From Paraburkholderia azotifigens (GTDB lineage Bacteria > Pseudomonadota > Gammaproteobacteria > Burkholderiales > Burkholderiaceae): DNA of 64,000 nt. Both the position numbers and the translations under genes were made by a program. The DNA lies in assembly GCF_007995085.1 (NCBI RefSeq), contig NZ_VOQS01000003.1:2914001-2978000 (forward strand). The letters are read 5' to 3'. Below the pieces are notes generated by a model that was given only the letters and a program-made list of their open reading frames with translations, searched no databases and had not been told where the DNA came from. Of the stretch, positions 1 through 64,000 are shown one piece after another. Every line of letters begins with the position of its first letter. Position 1 is the first letter of the stretch.

Positions 1-301
1 CCCGGAATTTGCCGCGCACCAGTGCAAGCGACGCGAGAAAGCCGATGAACACGGACAGCACCGTGACGATCACGGCGAGCTTCGCGCTCGTCAGCAGCGA
101 ATCGATCCAGCCCGGGTCAGTGAACAACTGGCGATACCACTCCAGCGTCCAGCCTGGCGGCGGAAAGATCAGCCATTGCGAGTTGCCGAACGACAAGGCG
201 ACGATGAACAGGATCGGCAGCAGAAGAAACAGCGCGACTGCCGCGCTAATTGCGAGCAGCGCCCAGCGCAGCGCGCCAAGACGATCGAAGTCGAGCAACA
301 T
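1..301 (-). CDS. Polyamine-type ABC transporter permease, PotC-like (3' end outside window)
   Basis: Reading leftward from an ATG at 301, the frame stays open to the window edge and gives about 100 residues. The N-terminus has a membrane segment (roughly residues 12-38) followed by a periplasmic stretch with the W-T-L-E-W-Y pattern typical of PotC/YdcV permeases, then a second hydrophobic segment. It would form the inner-membrane channel with the permease encoded just upstream; the two genes are one base apart (TGA, one base, ATG), which suggests translational coupling. The ATPase is not in the window and may follow to the left. The family call is good, the substrate is inferred only. Confidence 0.85.
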   Translation of the reverse strand, partial: MLLDFDRLGALRWALLAISAAVALFLLLPILFIVALSFGNSQWLIFPPPGWTLEWYRQLFTDPGWIDSLLTSAKLAVIVTVLSVFIGFLASLALVRGKFR

Positions 302-302
302 C

Positions 303-1184
303 TCAGAGACCTCCGCTAGTGGCGCGTGCGCCAGTGAAGCGCAGTTGCAGCGCGTAGAGGCCGAGCGTCACGGCGAGCAGCACGAGTGCGGCGGCGCCGG
401 CGAGTCCCCAGTTCAGCAATTGCTGCACGAGTTGCGCGATCAGCTCCGCGAGCATCATGTATTGCGCGCCGCCGAGCAGTGCCGGGGTCACGAAATAGCC
501 GAGCGCCATCACGAACACCATCAGCGCGCCCGATGCGATACCCGGCATCGCCAGCGGCACCAGGATGCGCCAGAAGGCCTGCCAGCGCCTCGCGCCGCAG
601 ACGGCGGCGGCGCGCAGCGTCGACGGGTCGATGCTGCGCAGCGTCGCGTGCAGCGGCATCACGAGAAACGGCAACATGATGTAGGTCATGCCGATCGTCA
701 CACCGACCAGGTTGTTGACGAGCGCCAGCGGCTCGCTGATCAGACCGATTGCCATCAGCATGCGGTTGATCGGGCCTGTCGCCTGAAGCAGAACCATCCA
801 GGCAAACGTGCGTGCCAGCAGGTTGGTCCACATCGACAGCAGCAGGATCGAGAACAGCAGCGAAGTCAGGCGGCGCGGCGCAATCGCAAGCAGCCACGCA
901 GTCGGAAAACCGATCGCGACGGTCACCAGCGTCACCACGGTCGCGACCAGGAACGTGTTGCCGAACACGCGCAGATAGGTCGACGAGCCCACCAGTTGCA
1001 CGTAGTTTTGCAGCCCGGGGGTCGGCTCCAGCACGCTGCGCAGCAGGAGCGACAGCACCGGCAGCATGAAGAAGATCACAAGGAGAAGGAGGCCCGGTAT
1101 CAGCAGGCGAAGGTTGCGCCAGTCGCGACGCTGGCGTGAGGGTGTCACCGGCGCATGCGCGACGGTAGTTAGAACGTTGGGCAT
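303..1184 (-). CDS. Polyamine-type ABC transporter permease, PotB-like
   Basis: A 293-residue inner-membrane permease of the BPD_transp_1 family. A hydrophobic segment lies near residues 29-48 and further segments follow through the protein. The region around residues 165-215, with G-A-R-R-W-Q-A-F-W-R-I-L-V-P-L, is the EAA loop that contacts the ATPase. The ATG at 1184 has a good ribosome site (AGGAGA, 5 bases away). The upstream neighbour is the binding protein and the downstream neighbour is the second permease, giving the usual SBP-permease-permease order of polyamine or 2-aminoethylphosphonate importers. Which substrate is carried cannot be read from the sequence. Confidence 0.9.
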   Translation of the reverse strand: MPNVLTTVAHAPVTPSRQRRDWRNLRLLIPGLLLLVIFFMLPVLSLLLRSVLEPTPGLQNYVQLVGSSTYLRVFGNTFLVATVVTLVTVAIGFPTAWLLAIAPRRLTSLLFSILLLSMWTNLLARTFAWMVLLQATGPINRMLMAIGLISEPLALVNNLVGVTIGMTYIMLPFLVMPLHATLRSIDPSTLRAAAVCGARRWQAFWRILVPLAMPGIASGALMVFVMALGYFVTPALLGGAQYMMLAELIAQLVQQLLNWGLAGAAALVLLAVTLGLYALQLRFTGARATSGGL

Positions 1185-1264
1185 CGTTTCTCCTGCATTT
1201 CTCGGATACTGCTACACGCTTTCGGCTTGGCCTTTGCTTCGGGGCATAACCATTACGCTGACGC

Positions 1265-2296
1265 TTATTTCGACTGCCATGCGTACCAGCGCTTGGCGAT
1301 CGCGTCGCGGTTGTCCGCCCAGTACTTCATGTCAAGATTGATCTGCGAGGTCTTGTACTGGTCGGGCAGCGTCTTCGCGACAGCGGGCGGCATCAGCGCG
1401 GCCGACTTCACGTTGACCGGCGCATAGCCGGTGTTCTGCGCGAACTTTGCCTGCGCCTGAGCACTCGTTGCGGCAGCGAGGAACTTCATCGCTTCGGCCT
1501 TGTGCTTCGCGCCCTTCGGAATCACGAGCATATCGGCGGCCGTCAGGTTCTGGTTCCATGAAATGCCGACCGGCACGCCCGTCTGTTCGAGCGCATGCAG
1601 ACGCCCATTCCAGAACATGCCGATCGGCGCTTCGCCCGAAGCCAGCAGTTGCTGTGATTGCGCGCCACCGCTCCACCACACGATGTCGCTCTTGATCGTG
1701 TCGAGCTTCTTGAAGGCGCGGTCGAGGTCGAGCGGATAGAGCTTGTCGGCCGGCACGCCGTCGGCCAGCAGCGCAATTTCGAGCACGCCAGGCGCTGACC
1801 ACTTGTAGAACGTGCGCTTACCGGGGAATTTCTTGGTGTCGAACAGGTCGGCCCAGTTTTGCGGCTGCGCGCCCGTGTACTTCGACTTGTTGTAACCGAG
1901 CACGAACGAGTAATAGAAGCTGCCTACAGCAGCCGGCGTCGAAAAGCGCGGATCGAGTTCATCCTTCTTGACGACCGAATAATCGATTGGCTCAATCAGT
2001 CCGGCCTTTTGCGCGGCGTAGGCGAAGTCGCCTTCGACGTCGACGACGTCCCAGTTCACATTGCCACTGTCGACCATCGCCTTGAGCTTGCCGTAGTCGG
2101 TCGGACCGTCCATCAGCACGTTGATGCCCGTCGCCTGGGTGAAAGGCTGCGCCCAGTCCTTCTGCTGCGACGATTGTGTGGTGCCACCCCAGCTCGTGAA
2201 AACGATGGGATCAGCAGCGAGCGCCGACGTTGCAGTAAAGGCAGTGGCGCACAGCGCCATCAGCGGAGCAGTCTTCAGCGTACGTGTGAGGGTCAT
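1265..2296 (-). CDS. Periplasmic substrate-binding protein of a polyamine-type ABC importer
   Basis: A 343-residue extracellular solute-binding protein. The ATG at 2296 is chosen because AAGGAG lies 7 bases upstream and because it begins a clean signal peptide (MTLTRTLK, hydrophobic core, cleavage after ALA near residue 27). The mature start reads D-P-I-V-F-T-S-W-G-G-T, typical of the PotD/PotF/YdcS group. An upstream in-frame start would add 12 residues ahead of the signal. The gene lies 80 bases before the PotB-like permease and captures the ligand for that importer. The ligand could be a polyamine, an opine-like compound or 2-aminoethylphosphonate. Confidence 0.9.
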   Translation of the reverse strand: MTLTRTLKTAPLMALCATAFTATSALAADPIVFTSWGGTTQSSQQKDWAQPFTQATGINVLMDGPTDYGKLKAMVDSGNVNWDVVDVEGDFAYAAQKAGLIEPIDYSVVKKDELDPRFSTPAAVGSFYYSFVLGYNKSKYTGAQPQNWADLFDTKKFPGKRTFYKWSAPGVLEIALLADGVPADKLYPLDLDRAFKKLDTIKSDIVWWSGGAQSQQLLASGEAPIGMFWNGRLHALEQTGVPVGISWNQNLTAADMLVIPKGAKHKAEAMKFLAAATSAQAQAKFAQNTGYAPVNVKSAALMPPAVAKTLPDQYKTSQINLDMKYWADNRDAIAKRWYAWQSK

Positions 2297-2428
2297 GTTG
2301 GTCTCCTTGGATTCGGTGCGGTATCGCGGCAATGAATGCTTGTGGTTGGTCGGAATCGTCTTTTTGCTTAGATGAGCGGTGCAAACGTCAGCGGCTTCCT
2401 GTTTTTCTCTCCGTGGGCGTGGCCGCAG

Positions 2429-2908
2429 TCAATGCACTGTTGCGAGCGCTTGGACGGTTCCCGCCTCCGCATCACCAACATAGATACCGAAAGCGTCTTC
2501 GCTGCGTTCACGTAGATAACGCTCAAGCATCGAACGCACAGTGTCATCGAGCAGTTCGCTCCACGGAATGCGGGACAGCGGGACGATGTGGATCGACATG
2601 TCCATCATCGCCGCGAGGCTGCTGTTCACGCGGCCCCGGTAGACCACGCTGACGCTCGCGGCCGGGCCCTCGCCCGATTCGAAGACCGCGAAAATGAAGT
2701 CGAGATGCGCCTTCAGGCCGAGCTTCGCCAGCACGCCGCGCAGGCTCCCCGCATCGCTCTCGGGTTGGAGCTTGACGCCCATCGGAAGCTGCAAACCGTC
2801 TTTCGTCTCGAGCAACACGAGGCCGTCGCGGTGTTCGAGAATCGCGCCGACGTGGGCGCGCGCGCCCGGCGCCGGATGAGAAGCTGGTTCGATGGTCTGC
2901 TCAGACAT
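2429..2908 (-). CDS. Nudix-like protein with degenerate Nudix box
   Basis: A 159-residue cytoplasmic protein. The start at 2908 is preferred over one 26 codons upstream because CGGAGAA lies just before it. Residues about 20-75 look like the Nudix fold: a G-A-I-L-E-H-R-D-G-L-V-L-L strand, then G-V-K-L-Q-P-E matching the GX5E half of the Nudix box. The second half, normally REUXEEXGU, reads G-V-L-A-K-L-G-L, so the metal-binding glutamates are missing. It is probably not an active hydrolase; it may be a ligand sensor or a remnant. It is the first gene of the importer operon, divergent from the GntR regulator, which suggests a linked metabolic or sensing role. Confidence 0.6.
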   Translation of the reverse strand: MSEQTIEPASHPAPGARAHVGAILEHRDGLVLLETKDGLQLPMGVKLQPESDAGSLRGVLAKLGLKAHLDFIFAVFESGEGPAASVSVVYRGRVNSSLAAMMDMSIHIVPLSRIPWSELLDDTVRSMLERYLRERSEDAFGIYVGDAEAGTVQALATVH

Positions 2909-2972
2909 GGTGTTCTCCGATGTGCTGCACGTACGCCTGCTGCGTGGTCCGATCAAATCACTTTCGGCAGGA

Positions 2973-3029
2973 TTATGGTATGCCATAGTATCGCCGAGCC
3001 AAAATAGTCAATATTATGGAATACCATAA
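2973..3029. promoter_or_regulatory. Two tandem inverted repeats, likely GntR operators
   Basis: TATGG-TATG-CCATA (2974-2987) and TTATGG-AATA-CCATAA (3014-3029) share the half-site TATGG with a four-base centre. Their centres are 41 bases apart, about four helical turns. They sit between the divergent importer operon and the GntR gene. Palindromes of this TGGTATACCA-like kind are known operators of FCD-type GntR regulators, so binding by the adjacent regulator is the simplest reading. Confidence 0.75.
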
Positions 3030-3258
3030 GCTGACACCGATTTCTCTGATACCTGCCGGCGCACGATGTCCACGGGGCGAGCCCGCCCCGGCGCGTCGTT
3101 GAGTTCAGAGCGACTGCGCTGGCGCGCTGCGAAGAAGCCGACGCGCCTAAGAGGCGCCGGGCGATGGCAGGCCTTCACGGATGGGAGACAATACGGCCCT
3201 GTATGTTGCGTATCGGGCCAGCCCGTGCATTGCTATTTTTCGACCACTTCCTTTCAAT

Positions 3259-3957
3259 ATGTCAGACCTTAAAGTTGTCCGTGAGACCAAAACCCTTCGC
3301 GAACTGACGCTGGACAAGCTGCGCGACGCTATCGTGCGAGGCTACTTTCCGCCTGGCGCGCGTCTGGTCGAGCGAACCCTCTGCGACGAGTTGGGCGTGA
3401 GCCGGACGATTGTGCGCGAGGTGCTGCGACATCTTGAGACGGAAGGACTCGTCGACGTCGCAGCCCGACAGGGCCCCGTCGTCGCACGATTGAATCCCGC
3501 CCAGGTCAGTGAAATTTATGAACTACGCGGTCTGCTGGAAGCGAATGCTGCGCGCGCGTGTGCCGAGCGATCTACGCCCGAACTCGTGAAGCAGTTGCGA
3601 GGAATCCGCAAGAAAATCGAGGCCGCATTTCAGGCTGAAGACCTGTCGGCCGTGTTAGCCCACACAGAGCACTTCTACGACGCGCTGTTCGAAGGCGCGC
3701 AAAGGACTGTCTCGCTTGCGGTGGTGAAGACGCTGAACGCACGTATCAATCGCTTGCGGGCACTCACGATCGCCACACCCGGGCGAAGCACCGAATCGAA
3801 TCGCGAGATGAACAGGATGCTCGACGCGATCGAGCGACATGACGGAGATGCGGCGTTTGCCGCCTCTATCGCGCATATCAGGCGTACGGGCGAACTCGCT
3901 CTTCTGGCGCTAGCCCAACGAGGCGAAGGCGAATATGAACCTGATGCGACGCTCTAA
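3259..3957 (+). CDS. GntR-family transcriptional regulator, FCD (FadR-like) subfamily
   Basis: A 232-residue regulator. The winged helix lies at residues about 8-75 (L-R-D-A-I-V-R-G-Y-F-P-P-G-A-R-L-V-E, then S-R-T-I-V-R-E-V-L-R-H-L). The all-helical FCD ligand domain follows, with E-I-Y-E-L-R-G-L-L-E and the H-x3-H-type metal positions further on. The ATG at 3259 is chosen because it starts directly before the conserved helix; an upstream start would add 26 unconserved residues. It faces the importer operon and probably controls it through the inverted repeats between the genes. The effector is unknown but is likely the importer substrate or a derivative. Confidence 0.9.
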   Translation: MSDLKVVRETKTLRELTLDKLRDAIVRGYFPPGARLVERTLCDELGVSRTIVREVLRHLETEGLVDVAARQGPVVARLNPAQVSEIYELRGLLEANAARACAERSTPELVKQLRGIRKKIEAAFQAEDLSAVLAHTEHFYDALFEGAQRTVSLAVVKTLNARINRLRALTIATPGRSTESNREMNRMLDAIERHDGDAAFAASIAHIRRTGELALLALAQRGEGEYEPDATL

Positions 3958-4650
3958 AGAGACCGCATTGCCATAGGCCGCGTAGAGTCTGTCCACTTGG
4001 TCCGCGAGCTCACCACCGGGTATGTCGAGATTTCAGACACGCGGCCGCACCCTCCCCGTTTGGGCGATCATCCGGTTGTTGAGAGGCGACGATCGTTTTC
4101 CCGTCGTGAAGCCGCCGCTAGTCATGGCGAGTAGTCCGCGATGTTGGGCAAAACTGCAAGCGATGGCGGCCGCAGGGGCGTGGAACCTTTGTGACTATTT
4201 CTCTCGCCGCCGACTGGACAAAATAACAAAATAAGCTGCTTCCCGGTTCGTATCGATCTTTGGCCGATTTAGAGCGCCCTGAGATCGTCTGGGCCGCTGC
4301 CGCGCCTGGCAAACAACCCACCTCCACCGCCCGAACGATCAGGTTCAGTTGGCGGCCCACTGCTTATCGAAAAGGCAGAGCGGCAAAGTTGTCCCCCAAT
4401 AGTGCTAATGGAACCACGCCTCGGAGCAGGAGGCTACCATCCCTCGAAGTCGAGGGCAAACTGATGACTTGGATTCGCAACATACGCTCGACCTTCGCTC
4501 GATTCCGAGGAGATCGACCGAGCGGCTTCCTACAACGGACAGCATCCGGCCGCACCCGCCGCCGCACGCATTTGACCGGCCGCGCGGCGACGATGATCGC
4601 GATGACTTGCAAATCGCCAACGGACACCGGAGTCAAGCACAGGCGTCCGG
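3958..4650. other. Intergenic stretch without a convincing gene
   Basis: About 690 bases between the GntR gene and the first HAD gene. Short open frames exist on both strands, but none shows a ribosome site with conserved-looking protein. No hairpin followed by a T-run was noticed. Confidence 0.5.
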
Positions 4651-5205
4651 TCATTCGTGCCCGTCCATTTCATACAGTTTCTCCTTCAATTCCGCCAGCG
4701 CCCCCGGCGCACTGATCCCCAGGATCGGGTCTGTGCGCACCAGACGGTCTTCACACCAACCCGGCCAGTTTTCAAAGTCATCGTCGAGCGCAAGCCATGC
4801 TTCCGGCTTACGGCGAAGCACATCGGACCACACCTGAAAACCTCGCGGCGCGTCGGCGAACGCGCTCAGGTCCATGCGACTGTGAAAGGTCGCGCCAACA
4901 ACCCTTTCCCGCAACGCCGGAGTCAGTCCACGCGACACGCGGCGAATGCTTCCACGGTAACGCAGCACCCATGAGGTGCTGAGCACAATGCGCACACGCG
5001 GGTACGGGGCCAGCACATCGTCAAGCAACCGCGCATGTTCGAAAAGCCTGTGATCCGGATAACCAAAAATGAACGGCCCCGAGCCAGGCTTCTCGTATAC
5101 GGCGTCGGGATGCAGGCAACCGTCCAGATCAAGATAAAGGACACGACCGCCCGTCCGACGCGGTGGCGGAACGCTATAGACGGGGCCCGGCAGTCCTGTC
5201 AGCAT
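4651..5205 (-). CDS. HAD-superfamily phosphatase-like protein (HAD_SAK type)
   Basis: A 184-residue protein with the HAD motifs in order. Motif I is D-L-D-G-C-L-H-P-D (about residue 26), with the nucleophile and acid aspartates. Motif II is L-S-T-S-W (about 75), and an acidic late motif A-L-D-D-D lies near residue 141. The short length, the H-P after motif I and the S-T-S-W motif match the HAD domain found in Swiss-army-knife RNA-repair proteins, here as a stand-alone domain. A related gene lies 200 bases upstream on the same strand. The reaction is probably phosphate-ester hydrolysis; the substrate is unknown. The start is the first ATG in frame. Confidence 0.7.
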   Translation of the reverse strand: MLTGLPGPVYSVPPPRRTGGRVLYLDLDGCLHPDAVYEKPGSGPFIFGYPDHRLFEHARLLDDVLAPYPRVRIVLSTSWVLRYRGSIRRVSRGLTPALRERVVGATFHSRMDLSAFADAPRGFQVWSDVLRRKPEAWLALDDDFENWPGWCEDRLVRTDPILGISAPGALAELKEKLYEMDGHE

Positions 5206-5402
5206 CGTGTGCGTTGCGTACCGGGTTCAGGTCGCAAATGTGATGGTTTTCGTACGAAGTCGAACGGGCCAGCGTGTTCTTCCATGGAGATTGATCTTCT
5301 TCAACAACGGCTCGTCGGCAAGGCCAAGAAGCTTAAACGGGTCGCGCCCGGCCCCGATGTGGTGCCTCGGGCTTGGACAAACAGCATTGGACGCGCAAAA
5401 AA

Positions 5403-5903
5403 TCAGAACTCATTGACCAGCAGGTGGGCAAGCCTCAGGCTGAGGATTCGCTGTACGGCAACCGAACTCAACCCTGTGGCAGGCTCACATGCGATGAAAC
5501 GTGCGTCTCTGCCGTGAGCGGCGAGGACACGTGGGTGATCATCTAGCGCCAACCATGCCTTGAGCCCCCTTCGTTCGACCTCGGCCAGTATTTCCTCCGA
5601 CCGGGACGCCCCGTAGCATTCAACCACCCCGACAAACCGCGCAGCCAACGGGCCGAGCAGCTGGATAAGCGTAGTGTCATCGAAGAGCCGACGCCAGTCC
5701 GAGCTGACGATGATCCCGATCATAGGGTACGGCGCAAGCAACCGTTCGAGAATCGGGAGCCACACAAACAGACCCGGATTGTCGATCAGGCGGAAGTCCT
5801 CATCTATCGCCGGCAGACCAACTGGATGTAGCACGCCATCGAAGTCAAGAAAAACGACTGCTCTATCAGACAGACGTATAGGCCCTTCTACATTGTTCCT
5901 CAA
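5403..5903 (-). CDS. Second HAD-superfamily protein (HAD_SAK type)
   Basis: A 166-residue protein with the same plan as its downstream neighbour: motif I F-L-D-F-D-G-V-L-H-P, motif II V-S-S-D-W and a late A-L-D-D-H motif. The two share the L-A-P-Y-P and motif-II surroundings, so they are diverged paralogues. No ATG lies ahead of motif I in this frame; a TTG at 5903 is taken as start and its ribosome site is weak, so the N-terminus is uncertain. The gap to the next gene is about 200 bases. The function is probably hydrolysis of a phosphorylated substrate; a link to RNA repair is only a family hint. Confidence 0.65.
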   Translation of the reverse strand: MRNNVEGPIRLSDRAVVFLDFDGVLHPVGLPAIDEDFRLIDNPGLFVWLPILERLLAPYPMIGIIVSSDWRRLFDDTTLIQLLGPLAARFVGVVECYGASRSEEILAEVERRGLKAWLALDDHPRVLAAHGRDARFIACEPATGLSSVAVQRILSLRLAHLLVNEF

Positions 5904-6010
5904 ACCCGTCGCAGCGGGTTCCCGTTCCCGTGCGAACTCGCCCCGTGCTCTTGAAATAGCTCACCGTTCACCGGTGTCGCATCCACGGCAGGATGCGCCG
6001 GATGCCGTAT

Positions 6011-7024
6011 TCAACGTGCGCCTACTGATGACACGATTGGGTCGCCTTCGATCCAATGCCGGATGAGTGCAAGGGCCACCAGCGGTGCGCCAAACGCCCG
6101 GACGTTCAGCGGCGACCGGCTGGCTATTCGGTGCCCCGCCTCACGCAGGCGGCGGTTAGTGTCGTCGTGGACGCCACATTGCCTGAGAAGCTTGTGTATC
6201 GCGTTTCTGTACGCGCCAAGAGCCGAGCGACGCACATGGAACTCCGATCGCCGCATGATAGACGACCGGTATGGACGGATCTGCCAGATATATATTCCAA
6301 CCGGCCGACCATCGCTCAATGCGAAGTCCTGGGACGGCGCTAGCTGGTCAACGAGTCGGTACACAAGGTGGTGGAAAGCGCCCTGCCTTTCCGGGCTCCA
6401 GTCCTTGGGAATGAGCAGCCACTTCACGAAGTCCAGCAGTTCGTGATTCTCCGTCACCCATCGTTCATAACGGTCCAGGCGCTCACAGATTGCACGGGAC
6501 TGGTCGAGCAGGTCCAGGAACAACTCGAGGTTGGGCTCTGCGTCCGCAAGATATCCACCGCACGATTTGCAACAGAACGGCGCTGTGCGGCTATTCAGAT
6601 ATTCGGAAACCTGTTCGCACCGGACCCCACATGAGAAACATTGGGACATCAGAGGTGCACCATGCATTGGGCAGGTCCGCAATGGCAGAAACTGATGCCA
6701 GACACTGTGGTAACCACATTCGAGGCAGATGGGACAGTACCTCAAGTGATTGTCAAAAAGCATCTGGCGTGAAGGCACCCCCTCAATTCGGAGCTCGACG
6801 ACTTCAGGGCACCTCCATCCGGTGGTACGTCTGAATTCATCCCAGTCAATCGCCTTGCCGCCCTCCCCAAAAAAATCCCGTATGTCGTTCGGATCGAGCA
6901 CGTTGCGCCAGCAGAATCTCCAGAAAATCGTCAGCGCCGACTCATGCGGTAAAGGCCCCAGGTCTGTTCCCGCCCATTGGATCAACCGGTCGTCGTCGGG
7001 AAATATCGGCCGCAATCCGTTCAT
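6011..7024 (-). CDS. TniQ-domain protein, shorter copy (337 aa)
   Basis: The N-terminal signature L-P-H-E-S-A-L-T-I-F-W-R-F (residues 25-37) and the zinc-binding set are those of TniQ/TnsD proteins, which choose target sites for Tn7- and Tn5053-like transposons. The zinc set is C97, C100, C103, C118, H121, then C129, C132 and C152, C155. The start at 7024 (M-N-G-L-R) is chosen because the upstream paralogue begins with the matching M-N-E-L-R; longer starts exist. It aligns with that paralogue along its length as far as the shared motif R-H-W-I-E-G, then ends after a few unrelated residues, so the last 130 or so residues are missing. No transposase, TnsC or TnsB gene is nearby. Confidence 0.75.
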   Translation of the reverse strand: MNGLRPIFPDDDRLIQWAGTDLGPLPHESALTIFWRFCWRNVLDPNDIRDFFGEGGKAIDWDEFRRTTGWRCPEVVELRIEGVPSRQMLFDNHLRYCPICLECGYHSVWHQFLPLRTCPMHGAPLMSQCFSCGVRCEQVSEYLNSRTAPFCCKSCGGYLADAEPNLELFLDLLDQSRAICERLDRYERWVTENHELLDFVKWLLIPKDWSPERQGAFHHLVYRLVDQLAPSQDFALSDGRPVGIYIWQIRPYRSSIMRRSEFHVRRSALGAYRNAIHKLLRQCGVHDDTNRRLREAGHRIASRSPLNVRAFGAPLVALALIRHWIEGDPIVSSVGAR

Positions 7025-7337
7025 TTTGATCTCGTTAAGGCAAGCGTTGACGACGGTCATAACACAAGCTCGGCGAACATGTCGACCGCGCTCACTGCAG
7101 ATCACGTCTCGCCCGGCATTTCCGAATAATTGTTATCATTTCCTGTCGCCGCCAAGATGTGGGATGTACTACTTACCAGAATGGCGATGAAGCGACCTGC
7201 CTGCCCGATAGCGTCGCCGCCTAGGCAGCTTGGGGCAAGAGCCTAACAGGAATTGAGATGGTTGCCTGCACCGGCGACGGTCCGAACGAATGAGGCCAAT
7301 TTATGGACGGTTCGCGCAATTGCCACGGCCAATGCCC

Positions 7338-8756
7338 TCATGATCCGATTCGCGGCACGATCGGCGTATCGAGTGACTTTTCGTTCCCGTGCACAGTCAA
7401 GCGAGGGACACCCCTAGGTTGCGCGAGCCGGAAGTTTCGTTTGTGGTCGGACGGGAGCCCTTGATGGACCCGCAGCGGCGAGCTGGGCACCTGTGCCAGC
7501 GGGAATATTGCCATTCCAGTAATCCCGTCGCGCCGGCAGTTCTGAGCGAATCCGACGCCAGTTCCGGCAGCGAGGAGTACGCTTGCCGTTACATCCTCGT
7601 CAGAATGCGCGGTACGGGATGCCGCCTCCAGAAACGTGGCGTATAGCGCGCTGACATAGGCCTGAACCTCAATGCGCAGGTAGCGCCCGGTACCGCAATC
7701 CGGGAACGGCATGGGAAGTGAAAAGAATGCCTGCCTGGCGTCCGCACAGTTCGAAACGTTCCATCTTTCGCCTTCAATCCAATGGCGGGTTAATGCAATC
7801 GCAACCAACGACGCGCCGAGCGCTCCAATATTCAGGCTCTGCCTGCCAGCAATCCGGCAACCGGCATCCTGCAGACGGGTGACATCGTCGTGACAGACAA
7901 TGTAGCGCTTCATCAGCTTGTGTATCGCGTTTCTGTAGGCACCGAGGGCTGACCACGACGTGAAGAGCTCTGCTCGCCGCCGCATCTCGCCATATCGGTA
8001 TGGCCGGATATTCCAGTTAAATACCCCAACGGGGCGACCATCGCCGAACGAAAAATCAGCAGACGGCGCCATCTGGTCAATGAGGCGATATACGAGGAGT
8101 TTGAAAGCTGGTTCTGCGTTGGGGCGCCGCTCCTTGTAGTCCATCAACTGCTCCACCAGCGCTAACACCTCATGGTTCTCCGTAACCCATCCATCGTAGC
8201 GGTCCAGACGATCGCGGATTGCAGCAGACTGATCGCGCAGATCCAGGTGCAGATCGAGGTTCGGCTCGACTCCCGCCAGATATCCATTGCAGGTTTTGCA
8301 ACGGAACGGCTTCGTGCGGTCGTTCAGATACTCAAACATCCACGTGGTCGGAAGCCGGCAATTGAAGCACCTGGACATCAGCCGGACATCGTGTATCGGG
8401 CAGCTTGGCAGCGGCCGGAACTGATGCCAGACGCTGTGATAGCCACACTCGAGGCAGATCGGACAGTACCGCAAGCAACTGTCAAAAAACATCTTGCGCG
8501 CAGGAAGTCTCTCGATCCGCAGCTCGGTATCTTCCGGGCACCACCAGCTGGCGATACGCTTAAATGCTCCCCAGTCAATCTGTTTGCGGCCATCGGCTAA
8601 AAAGGCGCGTATTTCTGGCGGACCAAGCACGTTGCGCCAGCCGAATCTCCACAGAATCGTCAACGCTGATTCATGCGGCAACGGGCTCAGATCTCTTCCC
8701 GCCCACTGCTTACCCCGTTTGACTTTATCAGCGACGTTCAGGCGCAGCTCATTCAT
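7338..8756 (-). CDS. TniQ-domain protein, longer copy (472 aa)
   Basis: A close paralogue of the next gene downstream, with the same L-P-H-E-S-A-L-T-I-L-W-R-F signature, the C-P-I-C-L-E-C-G-Y-H cluster, C-P-x-H, and two later C-x2-C pairs. After R-H-W-I-E-G it continues for about 130 residues with no domain I recognise. The start at 8756 gives M-N-E-L-R, matching the paralogue; an alternative start lies 29 codons upstream. TniQ proteins normally work with TnsABC-type partners, none of which is in the window. It may be an orphan remnant of a transposon, a domesticated DNA-binding protein or part of an unknown mobile or defence system. Confidence 0.75.
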   Translation of the reverse strand: MNELRLNVADKVKRGKQWAGRDLSPLPHESALTILWRFGWRNVLGPPEIRAFLADGRKQIDWGAFKRIASWWCPEDTELRIERLPARKMFFDSCLRYCPICLECGYHSVWHQFRPLPSCPIHDVRLMSRCFNCRLPTTWMFEYLNDRTKPFRCKTCNGYLAGVEPNLDLHLDLRDQSAAIRDRLDRYDGWVTENHEVLALVEQLMDYKERRPNAEPAFKLLVYRLIDQMAPSADFSFGDGRPVGVFNWNIRPYRYGEMRRRAELFTSWSALGAYRNAIHKLMKRYIVCHDDVTRLQDAGCRIAGRQSLNIGALGASLVAIALTRHWIEGERWNVSNCADARQAFFSLPMPFPDCGTGRYLRIEVQAYVSALYATFLEAASRTAHSDEDVTASVLLAAGTGVGFAQNCRRDGITGMAIFPLAQVPSSPLRVHQGLPSDHKRNFRLAQPRGVPRLTVHGNEKSLDTPIVPRIGS

Positions 8757-9452
8757 CGGTATCTCAGGTATCGGCCCATGCGTGTACTCCATCAATGATA
8801 CAGCCGAGTAGAACATGCGGGTAGCGCTCAATGAAGCGCGCATCTGACGCGGTGTTTCCTAGGGATTGTTGTAAATTCAGCCCCGAAAGAAAGCGTAACG
8901 CAGTGCTAACTTATGACTGAATGCCACCACGATGCGGCCTCGCTTCTCGGACCAGAGGGTGCACATCGCGTCGAGTGCGGATGCTACATCGGGGCCCGTT
9001 CTTTTTTCCTTCTCGGGAGATCCAGGACTTGAGCGCGCTTATGTGGTCGTGTTTTGCGTTTCACGCATGTGGCCCAAGCGAATTTATCGACTACGTTCTC
9101 GCTCATGCGATCGAGGCACGGTCCCTGGCGTTCGCAGTTATTGATGTTCACAGTCGTTGACAGGTTGGACCAGAGTTTCCGCGAACGTTGCAAATATCGA
9201 AACCTCTTTCGCGATTCGACGGGAGGCATTTTTGCGTTGGCGATACGTGTTTCGAAGCGTGCCGAGTCCAACCGCATCGGGACGATTTTCACCGCGGATG
9301 ACACACAGACTCCCGTTCTTGTGTTTGCTACCGCATAGACTCAAACGTGCGCCTTGACTGAATTTCCATGAGGCCGGATGCGCTGACACGCCGGTGAAGA
9401 AGTCGCAGCCAATCCGATACAGACCTACACATGTACACACGGGAGTTCAGAC
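8757..9452. other. Intergenic stretch without a convincing gene
   Basis: About 700 bases upstream of the longer TniQ gene. Several overlapping short frames of 60-106 codons exist on both strands, but their products look like composition-driven shadows. I see no repeat, tRNA or clear promoter. Confidence 0.45.
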
Positions 9453-9644
9453 ATGAACCATCGATCGCTGTTCATGGGCATATTCCTCGTATCACTTTTC
9501 TCGGGCCATGCCCAAGCGCTCACAATCAGGATGACCATGTACGACGACGGCCGTTCGTGTCCAGCCAACTGCGACGCTCACGTCGTATTCGATAATGCCC
9601 TGAATGGAACCCAATATGCTCACCGTCCGGATGGGCGTGAATGA
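9453..9644 (+). pseudogene. Truncated secreted protein (N-terminal fragment)
   Basis: A 63-codon frame with a good ribosome site (GGGAG) and a clean signal peptide ending H-A-Q-A, followed by L-T-I-R-M-T-M-Y-D-D-G, a C-x3-C pair and D-A-H-V-V-F. I recall this opening from larger secreted proteins of proteobacteria of unknown function. Here it stops about 40 residues after the signal, and the downstream DNA does not resume it in any frame. It is probably a gene broken by deletion or rearrangement. It could instead be a genuine small exported protein. Confidence 0.45.
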
Positions 9645-10342
9645 TCCCCTCCAGATCTGCCTCCTTGAAATTCCCCACGCTACCGTTGAGTGCGATCCGC
9701 GTGAGTTGCGTCGCCGTCCCTGACGAGGGGATGAGAACGGGAGAGCCCCTTTGTGTCATCGCGATGGCGCTCCGCGAAAGAGTTTTGGTCAGATTCTGCG
9801 GCCGGATCATAGCGTGTCGGCGTTGAAATCCACGTGCGGTACCGATCAAACCTGCCGCGTCGCGATGCCGCTCGCCCAAGCCGTCATAGACAGACCCCTG
9901 ATATCCATGAAAAGCGGATTTATGCCGCCCCGGTTCACGACATTTCCCAACGATTGTTGTCATCGCTCGACGCCCAGAGAAGGCCCGTGTCATTTCGAAA
10001 CGATTTACGTCAAAAACGGGTAAAACGAGCGCTTTCGATTCACATCCCATTCAAGCGACGCGCTCGAATTTGAACGAAAAGTACCGGGGTTACCAAGGGA
10101 AGCCCTTGCTGGACAAGGCTCAGCAATCTAGGAATTTAGAAACAATTTCTGTAAATGCACTCTAGATGGATCAGAGCCGGTGGCAGCACCGTTGTCCAGA
10201 GACGAGTCATGGTCCAGGGACGTTTCAAATGACATCAGCATGCGTGATCTCTTTCCAAATATGAGCCGACCTGGCACAAGTGGCCTCTAGTCCGCGCCCC
10301 CGGCACTTCCAATGCGATTCTCCACGGTCCGACGACATCCCT
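9645..10342. other. Intergenic stretch, possibly rearranged
   Basis: About 700 bases between the truncated secreted protein and the end of the T6SS operon. A 174-codon leftward frame covers part of it, but I recognise no domain and its start has no ribosome site. The end of the T6SS operon shows no obvious hairpin with a T-run here. Confidence 0.4.
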
Positions 10343-11605
10343 CTACGCAAGCGGCGTGAGGTCGATTACCCCATGTCGCTCGCCCTCGTTGATTTCCGTG
10401 ATGAAGCTATGCATCGCCGCCGCGTATCCGGGCCACAGGGAATATTCGAGTGCGGCCTGCCTCGCGCGAAATTCAATGATCGCTGCCTTGTTCTGGCGCC
10501 CCGCGTACATGACGGTATCCATCTTGTCGCCCAACCCCGCAAGCCCACGCAGACGATGACCGAGTTCGGGGTTGCTATCCGCCCACAAATCATTATCGTC
10601 GCCGCCTAACGGGTGCGCAGCCGCGCTCAGCAGGTCGTTGCCTTCCACCATCCCCTCCAGCCACTCCTTGCGGGTGATAGGTAGCGTCACTGGCGCAGTA
10701 GACAGATTTCCGCGGTCGGTGATCTTACGTTCGACGACCATTCCGTCCGGGTCGACCCCTGTCGCCGGCATGTTCGACATCCTCGACATCAGGTGCTTGC
10801 ACACATACTCAACCCACTGCGCCTTGCCTGCATCGCCACCGTAGTGGACCTGTTCTTCTTGCGGCAGGTCCTTGAAGAGGGCTCCGAAGCTGGTGCGGGA
10901 CATCAGAAGAAAAAGGTACTTCACTGCCCCTACGCCCTGCTGTGCTGGCGAGTAGCCGCGCCGGAGGTAGGTCATGATCATTGTCAGCAACCCGCGCATC
11001 TTCGCACTCGGCTCGTGATTGGGCCAGTTCGGGTCGTACATGTTCGTGTGGTCAAGGATGATGGGCTTGAGCAGGCCCGCATATCCCTGCGCACCACCGC
11101 CTTCGCCACCGAATATCACCTTCGCGAAATGCGAGTTTGGGTCGGCGAGCAGCCGCCAAAGCTTGCGCACACGTGCGAGCCGGATGCCGCCCGTCACTTG
11201 CGTGATCGCCTCGATTGGCTTCGCCCGCATGTCCTGCTTGATATGGATGATGAAGCGGTCGTTCGGCGCACGGAAAGTGCCAATCGGGAAATCAGCCGCC
11301 GTCAGAAAGCTTTGCATGTTGCGCTTGTTGAGCATGCCCACAAAACGCGTCAGGTCATTCATGACCTGCGTCAGTTGAATCGCTCCCGCCGCGTTCTCTT
11401 CCACCTCCTTTACCACCCATTCGATTTCTGTCCCGTCGACGGTCATCGACCAGCCCAGCCCGCCTCTCACGACGGCCGCCTTCGGATAGCTCGTGGTGTT
11501 CGCCGCAATCCACTGGTCGTTAATAGCGGTACCGTGGACGGGATTGACCCCATCGTTCAACTTGTAGATATCCCAGCCAGTCGCGAACTCGAATCCCACT
11601 GCCAT
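10343..11605 (-). CDS. Unknown protein at the end of the T6SS operon
   Basis: A 420-residue protein with no signal peptide and no clear membrane segment. GGAGAGG precedes the ATG at 11605. I recognise no catalytic motif. It has an E-I-E-W-V-V-K-E-V-E-E stretch near residue 60 and a glycine-rich F-G-G-E-G-G-G turn near residue 166. It follows tssA by about 130 bases on the same strand, so it is probably co-transcribed with the secretion genes. A place at the tail of a T6SS operon fits a cargo effector or an accessory subunit, but no immunity-like gene is beside it. The function is unknown. Confidence 0.7.
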   Translation of the reverse strand: MAVGFEFATGWDIYKLNDGVNPVHGTAINDQWIAANTTSYPKAAVVRGGLGWSMTVDGTEIEWVVKEVEENAAGAIQLTQVMNDLTRFVGMLNKRNMQSFLTAADFPIGTFRAPNDRFIIHIKQDMRAKPIEAITQVTGGIRLARVRKLWRLLADPNSHFAKVIFGGEGGGAQGYAGLLKPIILDHTNMYDPNWPNHEPSAKMRGLLTMIMTYLRRGYSPAQQGVGAVKYLFLLMSRTSFGALFKDLPQEEQVHYGGDAGKAQWVEYVCKHLMSRMSNMPATGVDPDGMVVERKITDRGNLSTAPVTLPITRKEWLEGMVEGNDLLSAAAHPLGGDDNDLWADSNPELGHRLRGLAGLGDKMDTVMYAGRQNKAAIIEFRARQAALEYSLWPGYAAAMHSFITEINEGERHGVIDLTPLA

Positions 11606-11733
11606 CGCAGCCTCTCCATACCGCCCGCGCTACTGTGGGCGACGAATTGTTTCCAACGAATCTGGCGCTTTCAGACGACCTGCGCAGAATGTAACTCACG
11701 TGACGAGCGGCACGCCCGATGAACGTGAGCGGA

Positions 11734-12884
11734 TTATTCGACTTCGAGCAACGCAAAGAACCGCGACATGTCGCCGTCAGTGCGTACGACTTCACGCATG
11801 AGTTCGGGCAACGACATCTGCCCCCAGGCCACCGCGCGTTTCAGCAGGAATGGCGTGGGGCTGTGTGGCTCATGTTCCGTCAGATACCGCGCCGCCAGCT
11901 CGATTAGCTGATACGCGTGAGCGCGGCTTTCGATGCCCGCAAAAGCCGGCTTCTCGCGCGACACAGCAGACTGCAATCCAACCGGTGCATCCTGCAACAC
12001 ATCACTCATCCCGTTCTCCCAGGACGGCAGCTCCGCCCTCGTATGCGCAACGTTGTCCAGCGGAATCGCCGGTACGTCCTGCTGTGGCGCCGACGGCGCC
12101 GCAGGCGTTGCACGATCACCTAGCAGGCTGGTTACGGCACGCGAAAGCCGCATTAATACGTCTGTCACACGCCCAAGATGCGGCGCATCGTGTTGCAGGA
12201 GTGTGTCGAGCAGACGTTCGAACCCGCGCCAATTCTCATGTGCGATCTCAAGCTGCTGATGCAGCCTCGTCAATGCAGTGAGGTTATTTCCTTGCGTGAC
12301 ATGTTTGTCGAGCAGGTCTCGCGTAAGTTCGGCACCGTCTTCATCACTGCCTTCCATGATGACGCGTTGCCATTCGTCCAGATTCACGTGTGCGGGTTCG
12401 CGTCCTTCGATGGTGAGGAGCGGCACATGCAAGGTCAGCACCAGGGCAAGCGTGTCGTTGAGCCAGACGAACGGCGCGACGCGCGCATCGGTGTCGCCGT
12501 CTTCGAGCGCGGGCCATGCGTTTTGCCAGTAATGCTCTGCGAGCATCGCCATTAACCGCGTGCCCGCCGTAAAACCTTCGATACGGTGCTGATGGGTCCA
12601 CGCTTCGCATAGCCAGGCTGCAAGCTGAAAATCCTTGCTGCGCGTACAGAGTGCTTCCGTTGAAAGCGACGCGACGCGTTTCCAGTCAGCCTTGATCAGC
12701 GGACGTTCCCATTCACCCATCGGCACACTCGCATCGTCGTGCGTGCGGGCATCGCGAATCTGCTGATAGACAGGTTCATAGCGCAACGACACACCTGCAC
12801 CGCCCCTTCCGGCACGGGCGCAAGCAGCGCCTCCAGATCGATTTCGAGGCCGTTAGCGACATCCATCGGATACGACTGTTTCAT
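11734..12884 (-). pseudogene. tssA: T6SS baseplate cap protein TssA, broken by a one-base frameshift
   Basis: The start ATG at 12884 overlaps the tssM stop (ATGA) and reads M-K-Q-S-Y-P-M-D-V-A, then L-L-A-P-V-P-E-G-A. Near 12799-12802 the frame is lost, and the protein resumes in another frame as S-L-R-Y-E-P-V-Y-Q-Q-I-R-D-A-R, the classic ImpA_N motif, followed by M-G-E-W-E-R-P-L. Adding one G (C on the + strand) there restores one protein of about 383 residues. TssA recruits and primes sheath assembly and is essential in most systems. The lesion is either a real mutation or a sequencing error. The downstream frame alone could start at an internal ATG (12792). Confidence 0.85.
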
Positions 12885-15800
12885 AACGCGGTCCAGTCCG
12901 GTGCGCGCACCGGGAAGCTGCCGGGCCACGGCAACGGTGTTTTCTTGCCGGCGGGCATCAGCGCGAGTCGCACGAAGACGCGTCCGTGCGCCTGCTTCGG
13001 CAACAGAGCGAGATTGGCAGGATCGACGGTGCCAAGCGGGAATTCGAACTTCAGCAACTGCGCGGTGCTGTCGCCGCGCGGGCTGGTATCGGCAACACGC
13101 TGGCGATTGATGAACGAGATCAGCGCCCACGGGTCGGAGAACTGCCATGTGAGTGTGCGGCCATCCGTCGACAGCGCACGCTGCTGCGGGTCGGCCGTCG
13201 CCGTCAGCGGCGAATCTTTCGCAAAACGCAGCACCAGCGAGACAGGCGTGCCGTAGTCCCAGTGCACCGTGTGCGGCGCGTCATTCATCGAAATGCTCTG
13301 CGAGCCGACTGTCAGCGTCCAGTCGATTACCTGGTTGGCCGCGATCTCGCCGCCACGATTGGCCCGAAACTCCACATTCAGGTCGTAACCGTTGGGCGCG
13401 CCGTCGTCGGATGGATACAGCGGCGCGAGCAGCGTTCTTACCTGATCGAAATTGTCGATGAACTGGCGCAGCTTGCCGCCCGCCACGCTCGCCTGCGCGG
13501 TGTTGGCACGCGTTGCATGGAACGCCTCCGACACGGGCGCATATCGTTTGAGCACCTGCCCGAGCTCGCCGAAATCGGCCGATACGGCGTCCGCACGCGT
13601 AGCGACATGAATCACGCTGCTGTTGTCGAAAGGTTGACGACCCGCCACGGTTTCGTTGAATGCAGAGGCAAAATTCGCCCACCGCTGGCGCAGGTCGAAC
13701 ACGTAAGACTCGCTGCAACGCGCAAGCAGCCGGTCATAGAGCCGCGCATGCAGGATCGCGAAGTAGTCGCCTTCACCATTCGTGGAAGGCCGCCCCGTGA
13801 ACTTCGACATGCACCCTGCCGGACCCGGGTCTGCTGCCACGGACAGCGCGAACTGTTCGAGACGCAGCAGGCTGCTGTTCGGATTCTTGAGCTGATAACG
13901 TTCGAGATCACGATTGATGGCCTGCCAGCGCTGCACCAAAGGCGCGGTTGCGCTGCTCGCATCGAGCGGCGCCAGATACACGGAAGCCTGTTTGCCCAGG
14001 GACAACGCGCGCGCTGCCTGCTGGTCCAGATAAGGAGCGAGCGCGGCGGCATCGGCAACGCCGAACGCCGCGAGCACAGGCGAGCGTCCGCCGCGCACGC
14101 CATCGCCGCCATTATCCTGGCGCGTCATGTAAAGCTCCGACTGGGTAAGCGCATTGTCGACGCGCTGCAAATGCGCGATCGCGTCAGCCGACACGAGCAT
14201 CTGCAGATCTTCCAGTTGCGCGCTTGCACCCAGCTCGGTCAGCAGCGCTTCGATGCGCGCAAGCCGCACGCGCGCGGCGTCGAACGCAGCGCTGTCCTGA
14301 TCGCTTTGCGTGGTTGTCACCGTCGCCGCGGCCGCCGTCTGATCAAGGATCAGGCGCGCGAACTGAAGATCGAGCGCCTCTTCGATCGTGGGACGCATCG
14401 TTGCAGGCATGTTAGTCATGCCTTCGGCAAGGAAGCGCTTGCGCACGTCGCCCAGAGCCAGGGCCTGGTCGAGTTGCGCGCGATCCCAGACGATCGTCGA
14501 ACCATCGGACAACGTAGGCAACTCGCGATTGCGTGGCGCAACCATGAACGGCTGGTTCAACAGGCTCGACAAACTGTCACGCATGGCGGCGCGATCGGGC
14601 GAGATGCTGTAGCGAGCATCCTTGTCGACCCAGACGATCCCGCTATTGGTACCACCAAAACGCAGCGCCAGTTCGCTGCGGAACGCCTGGAAGCCTGTAT
14701 CGTCCCGTTGACGGATCTGTGTCGCGAGGTCCGCGCCAAGCAGGCGGCTCTGCGCGACGCGCATAAGCGTGCGGTCGTACGCCGGACCCGGCGTGAATTG
14801 CGCCTGATGCAGCCAGCTTCCCTTACCCGATGCGAGCAGATCGCGTTGCGCATCGATCCCCCCAACGACCGCCCGATAACCCGCCGTGAGTTTCGAGAAG
14901 TCGCCGGCGCCCGCGTCGGAGACGGAAAGCGCGTTGAGGTTATCCGTCACCGTGCGCTCGGCGACCAGCAGAGGATTGTTCGTGAACAGTCCGTTATCGA
15001 CCTGCTGTGCGCCTTTGTCCAGCGTACAGCGCAGCGCCTGTTGCACGGACACGAGATCGATACCCGACGTGCGCGCGGCAGTCATTCCGTTCCGCTCGCG
15101 ATAGAAGTACGGCAGGCTCCCGGATACGTTGCCCTGTAACTCCGCACCCAGCGCGTAGCGCACCACGAGGCGCAACGCGTCGGCGTTATCGGCGGCCGGA
15201 TGCTGGAGCCGTTGCAGCGCCTGCAACGCGGCGTCGAACTGGTCGACGTTGCTTACGTAGAGCTGCAATGCGCGCATCGGCGGAAGATCGTCGACGGCAA
15301 GGCTCGGTGCAGCGCTGGCATCCGCACGCACGCCGCCTGGCGCCGCGCAGTCGTCGCCGGCAATCAGCTGTCCCGTGCTCGGATCGCGTCCCACGCCCGT
15401 CAGCTGACTCACCCGCGCATACATCTCCCGCTCGAGCGCGGCTACGGCGATTTCGCCGAATTCACGCTCGAAGCGCTCCTTCACGCGTGCGTTCAGGTCA
15501 TCGACGATGCTCCAGGAGCCCGGCATGAAAACCGTCCACGCGCTGTCGGTTTTCAGGTTCTGATTCAGCACGATGAGCGCTAGCGCCTTGCGGCGATACC
15601 AGTCGGCAGGAAGTTCCTGGCCTTGCTGCGCAGCCGCGGCGCGCTCGCCCGCGTCACGGCGCAGTGAGCCGAGCGCGGCCATGAGTTCGCTATTGCGATG
15701 GCTTAGCTGCACGGTGGCGACGGCCAGACCAATGCCCCAGCCACCGAGCAGCGCAATGCTGCTCCAGCGCAGCGCGCGGCTCATCACGGGGCGTGTCAGA

Positions 15801-17050
15801 TGCTGCGACCGCGACGGGCGCGTCAGCCCGTATTCGAGGAAAATTTTCTTCTCGAAGAGGTCGCGCAGGAACGCAGGCTGCAACATCAGGTCGTTGATTG
15901 CGCCGCCCGGCTCCTGGCGTCCATCGCCCATATTGGCGTCGGCGAGTTCATCTGCCGCGCCGTCGGTATACAACATGACACTGTCGCGTTGCGACCCGGC
16001 TGCCGGAGGCAATGCATCGAGTTGCGCCACCGATTGCCCGCCCTGCGTCACGCTCCACTGTGCAAACTCGCTCGCGTCACCTGTGAGGTAAATGCCACGG
16101 AAAAAGAACGGTTCGTGGTACGCGCTCGCGCGCAGCAACTCGTCGACATAGAGCTGCAGTTGCGCACGCATCGCGTCGATGCGTGAAGGCAGTTGCAGGA
16201 ACTGCCGCGCGTCGAGGTGTGCCGAATCGAGTGCGAACAGTTCGGCGCTTGCATCCGAAACCGAACGCATCACGCTGTTCATTGCCGTGTCGACCCAGTC
16301 GGGCTGATAGGTCGTCGACAGATCGTATGGCGACGACCAGCCGAGCATGCTCGCCCGCATCGGTTCCGGCAGCGCACGCGCAAAGGTCGGGAAGCCGGGC
16401 AAGGCCTCGCAGCCGGTGATGACCACATAGACGGCGAAGCGCATCGCGAAACGGTTCTGTGCGAGCCAGAGACGGCGATGCGCGAGCTTCGCGTGGCGCA
16501 CGAGTTCGAGGCGCGCGTCGGTGTTGTCGGCGAGCAGCGTGGCGGCCGGAACCGTGATCACGACGGAATCGAACGGCCGTTGCTGCCGATAGTTGCGGCA
16601 CAGGCTGAGAAACTCATCCCACGGCTTGCCGTCGCCATCGTCATCCGGCGAGCCGAGATAGGCCGCCTTGATATCGACCACGATGCCGCGGTCGAAGAAA
16701 TGCCACGAAATGCCCTGCGTCGCAGCGGGGCTCGCGGCGTCAGCGCCGAGTACGCTGGCCACGCCCGCCTGGGCGATCGGCAGTGGTCGCGGATCGTCTC
16801 CTTCGTTGAGGATCATGATCCACGGAATGTTGTACCGCTCCGCGCGCGTCGCGATATTGCCTTCGATCAGTTCGACTGCCTGGCGAAACGCGCTGCGCAG
16901 CGAGTCCGAGCGCAGACGCACGATCTTGCGCTCGGCTTGCGGCTTCGCGTGCGAACCGTGGACCGCGAAATACAGCACGGCGCCCAGCACGACGCATACG
17001 ACGAGCGTGAGCAGCGCGATCGAAAGCAGAAACAGGTTGCTCGTCAGCAT
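12881..17050 (-). CDS. tssM: T6SS membrane-complex protein TssM (IcmF-like) without a P-loop
   Basis: A 1389-residue inner-membrane protein that joins TssL and TssJ to span the envelope. The start at 17050 is preferred because GGGAG lies 8 bases upstream and the frame opens with a membrane helix (residues 4-31). Another helix lies near residues 434-455, and the large periplasmic part follows. The cytoplasmic NTPase-like region is recognisable but degenerate: where P-loop TssMs have G-P-P-G-S-G-K-T, residues 81-88 read L-N-E-G-D-D-P-R, and D-T-A-G has become D-I-K-A (126-129). Nucleotide binding is therefore unlikely. The gene overlaps tssA by four bases. Confidence 0.93.
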   Translation of the reverse strand: MLTSNLFLLSIALLTLVVCVVLGAVLYFAVHGSHAKPQAERKIVRLRSDSLRSAFRQAVELIEGNIATRAERYNIPWIMILNEGDDPRPLPIAQAGVASVLGADAASPAATQGISWHFFDRGIVVDIKAAYLGSPDDDGDGKPWDEFLSLCRNYRQQRPFDSVVITVPAATLLADNTDARLELVRHAKLAHRRLWLAQNRFAMRFAVYVVITGCEALPGFPTFARALPEPMRASMLGWSSPYDLSTTYQPDWVDTAMNSVMRSVSDASAELFALDSAHLDARQFLQLPSRIDAMRAQLQLYVDELLRASAYHEPFFFRGIYLTGDASEFAQWSVTQGGQSVAQLDALPPAAGSQRDSVMLYTDGAADELADANMGDGRQEPGGAINDLMLQPAFLRDLFEKKIFLEYGLTRPSRSQHLTRPVMSRALRWSSIALLGGWGIGLAVATVQLSHRNSELMAALGSLRRDAGERAAAAQQGQELPADWYRRKALALIVLNQNLKTDSAWTVFMPGSWSIVDDLNARVKERFEREFGEIAVAALEREMYARVSQLTGVGRDPSTGQLIAGDDCAAPGGVRADASAAPSLAVDDLPPMRALQLYVSNVDQFDAALQALQRLQHPAADNADALRLVVRYALGAELQGNVSGSLPYFYRERNGMTAARTSGIDLVSVQQALRCTLDKGAQQVDNGLFTNNPLLVAERTVTDNLNALSVSDAGAGDFSKLTAGYRAVVGGIDAQRDLLASGKGSWLHQAQFTPGPAYDRTLMRVAQSRLLGADLATQIRQRDDTGFQAFRSELALRFGGTNSGIVWVDKDARYSISPDRAAMRDSLSSLLNQPFMVAPRNRELPTLSDGSTIVWDRAQLDQALALGDVRKRFLAEGMTNMPATMRPTIEEALDLQFARLILDQTAAAATVTTTQSDQDSAAFDAARVRLARIEALLTELGASAQLEDLQMLVSADAIAHLQRVDNALTQSELYMTRQDNGGDGVRGGRSPVLAAFGVADAAALAPYLDQQAARALSLGKQASVYLAPLDASSATAPLVQRWQAINRDLERYQLKNPNSSLLRLEQFALSVAADPGPAGCMSKFTGRPSTNGEGDYFAILHARLYDRLLARCSESYVFDLRQRWANFASAFNETVAGRQPFDNSSVIHVATRADAVSADFGELGQVLKRYAPVSEAFHATRANTAQASVAGGKLRQFIDNFDQVRTLLAPLYPSDDGAPNGYDLNVEFRANRGGEIAANQVIDWTLTVGSQSISMNDAPHTVHWDYGTPVSLVLRFAKDSPLTATADPQQRALSTDGRTLTWQFSDPWALISFINRQRVADTSPRGDSTAQLLKFEFPLGTVDPANLALLPKQAHGRVFVRLALMPAGKKTPLPWPGSFPVRAPDWTAL

Positions 17051-17138
17051 GGGCGCACTCCCACACATAACCGGCATCCACGCGAGTGCATCGAAAGCAT
17101 GGCGGCAGGCCCGACAGCTGGCGTAAAACAGCGAACAT

Positions 17139-17891
17139 TCATGAACTTCTCCCCGTCACCGGGTCGGCATGCAGCGCGTCGCGTACGGGCCACGACTGCC
17201 ACAACCACAGCATTTCGGAAATCGCCAGCAGCGACACGGCGGCGAGCATCAGAATCACAGTCCAGCGGCTCACGGTCGGCAGCTTGCGCGGTGCAACGTG
17301 CGACAGGGTGTTCCCATAAGCCGCCTCGGACAACACGCGCTCACGCCCGCCGAGGTCCGGGCGACGCTGATAGACGAACTCATAAAGTTCCTCGCGATAG
17401 CTGCGCAGACGCGCCGCCGCGTCGGTATCGCGAAAGCGCCCCTGGAAGCCCATCGCCAGTGCGAACAGATAAAGCCGCGCGAGGTTGCGGTCCGACGGTT
17501 CGCGGTCCGACAGCAGTTGCTCGATGCGACGGAAAATCTGGTCGCCCGCGACGTTGGTGCGAAAGAGCGTCGATTCGAGCAGATAGCCCGTCCAGCGATC
17601 TCGCCCGGACCACTGAGAATTCAGCAGTATTTCGTCGGCGAGGACCGCTTTCAGATAGCGGGCGTCGGCGATCGTCTCCATCTCGAAGCGCGTGCTGTCA
17701 CGCCGCGACTGCAGCGTCTGGATTTCGAGCAGATCGAGCAGATGACGACTCATGCTCTGCGCGGCGAGGTCCGGGTCGGCATCGGGCAACTCGGAAAATC
17801 GCGTCTGCGCCCTGACGAGTTCGTCGAGAAACGTGCGGAACTGTTCCGTCACGAGATCGCCTTCTTCGGGTTCGGGTCGGTTGCGTGCCAT
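17139..17891 (-). CDS. tssL: T6SS membrane-complex protein TssL (IcmH/DotU)
   Basis: A 250-residue protein with the DotU helical domain: A-R-Y-L-K-A-V-L-A-D-E-I-L-L followed by W-x-G-R-D-R-W, then Y-L-F-A-L-A-M-G-F-Q-G-R-F-R. One C-terminal membrane helix lies at about residues 211-232. No peptidoglycan-binding domain follows, so anchoring to the wall would need another protein. The ATG at 17891 is chosen because it leads straight into the conserved domain; a start 43 codons upstream would overlap tssK and add a His/Ala-rich stretch encoded by a repeat. It works with TssM and TssJ in the envelope complex. Confidence 0.9.
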   Translation of the reverse strand: MARNRPEPEEGDLVTEQFRTFLDELVRAQTRFSELPDADPDLAAQSMSRHLLDLLEIQTLQSRRDSTRFEMETIADARYLKAVLADEILLNSQWSGRDRWTGYLLESTLFRTNVAGDQIFRRIEQLLSDREPSDRNLARLYLFALAMGFQGRFRDTDAAARLRSYREELYEFVYQRRPDLGGRERVLSEAAYGNTLSHVAPRKLPTVSRWTVILMLAAVSLLAISEMLWLWQSWPVRDALHADPVTGRSS

Positions 17892-17915
17892 GCTCAGGTT
17901 GCCTTGATCGTTGCC

Positions 17916-17943
17916 TGCGTGTGCGTGTGCGTGCACGTGTGCG
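17916..17943. repeat. Alternating purine-pyrimidine tract between tssK and tssL
   Basis: Twenty-eight bases strictly alternate pyrimidine and purine, mostly TG/CG steps. Such DNA can adopt the Z form and can vary in length by slippage. It lies in the 85-base gap just upstream of the tssL start. Confidence 0.6.
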
Positions 17944-17976
17944 GGGTCGCTATCGTGATTGCCGTCATTTCGCGCG

Positions 17977-19311
17977 TCATCCCTTGACGAACAGCAGCAT
18001 TTCCTGCGGTCGCTGCGCACTTGCGCCCTCGTTCGGGTTGCCGATCACCAGCAGCTCGCTCGCCAGCACCAGCGCGTGCTCGGCTTGAACCTCGAACAGC
18101 AGGTAGCCCGAACCCGAACGCAATCCGAGATCCTCGGCGTAGTCGATGCCGCGCCGCGCGGCGCCCAGCACGCGGCGGCTGCGCAACGACGCATAGACCG
18201 ACTGGGAGCCGATAACGGCGCCGTCCATCCACGCCAGCAGATCGCGATCCGACTGGCCGCGCAGACCGACCACGAGGCGCTCGCCGATCCAGTCCGGATG
18301 CAGCGAGATTTCGAACGCGCCGTGCCGGAATTCGAACTTGTGCTCGCGGTACTCTTCGTTGACTTCCGACATCGACTCGCGCAGCGAGCGCAACAGCGGC
18401 GTGAATACCGAAAGCGGATCGGCGTGATCGTAGTCGGCAGGCACGGGCGGCAGGCCGCCGGGCTTGAGCATCGCCAGCGACCCGTTGAGCGACGCCAGCG
18501 ACAGATACAGCGAGAGCGGATGAAGATGCGGCGTGCGCAGCGTTGCTTCGGCGAGCGGCAATGCGCTCAGCAGGCTGCGCAGGCGGTCCTTGAGTTCCAG
18601 CTGCGTCAGCCGGTCGTCGACTTTCGACGAGGGATTCGCGGTCTGCCGCGCAACGAAAGCAGCCTTGCCGCGCAGTTGCCCGAGCAGGGACGCCACGCTG
18701 GTCCAGAGCGGATTGTCGCGCGCCACCTCCAGCAGCGGCGGCAGATGCTCGCCGAGCCGCACCACCTCGTTGTCCTTGTACAGCGAGCCAAGCCGCAGAT
18801 ACACGTGCATCGCCGAGGGCAGTTCGCCCGCCGCGAGCGCGAGATTGGGCATTAGTCGCGGGATATCGGCGGGCGGCGCATCGGAAACCTGATCCTCGAC
18901 CGGCGCGCTCGCACTCGAACGGAAGCGCTTGATCTGCGCACTACGGCGCATCGTGGCCGCAACAGGCAACACCAGATAGAAATCGATCGGACCATTCGAG
19001 AGGGCTGCCGCGAACGGTTCGAGCGACAGTTCAAGGCGCCCCGCGCCTTCCGCTTCCGCGTGATAGGTGACGGCCGTGCCATCGGGCATGATCGCGTCGA
19101 GTTCGAGCACACGCAGCAAACCTGCGGGCAGCAGGCCGTGGTCAAATACCAGGCGCCGCACGCCCCAGCTGAACGGCGCCGCTGCAAGCGTCTGCCACGC
19201 AACCAGTGAATCGATTCGCGATGCCATCTGCTGAAAATGCTGCGGCGAGAGCAACATGCCCTCGAACCATTCGATACGGTCGGTCACCGCCATGTTGGCG
19301 TCATGCATCAT
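17977..19311 (-). CDS. tssK: T6SS baseplate protein TssK
   Basis: A 444-residue cytoplasmic baseplate protein that links the TssEFG wedge to the membrane complex. The N-terminus I-E-W-F-E-G-M-L-L-S-P-Q-H-F-Q-Q is the TssK signature, and the protein has the family length. The start codon overlaps the tssJ stop (ATGA), which fixes the first ATG of a near-tandem pair as the likely start. The next gene, tssL, begins after an 85-base gap, the longest among tssJ-tssK-tssL, where a repeat tract sits. Confidence 0.95.
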   Translation of the reverse strand: MMHDANMAVTDRIEWFEGMLLSPQHFQQMASRIDSLVAWQTLAAAPFSWGVRRLVFDHGLLPAGLLRVLELDAIMPDGTAVTYHAEAEGAGRLELSLEPFAAALSNGPIDFYLVLPVAATMRRSAQIKRFRSSASAPVEDQVSDAPPADIPRLMPNLALAAGELPSAMHVYLRLGSLYKDNEVVRLGEHLPPLLEVARDNPLWTSVASLLGQLRGKAAFVARQTANPSSKVDDRLTQLELKDRLRSLLSALPLAEATLRTPHLHPLSLYLSLASLNGSLAMLKPGGLPPVPADYDHADPLSVFTPLLRSLRESMSEVNEEYREHKFEFRHGAFEISLHPDWIGERLVVGLRGQSDRDLLAWMDGAVIGSQSVYASLRSRRVLGAARRGIDYAEDLGLRSGSGYLLFEVQAEHALVLASELLVIGNPNEGASAQRPQEMLLFVKG

Positions 19312-19832
19312 TTCGCATCCAGAACGGAAAAGTTGGTGCCTTCGAGCTGCACCACCATGTGGCCGCTGAAGTGTTCGATCCGCACGCGATGCGCGCCCGG
19401 GCCTTCGTAATTGGCAAAGACAAATGCGCCGGCAACACGCGGCCCGGCCAGGTCATCCCCATTCACCTCGACGCGCTGGCCCGGCACGATCTCCCAGCCG
19501 CGATACCGCAGATTCTTCGGGTAGGTGCTGACGAGATCGTTTCGACCCGCGAACCATTTCGAGGCCGGCATTTCGGCAATGCGGGCAAGTAACGCGTCAT
19601 CGCTGACGAGAACGATGTCCACGGCGACGGCGCTGTTGTTGTTCACTTCGTCGCTGGCGCTCAACGTCACTTGCGACCATTTCGCTTTCTCACCGCTCAT
19701 CCCGAGGACGCTGCATCCTCCGAGCGCACCCGCAACGCACACCGCTGCGAGGAGCCCCGTCGTCCCCTTCATCAGCCGCCTGCATGAGCGTGTCCAGTCG
19801 CGCGTGAATACGCGCATCCCACCGTTGATCAT
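19308..19832 (-). CDS. tssJ: T6SS outer-membrane lipoprotein TssJ
   Basis: Contains a lipoprotein signal (M-K-G-T-T-G, hydrophobic core, lipobox L-G-G-C) and a TssJ-like beta-sandwich domain with D-D-A-L-L-A-R-I-A and W-F-A-G-R-N-D-L. TssJ anchors TssM at the outer membrane. The ATG at 19832 overlaps the stop of the transporter gene before it (ATGA), hence this choice. Starting at the methionine 20 codons later (19772, with AGGCGG nearby) would give a more usual 20-residue signal, so the N-terminus is uncertain. Translational coupling to a transporter gene is unusual for tssJ. Confidence 0.88.
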   Translation of the reverse strand: MINGGMRVFTRDWTRSCRRLMKGTTGLLAAVCVAGALGGCSVLGMSGEKAKWSQVTLSASDEVNNNSAVAVDIVLVSDDALLARIAEMPASKWFAGRNDLVSTYPKNLRYRGWEIVPGQRVEVNGDDLAGPRVAGAFVFANYEGPGAHRVRIEHFSGHMVVQLEGTNFSVLDAK

Positions 19833-21256
19833 CTCGCTCCCACTCCAATTCCCATCACCACGATCAGCGACGCCACCATCACGACGCAGCCCGCGGCAAG
19901 CACAAGCTGTCCGCGCGTGAAAGTGAAGCGCAACACCGGGTTCAATTCGACGACTGCACCTCGCGTGTCGACGGCGGCCACCCGTTCCGACGGCAGACCT
20001 GCCGAGACCAGTGCGATCACCGTACACACCGAAAGCAGGCTCAACACGTTGCGCGGTCCCTCACAGATCAGATCGACCGTGACGAGAAGGATGCCTGCGG
20101 CCTCGACGGGCAGATTGAGCAGTGACAGCACCAGCCCCGTATATCCGACGGTTGCGACACCGTTCTGCCCGGCCGAAACAAATGCGGCAATCACAGATGC
20201 GCCGCAGATCACCACGATTTCACCCGGGCCAAGCGGCCGTTCGTAGAGGTTGGCGACAAACACCGTCGCCAGCGTGTAATACAGCGCCGAGCCCGCGCGA
20301 ACGAAAACCGACCCGAACGGTACGACCAGTTCCACGACACCGCGACTGAAACCGAGGCGCTCGCTCATCGCTTCGATGGTATGGGGAATGGGTGCCGTTG
20401 CGCTGCCCGATGTGAACCCGATCAAAAGCGGTGCCTTCAGGCTGCCGAGCACGCGCAAGAACGGCTGCCCCGCTCGCGCGGCGATCGTGCCGATCGCGAC
20501 GGCCGAAAGCACGATAGAGGAAACGGCGAAGCACAGCAGCAGCCCGCTCATCGCATCGAGCGTGGCGCTTTGCGTGTGCGAAGTCAGATTGGCAGCGACG
20601 CCCAGCACCAGGACCGGGATCAGCAGGTTCGCATGCGCAATGATCGTTTCGAGCGAGCGATAGACGCCCTCGAACACATTGCTCAGCATCTTCGTCTTCT
20701 CGCGCGAAAGTGCGGCGAACGCCATGCCGAACAGGAGCGTGCCCGTCAGGATACCGAGGGATCGCCCGTCCGCAAGCGCACGGTAGAAATTGTCGGGGAA
20801 AATCTCGGCGATGCTGAGCACGCCAGTCGCTGCTTCATCGCTACCGCCGCCGTGATCGAACAACGTCACGCGCACTTCTTCCGCATCGCTGGCGCTCTTG
20901 AGCACGAGTTCGCCAAGGTGCGCATGCGCGGCGGCGGACAGGTGCGCGCCCGGCATGATGAGCACGCCCAGCAGCGTCCCGACGATTGCGCTGACCACCA
21001 CGAGCCCAAGCGCAAGACCGACGATCGTGCCAACGCGCGTGCGCGGCTTCGGCAAGGCGATAACCTGCCGAAGGCCGAAGAATGTCGCCACGACCAGCAG
21101 CGGGATCGCTGCCATGTTGACCACCGAAAGATACAACTGGCCGACGAAATACGCGAATTGTCCAACGGGCTCGGCGAACACGCCGCACAGGCCGCCCACC
21201 GCCAGGCAGATGATAAGGCCGAGCGTGCTGTGCGAGAGCGTACGAAGCGTTCTCAT
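19829..21256 (-). CDS. Dicarboxylate/amino-acid:cation symporter (DAACS/SLC1 family), T6SS-linked copy 1
   Basis: A 475-residue multi-helix membrane protein. The helical-hairpin region reads G-F-T-S-G-S-A-T-A-P-I-P-H-T, comparable to the serine-rich HP1 loop of GltPh-type carriers, and helices 7-8 follow with V-P-F-G-S-V-F. The start at 21256 overlaps the racemase stop (ATGA), and its own stop overlaps tssJ in the same way. It would import an acidic or neutral amino acid with Na+ or H+. The canonical NMDGT motif is not obvious; the matching place reads R-A-G-S-A-L-Y, so the substrate may differ from aspartate or glutamate. Confidence 0.85.
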   Translation of the reverse strand: MRTLRTLSHSTLGLIICLAVGGLCGVFAEPVGQFAYFVGQLYLSVVNMAAIPLLVVATFFGLRQVIALPKPRTRVGTIVGLALGLVVVSAIVGTLLGVLIMPGAHLSAAAHAHLGELVLKSASDAEEVRVTLFDHGGGSDEAATGVLSIAEIFPDNFYRALADGRSLGILTGTLLFGMAFAALSREKTKMLSNVFEGVYRSLETIIAHANLLIPVLVLGVAANLTSHTQSATLDAMSGLLLCFAVSSIVLSAVAIGTIAARAGQPFLRVLGSLKAPLLIGFTSGSATAPIPHTIEAMSERLGFSRGVVELVVPFGSVFVRAGSALYYTLATVFVANLYERPLGPGEIVVICGASVIAAFVSAGQNGVATVGYTGLVLSLLNLPVEAAGILLVTVDLICEGPRNVLSLLSVCTVIALVSAGLPSERVAAVDTRGAVVELNPVLRFTFTRGQLVLAAGCVVMVASLIVVMGIGVGAR

Positions 21257-21954
21257 TGCGGGCGATTCCAGCCACGCTCGCACGCGTATTTGACAGTTGC
21301 ACGTGCCAGTTCGAGCGAGCTATCGATCAGCTCGACTGGCGATGCGGCGATTCGCTGCGCTGCCAGCGGGATTTCCGTACAGGCCATCAGCGCCATCGTT
21401 ACGCCTAGTTCCGCGAGCATCGCGAGAGCGGTCTCGAGGTGGGCCGCAGCGGAATCGAGATCTCCTGACTTGACTTCGTCGATGCAGGCAGCGACGAGCG
21501 CTTGCATCGCATCGTCCGGGGTGACGGGTTCGATGTCACGCTCAGCGAGCGCACGCTGATAGAAACCGGACACCAGCGCGCCGCCCGTCGCGAGCACCGC
21601 GACACGTCGTGCAGTGGGTGGCACTGCGGCTACGCAGATTTCGGCGATATTCAGCACGGGAGCGGCACTGTGCGCACGGATCTGCGCATACCAGTGATGC
21701 GCCGAATTGCATGGAATCGCGATCAACCCGACACTGTTCCTGTTCAGCATGTCGATGCCTGCGAGCAGCGCCGGCAGGGGATCGGCACCATCGTCGAGAA
21801 TCGCGCTCGAACGGTCTTCGATGTGCGGAAGGTTCGCCACCAGGAGCGGCAGATGCTCCTGGTCGCGGCTCGCTTGCGTCAGTCGCACGACCTTGTCCAT
21901 GAAGTCCACGGTCGCTAGCGGCCCCATGCCGCCCAGAATGCCGATGAGTGCCAT
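21253..21954 (-). CDS. Aspartate/glutamate racemase-family protein
   Basis: A 233-residue cytoplasmic protein opening I-G-I-L-G-G-M-G-P-L-A-T, typical of the PLP-independent Asp/Glu racemases. Both catalytic cysteines are present: C82 in I-P-C-N-S-A-H and C192 in M-A-C-T-E-I-P-L. It would interconvert L- and D-forms of an amino acid, probably aspartate, glutamate or a broader set as in YgeA/RacX. It lies between two amino-acid symporters inside the T6SS operon, so uptake and racemisation are probably co-expressed with secretion. D-amino acids can alter peptidoglycan; that role here is inference. Confidence 0.88.
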   Translation of the reverse strand: MALIGILGGMGPLATVDFMDKVVRLTQASRDQEHLPLLVANLPHIEDRSSAILDDGADPLPALLAGIDMLNRNSVGLIAIPCNSAHHWYAQIRAHSAAPVLNIAEICVAAVPPTARRVAVLATGGALVSGFYQRALAERDIEPVTPDDAMQALVAACIDEVKSGDLDSAAAHLETALAMLAELGVTMALMACTEIPLAAQRIAASPVELIDSSLELARATVKYACERGWNRPQ

Positions 21955-21963
21955 GGCGGGGTC

Positions 21964-23238
21964 CTAGATCTTCAGCGGACGAGGACAGATGACGGACACG
22001 GCGGCGGCATTGCCGATCACGAGAATCAGCGTGCGCAACATGTCGCAAATGGGATCCACTGCAAGAAACAGAATGAATGCCGCCTCGAACGGCAGCCGCA
22101 GATAGGAGCACGTCATGCCCACCAGCGAGACGGTCACGAGTCCAGTCATGCCAGCGGAGGCGAACCCCGCCAGCACCGACGCGAGCAGGACGGTGACGAC
22201 CTCGACCACGCCGAGCGAATGGCCGTACAGCTGGGCGATAAAGAGCGTCGCGCACACGTAGTAGACCATCGGGCCGACGCGCAACAGCGAGATCGTCAGC
22301 GGCACGAGCAGTTCGACGCGCGAACGGGCGAAGCCGAGGTTATCGACGAGACTTTCGATCATGCTCGGCATGCACGCCGCGCTGTTGCGGGTAGCGAGCG
22401 CGAGTGCAAAGGGCGCGCGCAATGCGTCCAGCGTCTTGCCGAGGCTGTGCGTCGAACGCTTCCAGATGATGACGGCTGCAAGCACCAGCAGTAGCGCCGA
22501 GGTAATGAAAAACGCCAGCACAAACTGGAGCATCGCGTGCAGCGGACCGACACCCGACTTGCCCAGTTGTGCCGCGCTCATGCAGAACAGAATGAGCGGC
22601 AGCGCGTAGCTCAGCCAGTGCATCAGCTTCTGGCAAGCGTGGTAGATCGTTTCCAGCGACTGGCTGAGCCCCACGGAAATGCGCTCCGGCACCCGCCCCA
22701 CGGCAAGGCCGAACAGCAGCGCGAAGACCAGCGCCTTCAGTGCGTCACCGTTGGCGAGCGCAGCGAAAATGTTGGTCGGCACGAGGCTGGTCAGCACATC
22801 GGAGAAATTGAGCGTCTTTTGCGGCAGGTCGGCGCCATAGAGGTTCATCACCGTGTCGCTCGACGAACTGTCGCTGCCCACCATCAGGCCGAACGTCTGC
22901 ATCGTGGCCGTCGAGATGTTCGCGCCGGGATGCATGATCAGCAGCACGATCGCGCCAACAACCGCAACCGTTACCGATGCGCCGAGAAACACCGTGACCA
23001 CACGCATCAGCAGACGCGAGGTGCCACCATCGCGAAAGAGTCGCTGCAGGCTGAAGATGACTGCCGAGATCATGAACGGCAAGGTCGTCATCTTCAACAG
23101 ATCGACGTAGATGTCGCCAAGAAAGCCGAGCTTCTGGGACGCCTCGGGTGCGAACAGCCCGAAAGCGCCGCCGAGTGCCAGACTGCCGATGACGACCCAC
23201 GGGTTGAGCACGAATGCATAGATCCTGCTGGAGTTCAT
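21964..23238 (-). CDS. Dicarboxylate/amino-acid:cation symporter (DAACS/SLC1 family), T6SS-linked copy 2
   Basis: A 424-residue integral membrane protein related to copy 1 by overall plan, with about eight hydrophobic helices and paired re-entrant hairpins. The loop equivalent to HP1 reads A-T-R-N-S-A-A-C-M-P-S-M, and the helix-7 region reads R-V-G-P-M-V-Y-Y. As in copy 1 the NMDGT motif is lost, and the two carriers differ in these substrate-facing places, so they may carry different amino acids. It ends 9 bases before the racemase gene. The start at 23238 follows an A/G-rich site. Confidence 0.85.
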   Translation of the reverse strand: MNSSRIYAFVLNPWVVIGSLALGGAFGLFAPEASQKLGFLGDIYVDLLKMTTLPFMISAVIFSLQRLFRDGGTSRLLMRVVTVFLGASVTVAVVGAIVLLIMHPGANISTATMQTFGLMVGSDSSSSDTVMNLYGADLPQKTLNFSDVLTSLVPTNIFAALANGDALKALVFALLFGLAVGRVPERISVGLSQSLETIYHACQKLMHWLSYALPLILFCMSAAQLGKSGVGPLHAMLQFVLAFFITSALLLVLAAVIIWKRSTHSLGKTLDALRAPFALALATRNSAACMPSMIESLVDNLGFARSRVELLVPLTISLLRVGPMVYYVCATLFIAQLYGHSLGVVEVVTVLLASVLAGFASAGMTGLVTVSLVGMTCSYLRLPFEAAFILFLAVDPICDMLRTLILVIGNAAAVSVICPRPLKI

Positions 23239-23270
23239 TGTTCTGGTCTCTTTTTTTCGCGCTGTATGAA

Positions 23271-24187
23271 TTAGTGATCGGCGGCTTGCAGGACAGTGCT
23301 GACGTCCAGCTTCGTGCTGCGATCAGCAAGGAACTGGTTGACGAACGAAAGCAGCGCCGGCTCGTTTACGTTGACGCCAATGGCAAGCGTGTCTTCGAGA
23401 TCCTGAAGCGTCACGACGCGCAACCGCAGCGACGCCGTGGGGTCGACCTTGAGTACCCGCTTCACTTCGAATTCGTCGCGATACGCAGCGGTGACATCCC
23501 CTGCATTGAGGGCCTTGAGCACATCCTCCCAGGTCGCGTAGCTACGCACCTGCGCGTGCGGGAAGTTGTTGACCACGTAGCCCGCGTATGACGAATTCGC
23601 CACCACGCCGATGGTGCTGTCATATGAGCGCACCACTTCCGGAACGGATCGGCCGTGCGCGAGTTGCGCGAACTTCACGCGGTTGAGCAGCAGCGCGCGT
23701 TTCAGGCGCAAATACGGTGTGCTGAAAGCGATCACCGTCGCGCGGGACAACGTACGCGAGAGCTTGCTGACTGCGATATCGGCCTGCCCTTTCGCGAGCA
23801 GGCTCACCGTGTCGTCGAACGTGTGTGCGTCACGATTGAATCGCACCTTGACGTGGAGCTTCGCCGCCATCTCGCGAGCAAGATCGATGTCGAGCCCTGT
23901 GAGCTTGCCGTCGTGCTCCTCAAAGAACGGCGGCTGATCGACAGAGAGGACGGCAACCACGAGTTCCCCCGGCCGATGATGCGCGCGAACTCGGGCGCAA
24001 GCAGGCGGCCATCCGGCATCTGCACGAGCCCGGTCGACGTGACAACGGGTGCGCTGGCCGGAGCCGCCGCGGCGGGCGCGCCAACCGGCTGAGGCGTGAC
24101 AGCAAATGCGCTTTGAGCAGTCACGCCTGCAGCCAGCAACGCAACCCCCGTGAGGCAGTTGCCAAGCGCGCGCCGAAAACCATGCAT
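23271..24187 (-). pseudogene. Periplasmic amino-acid-binding protein (SBP_bac_3), frameshifted
   Basis: Two frames together make one protein. The first gives a signal peptide (M-H-G-F-R-R, cleavage after A-F-A), a Pro/Ala linker and F-A-R-I-I-G-R-G. The second continues E-L-V-V-A-V-L-S-V-D-Q-P-P-F-F and the whole family-3 binding domain (L-D-I-D-L-A-R-E-M-A-A, G-V-V-A-N-S-S-Y). The shift is at the run of five C on the + strand (23966-23970); one more base restores about 305 residues. It would bind an amino acid in the periplasm. No ABC permease is linked, so it may serve the neighbouring symporters or act as a sensor. A start at 24250 is possible. Confidence 0.8.
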
Positions 24188-24263
24188 CACGGTTCGCACA
24201 TGCACGCGGCGTGCGTCTTTGCGGACGGGGGTGAGAAGAGAACGCGACATGAAGTTACCGGTT

Positions 24264-24518
24264 TCAAAGAGTCGAAGAAGCGGGAAGCGCGGCCATGTCG
24301 GCGGCAGCCGGCGATGACGGTTGCGCGACGGCGGCGGCCGGTGCGGCGACGGGCGGCGACACGCGCGCGTCCTGGGCAGCCGTTTCCGACGTAGGCGACG
24401 AATGATTCATGCGCGCGCCGATTTCCACACCCAGCAGAAACAGAAGCACGCACAGCAGGACTGCACAGGTGATGGCAATCGTCACCATCCGCGAAGTCAT
24501 CGAAAAAACGTATTGCAT
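24264..24518 (-). CDS. Small single-pass membrane protein
   Basis: An 84-residue protein with one strong membrane helix (about residues 11-31, V-T-I-A-I-T-C-A-V-L-L-C-V-L-L-F-L-L-G-V) and a Pro/Ala/Ser-rich tail. AGGGA precedes the ATG at 24518. It lies 13 bases after the PAAR-like gene in the T6SS operon. The tail composition suggests a flexible periplasmic linker. No family is recognised; an immunity protein or an envelope accessory are both possible. Confidence 0.65.
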   Translation of the reverse strand: MQYVFSMTSRMVTIAITCAVLLCVLLFLLGVEIGARMNHSSPTSETAAQDARVSPPVAAPAAAVAQPSSPAAADMAALPASSTL

Positions 24519-24531
24519 GGTTCCCTCGCGT

Positions 24532-24918
24532 TCAGGCGGTCATCGTGGTGAACTGCGCCGGCGCGACGACCTGAATCACACCACCCCACGCGCAGGTCAG
24601 CTTCGACGAGTTCTGCAGCGCCGGCATCGATCCGATCAGCACCGTCGGCGAGCCGGGCGCCCACGGGGCGGGCGTAACGGGGATGCACGGCATCGGCGTG
24701 AGCGCGCCCAGGGCGGCGGCCGTCGCCGCGGCCACCATGGGGTTGGCCATCGAACTGCATTGCCCGAAGGGCATGATGTTGACCATCGGCGCGCAGTCCA
24801 TGATGGTGGCCGCCGGCGCGCCGCACATCACCCGGTTGGCGGGCAGCACCTGCAATGCCGACGGCGCGACGCCGAAACTGCATTGCAGCGTGGTGCCCGA
24901 AGTAACCTGAATCCCCAT
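24532..24918 (-). CDS. PAAR-like DUF4280 protein (T6SS spike tip)
   Basis: A 128-residue cysteine- and glycine-rich protein. It starts M-G-I-Q-V-T-S-G-T-T-L-Q-C-S-F-G and repeats short beta motifs such as C-G-A-P-A-A-T-I-M-D and M-V-N-I-M-P-F-G-Q-C. This is the DUF4280 plan of PAAR-like proteins, which cap the VgrG spike. No toxin domain is fused; the protein ends with the PAAR-like fold. It belongs to the vgrG-MORN-PAAR set and would sharpen the spike or adapt a separate effector to it. Confidence 0.85.
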   Translation of the reverse strand: MGIQVTSGTTLQCSFGVAPSALQVLPANRVMCGAPAATIMDCAPMVNIMPFGQCSSMANPMVAAATAAALGALTPMPCIPVTPAPWAPGSPTVLIGSMPALQNSSKLTCAWGGVIQVVAPAQFTTMTA

Positions 24919-24939
24919 ATCTGCCTCTTGCCTCTGCCT

Positions 24940-25662
24940 TTATCCCCTGACCCACTTTTCCAGATTCTTGACAAGGCGGGGTCCGCGCGCACCGCCCGCC
25001 TGCGGCGTGCCCGTATCCGGTGCGCGCCACTCGCCTTGCGGCTTGCCCTGCCGGTAGAGCCGTTCCTGCATCACCGTGCCGTCCGGTGCAAAGCGGCGCA
25101 CGGTGCCATGCAGCAGGTCCGCCTGATAGGGCGAACTCTGAACCAGGTCTCCGTTGTCGGCATATTCGTGCGTCTCCCCTTCGAGCTTGCCCCTGCTGTA
25201 GCGCGCACGCTTGACCACGACGCCGTCGTGCATGAACACGGCTTCGCGCTCCAGCTTTCCCGCCTCGTACGTCATCTGCGACGTGACGAGCCCCGAAGGC
25301 GCATAAGTCGCGCTCTCGCCGTGCAGCAACCCGCTCACATAGTGATTACGGCTCGCGAGACGCCCGGCTTGATACAAAGATGTCACGCCGTCGAGCTTGC
25401 CCTTGCGATACTGAGCCTCCTGCACCAGTTGGCCTTGCCCGTCGAAAATGCGCAGGCTGCCGTCGAGCTGGCCATGCACATAATTCGCGCGCGAGAGAGC
25501 CGTCCCGTTGGGCGCATAACTCACCGTTTCGCCGTGCGGCACGCCATGAGCGAGCGACGCGCGGTTGACCAGGTTGCCGTCCGCGTCACGCGTCTCGACC
25601 AGGACGGTTTCGACCTCGTCCGCACCGGGCGGCAAACTGGCAGCAAGGGTTGGCGTTGACAT
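24940..25662 (-). CDS. MORN-type repeat protein between vgrG and the PAAR-like gene
   Basis: A 240-residue protein built of about eight repeats of roughly 22 residues with the pattern Y-x2-G-x-L-x-G, for example Y-V-H-G-Q-L-D-G, Y-R-K-G-K-L-D-G and Y-S-R-G-K-L-E-G. These are MORN-2 repeats, also seen in YwqK-type proteins annotated as antitoxins. Its place between vgrG and a DUF4280 protein suggests an adaptor or chaperone loading cargo on the spike, or an immunity-type protein. The ATG is 8 bases after the vgrG stop. Confidence 0.8.
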   Translation of the reverse strand: MSTPTLAASLPPGADEVETVLVETRDADGNLVNRASLAHGVPHGETVSYAPNGTALSRANYVHGQLDGSLRIFDGQGQLVQEAQYRKGKLDGVTSLYQAGRLASRNHYVSGLLHGESATYAPSGLVTSQMTYEAGKLEREAVFMHDGVVVKRARYSRGKLEGETHEYADNGDLVQSSPYQADLLHGTVRRFAPDGTVMQERLYRQGKPQGEWRAPDTGTPQAGGARGPRLVKNLEKWVRG

Positions 25663-25670
25663 GAGCGTTT

Positions 25671-27596
25671 TCAGTTGAGCTGGACGATGCCGCCCTTCAG
25701 AGCGAGCTGACCACCGCCGTCGACCGTCTGCGTGGCCGAGGCTTTGTGCGAAACCGTCATGCCTTCGGTGCTGAGCGTCGTGCCTGCCTTGCTCGCGTGC
25801 GACGTACCCGCTTCGCTCGCCAGCGACGTCCCCGCCTTGATGCTGATCGAGCCGATGACTTCGATCACGAGGTTGCCGCCCACTTTCAACGTATAGTTGC
25901 CGTCGATCTTGTGCGTGTGATCACCGCTGATGTTGTGCGTGAATGCCGCGTGGTTCGTGTGGGTTTCGTCGCCCGTCACATCGACGGTGCGCGTGCCCTT
26001 GACGGTATGCGTCTCCTTGCCCTCGCTGACCTCGATACTGCGATCGCCCTTCTGCACCACGTGCGTCTCCGCGCCCGCCTTGACCGTGGTTGAAAGCGCG
26101 TTTTCGATCTCGACTGTCATGTCCTTCTGCGCATGGACGTAAAGCTCCTCGGAATTGAGCTTGTCTTCCATGCGGATTTCATTGCCGGCCGTGCCGCCTT
26201 TCGACGAACGGGAGCGAATCACGCTTTGCGTCTGCATCGACGGCAAGGTCACCGGCACCGCGTTGGTGCCGTTGTACACACAGCCCGTCACGAGCGGGCG
26301 GTCGGGATCGCCGTCGACGTAGCTGACCACGACCTCTTCGCCTATGCGCGGCAGAAACAGATGTCCCCAGCCCGGTCCCGCCGATGCCTGCGCGACGCGA
26401 ACCCAGCACGAACTGTTCTGATCGGCATCGGGCGTGCGATCCCAGTAGAACTTGAGCTTGATGCGCCCTTGGGCGTCGGTCCAGATTTCCTCGTCCGATG
26501 GGCCGACCACTTTCGCCGTATGCGTGCCCGATACGACGGGCCTCGGCGTCACGAGCGGCGCGCGAAACGGCACGGTGGCGGGAAAGACGTCGAACTCGTT
26601 GCCATACATCAGGTTCGAGGCCGTGTGGCGCACGGCACGCACGACATAGCTGACATTGAGCGAGCTGTCGGGATGGCCGCTCAACGTGAAGGTCGTGCCT
26701 GCCGTGAGGCCGTAGTAGCCGCCTTCGCCGTGCCCCGTCTGCTGCGCGACGTTGTGCGCCTGGAGAAGCGTTCCGGCGATCTGGTCGCCGTGCGACGCGG
26801 CGACGTATTTGCCGGGGAATGTGAAGCGCGACCCGGTCGGAATGCTCGACGTGCCTTTCGACGACGACAGCAACGTGGCCGCCTGCGTGTAGTCGTAATC
26901 GCTGACGATATGCTCGCCTGCCACTACGCCGCGCGACATTTCGAATGCGCTCAGTCGCTGCACCTGGGGACCGATGCTCGAATCGGGTGCGAAATAGAGC
27001 GTCCCCGCCGTCGTCGCATCATGTGCGGATGGATCGTCCGCCAGCACCATCGTGTGCGCGCCGTCCGCGAAGGAGAAGAAGTAGAAGATCCCTTCCTCTT
27101 CCATCAGGCGCGAGATGAACCGGAACGCGCTCTCGTCGTACTGGACGCAATACTCGCGCACCAGATAGTTGCCAGCGTGCTTCGTGCGGTCCTCGAAGGT
27201 CACGCCAAAGGTGCCCAGCACCTGCTTGATGATGTCGAGCGCGCTCTGGTTTTGCCAGATGACGCGATCCTGACCGAGTGTCAGCAACCACAGACGCGGC
27301 GCCAGTTCGGCGGAATAGAAACCGTACTGCACGTCTGCGCCCGAATGCGCGAAACGCGTGACGATGCCATTGAAATAGCGCGTGGCGCCCGAGTGATCTT
27401 TCAGCGTCACCGTCACACTCTTGCCCACGATCTGCTGCGTGTCGAGCGCCTTGTTGGTCGAACGCATGCGCAGATCGAAGTGGTACAGCTCCGATATGGC
27501 TTCACGTCCGCCGAAACCATCGAGCAGCAGCACATCCGTCCCGAACGGTGTCGAGACGGAGGCAAAGCAGTTCGCCTGGCTGGGCACGGTGGACAT
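25671..27596 (-). CDS. tssI: T6SS spike protein VgrG (TssI)
   Basis: A 641-residue spike subunit with a gp27-like base in the first 350 residues (Y-H-F-D-L-R, then F-G-V-T-F-E-D-R, and Y-D-E-S-A-F-R-F-I-S-R-L-M-E-E-E-G-I). Next come the OB-fold G-R-I-K-L-K-F-Y-W-D-R and the R-V-A-Q-A-S-A-G-P-G-W-G motif, and a repetitive beta-helix needle to the end. No extra C-terminal effector domain is present. The start at 27596 is set by a strong AAGGAGG 9 bases upstream that lies inside the end of clpV. Trimers sit on the Hcp tube and take the DUF4280 tip. Confidence 0.95.
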   Translation of the reverse strand: MSTVPSQANCFASVSTPFGTDVLLLDGFGGREAISELYHFDLRMRSTNKALDTQQIVGKSVTVTLKDHSGATRYFNGIVTRFAHSGADVQYGFYSAELAPRLWLLTLGQDRVIWQNQSALDIIKQVLGTFGVTFEDRTKHAGNYLVREYCVQYDESAFRFISRLMEEEGIFYFFSFADGAHTMVLADDPSAHDATTAGTLYFAPDSSIGPQVQRLSAFEMSRGVVAGEHIVSDYDYTQAATLLSSSKGTSSIPTGSRFTFPGKYVAASHGDQIAGTLLQAHNVAQQTGHGEGGYYGLTAGTTFTLSGHPDSSLNVSYVVRAVRHTASNLMYGNEFDVFPATVPFRAPLVTPRPVVSGTHTAKVVGPSDEEIWTDAQGRIKLKFYWDRTPDADQNSSCWVRVAQASAGPGWGHLFLPRIGEEVVVSYVDGDPDRPLVTGCVYNGTNAVPVTLPSMQTQSVIRSRSSKGGTAGNEIRMEDKLNSEELYVHAQKDMTVEIENALSTTVKAGAETHVVQKGDRSIEVSEGKETHTVKGTRTVDVTGDETHTNHAAFTHNISGDHTHKIDGNYTLKVGGNLVIEVIGSISIKAGTSLASEAGTSHASKAGTTLSTEGMTVSHKASATQTVDGGGQLALKGGIVQLN

Positions 27597-27600
27597 GCGC

Positions 27601-30324
27601 TTACGCCTCCTTCGGCAGGAAGCGGAATTCGATGTCGCCCGTCGCGCCCAGCGCGAGATGCACGCCACCGAACGGCTCCGAAATCGAAATCCTCTCCAGC
27701 ACCTGGCGCGCCAGTTCCGGCAGGACCGATTGCGTGAGAATGTGGTCGACATTGCGCGCGCCGCTGTCCACTTCCTTGCAGCGCTGTGCGATCAGCGTGG
27801 CAAGGTCCGCGTCCCACGTCAGCTGCGCGAGATGGTTGCGGGTAAAGCGCTGCGCGAGCCGTTCAAGCTTCAGATTGACGATCGCGTTGATCTGCGCGTC
27901 GCCGAGGTGGTAGTACGGCACGAGCACGAGCCGCCCGAGAAACGCCGGACTGAACTGCCTGAGCAGGGCCGGACGCAGCTTCTCGATCAACTCTTCGGGC
28001 GACGGCCGGCGGCCTCCACGTGAGGCTTCCGTGATCACGTCCTGCGCCGCGTTCGATGTAAGCAGGATCAGCGTGTTCTTGAAGTCGATGGGGACGCCCT
28101 CGCCGTCCTCCATCACGCCCTTGTCGAACACCTGGAAGAATAGCTCCAGCACGTCCGGGTGGGCCTTCTCCATTTCGTCGAGCAGCACCACGCTGTACGG
28201 GCGGCGGCGCACCGCTTCCGTCAGCACGCCGCCACGGCCGTAACCGACATATCCCGGCGGCGCGCCCTTCAGTCCCGAGACGCTATGCGCCTCCTGGAAC
28301 TCGGACATATTCACCGTGATCATGTTGCGCTCGCCTCCGTACAGCAGATCCGCAAGCGCAAATGCCGTCTCGGTCTTGCCGACACCGCTCGGCCCAACGA
28401 GCAGGAAGACGCCCACCGGTTTGCCTGGATCGTCGAGGTCGGCGCGGAACGTACGCACACGGCGCGCGATCGCGTCGAGCGCTTCGTCCTGGCCGACTAC
28501 GCGTTCGGCAAGCTTGTCCTGAAGGTAAAGCACCGTATGCAGTTCGTCGGCGAGCATCCGGCCGACGGGAATGCCCGTCCATCCGGATATCACCTTCGCG
28601 ACCGTTTCCGAATCGACGCATACAGGGACCATCGGCTCGTCGTTTTGCACGGCTTCGAGCCCCTTCTCCAGCCGCGACAGATTCGCTGTCAGCGACTCAC
28701 CCTCTTCGGGCTCGCCCGCACCGCTTTGATCCGCCAGATAGCCGCGAATTTTCTTGCGCCAGGCGAGCACCTCTTCCACCGCGCGCTTTTCCGTCGAGAG
28801 CTTTTCGGTAAGACGCGAATGCTGCGCGCGCTCGTCTTCGAGCTGCTTCGTGATGGCAGCGATAGCGTCGGCACGCTCGGCGCCCATCGCAGCTTCGTGA
28901 CGCGCGATCCGAAGCTGGTTTTCCGCGGTATCGAGCGAGCGGCCCAGCGCTTCGATCTCTTCGGGCAACCCGTTCTGGCCGATCGCGACGCGCGCGCAGG
29001 CCGTGTCGAGCACGCTGATCGCCTTGTCCGGCAACTGCCGCCCGGAGATGTAGCGATGCGAGAGCTTCACGGCATCGCGCACGGCTTCGTCGAGAATCTC
29101 GACCCCGTGATGCTCTTCGAGCTTCTGCACCATGCCGCGCAGCATCTCAATCGCGACGGGTTCGCTCGGCTCCTCGACCTTGACGACCTGGAAGCGTCGC
29201 GCCAGCGCCGGATCGCGCTCCACGTACTTCTTGTACTCGGCCCAGGTCGTAGCGGCAATCGTGCGCAGTTCGCCGCGCGCGAGCGCCGGCTTGAGCAGGT
29301 TGGCCGCATCGCCCTGACCTTCGCTGCCGCCGGCACCAATAAGCTGATGCGCTTCGTCGATGAAAAGAATCACCGGCACAGCCGACGACTTCACTTCCGC
29401 GATCACCGACTTGAGCCGGTTCTCGAACTCGCCCTTCACACCCGCGCCTGCCTGCAACAGCGCAAGATCGAGCGAACGGACGGACACGTTGGTCAGCGCG
29501 GGCGGCACGTCGCCTTGCACGATACGCTGCGCGAAGCCTTCGACGACAGCCGTTTTGCCGACACCCGCCTCGCCCGTCAGGATCGGGTTGTTCTGACGGC
29601 GGCGCAGCAACACGTCGATCAGTTGCCGGATCTCGGCGTCGCGCCCGCGAATTGGGTCGATGTTGCCTTCGCGCGCAAGGCCTGTGAGGTCGACGGTGTA
29701 TTGATCGAGCGCGGTCTTGCGGCCCTGGTTCGCGCCGCCCTGCGCCATGGAAGGCATCGCCGCTTGCGCTTGCGGCGCGGCAGCGGGCGTTGCATTGGCG
29801 TGTCCTGCTTCCGACGTTGCCGGCGAACCCGCCTGCGCGCCGCCTGCATCTTCAGCCGAACCTGCCAGCATGGCACCCAGGCGCTCGCGCAAGCTCGCAC
29901 GCGGAATGTTCAGCAACGCCGGCGCGGATTCGAGCAGCATGCCGCGCAGACTGTCCACCTCGAGCAGTGCCAGCACGAGCGTGCCGGATCGGATCTGCTG
30001 TTCGCCGAGCAACATCGAACTCAGCAGCCACGCTTCCTGGAAAAGCGGAGAAAAATTCGGCGACAGCGCGGGCGTGCGTCCATTGCCGCGCTTGAACAGA
30101 TCGACGGCCTTCTGTAGTTGCGCGGTGAGCGTTTCAGGTTTGATTCCGAAGTGCGCGAGAATCGCGCGCAGGTCCGGCGCATCGGATTCGAGCAGCGTCA
30201 ACAGAAGATGTTCGACGTCGACGTTGTAATGCGTCTGACGCACGCACAGTTGCGCCGCCTGCTCCATCGCAAGCTTGCATTCCGGGTTGAGCCGGCTTAA
30301 CAGGGTTCGGATATCGATGTCCAT
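27601..30324 (-). CDS. tssH: T6SS sheath-recycling AAA+ ATPase ClpV (TssH)
   Basis: A 907-residue Clp/Hsp100 protein. The N-domain covers about residues 1-150. The first AAA+ module has Walker A G-E-A-G-V-G-K-T and Walker B V-I-L-F-I-D-E-A-H, a middle coiled-coil follows near 420-530, and the second module has G-P-S-G-V-G-K-T and V-V-L-L-D-E-M-E-K. A C-terminal D2-small domain completes it. It disassembles contracted TssB/TssC sheath. The gene follows tssG by 11 bases and carries the vgrG ribosome site in its last codons. Confidence 0.96.
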   Translation of the reverse strand: MDIDIRTLLSRLNPECKLAMEQAAQLCVRQTHYNVDVEHLLLTLLESDAPDLRAILAHFGIKPETLTAQLQKAVDLFKRGNGRTPALSPNFSPLFQEAWLLSSMLLGEQQIRSGTLVLALLEVDSLRGMLLESAPALLNIPRASLRERLGAMLAGSAEDAGGAQAGSPATSEAGHANATPAAAPQAQAAMPSMAQGGANQGRKTALDQYTVDLTGLAREGNIDPIRGRDAEIRQLIDVLLRRRQNNPILTGEAGVGKTAVVEGFAQRIVQGDVPPALTNVSVRSLDLALLQAGAGVKGEFENRLKSVIAEVKSSAVPVILFIDEAHQLIGAGGSEGQGDAANLLKPALARGELRTIAATTWAEYKKYVERDPALARRFQVVKVEEPSEPVAIEMLRGMVQKLEEHHGVEILDEAVRDAVKLSHRYISGRQLPDKAISVLDTACARVAIGQNGLPEEIEALGRSLDTAENQLRIARHEAAMGAERADAIAAITKQLEDERAQHSRLTEKLSTEKRAVEEVLAWRKKIRGYLADQSGAGEPEEGESLTANLSRLEKGLEAVQNDEPMVPVCVDSETVAKVISGWTGIPVGRMLADELHTVLYLQDKLAERVVGQDEALDAIARRVRTFRADLDDPGKPVGVFLLVGPSGVGKTETAFALADLLYGGERNMITVNMSEFQEAHSVSGLKGAPPGYVGYGRGGVLTEAVRRRPYSVVLLDEMEKAHPDVLELFFQVFDKGVMEDGEGVPIDFKNTLILLTSNAAQDVITEASRGGRRPSPEELIEKLRPALLRQFSPAFLGRLVLVPYYHLGDAQINAIVNLKLERLAQRFTRNHLAQLTWDADLATLIAQRCKEVDSGARNVDHILTQSVLPELARQVLERISISEPFGGVHLALGATGDIEFRFLPKEA

Positions 30325-30335
30325 GCGCGTTGTTC

Positions 30336-31478
30336 TCAGAGATTCATCGGCGCGGGCACAGCGGCTTCGCGCATGGCGAGGCGCACCGGCTTCGGCGTGT
30401 GAGTGTCGTTATTCGTGCCGCCCAGCCAGGAGGTCCATCCGAGCCGCGCCGCGCGCAATCCGCCCGCCGCGCAATCGACGCGTTGCGGCACGAGATGCAG
30501 CACGAACTGCACGTCGAAGTCCTGCTGCAGATACGACCTGATGAGCCACGCGGCCATCGCGTGATCTCGGCCACCGGGCAGCAACGCTTCGAAGCGCGCC
30601 TTCGTCAGTTCGGGAAACTCGATGCAGATGCCATTCGCTTCGTCCCACGTGCGGCGCCCGAGCACCGCAGCGCCGCCCAGACGCGGTGCTCGCGAACCGG
30701 CGCGCGCGAGGCGCAGTGAATCGGCGACATCGATCTCGCGCCAGCCGCCGACGAACTGCGCACCGCGCACCTTGAGGCCGAGCCGATCGGCAAGCAGCGT
30801 GCACAAGCCCGTCATCGAACGCGGCGCGGCGCCGAGCAGGCCCGCATGGCGCATCCATAGACGTTCGCCGTGCGGGCCGTGATTCGGACCATTCGCGCCC
30901 GCGCGCAGCCCGAGGTTGCTCAACGCATCGAGCGCCGCCGCGAGTGCGGAGCCATGCGGCGAACGCCAGTTCAAGCCTGGCGCGTGCTTCTTGCGGCTGC
31001 GATAAAGGAACGACAGAAAGCGATGGTTGAAGATATCGAGCAGATCCGCCGTCGCCGTGTCGCGTTGAGCGCGCCGCGCCAGCACCAGCTCCGTATAGGC
31101 CATCGGCAGCGGACCGTTCGCCCCTGCCAGCGTGAGTACGGGCGTCGTCACCGTATAGCTGGCGTGCATGTCGTGCGCGCCATGCCGCTCGCGCGATGTT
31201 TGCTCGTGTTCGTCCGCGGCATCGACATGCTCGCCATCGGGCGATCCGGCATGTTCCCGTACGCTGCGAATATCGCTCGGCTCGAACGCGAGCGAAACGT
31301 GCCCGACGAAGCGCACAGCCTCACCGAGACCGTTGCCGCGTCCAAGCGGCCGCGCCCATGGCGCAGCCCGTTCCAGCAGACTGATCGCCTGGAACAGATC
31401 GAAGCTCTGCGGATTCGCCTTGAGACGGGCGATCAGAGCAGCTGCTGGCAGCCCGTCATCGGCTCCCATTGCTTCCAT
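30336..31478 (-). CDS. tssG: T6SS baseplate protein TssG
   Basis: A 380-residue baseplate wedge protein with the opening A-A-L-I-A-R-L-K-A-N-P-Q-S-F-D-L-F-Q-A-I-S-L-L-E, the TssG signature. Later conserved stretches are V-L-T-L-A-G-A-N-G-P-L-P and D-I-F-N-H-R-F-L-S-F-L-Y. The start at 31478 lies within the 3' end of tssF, 46 bases of overlap, and follows GGAGACGAG; the next ATG three codons on is also possible. It binds TssF, TssE and TssK around the spike. Confidence 0.93.
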   Translation of the reverse strand: MEAMGADDGLPAAALIARLKANPQSFDLFQAISLLERAAPWARPLGRGNGLGEAVRFVGHVSLAFEPSDIRSVREHAGSPDGEHVDAADEHEQTSRERHGAHDMHASYTVTTPVLTLAGANGPLPMAYTELVLARRAQRDTATADLLDIFNHRFLSFLYRSRKKHAPGLNWRSPHGSALAAALDALSNLGLRAGANGPNHGPHGERLWMRHAGLLGAAPRSMTGLCTLLADRLGLKVRGAQFVGGWREIDVADSLRLARAGSRAPRLGGAAVLGRRTWDEANGICIEFPELTKARFEALLPGGRDHAMAAWLIRSYLQQDFDVQFVLHLVPQRVDCAAGGLRAARLGWTSWLGGTNNDTHTPKPVRLAMREAAVPAPMNL

Positions 31479-33190
31479 ATCTCGTCTCCACGGCGCACGA
31501 CCAGCCGCACAAAGGAATTGACCGACGTGTACATCGCGAAGAAGCGCGCGAGCACGGCGCCCATCAGCAAAGGCGAGCCGCCGACAAAGGTCTCGGGATC
31601 GAACTCGACGGTGACCTCGGTGCCACGGCAGTAGCCGCGCCACGCGTCACTGCCGACATGCGCGGTGACGCTGCGCGCTTCCACGCTGCGGATACCGCGA
31701 ATCTGGTCCTGCTCGCGCGTGCCATCGGATGCGAAAAGCCGCAGCATCTCCTGCAACTGCGCCCGCCCCGTTGCACCGCTCACCAGCGAGTGATAGTTGA
31801 GCGTGAGCAGCGAAATCAGCCGCCACAGTGTCTCGCTGCCGAGCGAAGGACTGCGCTGCGCGGTCGGCTCATAAAGACAGCGCACGCGCGTGTTCTGCGA
31901 CACCTTCTCGACCATCAGGCGAGCGCCAACGGGCACGTGTTCCGCCAGCCGCCGGTTCGTGCACAGTACGTTCGCGTAGATCACAGGCGTGCCTGGATCG
32001 GACTTCGTGTTGGTGGCATCGACGAAACTCAGGAACATGTCCGTGCCGGGCACGTTTTCGCGCAGGCTATGTTCGCGCCGTGCCGACCAGAAAACGGTGC
32101 TGGCGTTCGTGTCGACGTGATCGATGGCGGCAAAACCCGGCACCGTTGTCACCCGGTCCGACGACGGGTCCGACGCGACGACAGAAGCGATCGAATGAAT
32201 TTCTGTCATCGACTCGCGCCGTTGGTCGGCGACGAGCCTGTATTCGTAGTGTCGATGGTCGACGACGATCGGCTCGCTCGTTTGCGAGAACAGATTCATG
32301 ATGGGCGTGCTGCCAAGCTGAAAATGTTCGGCACGCAGCATCCCGAGGCCGCGCGACGCACGATCGAGATGAAGCACGATCTCGCAGCGGCGCCCTGATC
32401 CAAGTCGCCCTTCCAGATGGTGCAGATCGAAGAAATGGAACTTGCGCGGAAAGGCGAAGTACTCCTGCATCAGCGAATAGGCCGGTTGTGCGTTGGGCGG
32501 ACGCGGCAATACGTCGTCGGCTTCCGCGTAGCCCACTTCGCGCCACGCGCGCGCCGGCAGCAGCGTTGCGGCTGCGCGGCCTTCCGGTCGAACGGAAACA
32601 TCCGCCACGCCCGACACCAGCAATTCATAAAGCGGCATCGTCACCATCCAGTCGCCGTGGAGGTGGATGCGCAACTGCTTCAGTTCGAGTTCGGAAAAAT
32701 CCACGCCCGGTGCGCATTCGAGCGTGATGCGCAGCGTCGAATCATCGCCGAACGCGGCGCGACTGATCTTCAGCGGCCACAGCACCGTGTCCCACGCCGT
32801 GCGGAAACGGCAGGTTTCGCCCGTTTCCGTACGGGCCTGCAGGCCCGTGTGACGCGGCACCAGAAACCCCGCAGTGACCTTGCCCTGGGCTGGGTCGAGA
32901 TCGAACTGCGCGACCGTCATCGACGGCACAGGCTGCACGAGCGAAGGACACACGTTGTCGAGCAACGCCGATGCGACCTGCGGAAACTCCTGATCGAGAT
33001 CGCGGTGAACCCGCGCGGCAAGAAAGGCCGTCGCTTCGATCAACCGCTCCGTGTGCGGGTCGAGCGATTCCGTGCCATGCAGCGCGAGCCGCGATGCAAT
33101 CTTCGGGTAACGGCGAGCGAAATCGGCACCTTGCACGCGCAGGTACGAGAGTTCGCGCTTGTAGTACTGAAGGATATCGTCGGGCGCCAT
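31433..33190 (-). CDS. tssF: T6SS baseplate protein TssF
   Basis: A 585-residue baseplate protein with the family start I-L-Q-Y-Y-K-R-E-L-S-Y-L-R and R-Y-P-K-I-A-S-R-L near residue 30. The R-L-I-E-A-T-A-F-L-A-A-R motif follows. The start at 33190 comes one base after the tssE stop, and an upstream in-frame ATG would overlap tssE by 26 bases. TssF packs with two TssF/one TssG stoichiometry in known structures and holds the VgrG hub. Confidence 0.95.
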   Translation of the reverse strand: MAPDDILQYYKRELSYLRVQGADFARRYPKIASRLALHGTESLDPHTERLIEATAFLAARVHRDLDQEFPQVASALLDNVCPSLVQPVPSMTVAQFDLDPAQGKVTAGFLVPRHTGLQARTETGETCRFRTAWDTVLWPLKISRAAFGDDSTLRITLECAPGVDFSELELKQLRIHLHGDWMVTMPLYELLVSGVADVSVRPEGRAAATLLPARAWREVGYAEADDVLPRPPNAQPAYSLMQEYFAFPRKFHFFDLHHLEGRLGSGRRCEIVLHLDRASRGLGMLRAEHFQLGSTPIMNLFSQTSEPIVVDHRHYEYRLVADQRRESMTEIHSIASVVASDPSSDRVTTVPGFAAIDHVDTNASTVFWSARREHSLRENVPGTDMFLSFVDATNTKSDPGTPVIYANVLCTNRRLAEHVPVGARLMVEKVSQNTRVRCLYEPTAQRSPSLGSETLWRLISLLTLNYHSLVSGATGRAQLQEMLRLFASDGTREQDQIRGIRSVEARSVTAHVGSDAWRGYCRGTEVTVEFDPETFVGGSPLLMGAVLARFFAMYTSVNSFVRLVVRRGDEIWKQWEPMTGCQQLL

Positions 33191-33191
33191 G

Positions 33192-33647
33192 TCAGATCTC
33201 AGCCGTGCTGCGGACATCGCTGACCGTGTGACTGCCGGCCGCCAGTTCGAAGGCGACGTGCGCGACGTTGTTACCCGAGCGCAATTCTGCGCCGATGGTC
33301 AGTACCGCATGCGTCGAGTGATCGGACGGGAACACAAAGCCCACGGTAACGTTGGCGAGACGCGGTTCGAACAGCGTAATCGCGCGCTTGACGACAGCGG
33401 CAATGGCGTCCCGGTCCGGACCGGAATGCAACGACCTTTCGGAAAAGTCCGGCACGCCGTAGTCGAGCACGGTGCCGTCGCTCACCGCGAATTGTTCGAA
33501 CGTCAGGCGCGATCGCGTATTGAGCAATCTGGCAAGCTCGCGCGCAACCGACTCCCGCAGCGCGTCGGCGCTTGAGAGCGGCGCCTCGCCGCTGGCGGCG
33601 AGGCGGTCGAACAGTGGCATCGAAGAACCGCTGACGATTGCCGGCAT
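33192..33647 (-). CDS. tssE: T6SS baseplate protein TssE (gp25-like)
   Basis: A 151-residue gp25-like protein. The L-R-E-S-V-A-R-E-L-A-R-L-L-N-T-R and L-D-Y-G-V-P-D-F-S motifs are those of TssE. It sits at the base of the sheath and triggers sheath assembly with the rest of the wedge. GGAG lies about 10 bases before the ATG at 33647. The stop is one base from the tssF start. Confidence 0.93.
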   Translation of the reverse strand: MPAIVSGSSMPLFDRLAASGEAPLSSADALRESVARELARLLNTRSRLTFEQFAVSDGTVLDYGVPDFSERSLHSGPDRDAIAAVVKRAITLFEPRLANVTVGFVFPSDHSTHAVLTIGAELRSGNNVAHVAFELAAGSHTVSDVRSTAEI

Positions 33648-33687
33648 TGCGCGATGACTCCAGGTAACGCTGACTATGAAGCTTTAA

Positions 33688-33702
33688 CGCCGGATGCCGG
33701 CG
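33688..33702 (-). promoter_or_regulatory. Hairpin between hcp and tssE
   Basis: Six-base stem CGCCGG with loop of three and perfect CCGGCG partner, 12 bases after the hcp stop on the transcribed strand. Only a short T-pair follows, so it is more likely an mRNA end stabiliser or weak attenuator than a full terminator. Confidence 0.55.
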
Positions 33703-33714
33703 CAACGACGATGA

Positions 33715-34203
33715 TCAGGCCGCCGGAGGCGCCGACACGTTCTTCGACAGATCCCAGCCGAACGAGGCCGTGCCCTTCTTCGTCGAGTCGACGTTCTGCT
33801 GCGTGTAGACGGTCGTGATCTTCGAGAAGTTGATCGAGAAGGTGTCCGCCGACTCGCCGCCGCCGCTCGTCACAATCGACGAAATCATCGCGTCGCTCAG
33901 CGTGTAGGTGAGCAGCGACATGAACTTGCCATTCTCGTTACGGCCGATCGAAATCGTTGCGTCGCCGAGCTTGGTGCCGGCAGCGCAAGCCGAATACAGC
34001 GCCGGCGTGGCCTGATCGGTCGCCTTGCTCAGGCTGAATTCCTGAAAGCTCGGACGGCCCATCGTGCGTTCCGTATTGCCGACGTCGCGGTTCATCGAGA
34101 TCGACACGCCGATCGAATACGAGTACAGCACGATCTGATCCGTCGCGCCGTCGAGCGTCGAATTGCCCTTGATGTCCTTGATCTTAAGAAGAACGGTATC
34201 CAT
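33715..34203 (-). CDS. tssD: T6SS inner-tube protein Hcp (TssD)
   Basis: A 162-residue Hcp: the tube-forming beta-barrel has V-L-L-K-I-K-D-I-K-G-N-S at the start, R-T-M-G-R-P-S-F-Q-E-F-S-L-S-K near residue 45 and a C-terminal F-G-W-D-L motif. Hexamers stack into the tube that is expelled and can carry small effectors. The ribosome site is AAGAGAGA before the ATG at 34203. Hairpins lie on both sides of the gene, which fits its need for much more product than its neighbours. No effector fusion is present. Confidence 0.96.
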   Translation of the reverse strand: MDTVLLKIKDIKGNSTLDGATDQIVLYSYSIGVSISMNRDVGNTERTMGRPSFQEFSLSKATDQATPALYSACAAGTKLGDATISIGRNENGKFMSLLTYTLSDAMISSIVTSGGGESADTFSINFSKITTVYTQQNVDSTKKGTASFGWDLSKNVSAPPAA

Positions 34204-34237
34204 GAATCTCTCTTATCAATAGGTGACGTTTTTGTTT

Positions 34238-34260
34238 GCGCGCGGCGCGAAGCCGCGCGC
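34238..34260 (-). promoter_or_regulatory. Hairpin between tssC and hcp
   Basis: Nine-base perfect stem GCGCGCGGC/GCCGCGCGC with a five-base loop, 9 bases after the tssC stop. On the transcribed strand it is followed by an A-rich stretch, not T, so it should not terminate; it can shield the 5' side of processed hcp mRNA. Confidence 0.6.
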
Positions 34261-34269
34261 GACGGATCA

Positions 34270-35775
34270 TCAGGCTGCCGCTGCCGGCAGTTCCGCGACG
34301 AGACGAATCGACGCGGTCAGTTCTTCCATCTGGAAATGCGGCTTCAGGAAACAGGTCGCGCGGTATGCGCCGGGCTTGCCGGGCACTTCCGTGACGTCCA
34401 CGCGCCCTTCGCCGAGCGGGAAACGCGCCTTCTGTGCGTGCGACGCCGACGGATTGATCAGCACGTAGTCAGCGATCCAGTTGTTCAGATACGCCTCGAT
34501 ATCGCTGCGCGACTGGAAGCTGCCGACCTTGTCGCGCATGATCACTTTCATGTAGTGAGCGAAGCGCGATGCAGCGAGCACGTACGGCAGACGCGCCGAC
34601 AGTTGCGCGTTCGCGTTGGCGGCGTCCTTGTTGTACACCTTCGGGCGGTTGGTCGTCTGGCCGCCGAAGAAGGTCGCGTAGTTCGAGCCCTTCGAATTCA
34701 CCAGTGCGATGAAGCCGAGGTCGTTCAGTTCTTTCTCGCGGCGATCAGTGATCGTCACTTCCGTCGGGCACTTGAGGACGATGTCGCCTTCGCCCGTCTT
34801 GTACGTGTGTGCGACCATGTTCTCGACCTTGCCGCCGCCTTCCACGCCACGAATTGCCGTCGACCAGCTGTACTTCGCAAACGCATCGGTGATGCGCAGG
34901 CCGAGCTGGTAGGCCGAATTCGCCCACAGGTACTTGCTGTGATCGGTGCCGTCGACATCTTCTTCGAAGTTGAAGTTTTCGACGGGCTTCGTCTTCGCGC
35001 CATACGGCAGACGTGCAGCATACGAAGGCAGCACCAGCGACACGTAACGCGAATCTTCCGAATCGCGGAAGCTGCGCCATGCGGCGAGTTCGGCGCTCTC
35101 GAAGGTCTTCGACAGATCGCGCGTGACGCCAAGATCCGTAAATGATTTCAGATCGAACAGGCTCGGCGATGCGGACGCGATAAACGGCGCATGCGCCGCG
35201 GCGGCCACCTTCGAAATGCGCTCGAGCAGCGCGATGTCCTGCGGATGACGGCCAAACGAGTAATCGCCGATCAGCAGCGAATATGGCGCACCACCGAACG
35301 TGCCGTATTCCTCTTCGTAGATCTTCTTGAAGAGCGTGCTCATGTCGTGGTCGACAGCCGTTTCCAGGTCTTTGAGCAGCTCCTTCTTGGTCACGTTCAG
35401 CAGGCGCAGCTTCAACTGCGGTCCCGTTTCCGTGCCGTAGACCATGTCGTGCAGGCCCGTCCACGACGCCTCGAGCTCCTGGAACGCTTCTTCGTGCATG
35501 ATCGCGTTGAGCTGGTCCGACAGCAGCCTGTCGATTTCAGCGACGCGTTCGTTGATCATCGCGACGACGCTCTTGTCCGGGCTCGTGCGCATGCCTTCGT
35601 CGAGAATCTGCGAAGCGAGCTGGCCGATCAGCTTTTTGGCGTAGCTGCTTTGCGACGGCTCGACAGCCATGTTGCCTTCATGAACGATGCGCTCGAGCAG
35701 GCTCAGTTCCGCGCCCGCGGCGTCGAGCGTCTGTGTTTCGCGCGCGGCCGCACTGGCCGCAGTGTTGCTTGCCAT
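34270..35775 (-). CDS. tssC: T6SS large sheath protein TssC (VipB)
   Basis: A 501-residue sheath subunit that pairs with TssB to form the contractile sheath. Diagnostic stretches include L-E-A-S-W-T-G-L-H, the Y-G-T-F-G-G-A-P-Y-S-L-L-I-G-D-Y motif, and F-A-H-Y-M-K-V-I-M-R-D-K near the C-terminus. The start at 35775 follows an AAGGTGA site; an upstream ATG three codons earlier is possible. It lies 66 bases after tssB. Confidence 0.96.
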   Translation of the reverse strand: MASNTAASAAARETQTLDAAGAELSLLERIVHEGNMAVEPSQSSYAKKLIGQLASQILDEGMRTSPDKSVVAMINERVAEIDRLLSDQLNAIMHEEAFQELEASWTGLHDMVYGTETGPQLKLRLLNVTKKELLKDLETAVDHDMSTLFKKIYEEEYGTFGGAPYSLLIGDYSFGRHPQDIALLERISKVAAAAHAPFIASASPSLFDLKSFTDLGVTRDLSKTFESAELAAWRSFRDSEDSRYVSLVLPSYAARLPYGAKTKPVENFNFEEDVDGTDHSKYLWANSAYQLGLRITDAFAKYSWSTAIRGVEGGGKVENMVAHTYKTGEGDIVLKCPTEVTITDRREKELNDLGFIALVNSKGSNYATFFGGQTTNRPKVYNKDAANANAQLSARLPYVLAASRFAHYMKVIMRDKVGSFQSRSDIEAYLNNWIADYVLINPSASHAQKARFPLGEGRVDVTEVPGKPGAYRATCFLKPHFQMEELTASIRLVAELPAAAA

Positions 35776-35841
35776 CTGAATCACCTTTGAAAGTTCGTTG
35801 CGCCCACAAGGAAGGGCAAATCAGGCTTCTGTCCGCTGCCT

Positions 35842-36423
35842 TCAGGCCGCAGGCGTGTCCTCGGCGGGAGCGGCCGGCTCGGCCGCTGCCTCGGCCGCCG
35901 CGGGTGCTGCCGAAGCAGCTGCGGGAGCGTCGCTGGCATGCGCCTGACTTTGAACTTTCTTCAGTTCCTCACTGTTCTGCACAATGCGCTCGAGCATCGA
36001 ATCGAGTTCGTCGTTGCCGTCGAGCTTGGCGAGCAGATCTCGAAGTTGTTGGCGCGCTTCAAGCAGCCTGGCCAGACGCGGCACCTGCTTGACGATGCTT
36101 TCCGGATGAAAGTCTTCGAACTTCTCGAACTTCAGTTCGACCTTGATGTTGCCCTCGCCTTTAAGCGTGTCGGCAACCGAGAGATCGAGACGCGGAGCAA
36201 TCTTGCCCATGATCTCGTCGAAATTGTCGCGGTCGATTTCGACCAGTCGACGCTCCTTGAGCTTGGGCAGGGGCGTTTCGGGCTGACCCGACAGATCGGC
36301 AAGCAAACCGACCACCAGCGGAAGCTCACGCTTCTCGACTGCGTCGCCGACTTCTACGTCATAGGTAATCTGGACGCGCGGCGGACGATTGCGTCCTACC
36401 CATTTCTGCAAACTGTTCGACAT
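35842..36423 (-). CDS. tssB: T6SS small sheath protein TssB (VipA)
   Basis: A 193-residue sheath subunit starting M-S-N-S-L-Q-K-W-V-G-R-N-R-P-P-R-V with Y-D-V-E and V-G-D-A near residue 30. The C-terminal part of about 30 residues is an Ala/Pro/Glu-rich tail (A-A-A-S-A-A-P-A-A-A-E) beyond the usual TssB end. GGAGAGG precedes the start at 36423. It is the first gene of the whole T6SS operon, so the main promoter should lie to its right. Confidence 0.95.
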   Translation of the reverse strand: MSNSLQKWVGRNRPPRVQITYDVEVGDAVEKRELPLVVGLLADLSGQPETPLPKLKERRLVEIDRDNFDEIMGKIAPRLDLSVADTLKGEGNIKVELKFEKFEDFHPESIVKQVPRLARLLEARQQLRDLLAKLDGNDELDSMLERIVQNSEELKKVQSQAHASDAPAAASAAPAAAEAAAEPAAPAEDTPAA

Positions 36424-36463
36424 GAACCTCTCCGGAAAAGCACGAGTGTGTTTAAGAAACAAC

Positions 36464-36486
36464 TCGCTCGCATAGCCCGCGAGCGA
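36464..36486 (-). promoter_or_regulatory. Stem-loop in the leader of tssB
   Basis: An eight-base stem (CGCTCGC plus one flanking pair) with a seven-base loop lies 41 bases upstream of the tssB start codon. It would form in the leader RNA of the T6SS operon and could regulate translation or mRNA life. Confidence 0.45.
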
Positions 36487-37428
36487 TGGGCACCTTGCAA
36501 ATTTTGTTTCGAAGAGCGCGGAAACGCATTCGCAGCGTACGTGCGTGCAGACTCCGCTAACTGGATGTCGTCAAGCTGAGCGCCCTTCTTTAATATTCTT
36601 TGAATCAGGCTACCCACTACGACGGGCCGGGCGCGCCTTTCTCGGGTGGAAGGCTGCCGTATCGAGCGCCGGTAGCAGTGTTAATGGCGCTCGCCCCCGC
36701 GATTTCTTCCGGGCCAGAAGCACTACCTTGGTCAGGAGTAGTTGGCCACGCTGAAAGAAACCGGTACTTCTTCTTAAGGCGGCATTGAATTGAGTACGAT
36801 CGGTACTCGTTCATCTGCCTTTTAGTGAGGCAGGATTAGACCACAGCTTTTTTTCAGCTACAAGACGAGTTTTCGAGCGCGTGCGAGAGATTTTTCGCAC
36901 CGTAATAAACGACAGGCGCAACGAGTTCCAAGGCCATATTCTGTTTCAATCGTGACCGACATAAAAGGACGAACGTACGCTGAATGGTTAGCATCCGCTA
37001 ACCGGTTTCGAGCCACGTATCGCGGTAAGCACGCGAAAGGCGAGGCGAACGGGAAGGGGCTGCTTCGTCGGCTAAAACAGGCATGGCGCGTGCTTTTTAT
37101 AGTCAGTTAATCGAAACCACTCCGTTGTGCGTGTTCCTCAATAAAACGATGGCGATCTTTTTTCAATACAAAATAAGATTAATCGATTGAATTTGAACAG
37201 GATTTTTATATTCCCGTCCGATAAGACAGGCGATTTTTCCACGCTCGAAATCGTTTGATTTATTGCTGACCGTATTCGCTCCGGGCCTGCCGCCCCATGT
37301 TCGTGATACACGCCTGCTTGCGCTTCGACAGCCGCCCGCTCTCTACTCCAGGGAAAACGACAATCTGCAACTGATTGCTGCCGCACTTTCGTCCGTGTAT
37401 CGTTCCCGGCGCCAACTTTTTACACAAC
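36487..37428. promoter_or_regulatory. Upstream region of the T6SS operon with two inverted repeats
   Basis: About 940 bases with lower GC than its surroundings and no convincing gene. It contains GAGTAC-N5-GTACTC (36792-36808), a possible regulator site, and CTGCCT-N7-AGGCAG (36815-36833). An A/T-rich part lies near 37140-37260. I could not fix a sigma70 or sigma54 promoter: no clear TGGCAC-N5-TTGC was found on the leftward strand. Confidence 0.45.
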
Positions 37429-37656
37429 ATGCATCGCTGTGGGGACGCTCTAGAGGTGCAGCCGAACATACTCGTTGAACAGGAGATCGCGCACCTCAGC
37501 CGAACCATGAGGGCGTTTGTTTTTGGCCGCATTCCCGCTACGACAGCCTACTGGCAAAACCGGCTCGACGCCCTTTGGGAATTGCGTCATCTCACCGACT
37601 ATCAGCGCTGCTGGGTGCAAGAGCTGATGCGCGAACTTCTTGAACTTGAGCGATGA
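37429..37656 (+). CDS. Small helical protein of unknown function
   Basis: A 75-codon frame divergent from the T6SS operon. The product ends in a strongly helical, charged stretch (Y-W-Q-N-R-L-D-A-L-W-E-L-R, then W-V-Q-E-L-M-R-E-L-L-E-L). Codon use is that of the neighbouring real genes, which supports coding. The ribosome site is weak and the start could be further upstream (37375) or at the internal ATG of M-R-A-F-V-F-G. No family recognised. Confidence 0.45.
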   Translation: MHRCGDALEVQPNILVEQEIAHLSRTMRAFVFGRIPATTAYWQNRLDALWELRHLTDYQRCWVQELMRELLELER

Positions 37657-37873
37657 ACCCGCTCTCAGGCTCATTGCGCGCACTTGCGCATCCTTTCTCT
37701 CGTTCGGATCATTGCTCTGCAATACCAGGAAAAATGTCCGATAGGCTGGTAAAGAAAAGTACGCCACCCGCCGGACAAGATCGAACATCAAATGGTCATC
37801 CAGAATGAATACGTCGCGGCTATACTGCTGCCGGCGAGTCGGATAGATCAACAGACGCGATACGGGGAAACAA

Positions 37874-39661
37874 ATGGGCGCAAAAGGGCCGCTGGAAGTC
37901 GTCACTGCGAGCGAATGGATCCGGCGCACGGCGCTGACCTTTAGTTCGCGTAGCGCAAGCACGAGTCGCGTCGATGCCGCGTATGCCGCATGGTGCACGG
38001 CGCGCTTTGATACGCTGAAGGCCGCTACGCTGCGCGATGCGCTCGACGACTATCTGGCAGCGAAAGGCGGCAACTGGTCCAAGGTTTCGCGCAACGCGGA
38101 AAGTGGCGGGCTGATGGAGTACATCTACGGGCAGGCGAAGGCCGTTGCACCCGCTCGCCCGTCCGCCGCCGCTGCACGCCAAAGAATCCGGTCGTTCGAT
38201 ATCCCCCACTCTCGCTACGGCGTGCTTTACCTGTTGGGCAATATCGACATCGACATGAACTGCTTCAATATCGCCATGGAAGGCGTCGCTGCAGTCGGCG
38301 GCGCAATAGGATCCGGCTTCGCTGCAAACATGGGCCATCTTGACAGCGTCAGTCAGGCGAGCCGGCATGTCGATATCGCAGGACATCAGGTCTCCGCGCA
38401 GGCAATCGTCAGTGCTTCCTCGACGGCCGTCAAGACGCTGCCCAAAGCAGGCAAGACAATCGATGAAACGTTCGGCATCAGCCAGCCTTTGGGCAGAGAA
38501 CGGCGATGGTCGCCGACAGGCACCGTCAGACCCGTCATGGATAACGCCAGCAGCGGGCCGATCAAGTCCAAGGTTACCTGGACTTACCCGGTGACCAAAG
38601 CCGGATTCGAAATGGTCAAGGACGATCCAGCCCTGTTCCTCAATCCCTGGATGCTGCCCACCACCGTGGCGGGCGCGGCAATCGTCACGATAACGGAGAC
38701 GCTCAATAATCTGCGCCGCGAGATAGAGAGCGCCGTCACGTGGGCGTTCGAGAAAATCAAAAACGCTTTGCTCGGCACGTCGGCCTCGACGTTCACGTTG
38801 TCCGGTGGCATCGTCCGTTCGCTGATCAAGATCGTCGTGACGCAATGCCTGGCCAGCGCGGCGCCGTTTGTCGGGGCCGCGATGGATCTAGGCGCGGGGA
38901 TCGTCAAGACCTTGCGGGCTGCAGCGGAAAAAGTGGGAGCCTGGCTTGAGCGGCGACGCATCCAGCTGAATGCAGGGCACCCGGACCTGATCGCGGCATC
39001 GCTCGAAGGAGAGATGCAGAAGGGAATGTTCCAGGGCCTGTGGACTACGCTGAAGGGTGCGGTATCGATGGCGCTTAGTTCTTTCTTGCCCGGCGCAGGC
39101 AGCCTCGTTTCGGCCATCGTCACGGGCGTCGAGTGGTTGGTGAAATTTGCGTTCCGGCTTTGGGAGCAAAGCAAGATCCACGCATTTCTCGTCAAGGCTC
39201 GTGAGTTTTATCTTCAGGAACGGGAACTGGCCACGCGAGATCCCGGCCCACGCGGCCTGGAATTTCAACCGAACATGGACCCGCAAAAAGGCGGCATCAT
39301 CCACGACGTCGAAAGATTCACAGCCTTCTTCCAGGAGGGCTGCGACGCCAGTCCGATGATCCCCATGCTGACGCTCAACACAGGCATCTGTGGCAGTCTC
39401 ATGACACTGGTCAACCTGTTTAGAGACGAAAACCACGATGGCAGGGAGGTGGTTGATCGCGCAACGTATAACAGCGGCGTGGCCTACTTCACCAGGCTCA
39501 AGGCTTACGGCGCGCAGTATCTGCAAAGCTCCGGTTTCAGGTTCCGCGCGAGTCCAACCGAAACACGCGGTAGCATACAGGGGCTGCTCGATCACGCTGT
39601 GCATCATCATGGACAGGATACGATGGCTGGCAAAGCAGTCGCCTTTCTCGCGGCGACCTAG
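37874..39661 (+). CDS. 595-aa protein with hydrophobic stretches, candidate T6SS effector
   Basis: GGGGAAA precedes the ATG at 37874. The protein has no signal peptide. Hydrophobic, glycine/alanine-rich stretches lie at about residues 134-155, 258-275, 312-346 and 396-428, separated by basic and amphipathic parts; the last two could form helical hairpins. The C-terminal third is soluble. This layout is compatible with a membrane-active protein delivered by T6SS, but no catalytic motif or known toxin family is recognised. It is divergent from the T6SS operon and tail-to-tail with a toxin-domain gene. It may instead be an immunity or adaptor protein. Confidence 0.7.
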   Translation: MGAKGPLEVVTASEWIRRTALTFSSRSASTSRVDAAYAAWCTARFDTLKAATLRDALDDYLAAKGGNWSKVSRNAESGGLMEYIYGQAKAVAPARPSAAAARQRIRSFDIPHSRYGVLYLLGNIDIDMNCFNIAMEGVAAVGGAIGSGFAANMGHLDSVSQASRHVDIAGHQVSAQAIVSASSTAVKTLPKAGKTIDETFGISQPLGRERRWSPTGTVRPVMDNASSGPIKSKVTWTYPVTKAGFEMVKDDPALFLNPWMLPTTVAGAAIVTITETLNNLRREIESAVTWAFEKIKNALLGTSASTFTLSGGIVRSLIKIVVTQCLASAAPFVGAAMDLGAGIVKTLRAAAEKVGAWLERRRIQLNAGHPDLIAASLEGEMQKGMFQGLWTTLKGAVSMALSSFLPGAGSLVSAIVTGVEWLVKFAFRLWEQSKIHAFLVKAREFYLQERELATRDPGPRGLEFQPNMDPQKGGIIHDVERFTAFFQEGCDASPMIPMLTLNTGICGSLMTLVNLFRDENHDGREVVDRATYNSGVAYFTRLKAYGAQYLQSSGFRFRASPTETRGSIQGLLDHAVHHHGQDTMAGKAVAFLAAT

Positions 39662-39906
39662 AACCAGATGTTCTGCCCGCTCCCCGGTTTTCGCCGGTAG
39701 ATCGGTGCCGACCACAGCTCCACGCGATAACTACGAACACCACGTTCCGACGCAACCGGGCCGCCCGTGCTTCCGTTTGTGCCCGGCGTCGCCTATCGGA
39801 TGGCGGTGACTCGATAGTTGATGTAGCCGTCCTTTGCGTGCAACATCCGGCGGCAGCAAATAGCCAGCGCCAGAAGATTCTCCACCGTCGCTGATATTTC
39901 GATACG

Positions 39907-40989
39907 TCAGTTGCTGCCAGTTATTTGCACATTGCTCTCCTCGTCATATTGCGGATAGTGGGTAATGAGTCCCCAACTCTCGATGTTATGCTTACGACCT
40001 AGAGCATTTAGTGGAGCGGCAGGTGTTGTGAACACAGTCAGGGAGTTCTCCGCAGGCCCATTAAAAGGCTGCGCGCGGGTATAGGTCGTCATGGCCGAGC
40101 CTAGAACTATTGTATTTGGCCTCGGACCCGTGCCATAAAATCCCGAGCCTAACTGTTTGCGCTGAAAAAGGTTCACCGCATACCTGGGATACAAGATCAC
40201 GCACCGTTGCATGTTGTCCCACTGCACGGGCAGGTGATCTGGCAGACTTGCCAATGCTTGTAACGCAGCCCGAAGATCGTTATAGGCTTCTGTTCTGCCC
40301 AATTGGGCTATGTTCTTGGCAGGACTTGGGGGCGTTGCGAGAAACACCGCCTCTGCGTGTGCGCAAGCCTGCAGATTCTCGTGCAAAAGTGCGCGCGTCT
40401 TGGCAAGTGCAGACGCCATCACAATGTGCACTGCTTTTAATGATTCGAAGAAGACGTCTTCTGACGCAAAGCGTGAACTCACGCCACTGGTCGGTGCCCG
40501 CTCACCCTCGGGATCAAGCCCGGTCAGCAATCGATCAATTAGCTGCTGATCAGTAAGAGCAGGATGATGTCGTGCAATCACGTGCCCTCTTTCCCCCTGC
40601 CGAGCGCGCACGTGTGCTTTGAGGCGCAATGCTCTCACTTCCGGACTACGGAGCTCATCCTGCAGACTCCGCACCGCAGCAACCGGATTCATGTTTATTG
40701 CATTGAGCCCATTCATGGGCGGCGGCGGTGGGAATGCCAGCCGGACTCGCTCCCTGATAGCCTGCGCGCGTGGGTCATTTGCGATCTGGTCGGAGAGGTT
40801 ACCGCCTTGTATGCCCACTGCATTTGGTTGAAGTTGAGGCGGCGGTGGCGGCGGAACGGGAGCAACAAGTGCAACGGCTGGTCCCGCAGCGTTCTGCTGT
40901 ACTCCGACGTTTTGCGGCTGGACGGCATTGTTACCTGTAGTGAGCCAGTTGAAAAACTGTTGAGCTAGCTCATAGACCGAAAACGACAT
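39907..40989 (-). CDS. Proline-rich protein with C-terminal RNase A-like (CdiA-CT type) toxin domain
   Basis: A 360-residue protein. Residues 1-100 hold a short head and a Pro-rich linker with two runs of five or six prolines. From residue 134 it reads G-H-V-I-A-R-H, then L-T-D-Q-Q-L-I-D-R-L and S-R-F-A-S; the end carries W-G-L-I-T-H-Y-P. The RNase A-like CdiA-CT family (known from Yersinia kristensenii) has the same order, with a catalytic His early and a T-x-Y near the end; here H136, T343 and Y345 fit. It would cleave RNA in target cells. No signal peptide is present, so T6SS delivery is the likely route. The start at 40989 is the second ATG. Confidence 0.65.
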   Translation of the reverse strand: MSFSVYELAQQFFNWLTTGNNAVQPQNVGVQQNAAGPAVALVAPVPPPPPPQLQPNAVGIQGGNLSDQIANDPRAQAIRERVRLAFPPPPPMNGLNAINMNPVAAVRSLQDELRSPEVRALRLKAHVRARQGERGHVIARHHPALTDQQLIDRLLTGLDPEGERAPTSGVSSRFASEDVFFESLKAVHIVMASALAKTRALLHENLQACAHAEAVFLATPPSPAKNIAQLGRTEAYNDLRAALQALASLPDHLPVQWDNMQRCVILYPRYAVNLFQRKQLGSGFYGTGPRPNTIVLGSAMTTYTRAQPFNGPAENSLTVFTTPAAPLNALGRKHNIESWGLITHYPQYDEESNVQITGSN

Positions 40990-41870
40990 GAGTTCTTCCC
41001 CGGATTTAAAAACCAAGCGTTTGTGTGCGAACTCAGGCGCAATGGCGCATCGTGCAGCCTAAGCTTCGCGAGAAACGTTGCATCGTTTTATGCTTTTTGC
41101 AGTTTTTATAAAGAAATTCGAAAGAAGCACGAAGGCATTCTATATCGTCCTCGCAGTTGACCGTCAAGACTGGCTTGACATGGGAAGTATGCAAGATAGC
41201 TTGGTCGGCTTCGGTTGATGTCCATCTGCAGGCTTACGACGTCACCCGCGTCAACCAGACGCGGCCACAAGCTCAGCTCACCACTGCCCCGTTTAATTGA
41301 AGCCGACTGAGGCGATCCGTTTGATAGTTCAGACGCGGCTTGTGTTCGAAACGGATCGCCCGTATGCCATCAATAGCTCCAAAAACGCGAGCAGCGGGTC
41401 GCGCGCCGTTATCCTGTCCAAGCTGAGAACAATGAGTCCGCTTTACCGACATTCGCAGTTCGTCGGCGGCGCACGTCAGGGTTCACTCCAAGCGAATGCG
41501 TACTTGCGACTCCTAGGAGCCAATCGCCAACGCACTGTCAAGGTCTGCTTTGGAATCGACAGAAGTCATCGCGTGCGTCAAAGCTTGGTCGTAAGTACTC
41601 CGCGACGCCTAGGGATGGTATTCAGAACTCGTTTTGCAGCACTGAGCCATCAACATAGAGCCGATGCGGTGCAAGCGGTGCTGCACCTGGCCCGAATGCA
41701 GCGCGACGTTCGGCACAAAGAAGGCGTCGATTGCCTGCGCGCGCGGACGGCTTTTTGCGCTCACGCAGTGGCCTCGCGCGTCAGTCGTCCACGCATCATC
41801 CATAAGGTTGCTCGGGGCGAACATCGTATGCAGTTGCTGCGTGTTCTTCATTGGCTACGATAGAGCACCT
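40990..41870. other. Intergenic stretch without a convincing gene
   Basis: About 880 bases. Frames of 188 codons (rightward) and 80 codons (leftward) overlap here without ribosome sites or recognisable domains. No immunity-like gene for the adjacent toxin was found. The part near 41080-41150 is A/T-rich. Confidence 0.45.
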
Positions 41871-42503
41871 TCAGATGCCACCGTGCGCGGCGATGAACAT
41901 GGCGACGGCCGACCGGCAATAGGATTCGATTTCGTTGTCGTCCTTCGCTCTCGCCTCATCGAAGCGTGCGATAAGCAGGAGATCGGATCCTTTGAAAAGC
42001 GCGGCAAACAAGCGGGCGGACCGGAGAGCATCGGGTATGTTCAGAATCGCTTTCGCGTGCAACTGACGCAACACGGCCTCGATTTCGGCGATGACATGGG
42101 CGGGCCCGGCTTCGTAATGGAGCTTGCTTAACGACTTTTGATTCGTCTTGTCGGCCAAAACCATGGCTTCGACACTGCGAACGTCCGGGCTCAACAGCGT
42201 GCGAAGCAGCGATGATCCCACCGCCATGAGCTGATCCTCGGCCGAACCGTCGACGCCTTCAGAAAGGGCCTGCGGTGCAAATTGATCGCAGCGGGCCACC
42301 ATGGCCGCGCTGAACAGCGCCTCCTTGTTCTCGAAGTGCCGATAGATGCTGAGCTTGGATATCTTCGCGCGCCGGGCGACCTTGTCCATGGTCGTCGCTT
42401 GAAAACCCAATTCCACAAAGAGTTCGCAGGCAGCGTCGACGATCGTTTGGCGAAGCGCCTCGTTGGCGGGCCGGCCCCGCCGGACCTGGCTGTTTTCGGT
42501 CAC
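41871..42503 (-). CDS. TetR-family transcriptional regulator
   Basis: A 210-residue repressor-type protein. The helix-turn-helix lies at residues about 13-60 (I-V-D-A-A-C-E-L-F-V-E-L-G-F-Q-A-T-T-M, then I-S-K-L-S-I-Y-R-H-F-E-N-K-E-A-L-F). The C-terminal ligand domain is of the AcrR/TetR_C type. It faces the flavin oxidoreductase gene, with a promoter and inverted repeats in the 154-base gap, so it most likely represses that cluster and itself. The ligand is unknown. Confidence 0.9.
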   Translation of the reverse strand: MTENSQVRRGRPANEALRQTIVDAACELFVELGFQATTMDKVARRAKISKLSIYRHFENKEALFSAAMVARCDQFAPQALSEGVDGSAEDQLMAVGSSLLRTLLSPDVRSVEAMVLADKTNQKSLSKLHYEAGPAHVIAEIEAVLRQLHAKAILNIPDALRSARLFAALFKGSDLLLIARFDEARAKDDNEIESYCRSAVAMFIAAHGGI

Positions 42504-42517
42504 GACAATTCCAGTAC

Positions 42518-42560
42518 TTGACAGTATTCAAATTCTTGCAATACGATACCACACAGTATC
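42518..42560 (+). promoter_or_regulatory. Promoter and likely TetR operator for the oxidoreductase cluster
   Basis: A consensus -35 TTGACA (42518-42523), 18-base spacer and -10 TACGAT (42542-42547) point rightward. GATAC-N6-GTATC (42545-42560) overlaps the -10, as expected for a repressor site; GTATT...AATAC in the spacer may be a second one. Confidence 0.65.
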
Positions 42561-42657
42561 TTAAAAGTGCAAGCCAAGGGCAGGTTTCGACCGGTTGTCC
42601 GGATATTGCACACCACGCCCAGCCCACCCCTCCATCCACAACACGGAGCCCATCACC

Positions 42658-43551
42658 ATGGATGACGTCATCATCATCGGAGGCAGTTTTGCCGGCCTCG
42701 CCGCCGCCCTGCAGCTCGGCCGTGCCCGCCGCAAGGTCACCGTTCTCGATACCGGCCGGCCGCGCAACCGCTTTGCCGGCCACTCGCATGGCTTGCTCGG
42801 CCACGATCACAAGCCGCCGCTGGACATCCTGGCCGAGGCGCGGCAGCAGCTGGCGCGCTATCCCACGATCAGGCTGGTCGATACCCGGGCCGAGAGCGTG
42901 TCTGGCGCCATCGACGATTTCTGCGTCGTCACTGACGATCACGAAAGTCTAAGCGCGCGCCGCCTGATCCTGAGCTATGGCATCGCCGACCAGATGCCGG
43001 ATGTTCCGGGCTTTGCCGAAAGCTGGGGCACGTCCATCGTGCCCTGCCCCTATTGCGACGGCTTCGAAGTTGCCGGCCAGCATTGGGGCCTCGTTTGGTC
43101 CGGCCCGCAGTCGTACCAGTCTGCCAGGCTGTTCCGCGACTGGACTGACAAGTTGACTGTCTTCACCGATGGTCATGACATTGCGCCCGATATCCAGGCC
43201 GATCTGGCGCGCCGCAACATACCTCTCGTCGATGGCCGGATCGTCGAGATCGGCCACCAGAACGGCCATATCGCCACCGTCAATCTCGATACCCGCCGCA
43301 ACATCGCGGTCGACGTCCTGTTCGCCCATCCGCGCAATAAGCCGTCCGCAAGCCTGCACGAATCACTGGGCCTCGCCACGGTCGATACGCCCACCGGCAT
43401 CGTCCTCAACGTCGACGAGCGCCGCCAAACCAGCATGCCCGGCATCTACGCCGCCGGCGACCTCACCACGCCCTTCTTGCCCTCGGTCACCCAGGCATCA
43501 TCGCAGGGCGCGATGGCGGGCATCTTCGCCCAGCAGTCGATGGTGGTTTGA
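42658..43551 (+). CDS. NAD(P)/FAD-dependent oxidoreductase, thioredoxin-reductase-like
   Basis: A 297-residue flavoprotein: FAD-binding I-I-G-G-S-F-A-G-L-A-A-A near residue 6, the redox-type motif C-P-Y-C (130-133), and the second FAD motif G-I-Y-A-A-G-D-L near 263. The fold is that of thioredoxin reductase-like proteins. Residue 41 region G-H-S-H-G reads like the class often paired with TetR regulators. It could reduce a disulfide or a small molecule with NAD(P)H; the partner is not known. The start at 42658 is chosen because the flavin motif begins at once; GGAG lies about 11 bases before. Confidence 0.88.
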   Translation: MDDVIIIGGSFAGLAAALQLGRARRKVTVLDTGRPRNRFAGHSHGLLGHDHKPPLDILAEARQQLARYPTIRLVDTRAESVSGAIDDFCVVTDDHESLSARRLILSYGIADQMPDVPGFAESWGTSIVPCPYCDGFEVAGQHWGLVWSGPQSYQSARLFRDWTDKLTVFTDGHDIAPDIQADLARRNIPLVDGRIVEIGHQNGHIATVNLDTRRNIAVDVLFAHPRNKPSASLHESLGLATVDTPTGIVLNVDERRQTSMPGIYAAGDLTTPFLPSVTQASSQGAMAGIFAQQSMVV

Positions 43552-43640
43552 GAGCACAGATTCCCCAAAGGATAGGCGGGTGTTCCGATGAGAATGTGGC
43601 TGAGCCCCATTCGCTGATCAAAGAGTTGAGGAAGAGAACG

Positions 43641-44441
43641 ATGTTGAAACAACCAATGAACAGCTTCGCTGGAAAATGGGCTCTGATCACCGGGGCATCG
43701 AGTGGCCTCGGCCTTGAATTCGCAGATCTACTGGCTGCGCAGAAAGTCAATCTCGTATTGGCAGCCCGACGGCAGGAGTCGATGGAAAAGCTTGCCTCCG
43801 ATCTCCGCCGCAAATACGGAGTGGACGTGCTGGTCGAGGCGACCGATCTTGCCTCGCCGGGCGCGGCCAGCCGCTTGAAATGCAGTCTCGACGCGAGGTC
43901 GGTGACCGTCGACATCTTGTTGAACAACGCCGGATACGGCCTGCACGGCGACTTATTGGAAACGCCGATCGAGCGCACCGCGAACATGATCCAGCTCAAC
44001 ATCACGACGCTTACAGAGCTGACCTATCTCTTCGGCCGCGATATGGCCAGGCGGCGATCTGGACATATGCTTCTCGTCGCTAGCCTCATGGCCTTCCAAC
44101 CCGTTCCCAGCTACGCTGCCTATGCGGCGACCAAGTCATATGTACTCGCCCTTGGCGAGGCCCTGCACGACGAACTCCGCCCGCATGGTGTGGTTGTTAC
44201 CACTCTCTGCCCGGGGCACACCGCGACGGGCTTCGATGAGGCAGCCGGCGCAACCACCTCGGCCATGCTGCGCCTCCTCACGATGAAGCCTCGTCCGGTC
44301 GCCGAGAGCGGTATTCGGGCGTTGTTGCAAGGAAAGGCTATGGTTGTCGCGGGCCTGTCGAACAAGATGGCGGCCTTTTCAAATCGTCTGACGCCGCGAT
44401 CAATGCAACGGGCCACGTTGAAAAGAATAGTGGACGCTTAA
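43641..44441 (+). CDS. Short-chain dehydrogenase/reductase
   Basis: A 266-residue classical SDR: cofactor motif T-G-A-S-S-G-L-G near residue 18, N-N-A-G near 95, and the catalytic Y-x3-K in Y-A-A-T-K near 160 after S148-like serine in V-A-S-L-M. The substrate is probably a carbonyl compound; the family is too broad for more. GAGGAAGAG precedes the ATG at 43641. It is the second gene of the TetR-linked cluster, 90 bases after the oxidoreductase. Confidence 0.88.
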   Translation: MLKQPMNSFAGKWALITGASSGLGLEFADLLAAQKVNLVLAARRQESMEKLASDLRRKYGVDVLVEATDLASPGAASRLKCSLDARSVTVDILLNNAGYGLHGDLLETPIERTANMIQLNITTLTELTYLFGRDMARRRSGHMLLVASLMAFQPVPSYAAYAATKSYVLALGEALHDELRPHGVVVTTLCPGHTATGFDEAAGATTSAMLRLLTMKPRPVAESGIRALLQGKAMVVAGLSNKMAAFSNRLTPRSMQRATLKRIVDA

Positions 44442-44553
44442 CTCCTGGAGCGCTGGCGTGTGGGGTTCCCTCGAACAAGCGGGGGCTCTGACTGCGATGC
44501 GCGCTTTGGCATCGGACAGCTTGGTTAAGAGCGAATCGGAACAAGGAGATGAC

Positions 44554-45426
44554 ATGGCAGAGCAAAATGCCTATCAGGTTGCCGACTGGAATGGTCAAAG
44601 CGGGGAGCGCTGGGTCGCCAACCAGGCCCGGCTCGACGCCATGGTGGCGGTGTTCGGTGAGGCCGCGATCGAAGCCGTTGCGCCCGCGGCGGGCGAGCGC
44701 GTGCTGGACGTCGGCTGCGGCGCGGGCGCGTCGAGTCTGGCTCTGGCCGCCCGCGTCGGCGCGGGAGGGCAAGTGCTGGGCGTGGACATATCCGCACCGC
44801 TGATCGGCCGGGCGCGCGCGCTTGCGCCACAGGATACGCCGGTCCTCTACCAGGTGGGCAACGCCAGCAGCGCCGAGCTGCCCGAGGGCGCGTTCGACAT
44901 CCTGTTCTCGCGTTTCGGCGTGATGTTCTTCGACGATCCGACAGCGGCGTTCGCCCATATGCGACGCGCGCTGCGGCCGGGCGGCCGGGTCGCTTTCGTC
45001 TGCTGGCGCGGCGCGGCCGAGAACGATTGGGTGCGCCTGCCGATGGGCGCGATCAAGGGCATCCTCCCGCCGAGCGCGCTGCCCGATCCCGAAGCGCCCG
45101 GGCCATTCTCGTTCGGCGATCGGGGTCGCGTGGCACGCATCCTGACGGCGGCCGGCTTCACGGATATCGCTATCGCGCCCTTCGATGCTTCCGTCCCGTT
45201 CGGCGAGGGCGGGACGCGGGACGCTGCGATCGACGACGCGGTGAAGATGACGCTCGAGGTCGGCCCGCTGTCGCGCGCGCTCGCTGATCAACGCGACGAC
45301 ATCCGCGCGCGCGCCTCGGCTGCGGTTCGTGCCGCCTTCGCGGGCCTCCCCGGCGAACGGTCGGTGATGATCAACGGCGCAGCGTGGATCGTCATGGCAC
45401 GCAATCGGCAAGCTGACAGGGATTAA
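44554..45426 (+). CDS. Class I SAM-dependent methyltransferase
   Basis: A 290-residue methyltransferase with SAM motif I V-L-D-V-G-C-G-A-G at residues 50-58, motif II G-V-D-I near 75 and a later L-F-S-R-F-G-V-M-F-F-D-D-P. The acceptor is unknown. The start at 44554 has a strong AAGGAG 7 bases upstream. It ends the TetR-linked cluster; the three genes could modify and detoxify a common compound. Confidence 0.85.
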   Translation: MAEQNAYQVADWNGQSGERWVANQARLDAMVAVFGEAAIEAVAPAAGERVLDVGCGAGASSLALAARVGAGGQVLGVDISAPLIGRARALAPQDTPVLYQVGNASSAELPEGAFDILFSRFGVMFFDDPTAAFAHMRRALRPGGRVAFVCWRGAAENDWVRLPMGAIKGILPPSALPDPEAPGPFSFGDRGRVARILTAAGFTDIAIAPFDASVPFGEGGTRDAAIDDAVKMTLEVGPLSRALADQRDDIRARASAAVRAAFAGLPGERSVMINGAAWIVMARNRQADRD

Positions 45427-45643
45427 CAGGGGAGACGCCCCCGCTCGGTGGAGCTGGGCGTCTTGGGCGGCTCAGATAGTCAGGGGCCGTTCTGAGAAGG
45501 CGAGCCGACGTTCGCAGAGTTGGCACGAAGGGCCCTTATTGGCCGATAGCACCAGTTCCGTGAACGCTCACTGTGCTGACGTTGGCGTCGTCAAGGTCAG
45601 CTTTCTTCGGGGCGGAATTCAGAGGTCCTCGTAATGGGCGTCG

Positions 45644-45934
45644 TCATGGTTCCCCCTGGACCCAGCCCGGGTCACGAACCGCGCCTGGCATCAGACCAAA
45701 CAGGCCACCACCGAGCACGGGTGCCAGCTGGAGCACGCTCAATGTCCATTGCTTCCGGATGGCCGGCGCAATAAAGCTGATGCTTCCCATATCGAAACCA
45801 TCGAACGCGACGGACAGAAAACACTGTGCGACGATCAGAATCTGATACGTCGACAGCTTGTCAAGCGCCCGGCTCCTTTCTTCCTCCTGGATTAACTTGA
45901 AGAACCCGCGATCATGCAGCTTGAACCCAGGCAT
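45644..45934 (-). pseudogene. MFS transporter remnant (AAHS type, N-terminal part)
   Basis: About 96 codons encode the N-terminus of an aromatic-acid:H+ symporter: two membrane helices with D-G-F-D-M-G-S-I-S-F-I-A-P-A-I and G-L-F-G-L-M-P-G. In AAHS carriers the D-G-F-D motif in the first helix is diagnostic. After the second helix the frame ends in unrelated residues and the rest of the transporter (about 350 residues) is absent. It is a broken gene, in a region that also carries an insertion sequence. Confidence 0.65.
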
Positions 45935-46402
45935 GACTCGAAGCTACCCAGACTGAAAGTCTATGCGCTCCGACATGTAGCCCCGTTGGCTTTGGCTCCG
46001 GACGAAGAACGAAAGTCGCTCGCAGTGCGGATGAAATACAAGCCCGGTGCGTCCATTTGGCCGAAAATCGAATGTGTCGTAGAGCGACTTTTCTTCAGTC
46101 TGTCTTAAGGTCGAATCCAAACGAAATAATTATGCAATAGACGTTACCGGGATCACCTGAACACCTATCATTAATTCAAGCATTGCGTTAGGCGTTGCCT
46201 CGATAACGCTTGGCTCTTGTCTTCACGGTCATGGCGAAGCCAACATTCTGACGCAATCGAGAGGTTACACAAGACTTCTTCGGCGGTTGATCTTCAGCGG
46301 TTGAGATTGCGGGATAAGTCGCGCCACTCCGATGCGGACGCGCGAATGCTTCCGCCTTTGGCCTTGCAAAGCGTTGAGCGACGTCTTCTTAAGGAGAATG
46401 CC
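45935..46402. other. Intergenic stretch without a convincing gene
   Basis: About 470 bases between the MFS remnant and a lipoprotein gene. A longer in-frame extension of the lipoprotein exists here, but it lacks a ribosome site and would hide the signal peptide. Confidence 0.45.
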
Positions 46403-47182
46403 ATGGCCACTATGGCTTCGTTGCTCTGTACAGTCGCCAAGCGTGTCCTTCTTCCGGTTTGTCTTGCCTTTGTTGCATGTGGTTGCGGGGGAGGAGGCAA
46501 CGATGAGACGGGAGTTGTCGCGAGAGCGAGCGACGCCACCCAGCTTCCGTCTAGTAGCGCATTGGTCGTTCCTTTTAAGGCTAGCTTTCGCGGAAAGACT
46601 TATGTCGAATGGGAGGTCGCGTTTTGGCAATGGGCCCTGTCCCTACCAGTTAATAGCACGCTTCGTCATCCATTCAGCGACTGCGAGAGTCGCCCCATTT
46701 CTTCCTGGCAAACCGGCATCGTATGGTTCTGGACAGCGCCTGATTCGCCCTCTATGACATGCGACCAGCAAAGGACCATCATTCCTGCCGGTACAGCGAT
46801 CTTCCTGAGCCTGCTCGGCATTGAAGCGTCATCGCTTGAAGCACCGCCCTTTTTGGCCGAGTCGGCAACGGAGCAAAAACAGATCGCAACCTCGTACGGC
46901 AGCAAAATTTCGAACGTGTTCTGCACCATCGACGATGTGAAGGTTCAAAATATCGCGACTTACCGGACCACGACCGGTCAGTTCACCTTCCTTGCGCCGT
47001 CTCCCTGGGCATATGGCGAGAAGGGTGGCCAAGGCACCGCAGTTGCGGACGGATACTTTCTCCTGCTAAAACCGCTGTCGCCTGGTGCACATAAGATTCA
47101 CTACGGCGGTGTGTTTCACACTCCAGTTGGCGAACTGCCGAAGGACATCACGCTATTGATCACCGTTGGGGCGAACAGGTGA
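46403..47182 (+). CDS. Secreted lipoprotein of unknown function with W-rich motif
   Basis: A 259-residue protein with AAGGAG before the ATG at 46403, a signal of about 24 residues and a lipobox (F-V-A-C or A-C-G-C). The domain carries Y-V-E-W-E-V-A-F-W-Q-W-A-L-S, followed by a Cys, V-W-F and I-P-A-G-T-A-I-F. I recall this W-x2-W-Q-W-A pattern from uncharacterised secreted proteins of proteobacteria. No enzymatic motif is evident. It should sit in the periplasm anchored to a membrane. The genes around it are fragments or mobile. Confidence 0.75.
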   Translation: MATMASLLCTVAKRVLLPVCLAFVACGCGGGGNDETGVVARASDATQLPSSSALVVPFKASFRGKTYVEWEVAFWQWALSLPVNSTLRHPFSDCESRPISSWQTGIVWFWTAPDSPSMTCDQQRTIIPAGTAIFLSLLGIEASSLEAPPFLAESATEQKQIATSYGSKISNVFCTIDDVKVQNIATYRTTTGQFTFLAPSPWAYGEKGGQGTAVADGYFLLLKPLSPGAHKIHYGGVFHTPVGELPKDITLLITVGANR

Positions 47183-47258
47183 CAAGCTAACTTTAAACGT
47201 TGTAGTGAAATGCGTCTTGTCAGCGTGTGTTATAGGCCACCGCATCGACCGACTGTAT

Positions 47259-47272
47259 ATGGACTCCTCCTC
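47259..47272 (+). repeat. Left inverted repeat of the IS110/IS1111 element
   Basis: ATGGACTCCTCCTC, 14 bases, identical to the reverse complement of 48617-48630. It lies 241 bases beyond the transposase stop. Confidence 0.75.
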
Positions 47273-47513
47273 GTTTGCAAACACGTCGCTTGTCAAGCCT
47301 CGGTGTCGATTGCTCACGTATATCCGGTCTCGTACAACTGTGCCTCTGTGAGGCAACGGACCCTGATGGGCTATTCGCGCGCTGACTCCCAATCGTTCCT
47401 ACGGGCTCAAGGCCTCGGTCAGTCACGGGTTTGATCAGCGCCGGTTCGACCTGTTGGCCATCGTGCGGCTTGTTTTGCAACCGTGGATGAAGGTACTGCT
47501 GGTAGTTACTGTT

Positions 47514-48545
47514 TCAATGTGCGGCAAGTTCCGGCTGGTAATCGGTTTCCCGTGTAATCATCGCCCAGGCTATGCGTGCGGTTTTGTTTGCTAGCGCTAC
47601 GGCTGCAATGTTCGGATGCCGGCTGCCTGCTATGCGCATCACCCACAGACTTAGCGCATCAGTCCGTCGACGGGCCATCTGGATCATCGCGCGTGCGCCG
47701 TGGATTAACAGGCAACGCACGTAAGCGTCACCTCTCTTGCTAATCCCTAGAAGCCGCTCTCTTCCACCGGAGCTGTTTTGTCTGGGCGTCAGTCCGAGCG
47801 ACGCCGCCATCTGTCGGCCATTGGAAAACTGTCGGGCATCGCCCACGGTTGCGATCAACGCCGTTGCAACCATTGGCCCAACGCCGCGTAATTGCTGCAA
47901 ACGTCTGGCGACGGGATCGGATGCGGCAATCGCAGCAATTTCACGATCGAGTTCGCGAATCCGGTCGTCCAGGGAGCGCAGGTCCTCCCACAGCCCCCTG
48001 AGCAGACGCCGGAATCGGTCGCTCAGACCGCTGTTTACGTTTTCCATCCAGACAGGAACAGCGCGGCGCAACTGGAGAATCTCTCGGGGCGCCACAATGC
48101 CATATTCGGAGGTCAGGCCGCGAATCTGGTTTGCCTTTGCGTTACGTTGCTCCATTAAACCGGCGCGGACGCGGTGAACCGCCTGCACGTCCTGCTGCTC
48201 GACGGTCTTGACGGCGACAAAGCGCATGCCTGGCCGGCTCATCGCTTCACAGATAGCTTCGGCGTCGTTTGCGTCGTTTTTGTTACTCTTGACGTACGGC
48301 TTCACAAACTGCGGGGCTATCAGCTTCACGGTATATCCGATCGCCTGAAGACGACGCGCCCAATGATGCGCACTACCGCAGGCTTCCATTCCTATCACGG
48401 CATGCAGAGGAACCGTCCGTTGCAAGACATCCAGCCATTCCACGCGGGCAAGCTTGCGGCGCCATATTGCCTTCTCGCTTCGATCGACGCCATGCATCTG
48501 GAAAACGTTTTTAGCGAGATCAATCCCAACACGAATCATGTCCAT
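47514..48545 (-). CDS. IS110-family transposase
   Basis: A 343-residue DEDD transposase. The N-terminal RuvC-like domain has D in V-G-I-D-L-A-K, E in G-M-E-A-C-G-S-A-H and D in N-D-A-N-D-A-E; the C-terminal Transposase_20 domain has L-R-G-V-G-P-M-V-A-T-A-L and the G-x-S-S-G-G-R-E-R region with serine. It looks full length and intact. AGGAGG lies before the ATG at 48545. It moves the element by a recombination route that in this family involves a structured guide RNA from a non-coding end. Confidence 0.95.
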   Translation of the reverse strand: MDMIRVGIDLAKNVFQMHGVDRSEKAIWRRKLARVEWLDVLQRTVPLHAVIGMEACGSAHHWARRLQAIGYTVKLIAPQFVKPYVKSNKNDANDAEAICEAMSRPGMRFVAVKTVEQQDVQAVHRVRAGLMEQRNAKANQIRGLTSEYGIVAPREILQLRRAVPVWMENVNSGLSDRFRRLLRGLWEDLRSLDDRIRELDREIAAIAASDPVARRLQQLRGVGPMVATALIATVGDARQFSNGRQMAASLGLTPRQNSSGGRERLLGISKRGDAYVRCLLIHGARAMIQMARRRTDALSLWVMRIAGSRHPNIAAVALANKTARIAWAMITRETDYQPELAAH

Positions 48546-48616
48546 TTCAGGTTCCTCCTCGTTGACTGGTCGAACGCGACGACAATCATGCGCCGTGCGC
48601 TGCGAGCCAGCCGGGT

Positions 48617-48630
48617 GAGGAGGAGTCCAT
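48617..48630 (-). repeat. Right inverted repeat of the IS110/IS1111 element
   Basis: The complement of ATGGACTCCTCCTC, 72 bases upstream of the transposase start. Confidence 0.75.
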
Positions 48631-48819
48631 CCCATTGTTCCTGGCCGAACCGGGTCAAACACCCGGTCCACCTGCGTGAATACCCCAGACTCTCAACAGT
48701 CTACCGGGCTAACCTAACGTGGAAGACCGTCTCGAGCGCACATGTGCGACCCGTACAGACTATGCGGATCGCCACGTAGCGCGCCTCAACACCGCCAGGC
48801 GTCTAACCGATAGGGCAAG

Positions 48820-49332
48820 TCACTTTAGCCGGCGCAGGATTACTTCGGCCGTGCCGCCGCTTGAGGCCGGCGTCGTCCATCTGAGTTGTTCGGCACTCAC
48901 AGCAAACGGCCGCTTCTGCTCGACACCGTTCCAGTTCGGAAACGAACTGGCGGTGACATGGAACGTGATCGTTTTATCAACCTCGTTCACTGTATAGGTG
49001 CCGAAGTGAGCGATCATGCCTTGGACGACGGCCTTGTTTTCTTCTGCCGTGCCTTCCATTCGATTGGCGGAGGCGAACTTTGCAATATCGGCGCGAGAGG
49101 TCATCAGGATGTAGTGGCCGCTCCCGTCGAAGACTGCGATCCCTTGCGGACTGGTCCCGTACATGGGTTGCCGGGTGCCGTCTGCACGCACGGTATCGAC
49201 CGACACATAGGCCCACGTTCCAACGACCTGTTCCTTCAGCGTACCCGTCTGGACCGCCACGTGCGCGCATGAAGCCAGCGTGCCCGTCAACAAGATTGAG
49301 GCAAAACATCTGAGAGGGATTATCTGTCTCAT
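48820..49332 (-). CDS. Lipocalin-like lipoprotein
   Basis: A 170-residue protein with a signal peptide and lipobox (T-L-A-S-C). The domain has the pattern V-V-G-T-W-A-Y-V-S-V, then Y-G-T-S-P-Q-G-I-A-V-F-D-G-S-G-H-Y, which is typical of the lipocalin-like family PF13924. It may bind a small hydrophobic molecule in the periplasm. The start at 49332 is chosen because GGAG precedes it and the signal begins there. It faces the small gene at 49635. Confidence 0.8.
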   Translation of the reverse strand: MRQIIPLRCFASILLTGTLASCAHVAVQTGTLKEQVVGTWAYVSVDTVRADGTRQPMYGTSPQGIAVFDGSGHYILMTSRADIAKFASANRMEGTAEENKAVVQGMIAHFGTYTVNEVDKTITFHVTASSFPNWNGVEQKRPFAVSAEQLRWTTPASSGGTAEVILRRLK

Positions 49333-49634
49333 TACGCGTCTCCATGAAGGATGCTCGGGCACGGTTCGCTCGCGCCACCGCATTAATGATCAACCGTCCT
49401 GCTCCGATATTCGGAGTATTAGCTTACCTAAGCCAATATGTCGATAAACGCATTAGCGTTTGACAATTGCTTTACATAGACAGCATGGTTACTACACTTG
49501 GTAGTTGCGGCGACGATCGGTCTTGCCGTGCTCGTGGCTTCTACTTAGCAATGGTTAGACGTGTGCACTGTTGCCGATTGTCGGGCGCCTTCCTGTCGTT
49601 AGTGCCTTATCTCGCGGAATTGGAGGACGCAATC

Positions 49635-49931
49635 ATGCAAACAGTACTGAGACGATATTCCGGAAAGGGTGCGAAAGAATTGTTCGATTTGCTGGAGAAA
49701 CATAGTGCTGAGGTTGAAGAATGGATGGGTGATGTCAAAGGCCTGGTAACGTACACGCTCGTGCACAGCGGTGAGGGCGGATTCTCCGTGACCGTTTGTC
49801 AAAACAGGACAGGCATCGATGAGAGCGTGCAAAGAGCGAAGGAGTGGATCGCGAAGAATGCGGGGAGCATTGGAGCGGCTGCGCCGGAAGTGACGGAGGG
49901 TGAAGTCATTGCTCATTTGAACAAGTCTTGA
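49635..49931 (+). CDS. Small conserved protein of ABM-like plan
   Basis: A 98-residue protein (M-Q-T-V-L-R-R-Y-S-G-K-G-A-K-E-L-F-D-L-L-E) with a strong GGAGG 9 bases before the ATG at 49635. The alternation of strands and helices and the S-x-T-V-C-Q-N pattern resemble dimeric ferredoxin-like (ABM-type) proteins. I recall close relatives as uncharacterised proteins in Burkholderiaceae. Cytoplasmic; role unknown. Confidence 0.75.
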   Translation: MQTVLRRYSGKGAKELFDLLEKHSAEVEEWMGDVKGLVTYTLVHSGEGGFSVTVCQNRTGIDESVQRAKEWIAKNAGSIGAAAPEVTEGEVIAHLNKS

Positions 49932-50360
49932 GTCCGGGACTTACGACGCACGTGCTAGATGGCGGCCTGGGCGTGCGTCGTTCAAAGCATAGACGTCAGG
50001 TTCAGGAACACGGGAAAAATCCCTGTCAATGCAGCCGTGTTATCGACATGATCCCAGCCACGAAGGTCCGGTGCCTGGTGCAGAGCCAAACGCCTGGCTG
50101 GCGACCGGAGGGACATGCCTTCCGACAAGCAGCCTCTTGCGTCGCGTTGAATCGGGATCCCGCAACGGCAGTGCTTCGGTTTCGCGACGCGTGTGCCGAG
50201 CGTCCGCTCGCCATTTGCTGCAACCCGGAGGCTCGACGCGGAGCCGTTGTTCGCGTAGGCTTCTCAAGAGTTCCGTCCTTCACGCACGCGCTGAAATCCT
50301 GCGAAGAAAGACCCGATTCAAACACCTGTTTGTGCGGTATCTTGCGAAAGGTTATCGACC
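49932..50360. other. Intergenic stretch without a convincing gene
   Basis: About 430 bases with only overlapping short frames. The promoter of the methyltransferase gene should lie at its right end; I could not fix the -35 and -10. Confidence 0.45.
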
Positions 50361-51359
50361 ATGGATGACATCTCTCCGCAGGCGTTTATCGATGCCACGA
50401 TCGCCTACCAGAAGACGGCCGCGGTGAAAGCCGCAGTGGCGCTCGATCTGTTCACCGCGATCGCGGACGAACATGGCGACCTGGAGCGTATAGCCGAGCG
50501 TGTAAAGGCCTCCAGGCGCGGTGTGCGCATACTCTGCGACTTCCTGACCGTGCATGGATTTCTGCAGAAGGAAACGGGACGGTATCAATTGACGCCGTCG
50601 ACTTCGGCATTCCTGACGACTTCCTCGCCCGCCTGGATAGGAAGCATCGTGGATTTTCTCGCGGCTCCCGAAATGACGGCACTGTGGCTCGAGGACCCGG
50701 TCGCGTTCGTTCGCAACGGCGGGGCCTTGGGACTGGGCAACATCGCCCCCGACCATCCCGTCTGGGTGAAATTTGCACGGTCGATGGCACCCTTCGTAGC
50801 ACAAACCGCACAGAGCATCGCGCAACAGGTGAGCATGTGGCCTCAGGCACCGAAGCGAGTGCTGGATGTGGCGGCCGGGCATGGGTTGTTCGGAATCTCG
50901 ATCGCCAAGGCGATCCCCGGCGCGGAAGTCGTGGCGACCGACTGGCAGCCGGTTCTTGAGGTCGCGATGGAGCACGCCATCGCTGCCGGAGTTAATTCGC
51001 GTTACCGCACCGTCGCCGGCAGTGCGTTCGAAGTCGATTGGGGTACGAATTTCGATCTGGCTCTGGTCACGAACTTCCTGCACCACTTCGATCCGCCAAC
51101 CTGCGTCGAAGTACTCTCGAAAGTCCGCAAGAGCCTCGCTCCCGCAGGGCGAGCGCTGGCGGTGGAGTTTGTTCCAGACGAGGATCGCGTGTCGCCGCCC
51201 TTCGCCGCCGCGTTCTCATTTGTGATGCTTGCATCCACGCCGCAAGGCGACGCGTATACCGCGCGCGAGCTTGAGCAGATGGGCCGCGAAGCCGGCTTTT
51301 CCAACGTGAGCGTGACGCCCCTGCCACCATCACCGGAAGCTCTCGTTACATTCGAATAG
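50361..51359 (+). CDS. SAM-dependent O-methyltransferase with N-terminal dimerisation domain
   Basis: A 332-residue protein. The N-terminal winged-helix-type dimerisation domain covers residues about 10-90 (A-A-V-A-L-D-L-F-T-A-I-A, then G-V-R-I-L-C-D-F-L-T-V-H-G-F-L). The SAM motif V-L-D-V-A-A-G-H-G-L-F-G is near 168, and D-L-A-L-V-T-N-F-L-H-H-F-D near 230. The plan matches small-molecule O-methyltransferases of the CrtF/hydroxyneurosporene type. The acceptor is unknown. GAAAGG precedes the start at about 10 bases. Confidence 0.85.
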   Translation: MDDISPQAFIDATIAYQKTAAVKAAVALDLFTAIADEHGDLERIAERVKASRRGVRILCDFLTVHGFLQKETGRYQLTPSTSAFLTTSSPAWIGSIVDFLAAPEMTALWLEDPVAFVRNGGALGLGNIAPDHPVWVKFARSMAPFVAQTAQSIAQQVSMWPQAPKRVLDVAAGHGLFGISIAKAIPGAEVVATDWQPVLEVAMEHAIAAGVNSRYRTVAGSAFEVDWGTNFDLALVTNFLHHFDPPTCVEVLSKVRKSLAPAGRALAVEFVPDEDRVSPPFAAAFSFVMLASTPQGDAYTARELEQMGREAGFSNVSVTPLPPSPEALVTFE

Positions 51360-51819
51360 CACACACCTCGCACGCGATGGCAAGTGGCGACCGAGGTGCC
51401 GCGGCCTTGGGGCACGTGGTCAACTGTGAGATGCGATGAACGGCGGTACCCGGACCCAACCCGGCCACTCGACCGGTCGGAATGCCTGCGTCGGAAAGCG
51501 GGCGAGCTTCAGTCATTCGAAAACATACGCCTCCTGGCTATCGCAGAAAAGGGAAAGACGGTCCCCGCGCGTGCCGGGAGTCGGCACCTACCAAAAATTT
51601 GACCTCATACGCCCCACGACTCTGTGGTCGCTGCGATCCGTGCATGTAGAACCGGCGCACTGTACGATTTTTGAGCGTAAAAGGCGATATGACTTTCCTG
51701 AATGCAAAAAAATATCAGGCACGCGTGCTATCCGTGTAGTGAAAATTTGCGTCATCTACTATTCTTCGATCTATGGAGGCGGTGACAAACCAAACTATCG
51801 CCGACAAAGACGGTGGCGC
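51360..51819. other. Upstream region of the pentitol operon
   Basis: About 460 bases before the AraC gene. A frame continuous with that gene extends through here but lacks conserved residues. The promoter probably lies at 51660-51800, where a TACTAT hexamer has no good -35, as in activator-dependent promoters. Confidence 0.4.
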
Positions 51820-52815
51820 ATGGAGACAGACGTGACGAACGACAACACCGCTGCGGGCGAAGGCAGCGCTCGCCGTCGCCCGCGTGTCGCTCAGCCCGAC
51901 CTGGAGCTGGTCGCCGTACCGCGCGACGAATCGTTCAAGGTGTGGTCGCACGGCTATCCTTACAGCACGGTGCGCTGGCACTTCCATCCTGAGTACGAGC
52001 TTCACCTTATCACCGCCACGACGGGTAAGTACTTCGTCGGTGACTACATCGGAGATTTCACGCCCGGCAATCTCGTTATGACCGGGCCCAATCTCCCGCA
52101 CAATTGGGTGAGCAATGTGGCCCGTGGCGAGCAAGTGAGCGAACGTTGCCTGGTGCTGCAGTTTGATTCTGAATTTCTCGCGCGTGCAATCCATGCGTTT
52201 CCCGAATTCAGAAAGGTTACTGGTTTGCTTGATGCGTCGGGCTGGGGTGTGTTGTTCACCCCGGATACAGGCGCGGCCGCCGAGCCGATCATGCGTGAGA
52301 TGCTGCACGCGCAGGGGATGCGGCGAATCGCGCTTTTCGTATCGCTGTTCGCCCTCCTCCTTCAGAGCAAGGAGCCGGTCAAGCTGGCAAGCGCCGCCTA
52401 TCGGGCCGATCCGGCACGCTACGCCGAGACGCGCATCAATCACGTGCTGACGTACATCGGCAAGAACCTTGCGCAGGAACTTCGCGAAGCCGATCTGGCT
52501 GGCCTGGCAGGCCAAAGCGTGAGCGCATTTTCCAGATACTTTCGCCGCCATACGGGCGTGCCTTTCGTGCAGTATGTGAACCGGCTACGCGTTAATCTTG
52601 CGTGCCAGCTGCTGATATCCGGAAAACTGAGTATCAGTGATATCTGCCATCAGGTCGGATTCAACAACCTGTCCAACTTCAACCGTCAGTTTCTGTTGCT
52701 TAGGGGCATGTCCCCTTCCAGGTGGCGCGGATATCAGCAACACAATGTGGCAAGCGGATCCGACGCGCCCGGTTCGGCGCGACAATACGCGGCGGCAAGT
52801 GCCGCCGTCCAATAA
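51820..52815 (+). CDS. AraC-family transcriptional regulator of the pentitol operon
   Basis: A 331-residue regulator. An N-terminal cupin has W-H-F-H-P-E-Y-E-L-H near residue 48, and the double helix-turn-helix is at about 220-310 (D-L-A-G-L-A-G-Q-S-V-S-A-F-S-R-Y-F, then I-S-D-I-C-H-Q-V-G-F-N-N-L-S-N-F-N-R-Q-F). The start at 51820 is chosen because the conserved part begins shortly after; much longer in-frame starts exist. It lies 13 bases before the binding protein, so it is the first gene of the operon and may control its own transcript in response to the pentitol. Confidence 0.88.
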   Translation: METDVTNDNTAAGEGSARRRPRVAQPDLELVAVPRDESFKVWSHGYPYSTVRWHFHPEYELHLITATTGKYFVGDYIGDFTPGNLVMTGPNLPHNWVSNVARGEQVSERCLVLQFDSEFLARAIHAFPEFRKVTGLLDASGWGVLFTPDTGAAAEPIMREMLHAQGMRRIALFVSLFALLLQSKEPVKLASAAYRADPARYAETRINHVLTYIGKNLAQELREADLAGLAGQSVSAFSRYFRRHTGVPFVQYVNRLRVNLACQLLISGKLSISDICHQVGFNNLSNFNRQFLLLRGMSPSRWRGYQQHNVASGSDAPGSARQYAAASAAVQ

Positions 52816-52828
52816 CAGGAGACACGGT

Positions 52829-53884
52829 ATGAAGACGCTTTCGACACTCGTTAGCAGCATCAGCGCCATCACATTAGGTATGCTAAGCGGATCGGCAATG
52901 GCGGCACCTTCGGGTACGGTCGCGTTCCTGATGCCGGACCAGGCGTCCACCCGCTACGAACAGCACGACTTCCCGGGCTTCAAAGCAACGATGTCCAAGC
53001 TGTGTCCCGACTGCAAGGTGCTGTATCAGAACGCGAACGCGGATGTGGCGACCCAGCAGCAGCAGTTCAACTCGGTCATCGCGCAGGGCGCAAAGGTAAT
53101 CGTGCTTGACCCGGTGGATTCGACCGCCGCGGCGTCGCTGGTTCATCTGGCGCAAAGCCAGGGTGTGAAAGTCATTGCATACGATCGTCCGGTTCCGTCG
53201 ACGCCGGCTGACTACTATGTCTCGTTCGATAACGAAGGCATCGGCCGCTTGATCGCCCAGTCCCTTGTGCAGCATCTGAAAGACACGGGTGTGCCGACTA
53301 ACAAGGGCGGTCTTCTCGAAGTCAACGGCTCTCCCACCGACGCAGCCGCGGGGCTGATCAAGAAGGGCATCCATTCCGGCATCGCGTCTAGCGGCTACAA
53401 GACGCTGGCCGAGTACGACACTCCGGAATGGGCGCCACCGAAGGCTCAGCAATGGGTCAGCGGACAGATCACCCGCTTCCAGTCGCAGATCGTCGGCGTC
53501 GTGGCGGCAAACGACGGCACGGCTGGCGGAACGGTCGCGGCCTTCAAGGCAGCCGGCGTGAATCCGGTCCCGCCCGTGACGGGCAACGATGCGACCATCG
53601 CGGGTCTGCAACTGATCATCGCTGGCGACCAGTACAACACCATCCTGAAGCCGAGCGAAACCGTTGCGGCGGCAGCCGCCAAGGTCGCTGTCGGGTTCCT
53701 GTCCGGACAGGCCGCGAAGGGCGAAACGACGCTCTTCAACACACCCACGCAGCTCTTCACACCGATGGTCATCACGGCGAAGAACCTCAAGGCCGAAGTG
53801 GTCGACAAGGGTTTCGCGAGCGGGAAGACCTTGTGTACCGACCGTTATGCGGAAGGCTGCAAGAAGCTCGGCATCACAAACTGA
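52829..53884 (+). CDS. Sugar (pentitol) ABC importer, periplasmic binding protein
   Basis: A 351-residue binding protein of the type-1 (Peripla_BP_4) fold. It has a signal peptide to A-M-A (about residue 26), then V-A-F-L-M-P-D-Q-A-S-T-R-Y-E and the D-P-V-D-S-T-A-A, A-Y-D-R-P-V and N-D-G-T-A-G-G stretches shared with XylF-like proteins. AGGAGA lies before the ATG at 52829. Given the ribitol-type enzymes downstream, the ligand is probably ribitol or another pentitol. Confidence 0.88.
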   Translation: MKTLSTLVSSISAITLGMLSGSAMAAPSGTVAFLMPDQASTRYEQHDFPGFKATMSKLCPDCKVLYQNANADVATQQQQFNSVIAQGAKVIVLDPVDSTAAASLVHLAQSQGVKVIAYDRPVPSTPADYYVSFDNEGIGRLIAQSLVQHLKDTGVPTNKGGLLEVNGSPTDAAAGLIKKGIHSGIASSGYKTLAEYDTPEWAPPKAQQWVSGQITRFQSQIVGVVAANDGTAGGTVAAFKAAGVNPVPPVTGNDATIAGLQLIIAGDQYNTILKPSETVAAAAAKVAVGFLSGQAAKGETTLFNTPTQLFTPMVITAKNLKAEVVDKGFASGKTLCTDRYAEGCKKLGITN

Positions 53885-53885
53885 A

Positions 53886-53900
53886 CCGGCGCGGCGCCGG
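53886..53900 (+). promoter_or_regulatory. Hairpin after the binding-protein gene
   Basis: Perfect six-base stem CCGGCG/CGCCGG with a three-base loop, 1 base after the stop. No T-run follows. Such hairpins behind binding-protein genes protect the upstream mRNA and let the binding protein be made in excess over the membrane parts. Confidence 0.6.
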
Positions 53901-53953
53901 ACGAACACTGGCGCCGCACGTGTCTTTCATGCAATCAAGCAGAGGTACGGTCC

Positions 53954-54757
53954 ATGACTGACAACTCCACGAAGCAGCCCGCTCCGGGAAAGCTTGTGCT
54001 TAGTCTGCGCAACATATCCAAGCACTTCGGAGCGGTCTCGGCCCTCACGGACATCGAACTCGACGTACATGCCGGAGAAGTCGTCGCGCTGGTTGGCGAC
54101 AACGGCGCGGGCAAATCGACGCTCATCAAGGTGCTGGCGGGCGTGCATCAACCGAGCTCGGGCACGATTACCTTCGACGGCCGCGAAGTGACGCTGGCTA
54201 ACCCGGCAGCGGCGCTCGATCTGGGCATTGCCACGGTGTTCCAGGATCTCGCGCTGTGCGAAAACCTGGATGTGGTCGCGAACATTTTCCTCGGGCGAGA
54301 GCTGAATCCCATGCGCCTCGACGAAGTATCGATGGAAATGCGGGCATGGACCCTTCTGAACGAACTGTCCGCGCGCATTCCCGATGTGCGCGATGTGGTG
54401 GCATCGCTGTCCGGCGGCCAGCGGCAAACCGTTGCAATCGCACGTTCGCTGCTGCTTGACCCGAAACTGATCATGCTGGACGAGCCGACCGCCGCGCTGG
54501 GCGTCGCGCAGACCGCGGAAGTGCTGAATCTCATCGAACGTGTGCGCGATCGCGGGCACGCGGTGATCATCATCAGTCACAACATGGAAGATGTGCGCGC
54601 CGTGGCGGACCGGATCGTCGTGCTCCGGCTCGGCAAGAACAATGGCGTCTTCTATCCCGACTCGTCGAATCAGGAGCTCGTCGCCGCGATCACAGGCGCA
54701 ACCGAGAATGCAGTCTCACGCCGCGCCGACCGGCGTCAGGCTCAAACGAACGCCTAG
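53954..54757 (+). CDS. Sugar ABC importer ATPase (single ATP-binding domain)
   Basis: A 267-residue ATPase: Walker A G-D-N-G-A-G-K-S-T near residue 53, signature L-S-G-G-Q-R-Q near 154 and Walker B L-I-M-L-D-E-P near 173. Unlike RbsA or XylG it has one domain, so it should act as a homodimer, as in FrcA-type systems. It follows the binding protein by 69 bases and precedes the permease by 25. Confidence 0.92.
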   Translation: MTDNSTKQPAPGKLVLSLRNISKHFGAVSALTDIELDVHAGEVVALVGDNGAGKSTLIKVLAGVHQPSSGTITFDGREVTLANPAAALDLGIATVFQDLALCENLDVVANIFLGRELNPMRLDEVSMEMRAWTLLNELSARIPDVRDVVASLSGGQRQTVAIARSLLLDPKLIMLDEPTAALGVAQTAEVLNLIERVRDRGHAVIIISHNMEDVRAVADRIVVLRLGKNNGVFYPDSSNQELVAAITGATENAVSRRADRRQAQTNA

Positions 54758-54782
54758 CGAATGGCTAGTGGGAGAAACAGTC

Positions 54783-56066
54783 ATGAGTAACCAAGCTCAG
54801 GGTGCTCCGCAGGGAAATCCGCAGAAGCCCGATCAGCCTTCCCCATTGCTGGATCGCAGCGATGTGCGCGTTAAACACGCCACGGGCATCGGAGGCGCGA
54901 TCTCGGCGTTCGTCGATCAGGTGAAGTCGGGCGATCTGGGTTCGCTGCCCGTCGTCGTGGGTCTCATCATCATCTGGACCGTTTTCACGACCCTGAATCC
55001 CGTCTTCCTGTCTGCCAACAATCTGGTCAACCTGCTCTTCGACTGCTCGACCATCGGCGTCATCTCGCTCGGTATAGTGTGCGTGCTGATGGTGGGCGAG
55101 ATCGACCTGTCCGTCGGTTCGATGAGCGGCTTCGCTTCCGCGCTCGTGGGCATGCTCTGGGTCAACAACGGCTGGCCGGTGGGGTTGGCGATCGTTGCGG
55201 CCATCGTGGTGGGCGCGGTCGTAGGCGCACTGTATGCATCGCTGCTCAACCGCCTCGGGATGCCGAGTTTCGTAGCGACGCTGGCCGGGTTGCTCGCCTT
55301 GCTCGGGCTGCAACTCTATGTGCTCGGCGCGAGCGGCTCCATCAACCTGCCCTATGGGTCGGCGATGGTCAACCTTGGACAGATCATCGTGCTTCCGCCC
55401 GTCGTGTCATATGTCATTGCGCTCGTGCCGGGAGTCGTCATGCTGGTCCTCGGGATGCGCACGCACCAGCGCCGCCGCGCATCGAACCTTTCGGCGCCAT
55501 CGATGAGCAGTCTGCTCACGCGCTGCATCGTCGTGACCGTGCTGCTGGAAATCGTGGTGGCGTACCTGAACCAGGGACGCGGCGTTCCGCTGCTGTTCGC
55601 CCTCTTCCTGGCGCTTGCGGTCGTGATGGACTACATGCTCAGACGCACGCAATGGGGCCGTTCGATGCACGCAATCGGCGGTAACAAAGAAGCAGCAAGA
55701 CGCGCGGGTATCAACGTCAAAGGGATCTATATGAGCGCCTTCGTGCTCTGCTCGAGTCTCGCGGCGCTCGGCGGTGTCCTGTCGGCAGCGCGACTCGCAT
55801 CGGCCAGTCAGCAGGCCGGCACGGGTGATGTCAACCTCAATGCGATTGCCGCTGCGGTGATTGGCGGGACGAGTCTCTTCGGCGGCCGCGGCAGTGCGTA
55901 TTCGGCGGTGCTAGGCATCATCGTCATCCAGTCGATTGCGAGCGGACTGACGCTGCTGAACCTGTCGTCCTCGCTGCGTTTCATGATCACGGGTGCAGTG
56001 TTGGCGATTGCCGTCATCGTCGATTCGCTTGCCCGGCAATCGCGCGTCTCCCACGGTCGCGCCTGA
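54783..56066 (+). CDS. Sugar ABC importer permease (XylH/RbsC family)
   Basis: A 427-residue inner-membrane permease with about ten hydrophobic segments. The family signature E-I-D-L-S-V-G-S-M-S-G is near residue 108, G-x-N-K-E-A-A-R-R-A-G-I near 301 and G-G-T-S-L-F-G-G-R-G near 357. An N-terminal cytoplasmic extension of about 50 residues precedes the first helix. It forms the channel for the pentitol importer. Confidence 0.93.
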   Translation: MSNQAQGAPQGNPQKPDQPSPLLDRSDVRVKHATGIGGAISAFVDQVKSGDLGSLPVVVGLIIIWTVFTTLNPVFLSANNLVNLLFDCSTIGVISLGIVCVLMVGEIDLSVGSMSGFASALVGMLWVNNGWPVGLAIVAAIVVGAVVGALYASLLNRLGMPSFVATLAGLLALLGLQLYVLGASGSINLPYGSAMVNLGQIIVLPPVVSYVIALVPGVVMLVLGMRTHQRRRASNLSAPSMSSLLTRCIVVTVLLEIVVAYLNQGRGVPLLFALFLALAVVMDYMLRRTQWGRSMHAIGGNKEAARRAGINVKGIYMSAFVLCSSLAALGGVLSAARLASASQQAGTGDVNLNAIAAAVIGGTSLFGGRGSAYSAVLGIIVIQSIASGLTLLNLSSSLRFMITGAVLAIAVIVDSLARQSRVSHGRA

Positions 56067-56091
56067 TTTCAGATATCAAGGAGACGGATAA

Positions 56092-56820
56092 ATGACTGAC
56101 ACAATCACAGGAAAAGTCGCGGCCATTACGGGTGCAGCGTCGGGTATCGGTCTGGCATGCGCGCGTGAGCTGATTGCTCATGGGGCCAAGGTCGTTCTGA
56201 TCGATCGCGCCAAAGAGCGGCTCGATACGCTGTGCGCGGAGCTGGGTCCCGATGCATTGCCCATCGTCGCCGACCTGTTGAACCCGGCGGAAGTGTCGGG
56301 CCTGCTGCCGCGCATTCTCGATGCGGCCGGCGGCCTCGATATCTTCCACGCGAATGCCGGCGCGTACGTGGGCGGCGAAGTGGCGGAAGGCGATCCCGAC
56401 GTGTGGGACCGCATGCTGAACCTGAACATCAATGCTGCGTTCCGTTCGGTGCACGCCGTCCTTCCGCACATGGTGAAGCAGCAGTCCGGCGACATCATCT
56501 TCACCAGCTCCATCGCAGGCATGGTGCCCGTGGTCTGGGAGCCGATCTACACCGCTTCGAAGTTTGCGGTGCAGGCCTTCGTGCACACGACGCGGCGACA
56601 GCTCTCGAAGCATGGCGTGCGTGTGGGCTCGGTATTGCCGGGACCGGTCGTGACCGCCTTGCTCGACGACTGGCCCAAGCAGAAGATGGACGAGGCGCTC
56701 GCATCCGGCAGCCTGATGCAGCCGAAGGAAGTGGCCGAATGCGTGCTTTTCATGCTGACGCGCCCACGCAACGTGACCATTCGCGACCTCGTGATCCTTC
56801 CGAACGCGGTCGATCTCTGA
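56092..56820 (+). CDS. Ribitol 2-dehydrogenase-like SDR
   Basis: A 242-residue [11 protein letters not shown] near residue 14, N-A-G near 85, S-S-I-A-G and Y-T-A-S-K near 155. The stretches [10 protein letters not shown] and [14 protein letters not shown] match what I recall of ribitol 2-dehydrogenase (RbtD, EC 1.1.1.56), which oxidises ribitol to D-ribulose with NAD+. The neighbouring importer and ribulokinase fit that pathway. Another pentitol remains possible. AAGGAG precedes the start. Confidence 0.75.
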
Positions 56821-56889
56821 TACTGGCAGCCATGCGATGGACGCGAATGTCCCTCGACATCGATCCAACGCTACAACAGGCAGTGAGCC

Positions 56890-58518
56890 ATGACTTCTGA
56901 TTACACGACCCCGGATACAACGAACGCGCGGTTTGTCGTCGGCGTGGATGTCGGCACGGGCAGCGCGCGCGCGGGCGTCTTCGACCTCGACGGTCGCATG
57001 CTGGCGACGGCGAAGCACGACATCACGCTGTATCGCGAAAGCGGGTCTATCGTCGAACAATCGAGCACCGAAATCTGGGGCGCCGTCTGTCACGCGGTCA
57101 AGGATGCGATCGCGCAGGCGGATGTATCGCCGGAACGGATCGTCGGGATCGGGTTCGATGCCACCTGCTCGCTGGTCGTGCTGGGCCAGGGCGGCAAGCC
57201 GCTGCCGGTGGGGCCGTCGGAGGAGGCTGAGCGCGACATCATCGTCTGGATGGATCACCGCGCCGTGGAGCAGGCGGAACGCATCAACGCCGCGGGGCAC
57301 GATATCCTGAAGTATGTGGGCGGCAAGATATCTCCGGAGATGGAAACGCCGAAGCTGCTGTGGCTTCTCGAGAAGCGTCCCGCCGTGTTCGGCGATGCAT
57401 GGCAGTTCTTCGACCTCACCGACTTTCTGACGTGGCGTTCGACGGGCGACCTCGCGCGATCCACGTGCACGGTCACATGCAAGTGGACCTACCTTGCCCA
57501 TGAGCATCGTTGGGACGGCACCTATTTTCGCAGCGTCGGACTGGGCGTGCTGGCGGACGAGGATTTTTCTCGCATCGGGCAGAAGGTGGTGGAACCCGGC
57601 ACACCGTTGGGAGCCGGTCTGACACAAGAGGCAGCGGCGCAACTCGGCTTGCGCGCGGGGACGCCTGTTGCCGCGGGCGTGATCGATGCGCACGCGGGCG
57701 GCATCGGCACGGTGGGTGCCGAAGGCGAACCGGCAGCCTGTCTCGCCTATGTGTTCGGAACGTCGTCCTGCACCATGACTACGACCCGCGAACCAAAGTT
57801 TGTTCCAGGCGTCTGGGGACCGTATTTCTCGGCGATGGTCCCGAACGCCTGGCTCAACGAGGGGGGCCAGTCCGTTGCGGGCGCGGCCATAGAAAGGCTG
57901 CTCGCGCTGCATCCGGCAACCGCCGAAGCGCGAAGCCGTTCGGAGGAAGCGGGACAGTCACTGCCCGCGATGCTCGCCAATCTCGCGATGCAGGCGTCCG
58001 ACACATTGTCCGACGTCGTGAAACTGGCGCAAGGCGTGCATGTCGTTCCCGAATTCCTGGGCAACCGCGCGCCGTTTGCCGATCCGCATGCGAGAGCGGT
58101 GATCGCGGGCCTCGGCATGGAAACCGACCTCGACAGTCTGGTGTCGCTGTATATCGCCGGTATCTGCAGTATCGGATATGGCTTGCGCCAGATAGTCGAG
58201 ACCCAGGCGTCGGCTGGTGCACCGATCGAACGGGTGATGATTAGCGGCGGCGCGGGACGACATGATCTCGTCCGTCAACTGCTCGCCGATGCCGTTGGCA
58301 AGCCGGTGCTGGCCGCGCGGGCGGAGGAGCCCGTTCTTCTCGGCGCGGCGATCCTTGGCGCCGTGGCAGGCGGGCAATTCGACGATGTGCAGACTGCGAT
58401 GGGCGATATGTCGCAGGTCAGCAAAATCTATGAACCCCACCGCGATGTACGCGCGCTACATGATGCGCGGTTCAGTGCGTTCACGCGCTTGCAGGCCGTC
58501 GCCAGGGAAATTCGTTAA
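56890..58518 (+). CDS. FGGY-family pentulose kinase, likely D-ribulokinase
   Basis: A 542-residue kinase of the FGGY family. The N-terminal ATP-fold D-V-G-T-G-S-A-R-A-G-V-F-D is at residue 19, a G-F-D-A-T-C-S-L-V-V stretch lies near 94, and the second-domain G-N-R-A-P-F-A-D is near 395 with G-G-A-G-R-H near 455. The length and G-F-D-A-T-C-S pattern are those of ribulokinase-type (FGGY_pentulose) enzymes rather than xylulokinases. It would convert D-ribulose to D-ribulose 5-phosphate (EC 2.7.1.47) after the dehydrogenase step. Confidence 0.88.
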   Translation: MTSDYTTPDTTNARFVVGVDVGTGSARAGVFDLDGRMLATAKHDITLYRESGSIVEQSSTEIWGAVCHAVKDAIAQADVSPERIVGIGFDATCSLVVLGQGGKPLPVGPSEEAERDIIVWMDHRAVEQAERINAAGHDILKYVGGKISPEMETPKLLWLLEKRPAVFGDAWQFFDLTDFLTWRSTGDLARSTCTVTCKWTYLAHEHRWDGTYFRSVGLGVLADEDFSRIGQKVVEPGTPLGAGLTQEAAAQLGLRAGTPVAAGVIDAHAGGIGTVGAEGEPAACLAYVFGTSSCTMTTTREPKFVPGVWGPYFSAMVPNAWLNEGGQSVAGAAIERLLALHPATAEARSRSEEAGQSLPAMLANLAMQASDTLSDVVKLAQGVHVVPEFLGNRAPFADPHARAVIAGLGMETDLDSLVSLYIAGICSIGYGLRQIVETQASAGAPIERVMISGGAGRHDLVRQLLADAVGKPVLAARAEEPVLLGAAILGAVAGGQFDDVQTAMGDMSQVSKIYEPHRDVRALHDARFSAFTRLQAVAREIR

Positions 58519-59000
58519 CGAGCACCGTGGAACATCAAATGACGCGGTTTGCGTGGCTCGCAACCGACTCTCCTGATTCACCTGATAGGCCGCAGGCGAT
58601 ACCTCTGGTCAAGAAGCCGCTAGTCCCGATACAACGGACGTCGGGACGACCAATCCGTGTCGCGTCGAACGGCGGTTGCCGGCCGCTTGCCGTCTCGGCC
58701 AGCAGATCTCGGACCAGCCGCGCTCGCCGCGCAGCCGAGCGGCGTCCAGGGCGACGGACTGGCCGCTCCCCTCGCCTGTCCCGTGTTCTGCTTCAGGCCG
58801 CATCATGTTGTCGCGTCCGTAGTGTTTCCAGCGACTCCGGAATTGAACACGCTGACAACATGAGATTACGCTTGGGGCCCGCAAAAGGTGATGGAATAAG
58901 GTGCATTCACACCACCGGCCGTGCGTGACAGGCGTCGACTCCGTCTCAGGACCTTCGCATACAATCAAGCAACCCGGACGCCGATCATCGAAATCTCGCC
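58519..59000. other. Intergenic stretch after the pentitol operon
   Basis: About 480 bases with only shadow-like frames. I see no hairpin with T-run that would end the operon. Confidence 0.45.
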
Positions 59001-59264
59001 GTGAAGAAGCAAAAACTGAAGAGGAAGTTGGCCGCGTGCACCCCACCAAAGCCTCGTGGACCGGTTATGAAACTCAAAGCCCAACTCGCCCGCTTGCAAG
59101 CGGAGTTGATTGCGCCAAAGTCCAACCAGGCGCGGCTACTCTTTGAGATCCGCATGGTTGAGGAAAAACTCAAAATCGAGCGACTCCACCGCGTGTCAAA
59201 GCTTGATTCCGTCAACATGCGCGAGATTCTGTGCGGATCACCTGGGCTCGGCAAGAAGTCCTGA
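59001..59264 (+). CDS. Small basic coiled-coil-like protein (uncertain)
   Basis: An 87-codon frame starting with GTG. The product is lysine-rich at the start and has a heptad-like helix (L-K-A-Q-L-A-R-L-Q-A-E-L, later L-L-F-E-I-R-M-V-E-E-K-L). No family is recognised and the ribosome site is weak. It may be a real small gene or chance. Confidence 0.35.
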   Translation: MKKQKLKRKLAACTPPKPRGPVMKLKAQLARLQAELIAPKSNQARLLFEIRMVEEKLKIERLHRVSKLDSVNMREILCGSPGLGKKS

Positions 59265-59628
59265 TCTGAGGCAACTCAGTCCACACGTGCGGCACGTCGA
59301 TCGACTGACGACGTGATCAGCGCAATGGAGGCGAGCGTCGAGGCGGACGACCCGGCGAGCTATGCGACGCACTGGATCGCTTCCCTACGATCGTGATGAC
59401 GATCGCCGACAAAACCGCACGCTGCAACAGAACCCATGCAGCCCTGACCGGCCCTGTACGCCGCTCGCGGCGTATCGCGATGTCACGCGGTGGACAGATG
59501 CGCGCATCGTATGAGCAGGCGGTGCGGATTCGCGATGCGATCGTCAACCGTACGGCGGACGATCAGGATCTGATGCGCGAACGAATGCAAGGCGCGTGCG
59601 CCGCCGCGCCAGATTTATTGAAGAGCGC
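59265..59628. other. Intergenic stretch with one doubtful small frame
   Basis: About 360 bases. A 79-codon rightward frame (59393-59632) ends in a helix-prone part (A-V-R-I-R-D-A-I-V-N-R-T) but overlaps the end of the neighbouring ABC ATPase gene and has no clear ribosome site. Confidence 0.4.
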
Positions 59629-60333
59629 CTAGGCGTGCACGCCCGTGTACTCGCTGACCTTGTCGAGGTCGCTCAGATGCTCGCGCGGAATTTCATCGCC
59701 GATGCGCCCGCGCCGGATCACCAGCACCCGCTGCGAGACGGCGGCGATGAAGTCGAGGTTCTGCTCGACGAGCACGATCGTCAGGCCGCGCTTTTCTCGC
59801 AACGACACGAGCGTTTCGGCGATTTCCTCGATGATCGAAGGCTGGATGCCTTCCGTTGGCTCATCGAGCAGCAACATCGACGGCTCACCCGCCAGCGCGC
59901 GCGCCAGGGCGAGCAGTTGCTGTTCGCCACCCGAGAGCGCTCCGCCTGCCCGGTCCAGCAGCGGCCGAAGACGCGGAAAATCCTCGAGTAGCGCGTCGAT
60001 CGCGGCTTCGGGCTTACGCCCCGTCTTCACGAGGCCGAGCCGCAAGTTGTCGTAGGCAGACAGCGCCGGGAAAATTTCGCGACCCTGCGGGACATACGCC
60101 ATGCCTCTTTTCGCGCGCGCGTGCGGAGCAAGCGCGGTCACGTCGTCGCGATTGAAGCGGATGGTGCCCGCCGTCGCGGGCAGCGCGCCAATCAGCGTGC
60201 GCAGCAAGGTCGTCTTGCCCATGCCGTTGTGCCCGAGAATGCCGACGGCCTCGCCGCTCTTGACGGACAGCGTCACGCCGTACAGCACAGGAATGGCGCC
60301 ATAGCTCGCACACAAGCCGGTTGCTTCAAGCAT
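59629..60333 (-). CDS. Urea/amide-type branched-chain ABC importer ATPase (UrtE/LivF-like)
   Basis: A 234-residue ATPase: Walker A G-H-N-G-M-G-K-T near residue 34, signature L-S-G-G-E-Q-Q near 134 and Walker B M-L-L-L-D-E-P near 154. The E-G-I-Q-P-S-I-I-E-E-I motif after Walker B is shared with UrtE. GGGAGG lies before the ATG at 60333, preferred over a TTG five codons upstream. Last gene of the operon. Confidence 0.9.
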   Translation of the reverse strand: MLEATGLCASYGAIPVLYGVTLSVKSGEAVGILGHNGMGKTTLLRTLIGALPATAGTIRFNRDDVTALAPHARAKRGMAYVPQGREIFPALSAYDNLRLGLVKTGRKPEAAIDALLEDFPRLRPLLDRAGGALSGGEQQLLALARALAGEPSMLLLDEPTEGIQPSIIEEIAETLVSLREKRGLTIVLVEQNLDFIAAVSQRVLVIRRGRIGDEIPREHLSDLDKVSEYTGVHA

Positions 60334-60344
60334 CGCGCCTCCCG

Positions 60345-61064
60345 TCAATGCGGCTTCTTGCCGAGATAGATTTGCTGGATGAACGGATCGCTCATGATGC
60401 GCTCAGGCGTGTCCTCGCGAATGATCGCGCCTTGATGCAGCACCGTGACCTTCCTGGCAATGCGCCGGATGAAGCTCATGTCGTGTTCCACCACGACGAG
60501 GGCATGGCGCCGGTTGATCTCGCGTATCAGCTCCGCCGTGCGCGCCACTTCCGCATCGCTCATGCCCGCGGCGGGTTCGTCGAGCAGAATCAGCGGTGGA
60601 TCGGCGGCGATCACGACAGCCAGTTCGACCCACTGACGCTCGCCGTGCGCCAGCAAGCCGGTGATCGCGTCGCGATGCGAGAGCATGCCGACGCGCTCCA
60701 GGACGTCCCGCGTCACCCGCTCGGTCTGCATGGGCGTATTCACGCGCCGTGCGGCGAGCCACACGTTGTCCCACACCGAAAGGCCGTTGAAGAGGCTCGG
60801 CACCTGCGTCTTGATGCCGATACCAAGACGCGCGGGCTCATGCGGTTGCATCGCGGTGATGTCCTTGCCGCGAAACAGGATCTCGCCCGACGTCGGCTTG
60901 ACCTGCCCCGTGAGCAGTTTGAAGAACGTACTCTTGCCCGCGCCGTTCGGCCCGATCACACAGCGCAACTCTGCCTCGGCGAGTGAGAAGTCGACGTCGC
61001 GAGTCGCGTGCACGCCGCCGAAACGGACATTGAGCTTGCGTGTTTCCAGCAGCGGCTGTGTCAT
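60345..61064 (-). CDS. Urea/amide-type branched-chain ABC importer ATPase (UrtD/LivG-like)
   Basis: A 239-residue ATPase: Walker A G-P-N-G-A-G-K-S-T near residue 38, an atypical signature L-A-H-G-E-R-Q-W-V-E-L near 144 and Walker B I-L-L-D-E-P-A-A-G-M near 164. The H-G-x-x-Q-W form of the signature is characteristic of UrtD rather than of LivG, which supports a urea or short amide substrate. The start overlaps the permease stop (ATGA). Confidence 0.9.
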   Translation of the reverse strand: MTQPLLETRKLNVRFGGVHATRDVDFSLAEAELRCVIGPNGAGKSTFFKLLTGQVKPTSGEILFRGKDITAMQPHEPARLGIGIKTQVPSLFNGLSVWDNVWLAARRVNTPMQTERVTRDVLERVGMLSHRDAITGLLAHGERQWVELAVVIAADPPLILLDEPAAGMSDAEVARTAELIREINRRHALVVVEHDMSFIRRIARKVTVLHQGAIIREDTPERIMSDPFIQQIYLGKKPH

Positions 61065-62182
61065 GCGGCTTCCTCGCGCGAAGCGCTGTGTGTGTCGTCC
61101 TGCGCGACGTGGCGCGTGTCGCCCGATGAACGGCGCGTGCGCCGGACGGCGGCGAACAACCGCATGCCGAGCTCGCCCAGACTCGGCACGATGCCCTTCG
61201 GCACCATCAGGACGAACACGACGAGAATGGCGCCGAGCACAAGGTTGGAGTTGATGGTTTGCTGCGTGCCGATCTGCGTGGTGAGCCACTGGATCGCCAC
61301 GCATCCGATCACGGGTCCGACCAGCGTCCCGAGCCCGCCGACGATGACCCAGATGATGATCTGCGCGGATTGTGCGAGGCCGAACACAGTGGGACTCGTG
61401 AAGGCGCCCCAGTTCGCGAAGAGGCAGCCCGACAGCCCCGCGATGGCCGCACCCAGCACGAAGGTCAGGAGCTTGTAGACACGCGAGTCGTAGCCGAGCA
61501 GCAGCAGACGCTGTTCGTTCTCCTTGCTCGCGACGATCACCCGTCCTATCTTGAACGCGAGCAGCACGCGCAGCAGGAAATAGACGCCGAGCAACGCTCC
61601 CAGCGACAGTTCGAACAGTCCGCGTGGACCGATGACATCGTCGACATTGCCCGGCGTATTGAGCGGCGCGATGTTGGGAATACCGTTGAAGCCGCCGAGC
61701 GCCGCATTGCCGATCTTCCATTCCGGCCCGGCCGTCGAGTTGACCAGGTTGAAAAGAATCAGCGTGACAGTGAGCGTGATCACGCCCATGTACACATCGG
61801 AAAGCCGCCCATAGAAGATCAGATAGCCGAGCACCGCCGCAAAGGCCGCAGGCAGCACGATGGCGAGCATGAACGGCACCGTGCTGTCGCCCATATTCGT
61901 GACGGCGATCGCATACGTGTAAGCGCCAAGACCGAAGAACGCCGACTGGCCGAAGCAAAGTATGCCGCCAAAGCCCCACACGAAGCCGAGGCTCAGCGCG
62001 AGTATCGCCATGACGGCATAGACGGTTGCCTGCACGAGCGCGAAGTCATCGAGCACGCGCGGCAGCACGATCAACATGATCAAGCCGGCGGCCAGCGCGA
62101 GTGCCGCGCTCTTCCACGACCGCGAGAAGCGCGAGAGCGCGTCGGCGACGGGCATGGTGCGAGTCGCGTTGACGGGCGTCAT
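61061..62182 (-). CDS. Urea/amide-type branched-chain ABC importer permease (UrtC/LivM-like)
   Basis: A 373-residue permease with eight or more hydrophobic segments. The stretch L-S-L-G-F-V-W-G-F-G-G-I-L-C-F-G-Q-S-A-F-F-G-L-G-A-Y is the signature of LivM/UrtC, and W-V-I-V-G-G-L-G-T-L-V-G-P follows near residue 302. The start at 62182 overlaps the previous stop by one base (TGATG). The C-terminus has a basic and polar tail of about 25 residues. Confidence 0.9.
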   Translation of the reverse strand: MTPVNATRTMPVADALSRFSRSWKSAALALAAGLIMLIVLPRVLDDFALVQATVYAVMAILALSLGFVWGFGGILCFGQSAFFGLGAYTYAIAVTNMGDSTVPFMLAIVLPAAFAAVLGYLIFYGRLSDVYMGVITLTVTLILFNLVNSTAGPEWKIGNAALGGFNGIPNIAPLNTPGNVDDVIGPRGLFELSLGALLGVYFLLRVLLAFKIGRVIVASKENEQRLLLLGYDSRVYKLLTFVLGAAIAGLSGCLFANWGAFTSPTVFGLAQSAQIIIWVIVGGLGTLVGPVIGCVAIQWLTTQIGTQQTINSNLVLGAILVVFVLMVPKGIVPSLGELGMRLFAAVRRTRRSSGDTRHVAQDDTHSASREEAA

Positions 62183-63048
62183 CACAATGCCCCCTTGAAG
62201 AAGCGGCCTGTGATGCCGCGCGGCAGAAGCCGCAGCATCACGATGGCGCCGACGAGCAGCGCGACCTCGCCGAGCACGGGCGTCGACGCGAATGTGGCGA
62301 CCTGATTGATCGCGCCGAACAGCATCGACGAGCTGACCAGTCCCGCAACGATCGCCGGGCCGCCGCCAATTACCGTGATGAAGGCCTTGGCGATAAACGC
62401 GCCGCCCATGGTCGGCACGACACCCGTCATGGGCGCGAGCAACGCGCCCGCGAGTCCCGACAGCGCCGCGCCGATGGCGAAGGTAGCCGAATACACGCGG
62501 CCGGGCGCGATGCCCAGCGCGTCGGCCATGTGCGGATTCTGCATCGTGCCGCGCGCGATCAGGCCGAGCGACGTATGCAGCAGCACCCACCGCAGCGCGA
62601 CGCCGAGCACCACCGCAACCGCGATGATGACGAGCGTATAACTGCTAACCGAGTATCCGCCGATCGTGAAGTTGCCCAGCGGCGCGGAAATGCCCGCCGT
62701 CGTATTGCCCGCAATCGACGTGACGACGCCGATCAGCAGCAGCGACAGTCCCCACGTTGCCAGCATCGTGTCGATCATGCGGCCGTACAGCCGCCGGATG
62801 AAGATCCGTTCCAGCACGACGCCGATCAGTGCGACCACAAGCGGCGCGACGACGAGAATCGCGACCCACAGGTTCACGCCGAAGCGGATCGCCTCGATAG
62901 CCGCATACGCGCCCAGCATCATGAATTCGCCGTGCGCCAGATTGATCACCTTCATCATGCCGAAGATGACCGCGAGCCCCGATGAAATCACGACGAGACT
63001 CGCGATCGCATAGAGCACCTGAATCACAACGATCGCGGCAAGGTCCAT
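62182..63048 (-). CDS. Urea/amide-type branched-chain ABC importer permease (UrtB/LivH-like)
   Basis: A 288-residue permease with the signature V-I-N-L-A-H-G-E-F-M-M-L-G-A-Y near residue 35 and G-G-G-P-A-I-V-A-G near 233. Several membrane helices cover the length. GAGAGGAGC precedes the ATG. It is 34 bases from the binding-protein stop and pairs with the LivM-like protein in the membrane. Confidence 0.92.
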   Translation of the reverse strand: MDLAAIVVIQVLYAIASLVVISSGLAVIFGMMKVINLAHGEFMMLGAYAAIEAIRFGVNLWVAILVVAPLVVALIGVVLERIFIRRLYGRMIDTMLATWGLSLLLIGVVTSIAGNTTAGISAPLGNFTIGGYSVSSYTLVIIAVAVVLGVALRWVLLHTSLGLIARGTMQNPHMADALGIAPGRVYSATFAIGAALSGLAGALLAPMTGVVPTMGGAFIAKAFITVIGGGPAIVAGLVSSSMLFGAINQVATFASTPVLGEVALLVGAIVMLRLLPRGITGRFFKGAL

Positions 63049-63082
63049 CGTAGCTCCTCTCCATGAAGGCGCAGCGTGCGCC

Positions 63083-64000
63083 TCAAAGCTTGATCACGTA
63101 TTGCTGGTTGTCGCGCGGGTTCTTGATGAGATTGCATACCGCGCTCGTATCCACAGGAGGCTGGTTCTGGAACGTCTGCACGATGTCGAGCTTGTGATTC
63201 TTCACCTGCGCGATACTCACGTTGAGCACGCAGTGATGCGTCGCCGGATCGATCGACACCTTGCCGCTGGGCGCGTCGATGCTGATCCCGGACTCCAGCG
63301 CCTCGATCACCTTCACGCGATCGAGCGTGCCCGCTTTCTTCACGCCCTGTGCCCAGAGGTTGAAGCCCTGATACGTACCCATCGCCAGCTCGGTGATGTT
63401 CGGGTAGTTCGCGCCGAAACGTTTGTGAAAACGGTCCTTGAACGCCTTGTTCACCGGGTTGTCGAGGTTCTCGAAGTAGTTGTACGAGACCAGGAAACCA
63501 TCGCACTCCTCGGGCGAGAGAACAATCTGCTCGTTGCCACCCGCGAAGGTCGTCGACGCCAGCGGAATTTTCTTGTGCAGCCCCGCCGCCGCCCATTGCC
63601 GGTAGAACGACATATGCGAGCCGCCGACGAGCGCCGACACGAGCATGTCGGGCTTCGCCGACTCGATCTTCGAGATGGTCGAGCCGAAATTGGTGACGTC
63701 GAGCGGAAAGAAGTCGATTGACTGTATGGACCCGCCGTTGTCCTGGACGAACTTCTTCACCCACTGCGAGGTGATCTGGCCGTAGTTGTAATCAGCGGCA
63801 ACGACGTAGACCTTCTTGCCCCACTGCTTCATCGCGTAGGGGATCAGCCTGGCGACGGTCTGGCCCGGCGTCACGCCCGTGCAGAACGTGTTGCGGTCGC
63901 ACACGCCGCCTTCGTACTGCGTGTTGTAAAAATAGAGCGTGCGATAACGGTCCAGCACGGGCCGCATGACTTCGCGCGAAGCCGACGTGATGCCGCCGTG
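63083..64000 (-). CDS. Urea/amide-type ABC importer binding protein (5' end outside window)
   Basis: The frame is open to the window edge and gives 305 residues of the mature protein; signal peptide and first part are missing. F-Y-N-T-Q-Y-E-G-G-V-C-D-R-N-T-F-C-T-G with two cysteines, A-A-D-Y-N-Y-G-Q and V-G-G-S-H-M-S-F-Y are typical of UrtA/FmdD-like Peripla_BP_5 proteins that bind urea or short-chain amides. The ligand here is inferred from family only; no urease or amidase is in the window. First gene of a five-gene A-B-C-D-E operon. Confidence 0.88.
   Translation of the reverse strand, partial: HGGITSASREVMRPVLDRYRTLYFYNTQYEGGVCDRNTFCTGVTPGQTVARLIPYAMKQWGKKVYVVAADYNYGQITSQWVKKFVQDNGGSIQSIDFFPLDVTNFGSTISKIESAKPDMLVSALVGGSHMSFYRQWAAAGLHKKIPLASTTFAGGNEQIVLSPEECDGFLVSYNYFENLDNPVNKAFKDRFHKRFGANYPNITELAMGTYQGFNLWAQGVKKAGTLDRVKVIEALESGISIDAPSGKVSIDPATHHCVLNVSIAQVKNHKLDIVQTFQNQPPVDTSAVCNLIKNPRDNQQYVIKL

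Follow-up and report, generated by a model that had tools for sequence, protein, structure and literature searches.

Results

The window, a 64-kb stretch of Paraburkholderia azotifigens DNA, contains a T6SS cluster in which four genes, all on the − strand, lie between a PAAR-like gene and tssJ. Based on Pfam and NCBIfam matches, these genes encode an amino-acid binding protein (SBP_bac_3), an SDF-family carrier (SDF1), an Asp/Glu-type racemase and a second SDF-family carrier (SDF2) (Table 1). The initial annotation had described this cassette as a binding protein, two symporters and a racemase with both catalytic cysteines, located between the spike genes and tssJ. The four genes and both cysteines are there, but the binding protein is not encoded in one open frame, and the label "symporter" is unsafe because N310, D312 and N401 are lost in both SDF proteins. 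Among the parts scanned, Pfam revealed no additional domain.

Table 1. Positions of the cassette, its motifs and the surrounding T6SS genes within the window
Feature	Position	Strand	Basis and remarks
SBP_bac_3, N-terminal part	23804..24250	−	ORF; signal-peptide-like start (by eye) and linker
SBP_bac_3, ligand-binding part	23271..23960	−	Pfam; other frame than N-terminal part
SDF1, SDF/DAACS-family carrier	21964..23238	−	Pfam; S-L-L-R-V-G replaces NMDGT-type motif
SDF1 TM7 motif, residues 317-323	22270..22290	−	Arg320 = GltPh Met311 position
SDF1 TM8, residues 395-410	22009..22056	−	Arg402 = GltPh Arg397; Asp399 = Asp394; N401 replaced by Leu
Asp/Glu-type racemase	21253..21954	−	Pfam and NCBIfam; Cys82 and Cys192
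SDF2, second SDF-family carrier (from its ATG)	19829..21256	−	Pfam; V-F-V-R-A-G in TM7
tssJ	19308..19832	−	Named from position and LGGC lipobox (by eye); no Pfam/NCBIfam match
tssK	17977..19311	−	Pfam and NCBIfam
tssL (DotU)	17139..18020	−	Pfam and NCBIfam
tssM (IcmF)	12881..17077	−	NCBIfam, 123 bits, below 388-bit cut-off
84-aa hypothetical protein between PAAR and binding protein	24264..24518	−	N-terminal hydrophobic segment, Ala/Pro-rich tail
DUF4280 protein	24532..24918	−	Pfam; PAAR-like by position and a passage of PMC8356804
MORN_2 protein (YwqK-like)	24940..25662	−	Pfam; a passage of PMC8356804
vgrG (tssI)	25671..27752	−	NCBIfam

As the initial annotation had stated, ATGA overlaps chain the racemase, transporter, tssJ and tssK genes; all three overlaps (racemase/SDF2, SDF2/tssJ and tssJ/tssK) are present in the window. 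When the loci of relatives are included, ATGA occurs at 30/43 racemase stops, 43/47 SDF2 stops and 29/46 tssJ stops, counts that come from related rather than independent loci and in which an ATGA at a stop is no proof that the next gene starts there. By median identity to the window, SDF1 (83%) ranks highest among 15 cluster proteins compared in 30 loci, with tssH next (82%).

The reading frame of the binding protein is broken near 23,960, such that its N-terminal and ligand-binding parts lie in different frames. Both parts share one stop-free frame in 49/49 relatives in which the two could be found, with four more loci not comparable. The break is either a mutation or an assembly error. At the positions that, from LAO/HisJ, we take to correspond to the α-carboxylate and α-amine contacts, Arg is found in 54/54 and Asp in 53/54 aligned rows.

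Both carriers clearly belong to the SDF family (214 bits for SDF1 and 161 bits for SDF2, against a Pfam cut-off of 27.9), and the domain spans most of their length. Passages in PMC5110648 and PMC12668577 describe positions 310-312 of GltTk/GltPh as shaping the sodium sites and Arg397 as binding the side-chain carboxylate of the substrate. N310, M311, D312 and N401 are each absent from all 161 SDF1 sequences (distinct, over 380 aa, from the loci and from 120 of 950 homologues, among the matches listed) and all 46 SDF2 sequences (the distant L154-L156 proteins and the short L034 protein being left out), and the Met311 position is occupied by Arg in 161/161 and 46/46, respectively. Arg397, by which SDF carriers of acidic substrates are recognized, is retained in every member of both sets (161/161 and 46/46), as is Asp394 in most SDF1 proteins. 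On these residues, we reject the name "sodium symporter" for SDF1 and SDF2; both carriers are probably not sodium symporters.

Both cysteine motifs of the racemase are kept in 51/51 distinct sequences from the set of loci. Its nearest relatives are Asp/cysteate racemases, and it clears the NCBIfam equivalog cut-off for the cysteate racemase CuyB (228 versus 190 bits), which the distant L154 racemase does not (145 versus 190 bits). Since a score above an equivalog cut-off does not demonstrate activity, we did not assign a substrate from the CuyB name alone. No signal peptide was seen by eye. Three T6SS clusters (L138, L140 and L143) carry the binding protein, SDF1 and SDF2 but no racemase, and a Janthinobacterium cluster lacking the racemase is described in a section of PMC8356804. 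The racemase is thus a dispensable part of the module.

How widely is the cassette associated with T6SS genes? Among 37 named loci, the full set with tssJ downstream is found in all 34 that reach past SDF1, a count biased by the fact that the loci were fetched with SDF2. In a less biased sample of 249 genomes of the family, 18/21 TssK matches have SDF1 on the same contig, start-to-start within about 4.2 kb, contrary to the absence from T6SS loci of relatives that the initial annotation named as refuting its reading. The arrangement is not due to chance. The cassette adjoins tssJ in the T6SS clusters examined, and SDF2 has been seen only in such clusters, being absent from 7/7 standalone loci. 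In seven T6SS clusters (L139, L141, L142 and L146-L149) the cassette is absent and PAAR adjoins tssJ, so the T6SS does not need these genes.

The cassette also exists apart from this weapon. In the family sample, 7/25 genomes with SDF1 have no TssK match (E up to 1e-60). All seven belong to one Burkholderiaceae genus, which is nested in the T6SS-linked SDF1 clade in a tree from a quick search with long branches. In 5/5 loci of this genus (L133-L137; L157 and L158 lie outside the five), genes for a livK-type binding protein, an ATC_hydrolase and an N-carbamoyl-type amidase are next door, as assigned by Pfam on L133 and L135. We consider the resulting link to an ATC/cysteine pathway a lead only, as one genus represents one shared ancestry. 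A LysR-like gene was noted by eye near the triad in L133, the sole locus inspected for it.

Triads of binding protein, SDF and racemase with no T6SS match nearby are also found at L154, L192 and L193. The L193 triad, in a genus outside the class, adjoins murQ, murA, a nagK-like gene and a gene for an RpiR-family regulator, and L192, from the same genus, is one gene away from anmK. A connection with peptidoglycan recycling is likewise a lead only, coming from two genomes of one genus. By eye, the distant L156 pair sits among ATP synthase genes.

Association with a binding protein follows the residue at position 311. A same-strand SBP_bac_3 neighbor accompanies 12/13 SDF1-like carriers in which position 311 is altered versus 0/31 with Leu, Met or Ile there; the four counts (12, 1, 0 and 31) were the input of a Fisher test, and the rows share ancestry. 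The 12/13 figure leaves out three SDF2 rows with Arg311, whose neighbor is SDF1 rather than a binding protein, and becomes 12/16 when they are included. Carriers were sorted by position 311, since the second SDF of L165, L166 and L169 retains Asn310. In addition, 18 of 120 homologues of the L154 carrier, among the matches listed, are fusions in which the SBP domain follows the SDF C terminus. In the known topology of SDF proteins, this terminus is cytoplasmic, and in one fusion (P0145) the ligand Arg of the SBP domain is not conserved, as judged by eye. On topology, we reject the fusions as proof of periplasmic delivery; they support association, not delivery from the periplasm. The binding-protein gene is tied to the carrier across lineages, which is one of the marks of a binding-protein-dependent secondary transporter. 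Both carriers of the cassette lack the usual ion-binding residues and are part of a broader set of carriers associated with binding proteins, which hints at an unrecognized type of transporter.

Discussion

What might such a cassette do? The explanation that we tentatively prefer, at a little short of even chances, is that it is a module for solutes in general, taken over by a single T6SS lineage, whose carrier would work without cations, in league with a binding protein and with an enzyme as its sink. In its favor are the residues of both carriers, the precedent of uncoupled SDF proteins, the association with binding proteins, the sets outside T6SS and the high identity of SDF1 among relatives. 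The periplasmic binding protein would collect an amino acid, and SDF1, acting as an exchanger or facilitator, would move it over the inner membrane without sodium coupling, keeping the Arg that grips the side-chain carboxylate and having Arg in place of Met311 and neither N310 nor D312. By converting the incoming enantiomer, the racemase would provide a sink that sustains uptake, and the second carrier, SDF2, perhaps serves the other enantiomer or an exchange partner. For the T6SS, the cassette would probably help to scavenge acidic amino acids, of the Asp, Glu or cysteate type, in the vicinity of the cell that fires. Against this, an uncoupled carrier would leak an anionic substrate outward along the membrane potential, so that uptake would depend on the assumed sink, and the three clusters without a racemase keep both carriers. 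The broken binding-protein frame in the window also argues against it, as do the seven T6SS clusters that lack the cassette.

It is also possible, if rather unlikely, that the binding protein and the two carriers work together as a receptor in the inner membrane, signaling the presence of an amino acid or dicarboxylate from root exudate or lysed neighbors to the T6SS and so timing its assembly or firing. Such a sensor was proposed for T6SS-b of P. phymatum, whose promoter was most active on citrate, according to a section of PMC8356804. Loss of ion-site residues with retention of the substrate Arg in both carriers would fit this role, as would the position of the cassette beside tssJ and the observation of SDF2 only in T6SS clusters. 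However, sensing needs no racemase, no further Pfam domain was seen in the parts scanned, and the binding protein, SDF and racemase persist together in genomes without this T6SS. That persistence in one genus, the L156 pair amid ATP synthase genes and the cassette-free clusters in which PAAR directly adjoins tssJ would instead be expected if a mobile metabolic cassette had landed between PAAR and tssJ and was kept for its own metabolic value, with no functional tie to the weapon. We find this unlikely given the 18/21 TssK matches with SDF1 beside them, the ATGA at the SDF2 stop in 43/47 loci and the occurrence of SDF2 only with T6SS.

The initial annotation had suggested self-protection by wall editing, or the supply or recapture of D-amino acids during killing. 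In Acinetobacter, D-amino acids made by a racemase reportedly protect against T6SS attack, and the cassette racemase, with both catalytic cysteines in 51/51 distinct sequences and, in one genus, peptidoglycan-recycling genes near its triads, might similarly edit the cell's own wall against attack by sisters or make D-amino acids for export to harm prey. This strikes us as very unlikely: the racemase is closest to Asp/cysteate racemases, has no signal peptide by eye, and is missing from three module-bearing T6SS clusters, so that a wall-editing device would be built on a part that some clusters lack. None of the present results speak for wall editing or for D-amino acids being provided for killing. 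Moreover, the same set of genes exists with no T6SS match nearby, so the cassette is not a device reserved for T6SS self-protection. Recapture of amino acids is possible, the same triad being found beside murQ, murA, and the nagK-like and RpiR-family genes (L193) or near anmK (L192).

Returning to the uncoupled carrier, a broader proposal, which we hold as doubtful, is that SBP_bac_3 and an Arg311-type SDF make up another class of secondary transporter that depends on a binding protein, alongside TRAP and TTT. This class would extend across several phyla, sometimes with its own racemase as a sink, and in it a fixed Arg would replace the driving cation; built into one T6SS lineage, it would place a weapon and the uptake of the solutes it frees in the same operon. 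If true, this would be a fourth class of binding-protein-dependent transporter, and the well-studied fold of the human glutamate transporters would be used without its ion motif. An SLC1-type mechanism with Arg in place of the bound cation would become directly testable, as would the idea that a T6SS operon holds its own solute-harvesting system.

The cassette itself is not new as an observation. A section of PMC8356804 gives the order in P. phymatum T6SS-b as vgrG, YwqK, PAAR-like, hypothetical, amino-acid SBP, SDF, racemase and SDF, and the window shares the gene order of P. phymatum STM815 from vgrG to tssK, the part upstream of the SBP being taken from that section. In the STM815 locus (L159), the cassette, tssJ and tssK are present and SDF1 is 99% identical; the binding-protein frame is open there, whereas it is broken in the window. 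The parts of PMC8356804 drawn on here take the two SDF proteins for symporters or sensors whose substrate differs from that of DctA; SBP-SDF pairing outside T6SS is not discussed in them. We did not find this pairing in the literature searched, a search that was not exhaustive. What is new is the broken frame, the lost sodium-site residues and the SBP-SDF sets outside T6SS.

With SLC1-type SDF/DAACS carriers (GltPh, GltTk and DctA), the cassette carriers share the SDF domain, Arg397 and, in most SDF1 proteins, Asp394; they differ in that N310, M311, D312 and N401 are replaced, with Arg at 311, and in having a binding protein adjacent or fused. Sections of PMC12668577 describe the reconstructed SDF ancestor as a cation-independent exchanger and report that many carriers of the uncoupled clade adjoin amino-acid enzymes. 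Like SDF1, the uncoupled glutamate transporter Ext-Int has lost sodium-site residues, and pairing with an amino-acid enzyme is common to both groups; unlike SDF1, these transporters come from a Firmicutes clade and Anc-Int retains the sodium-site residues. The term "binding protein" has 0 occurrences in the main text of that paper. The racemase resembles the CuyB/aspartate racemase family in being a two-Cys Asp/Glu racemase that scores above the CuyB cut-off; it differs in being accompanied by a carrier and a binding protein, and its substrate is putative only. Finally, as in the TRAP and TTT transporters covered in a section of PMC9352664, a secondary carrier is paired with a binding protein. 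The cassette is not a TRAP transporter, as Pfam finds SDF and SBP_bac_3 instead of DctQ/DctM with DctP or TAXI; it differs from TRAP and TTT alike in that its membrane part is an SDF protein and its binding protein is of the SBP_bac_3 family.

Results

The T6SS cluster of the window, in a source genome of 9.7 Mb in 5 contigs, lies on the minus strand and reads tssB, tssC, hcp, tssE, tssF, tssG, tssH and vgrG, then genes for a MORN_2 protein, a DUF4280 (PAAR-like) protein and an 84-aa protein, the cassette, tssJ, tssK, tssL, tssM and tssA; the labels tssC, hcp, tssE, tssF, tssG, tssH and tssJ are presumed from position. By Pfam, the cassette encodes an SBP_bac_3 binding protein (SBP), a first SDF-family carrier (SDF1), a racemase and a second carrier (SDF2). 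The racemase scores above the NCBIfam CuyB cut-off (228 versus 190 bits) and contains Cys82 and Cys192, and ATGA overlaps join racemase to SDF2, SDF2 to tssJ and tssJ to tssK. Thus, the genes, both cysteines and the overlaps of the amino-acid uptake and racemase module described in the initial annotation hold, but the SBP is not a single open frame and the carriers lack cation-site residues. An IS110-type transposase lies ~11 kb upstream of tssB.

The N-terminal and ligand-binding parts of the window SBP occupy different frames (see table), whereas in relatives they share one stop-free frame at all 49 loci with both parts found (a comparison that leaves out L023, L034, L043 and L145). The break may be a mutation or an assembly error.

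Coordinates of features in the window and in loci of other genomes (L-numbers), with proteins from the homology searches (P-numbers)
Feature	Sequence	Position	Strand
SBP, N-terminal part	window	23804-24250	-
SBP, ligand-binding part	window	23271-23960	-
IS110-type transposase	window	47514-48671	
SBP-SDF pair	L156	3067-5533	
SBP-SDF-racemase triad and anmK	L192	6196-11386	
Triad and peptidoglycan-recycling genes	L193	2423-11666	
Two convergent SBP-SDF pairs	L194	3506-8043	
SDF flanked by SBP-like genes	L195	8762-11719	
SBP below Pfam cut-off	L195	8762-9562	
SDF-SBP fusions, 581-705 aa	P0139, P0142, P0144-P0149, P0151, P0152, P0154, P0157, P0160, P0162, P0163, P0165-P0167		

The module recurs in the T6SS loci of relatives. 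An SDF2 query returned 38 loci, or 37 once L046, a distant Clostridiales match, was dropped; L023, L034 and L043 stop at a contig edge short of SDF1, and the remaining 34 all carry SBP, SDF1, racemase and SDF2. Among 249 genomes of the family, TssK (E up to 1e-60) gave 21 matches in 19 genomes, with SDF1 on the same contig in 18 of the 21, start-to-start within ~4.2 kb. TssK was matched in 9 of 399 genomes of the order, five of which had SDF1 at 53% identity or more, and 369 genomes of the class (E up to 1e-36) yielded further SDF1 relatives in 3 besides the window's own (29-36% identity). PAAR is followed by tssJ in cassette-free clusters (L139, L141, L142, L146-L149), and L138, L140 and L143 keep SBP, SDF1 and SDF2 while the racemase is absent.

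PMC5110648 and PMC12668577 assign N310, M311 and D312 of GltTk/GltPh to the substrate site and the three sodium sites; N401 makes contact with Na1, and the side-chain carboxylate is bound by R397. Across 161 distinct SDF1 sequences of >380 aa (the loci plus 120 homologues listed of 950), position 310 is Leu, 311 Arg and 397 Arg in every sequence, 312 is Val, Ile or Met, and 394 is Asp in 153. SDF2 (n = 46) has Arg at 311 and 397 throughout, with Ala at 312 in 44 and Glu at 394 in 33. The more distant carriers of L154, L155 and L156 (26-35% identity, alignment A1) each adjoin an SBP_bac_3 gene, and L154 also has a racemase. Among 120 homologues listed of 181 for the L154 carrier, which by their given names include spirochaetes, cyanobacteria and Desulfobacterales, 311 is Arg in 120 and 397 in 118. 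Distant exceptions at 311 are L156 (Gln) and L166 (Pro). By eye, the SBP-SDF pair of L156, from a small, incomplete genome, sits amid ATP synthase genes.

Neighbors were compared at L154-L156, at 10 ordinary SDF loci and at the best 30 loci from 329 genomes of the phylum, 41 of which gave a match. A same-strand SBP_bac_3-type gene adjoins 12 of 13 SDF1-like carriers with Arg (11 carriers), Gln or Pro at 311, the exception (L166/L197) being at a contig edge; adding SDF2 from L162, L163 and L164, where it adjoins SDF1 or the racemase, makes the count 12 of 16. Where 311 is Leu, Met or Ile (31 carriers), no SBP neighbor was found, with ~1.4 kb per side covered in most; L179 and L186 in this group have a weak SBP match on the opposite strand. 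The Fisher value for SBP neighbor versus residue class (6e-10) overstates the association, since the loci are related by descent and SBP-linked carriers were the source of the carrier profile. Nine of ten SBP genes checked exceeded the Pfam cut-off; one L195 gene fell below it (20.8 versus 26.4) and the second L195 gene above, and the L163 and L164 calls came from a profile built in this analysis. The pairs of L194 lie side by side, and the single SDF of L195 has an SBP-like gene on both sides.

PF00497 and PF00375 occur in one protein in 18 of the 120 listed L154-carrier homologues (of 181), the SDF part preceding the SBP part. A rescan of 10 proteins, with unfused ones deliberately included, placed 5 above the cut-off for both domains and one below that for SBP. 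As the C-terminal end of SDF carriers is cytoplasmic in the known topology, the fusions support association, not delivery from outside. A Treponema-type protein, P0207, appears by eye to have a shortened SBP-like tail, where Pfam gave no match.

In the family sample, 7 of 25 SDF1 genomes, all from a single genus, were without a TssK match (E up to 1e-60). SBP, SDF1 and racemase are present at all seven loci, and SDF2 was found at none (L133-L137, L157, L158). In a quick IQ-TREE tree of 62 rows, the seven fall within the T6SS-linked SDF1 clade (SH-aLRT 99 at its 40-row node), suggesting that the set moved out of the T6SS. Searching L133-L137 with all window proteins gave no tss match; at L157 and L158 the search covered cassette, tssJ and tssK only. 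In L133-L137, from one Burkholderiaceae genus, the triad adjoins a livK-type SBP, an ATC_hydrolase (PF14196) and an N-carbamoyl-type amidase, a possible link to thiazoline-carboxylate/cysteine metabolism. L192 and L193, from a further genus that lies outside the class, also carry the triad, with no tss match within the stretch around it. The L193 triad has murQ, murA and an RpiR-family regulator beside it, together with a nagK-like gene that scores below its NCBIfam cut-off; at L192, anmK is one gene away.

Discussion

What makes the cassette of interest is a binding-protein-linked type of SDF carrier without cation-site residues. We envision that SBP would capture a ligand, SDF1 would transport it without ion coupling and the racemase would consume it; Arg311, at a position that swings near the substrate and Na2, may act as a substitute for a cation. 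According to PMC12668577, a reconstructed SDF ancestor was a cation-independent exchanger, and uncoupled carriers are proposed to pair with enzymes that keep an inward gradient; the cassette is consistent with this idea.

The benefit to the T6SS is the weakest link of this explanation. We tentatively favor a scavenging role, in which acidic amino acids would be collected in the vicinity of lysed cells. It is rather unlikely that the cassette instead serves the T6SS through sensing. Less likely still is a cassette without any tie to the T6SS, although clusters without it and triads without tss matches exist. Wall editing or attack with D-amino acids is improbable, and the self-protection proposed in the initial annotation finds no support here.

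The arrangement itself has been described before. Downstream of vgrG in T6SS-b of Paraburkholderia phymatum, PMC8356804 lists seven genes in the window's order, although it gives their number as eight; its authors find the symporter pair intriguing and know of no earlier report of it, place the cluster in other soil bacteria as well and note a Janthinobacterium cluster without the racemase. The order of the cassette is therefore not a new observation, although the reading of its parts can be. The P. phymatum locus (L159) matches the window at 99% identity in SDF1, 99% in the SBP ligand part, 90% in the racemase and 86% in SDF2.
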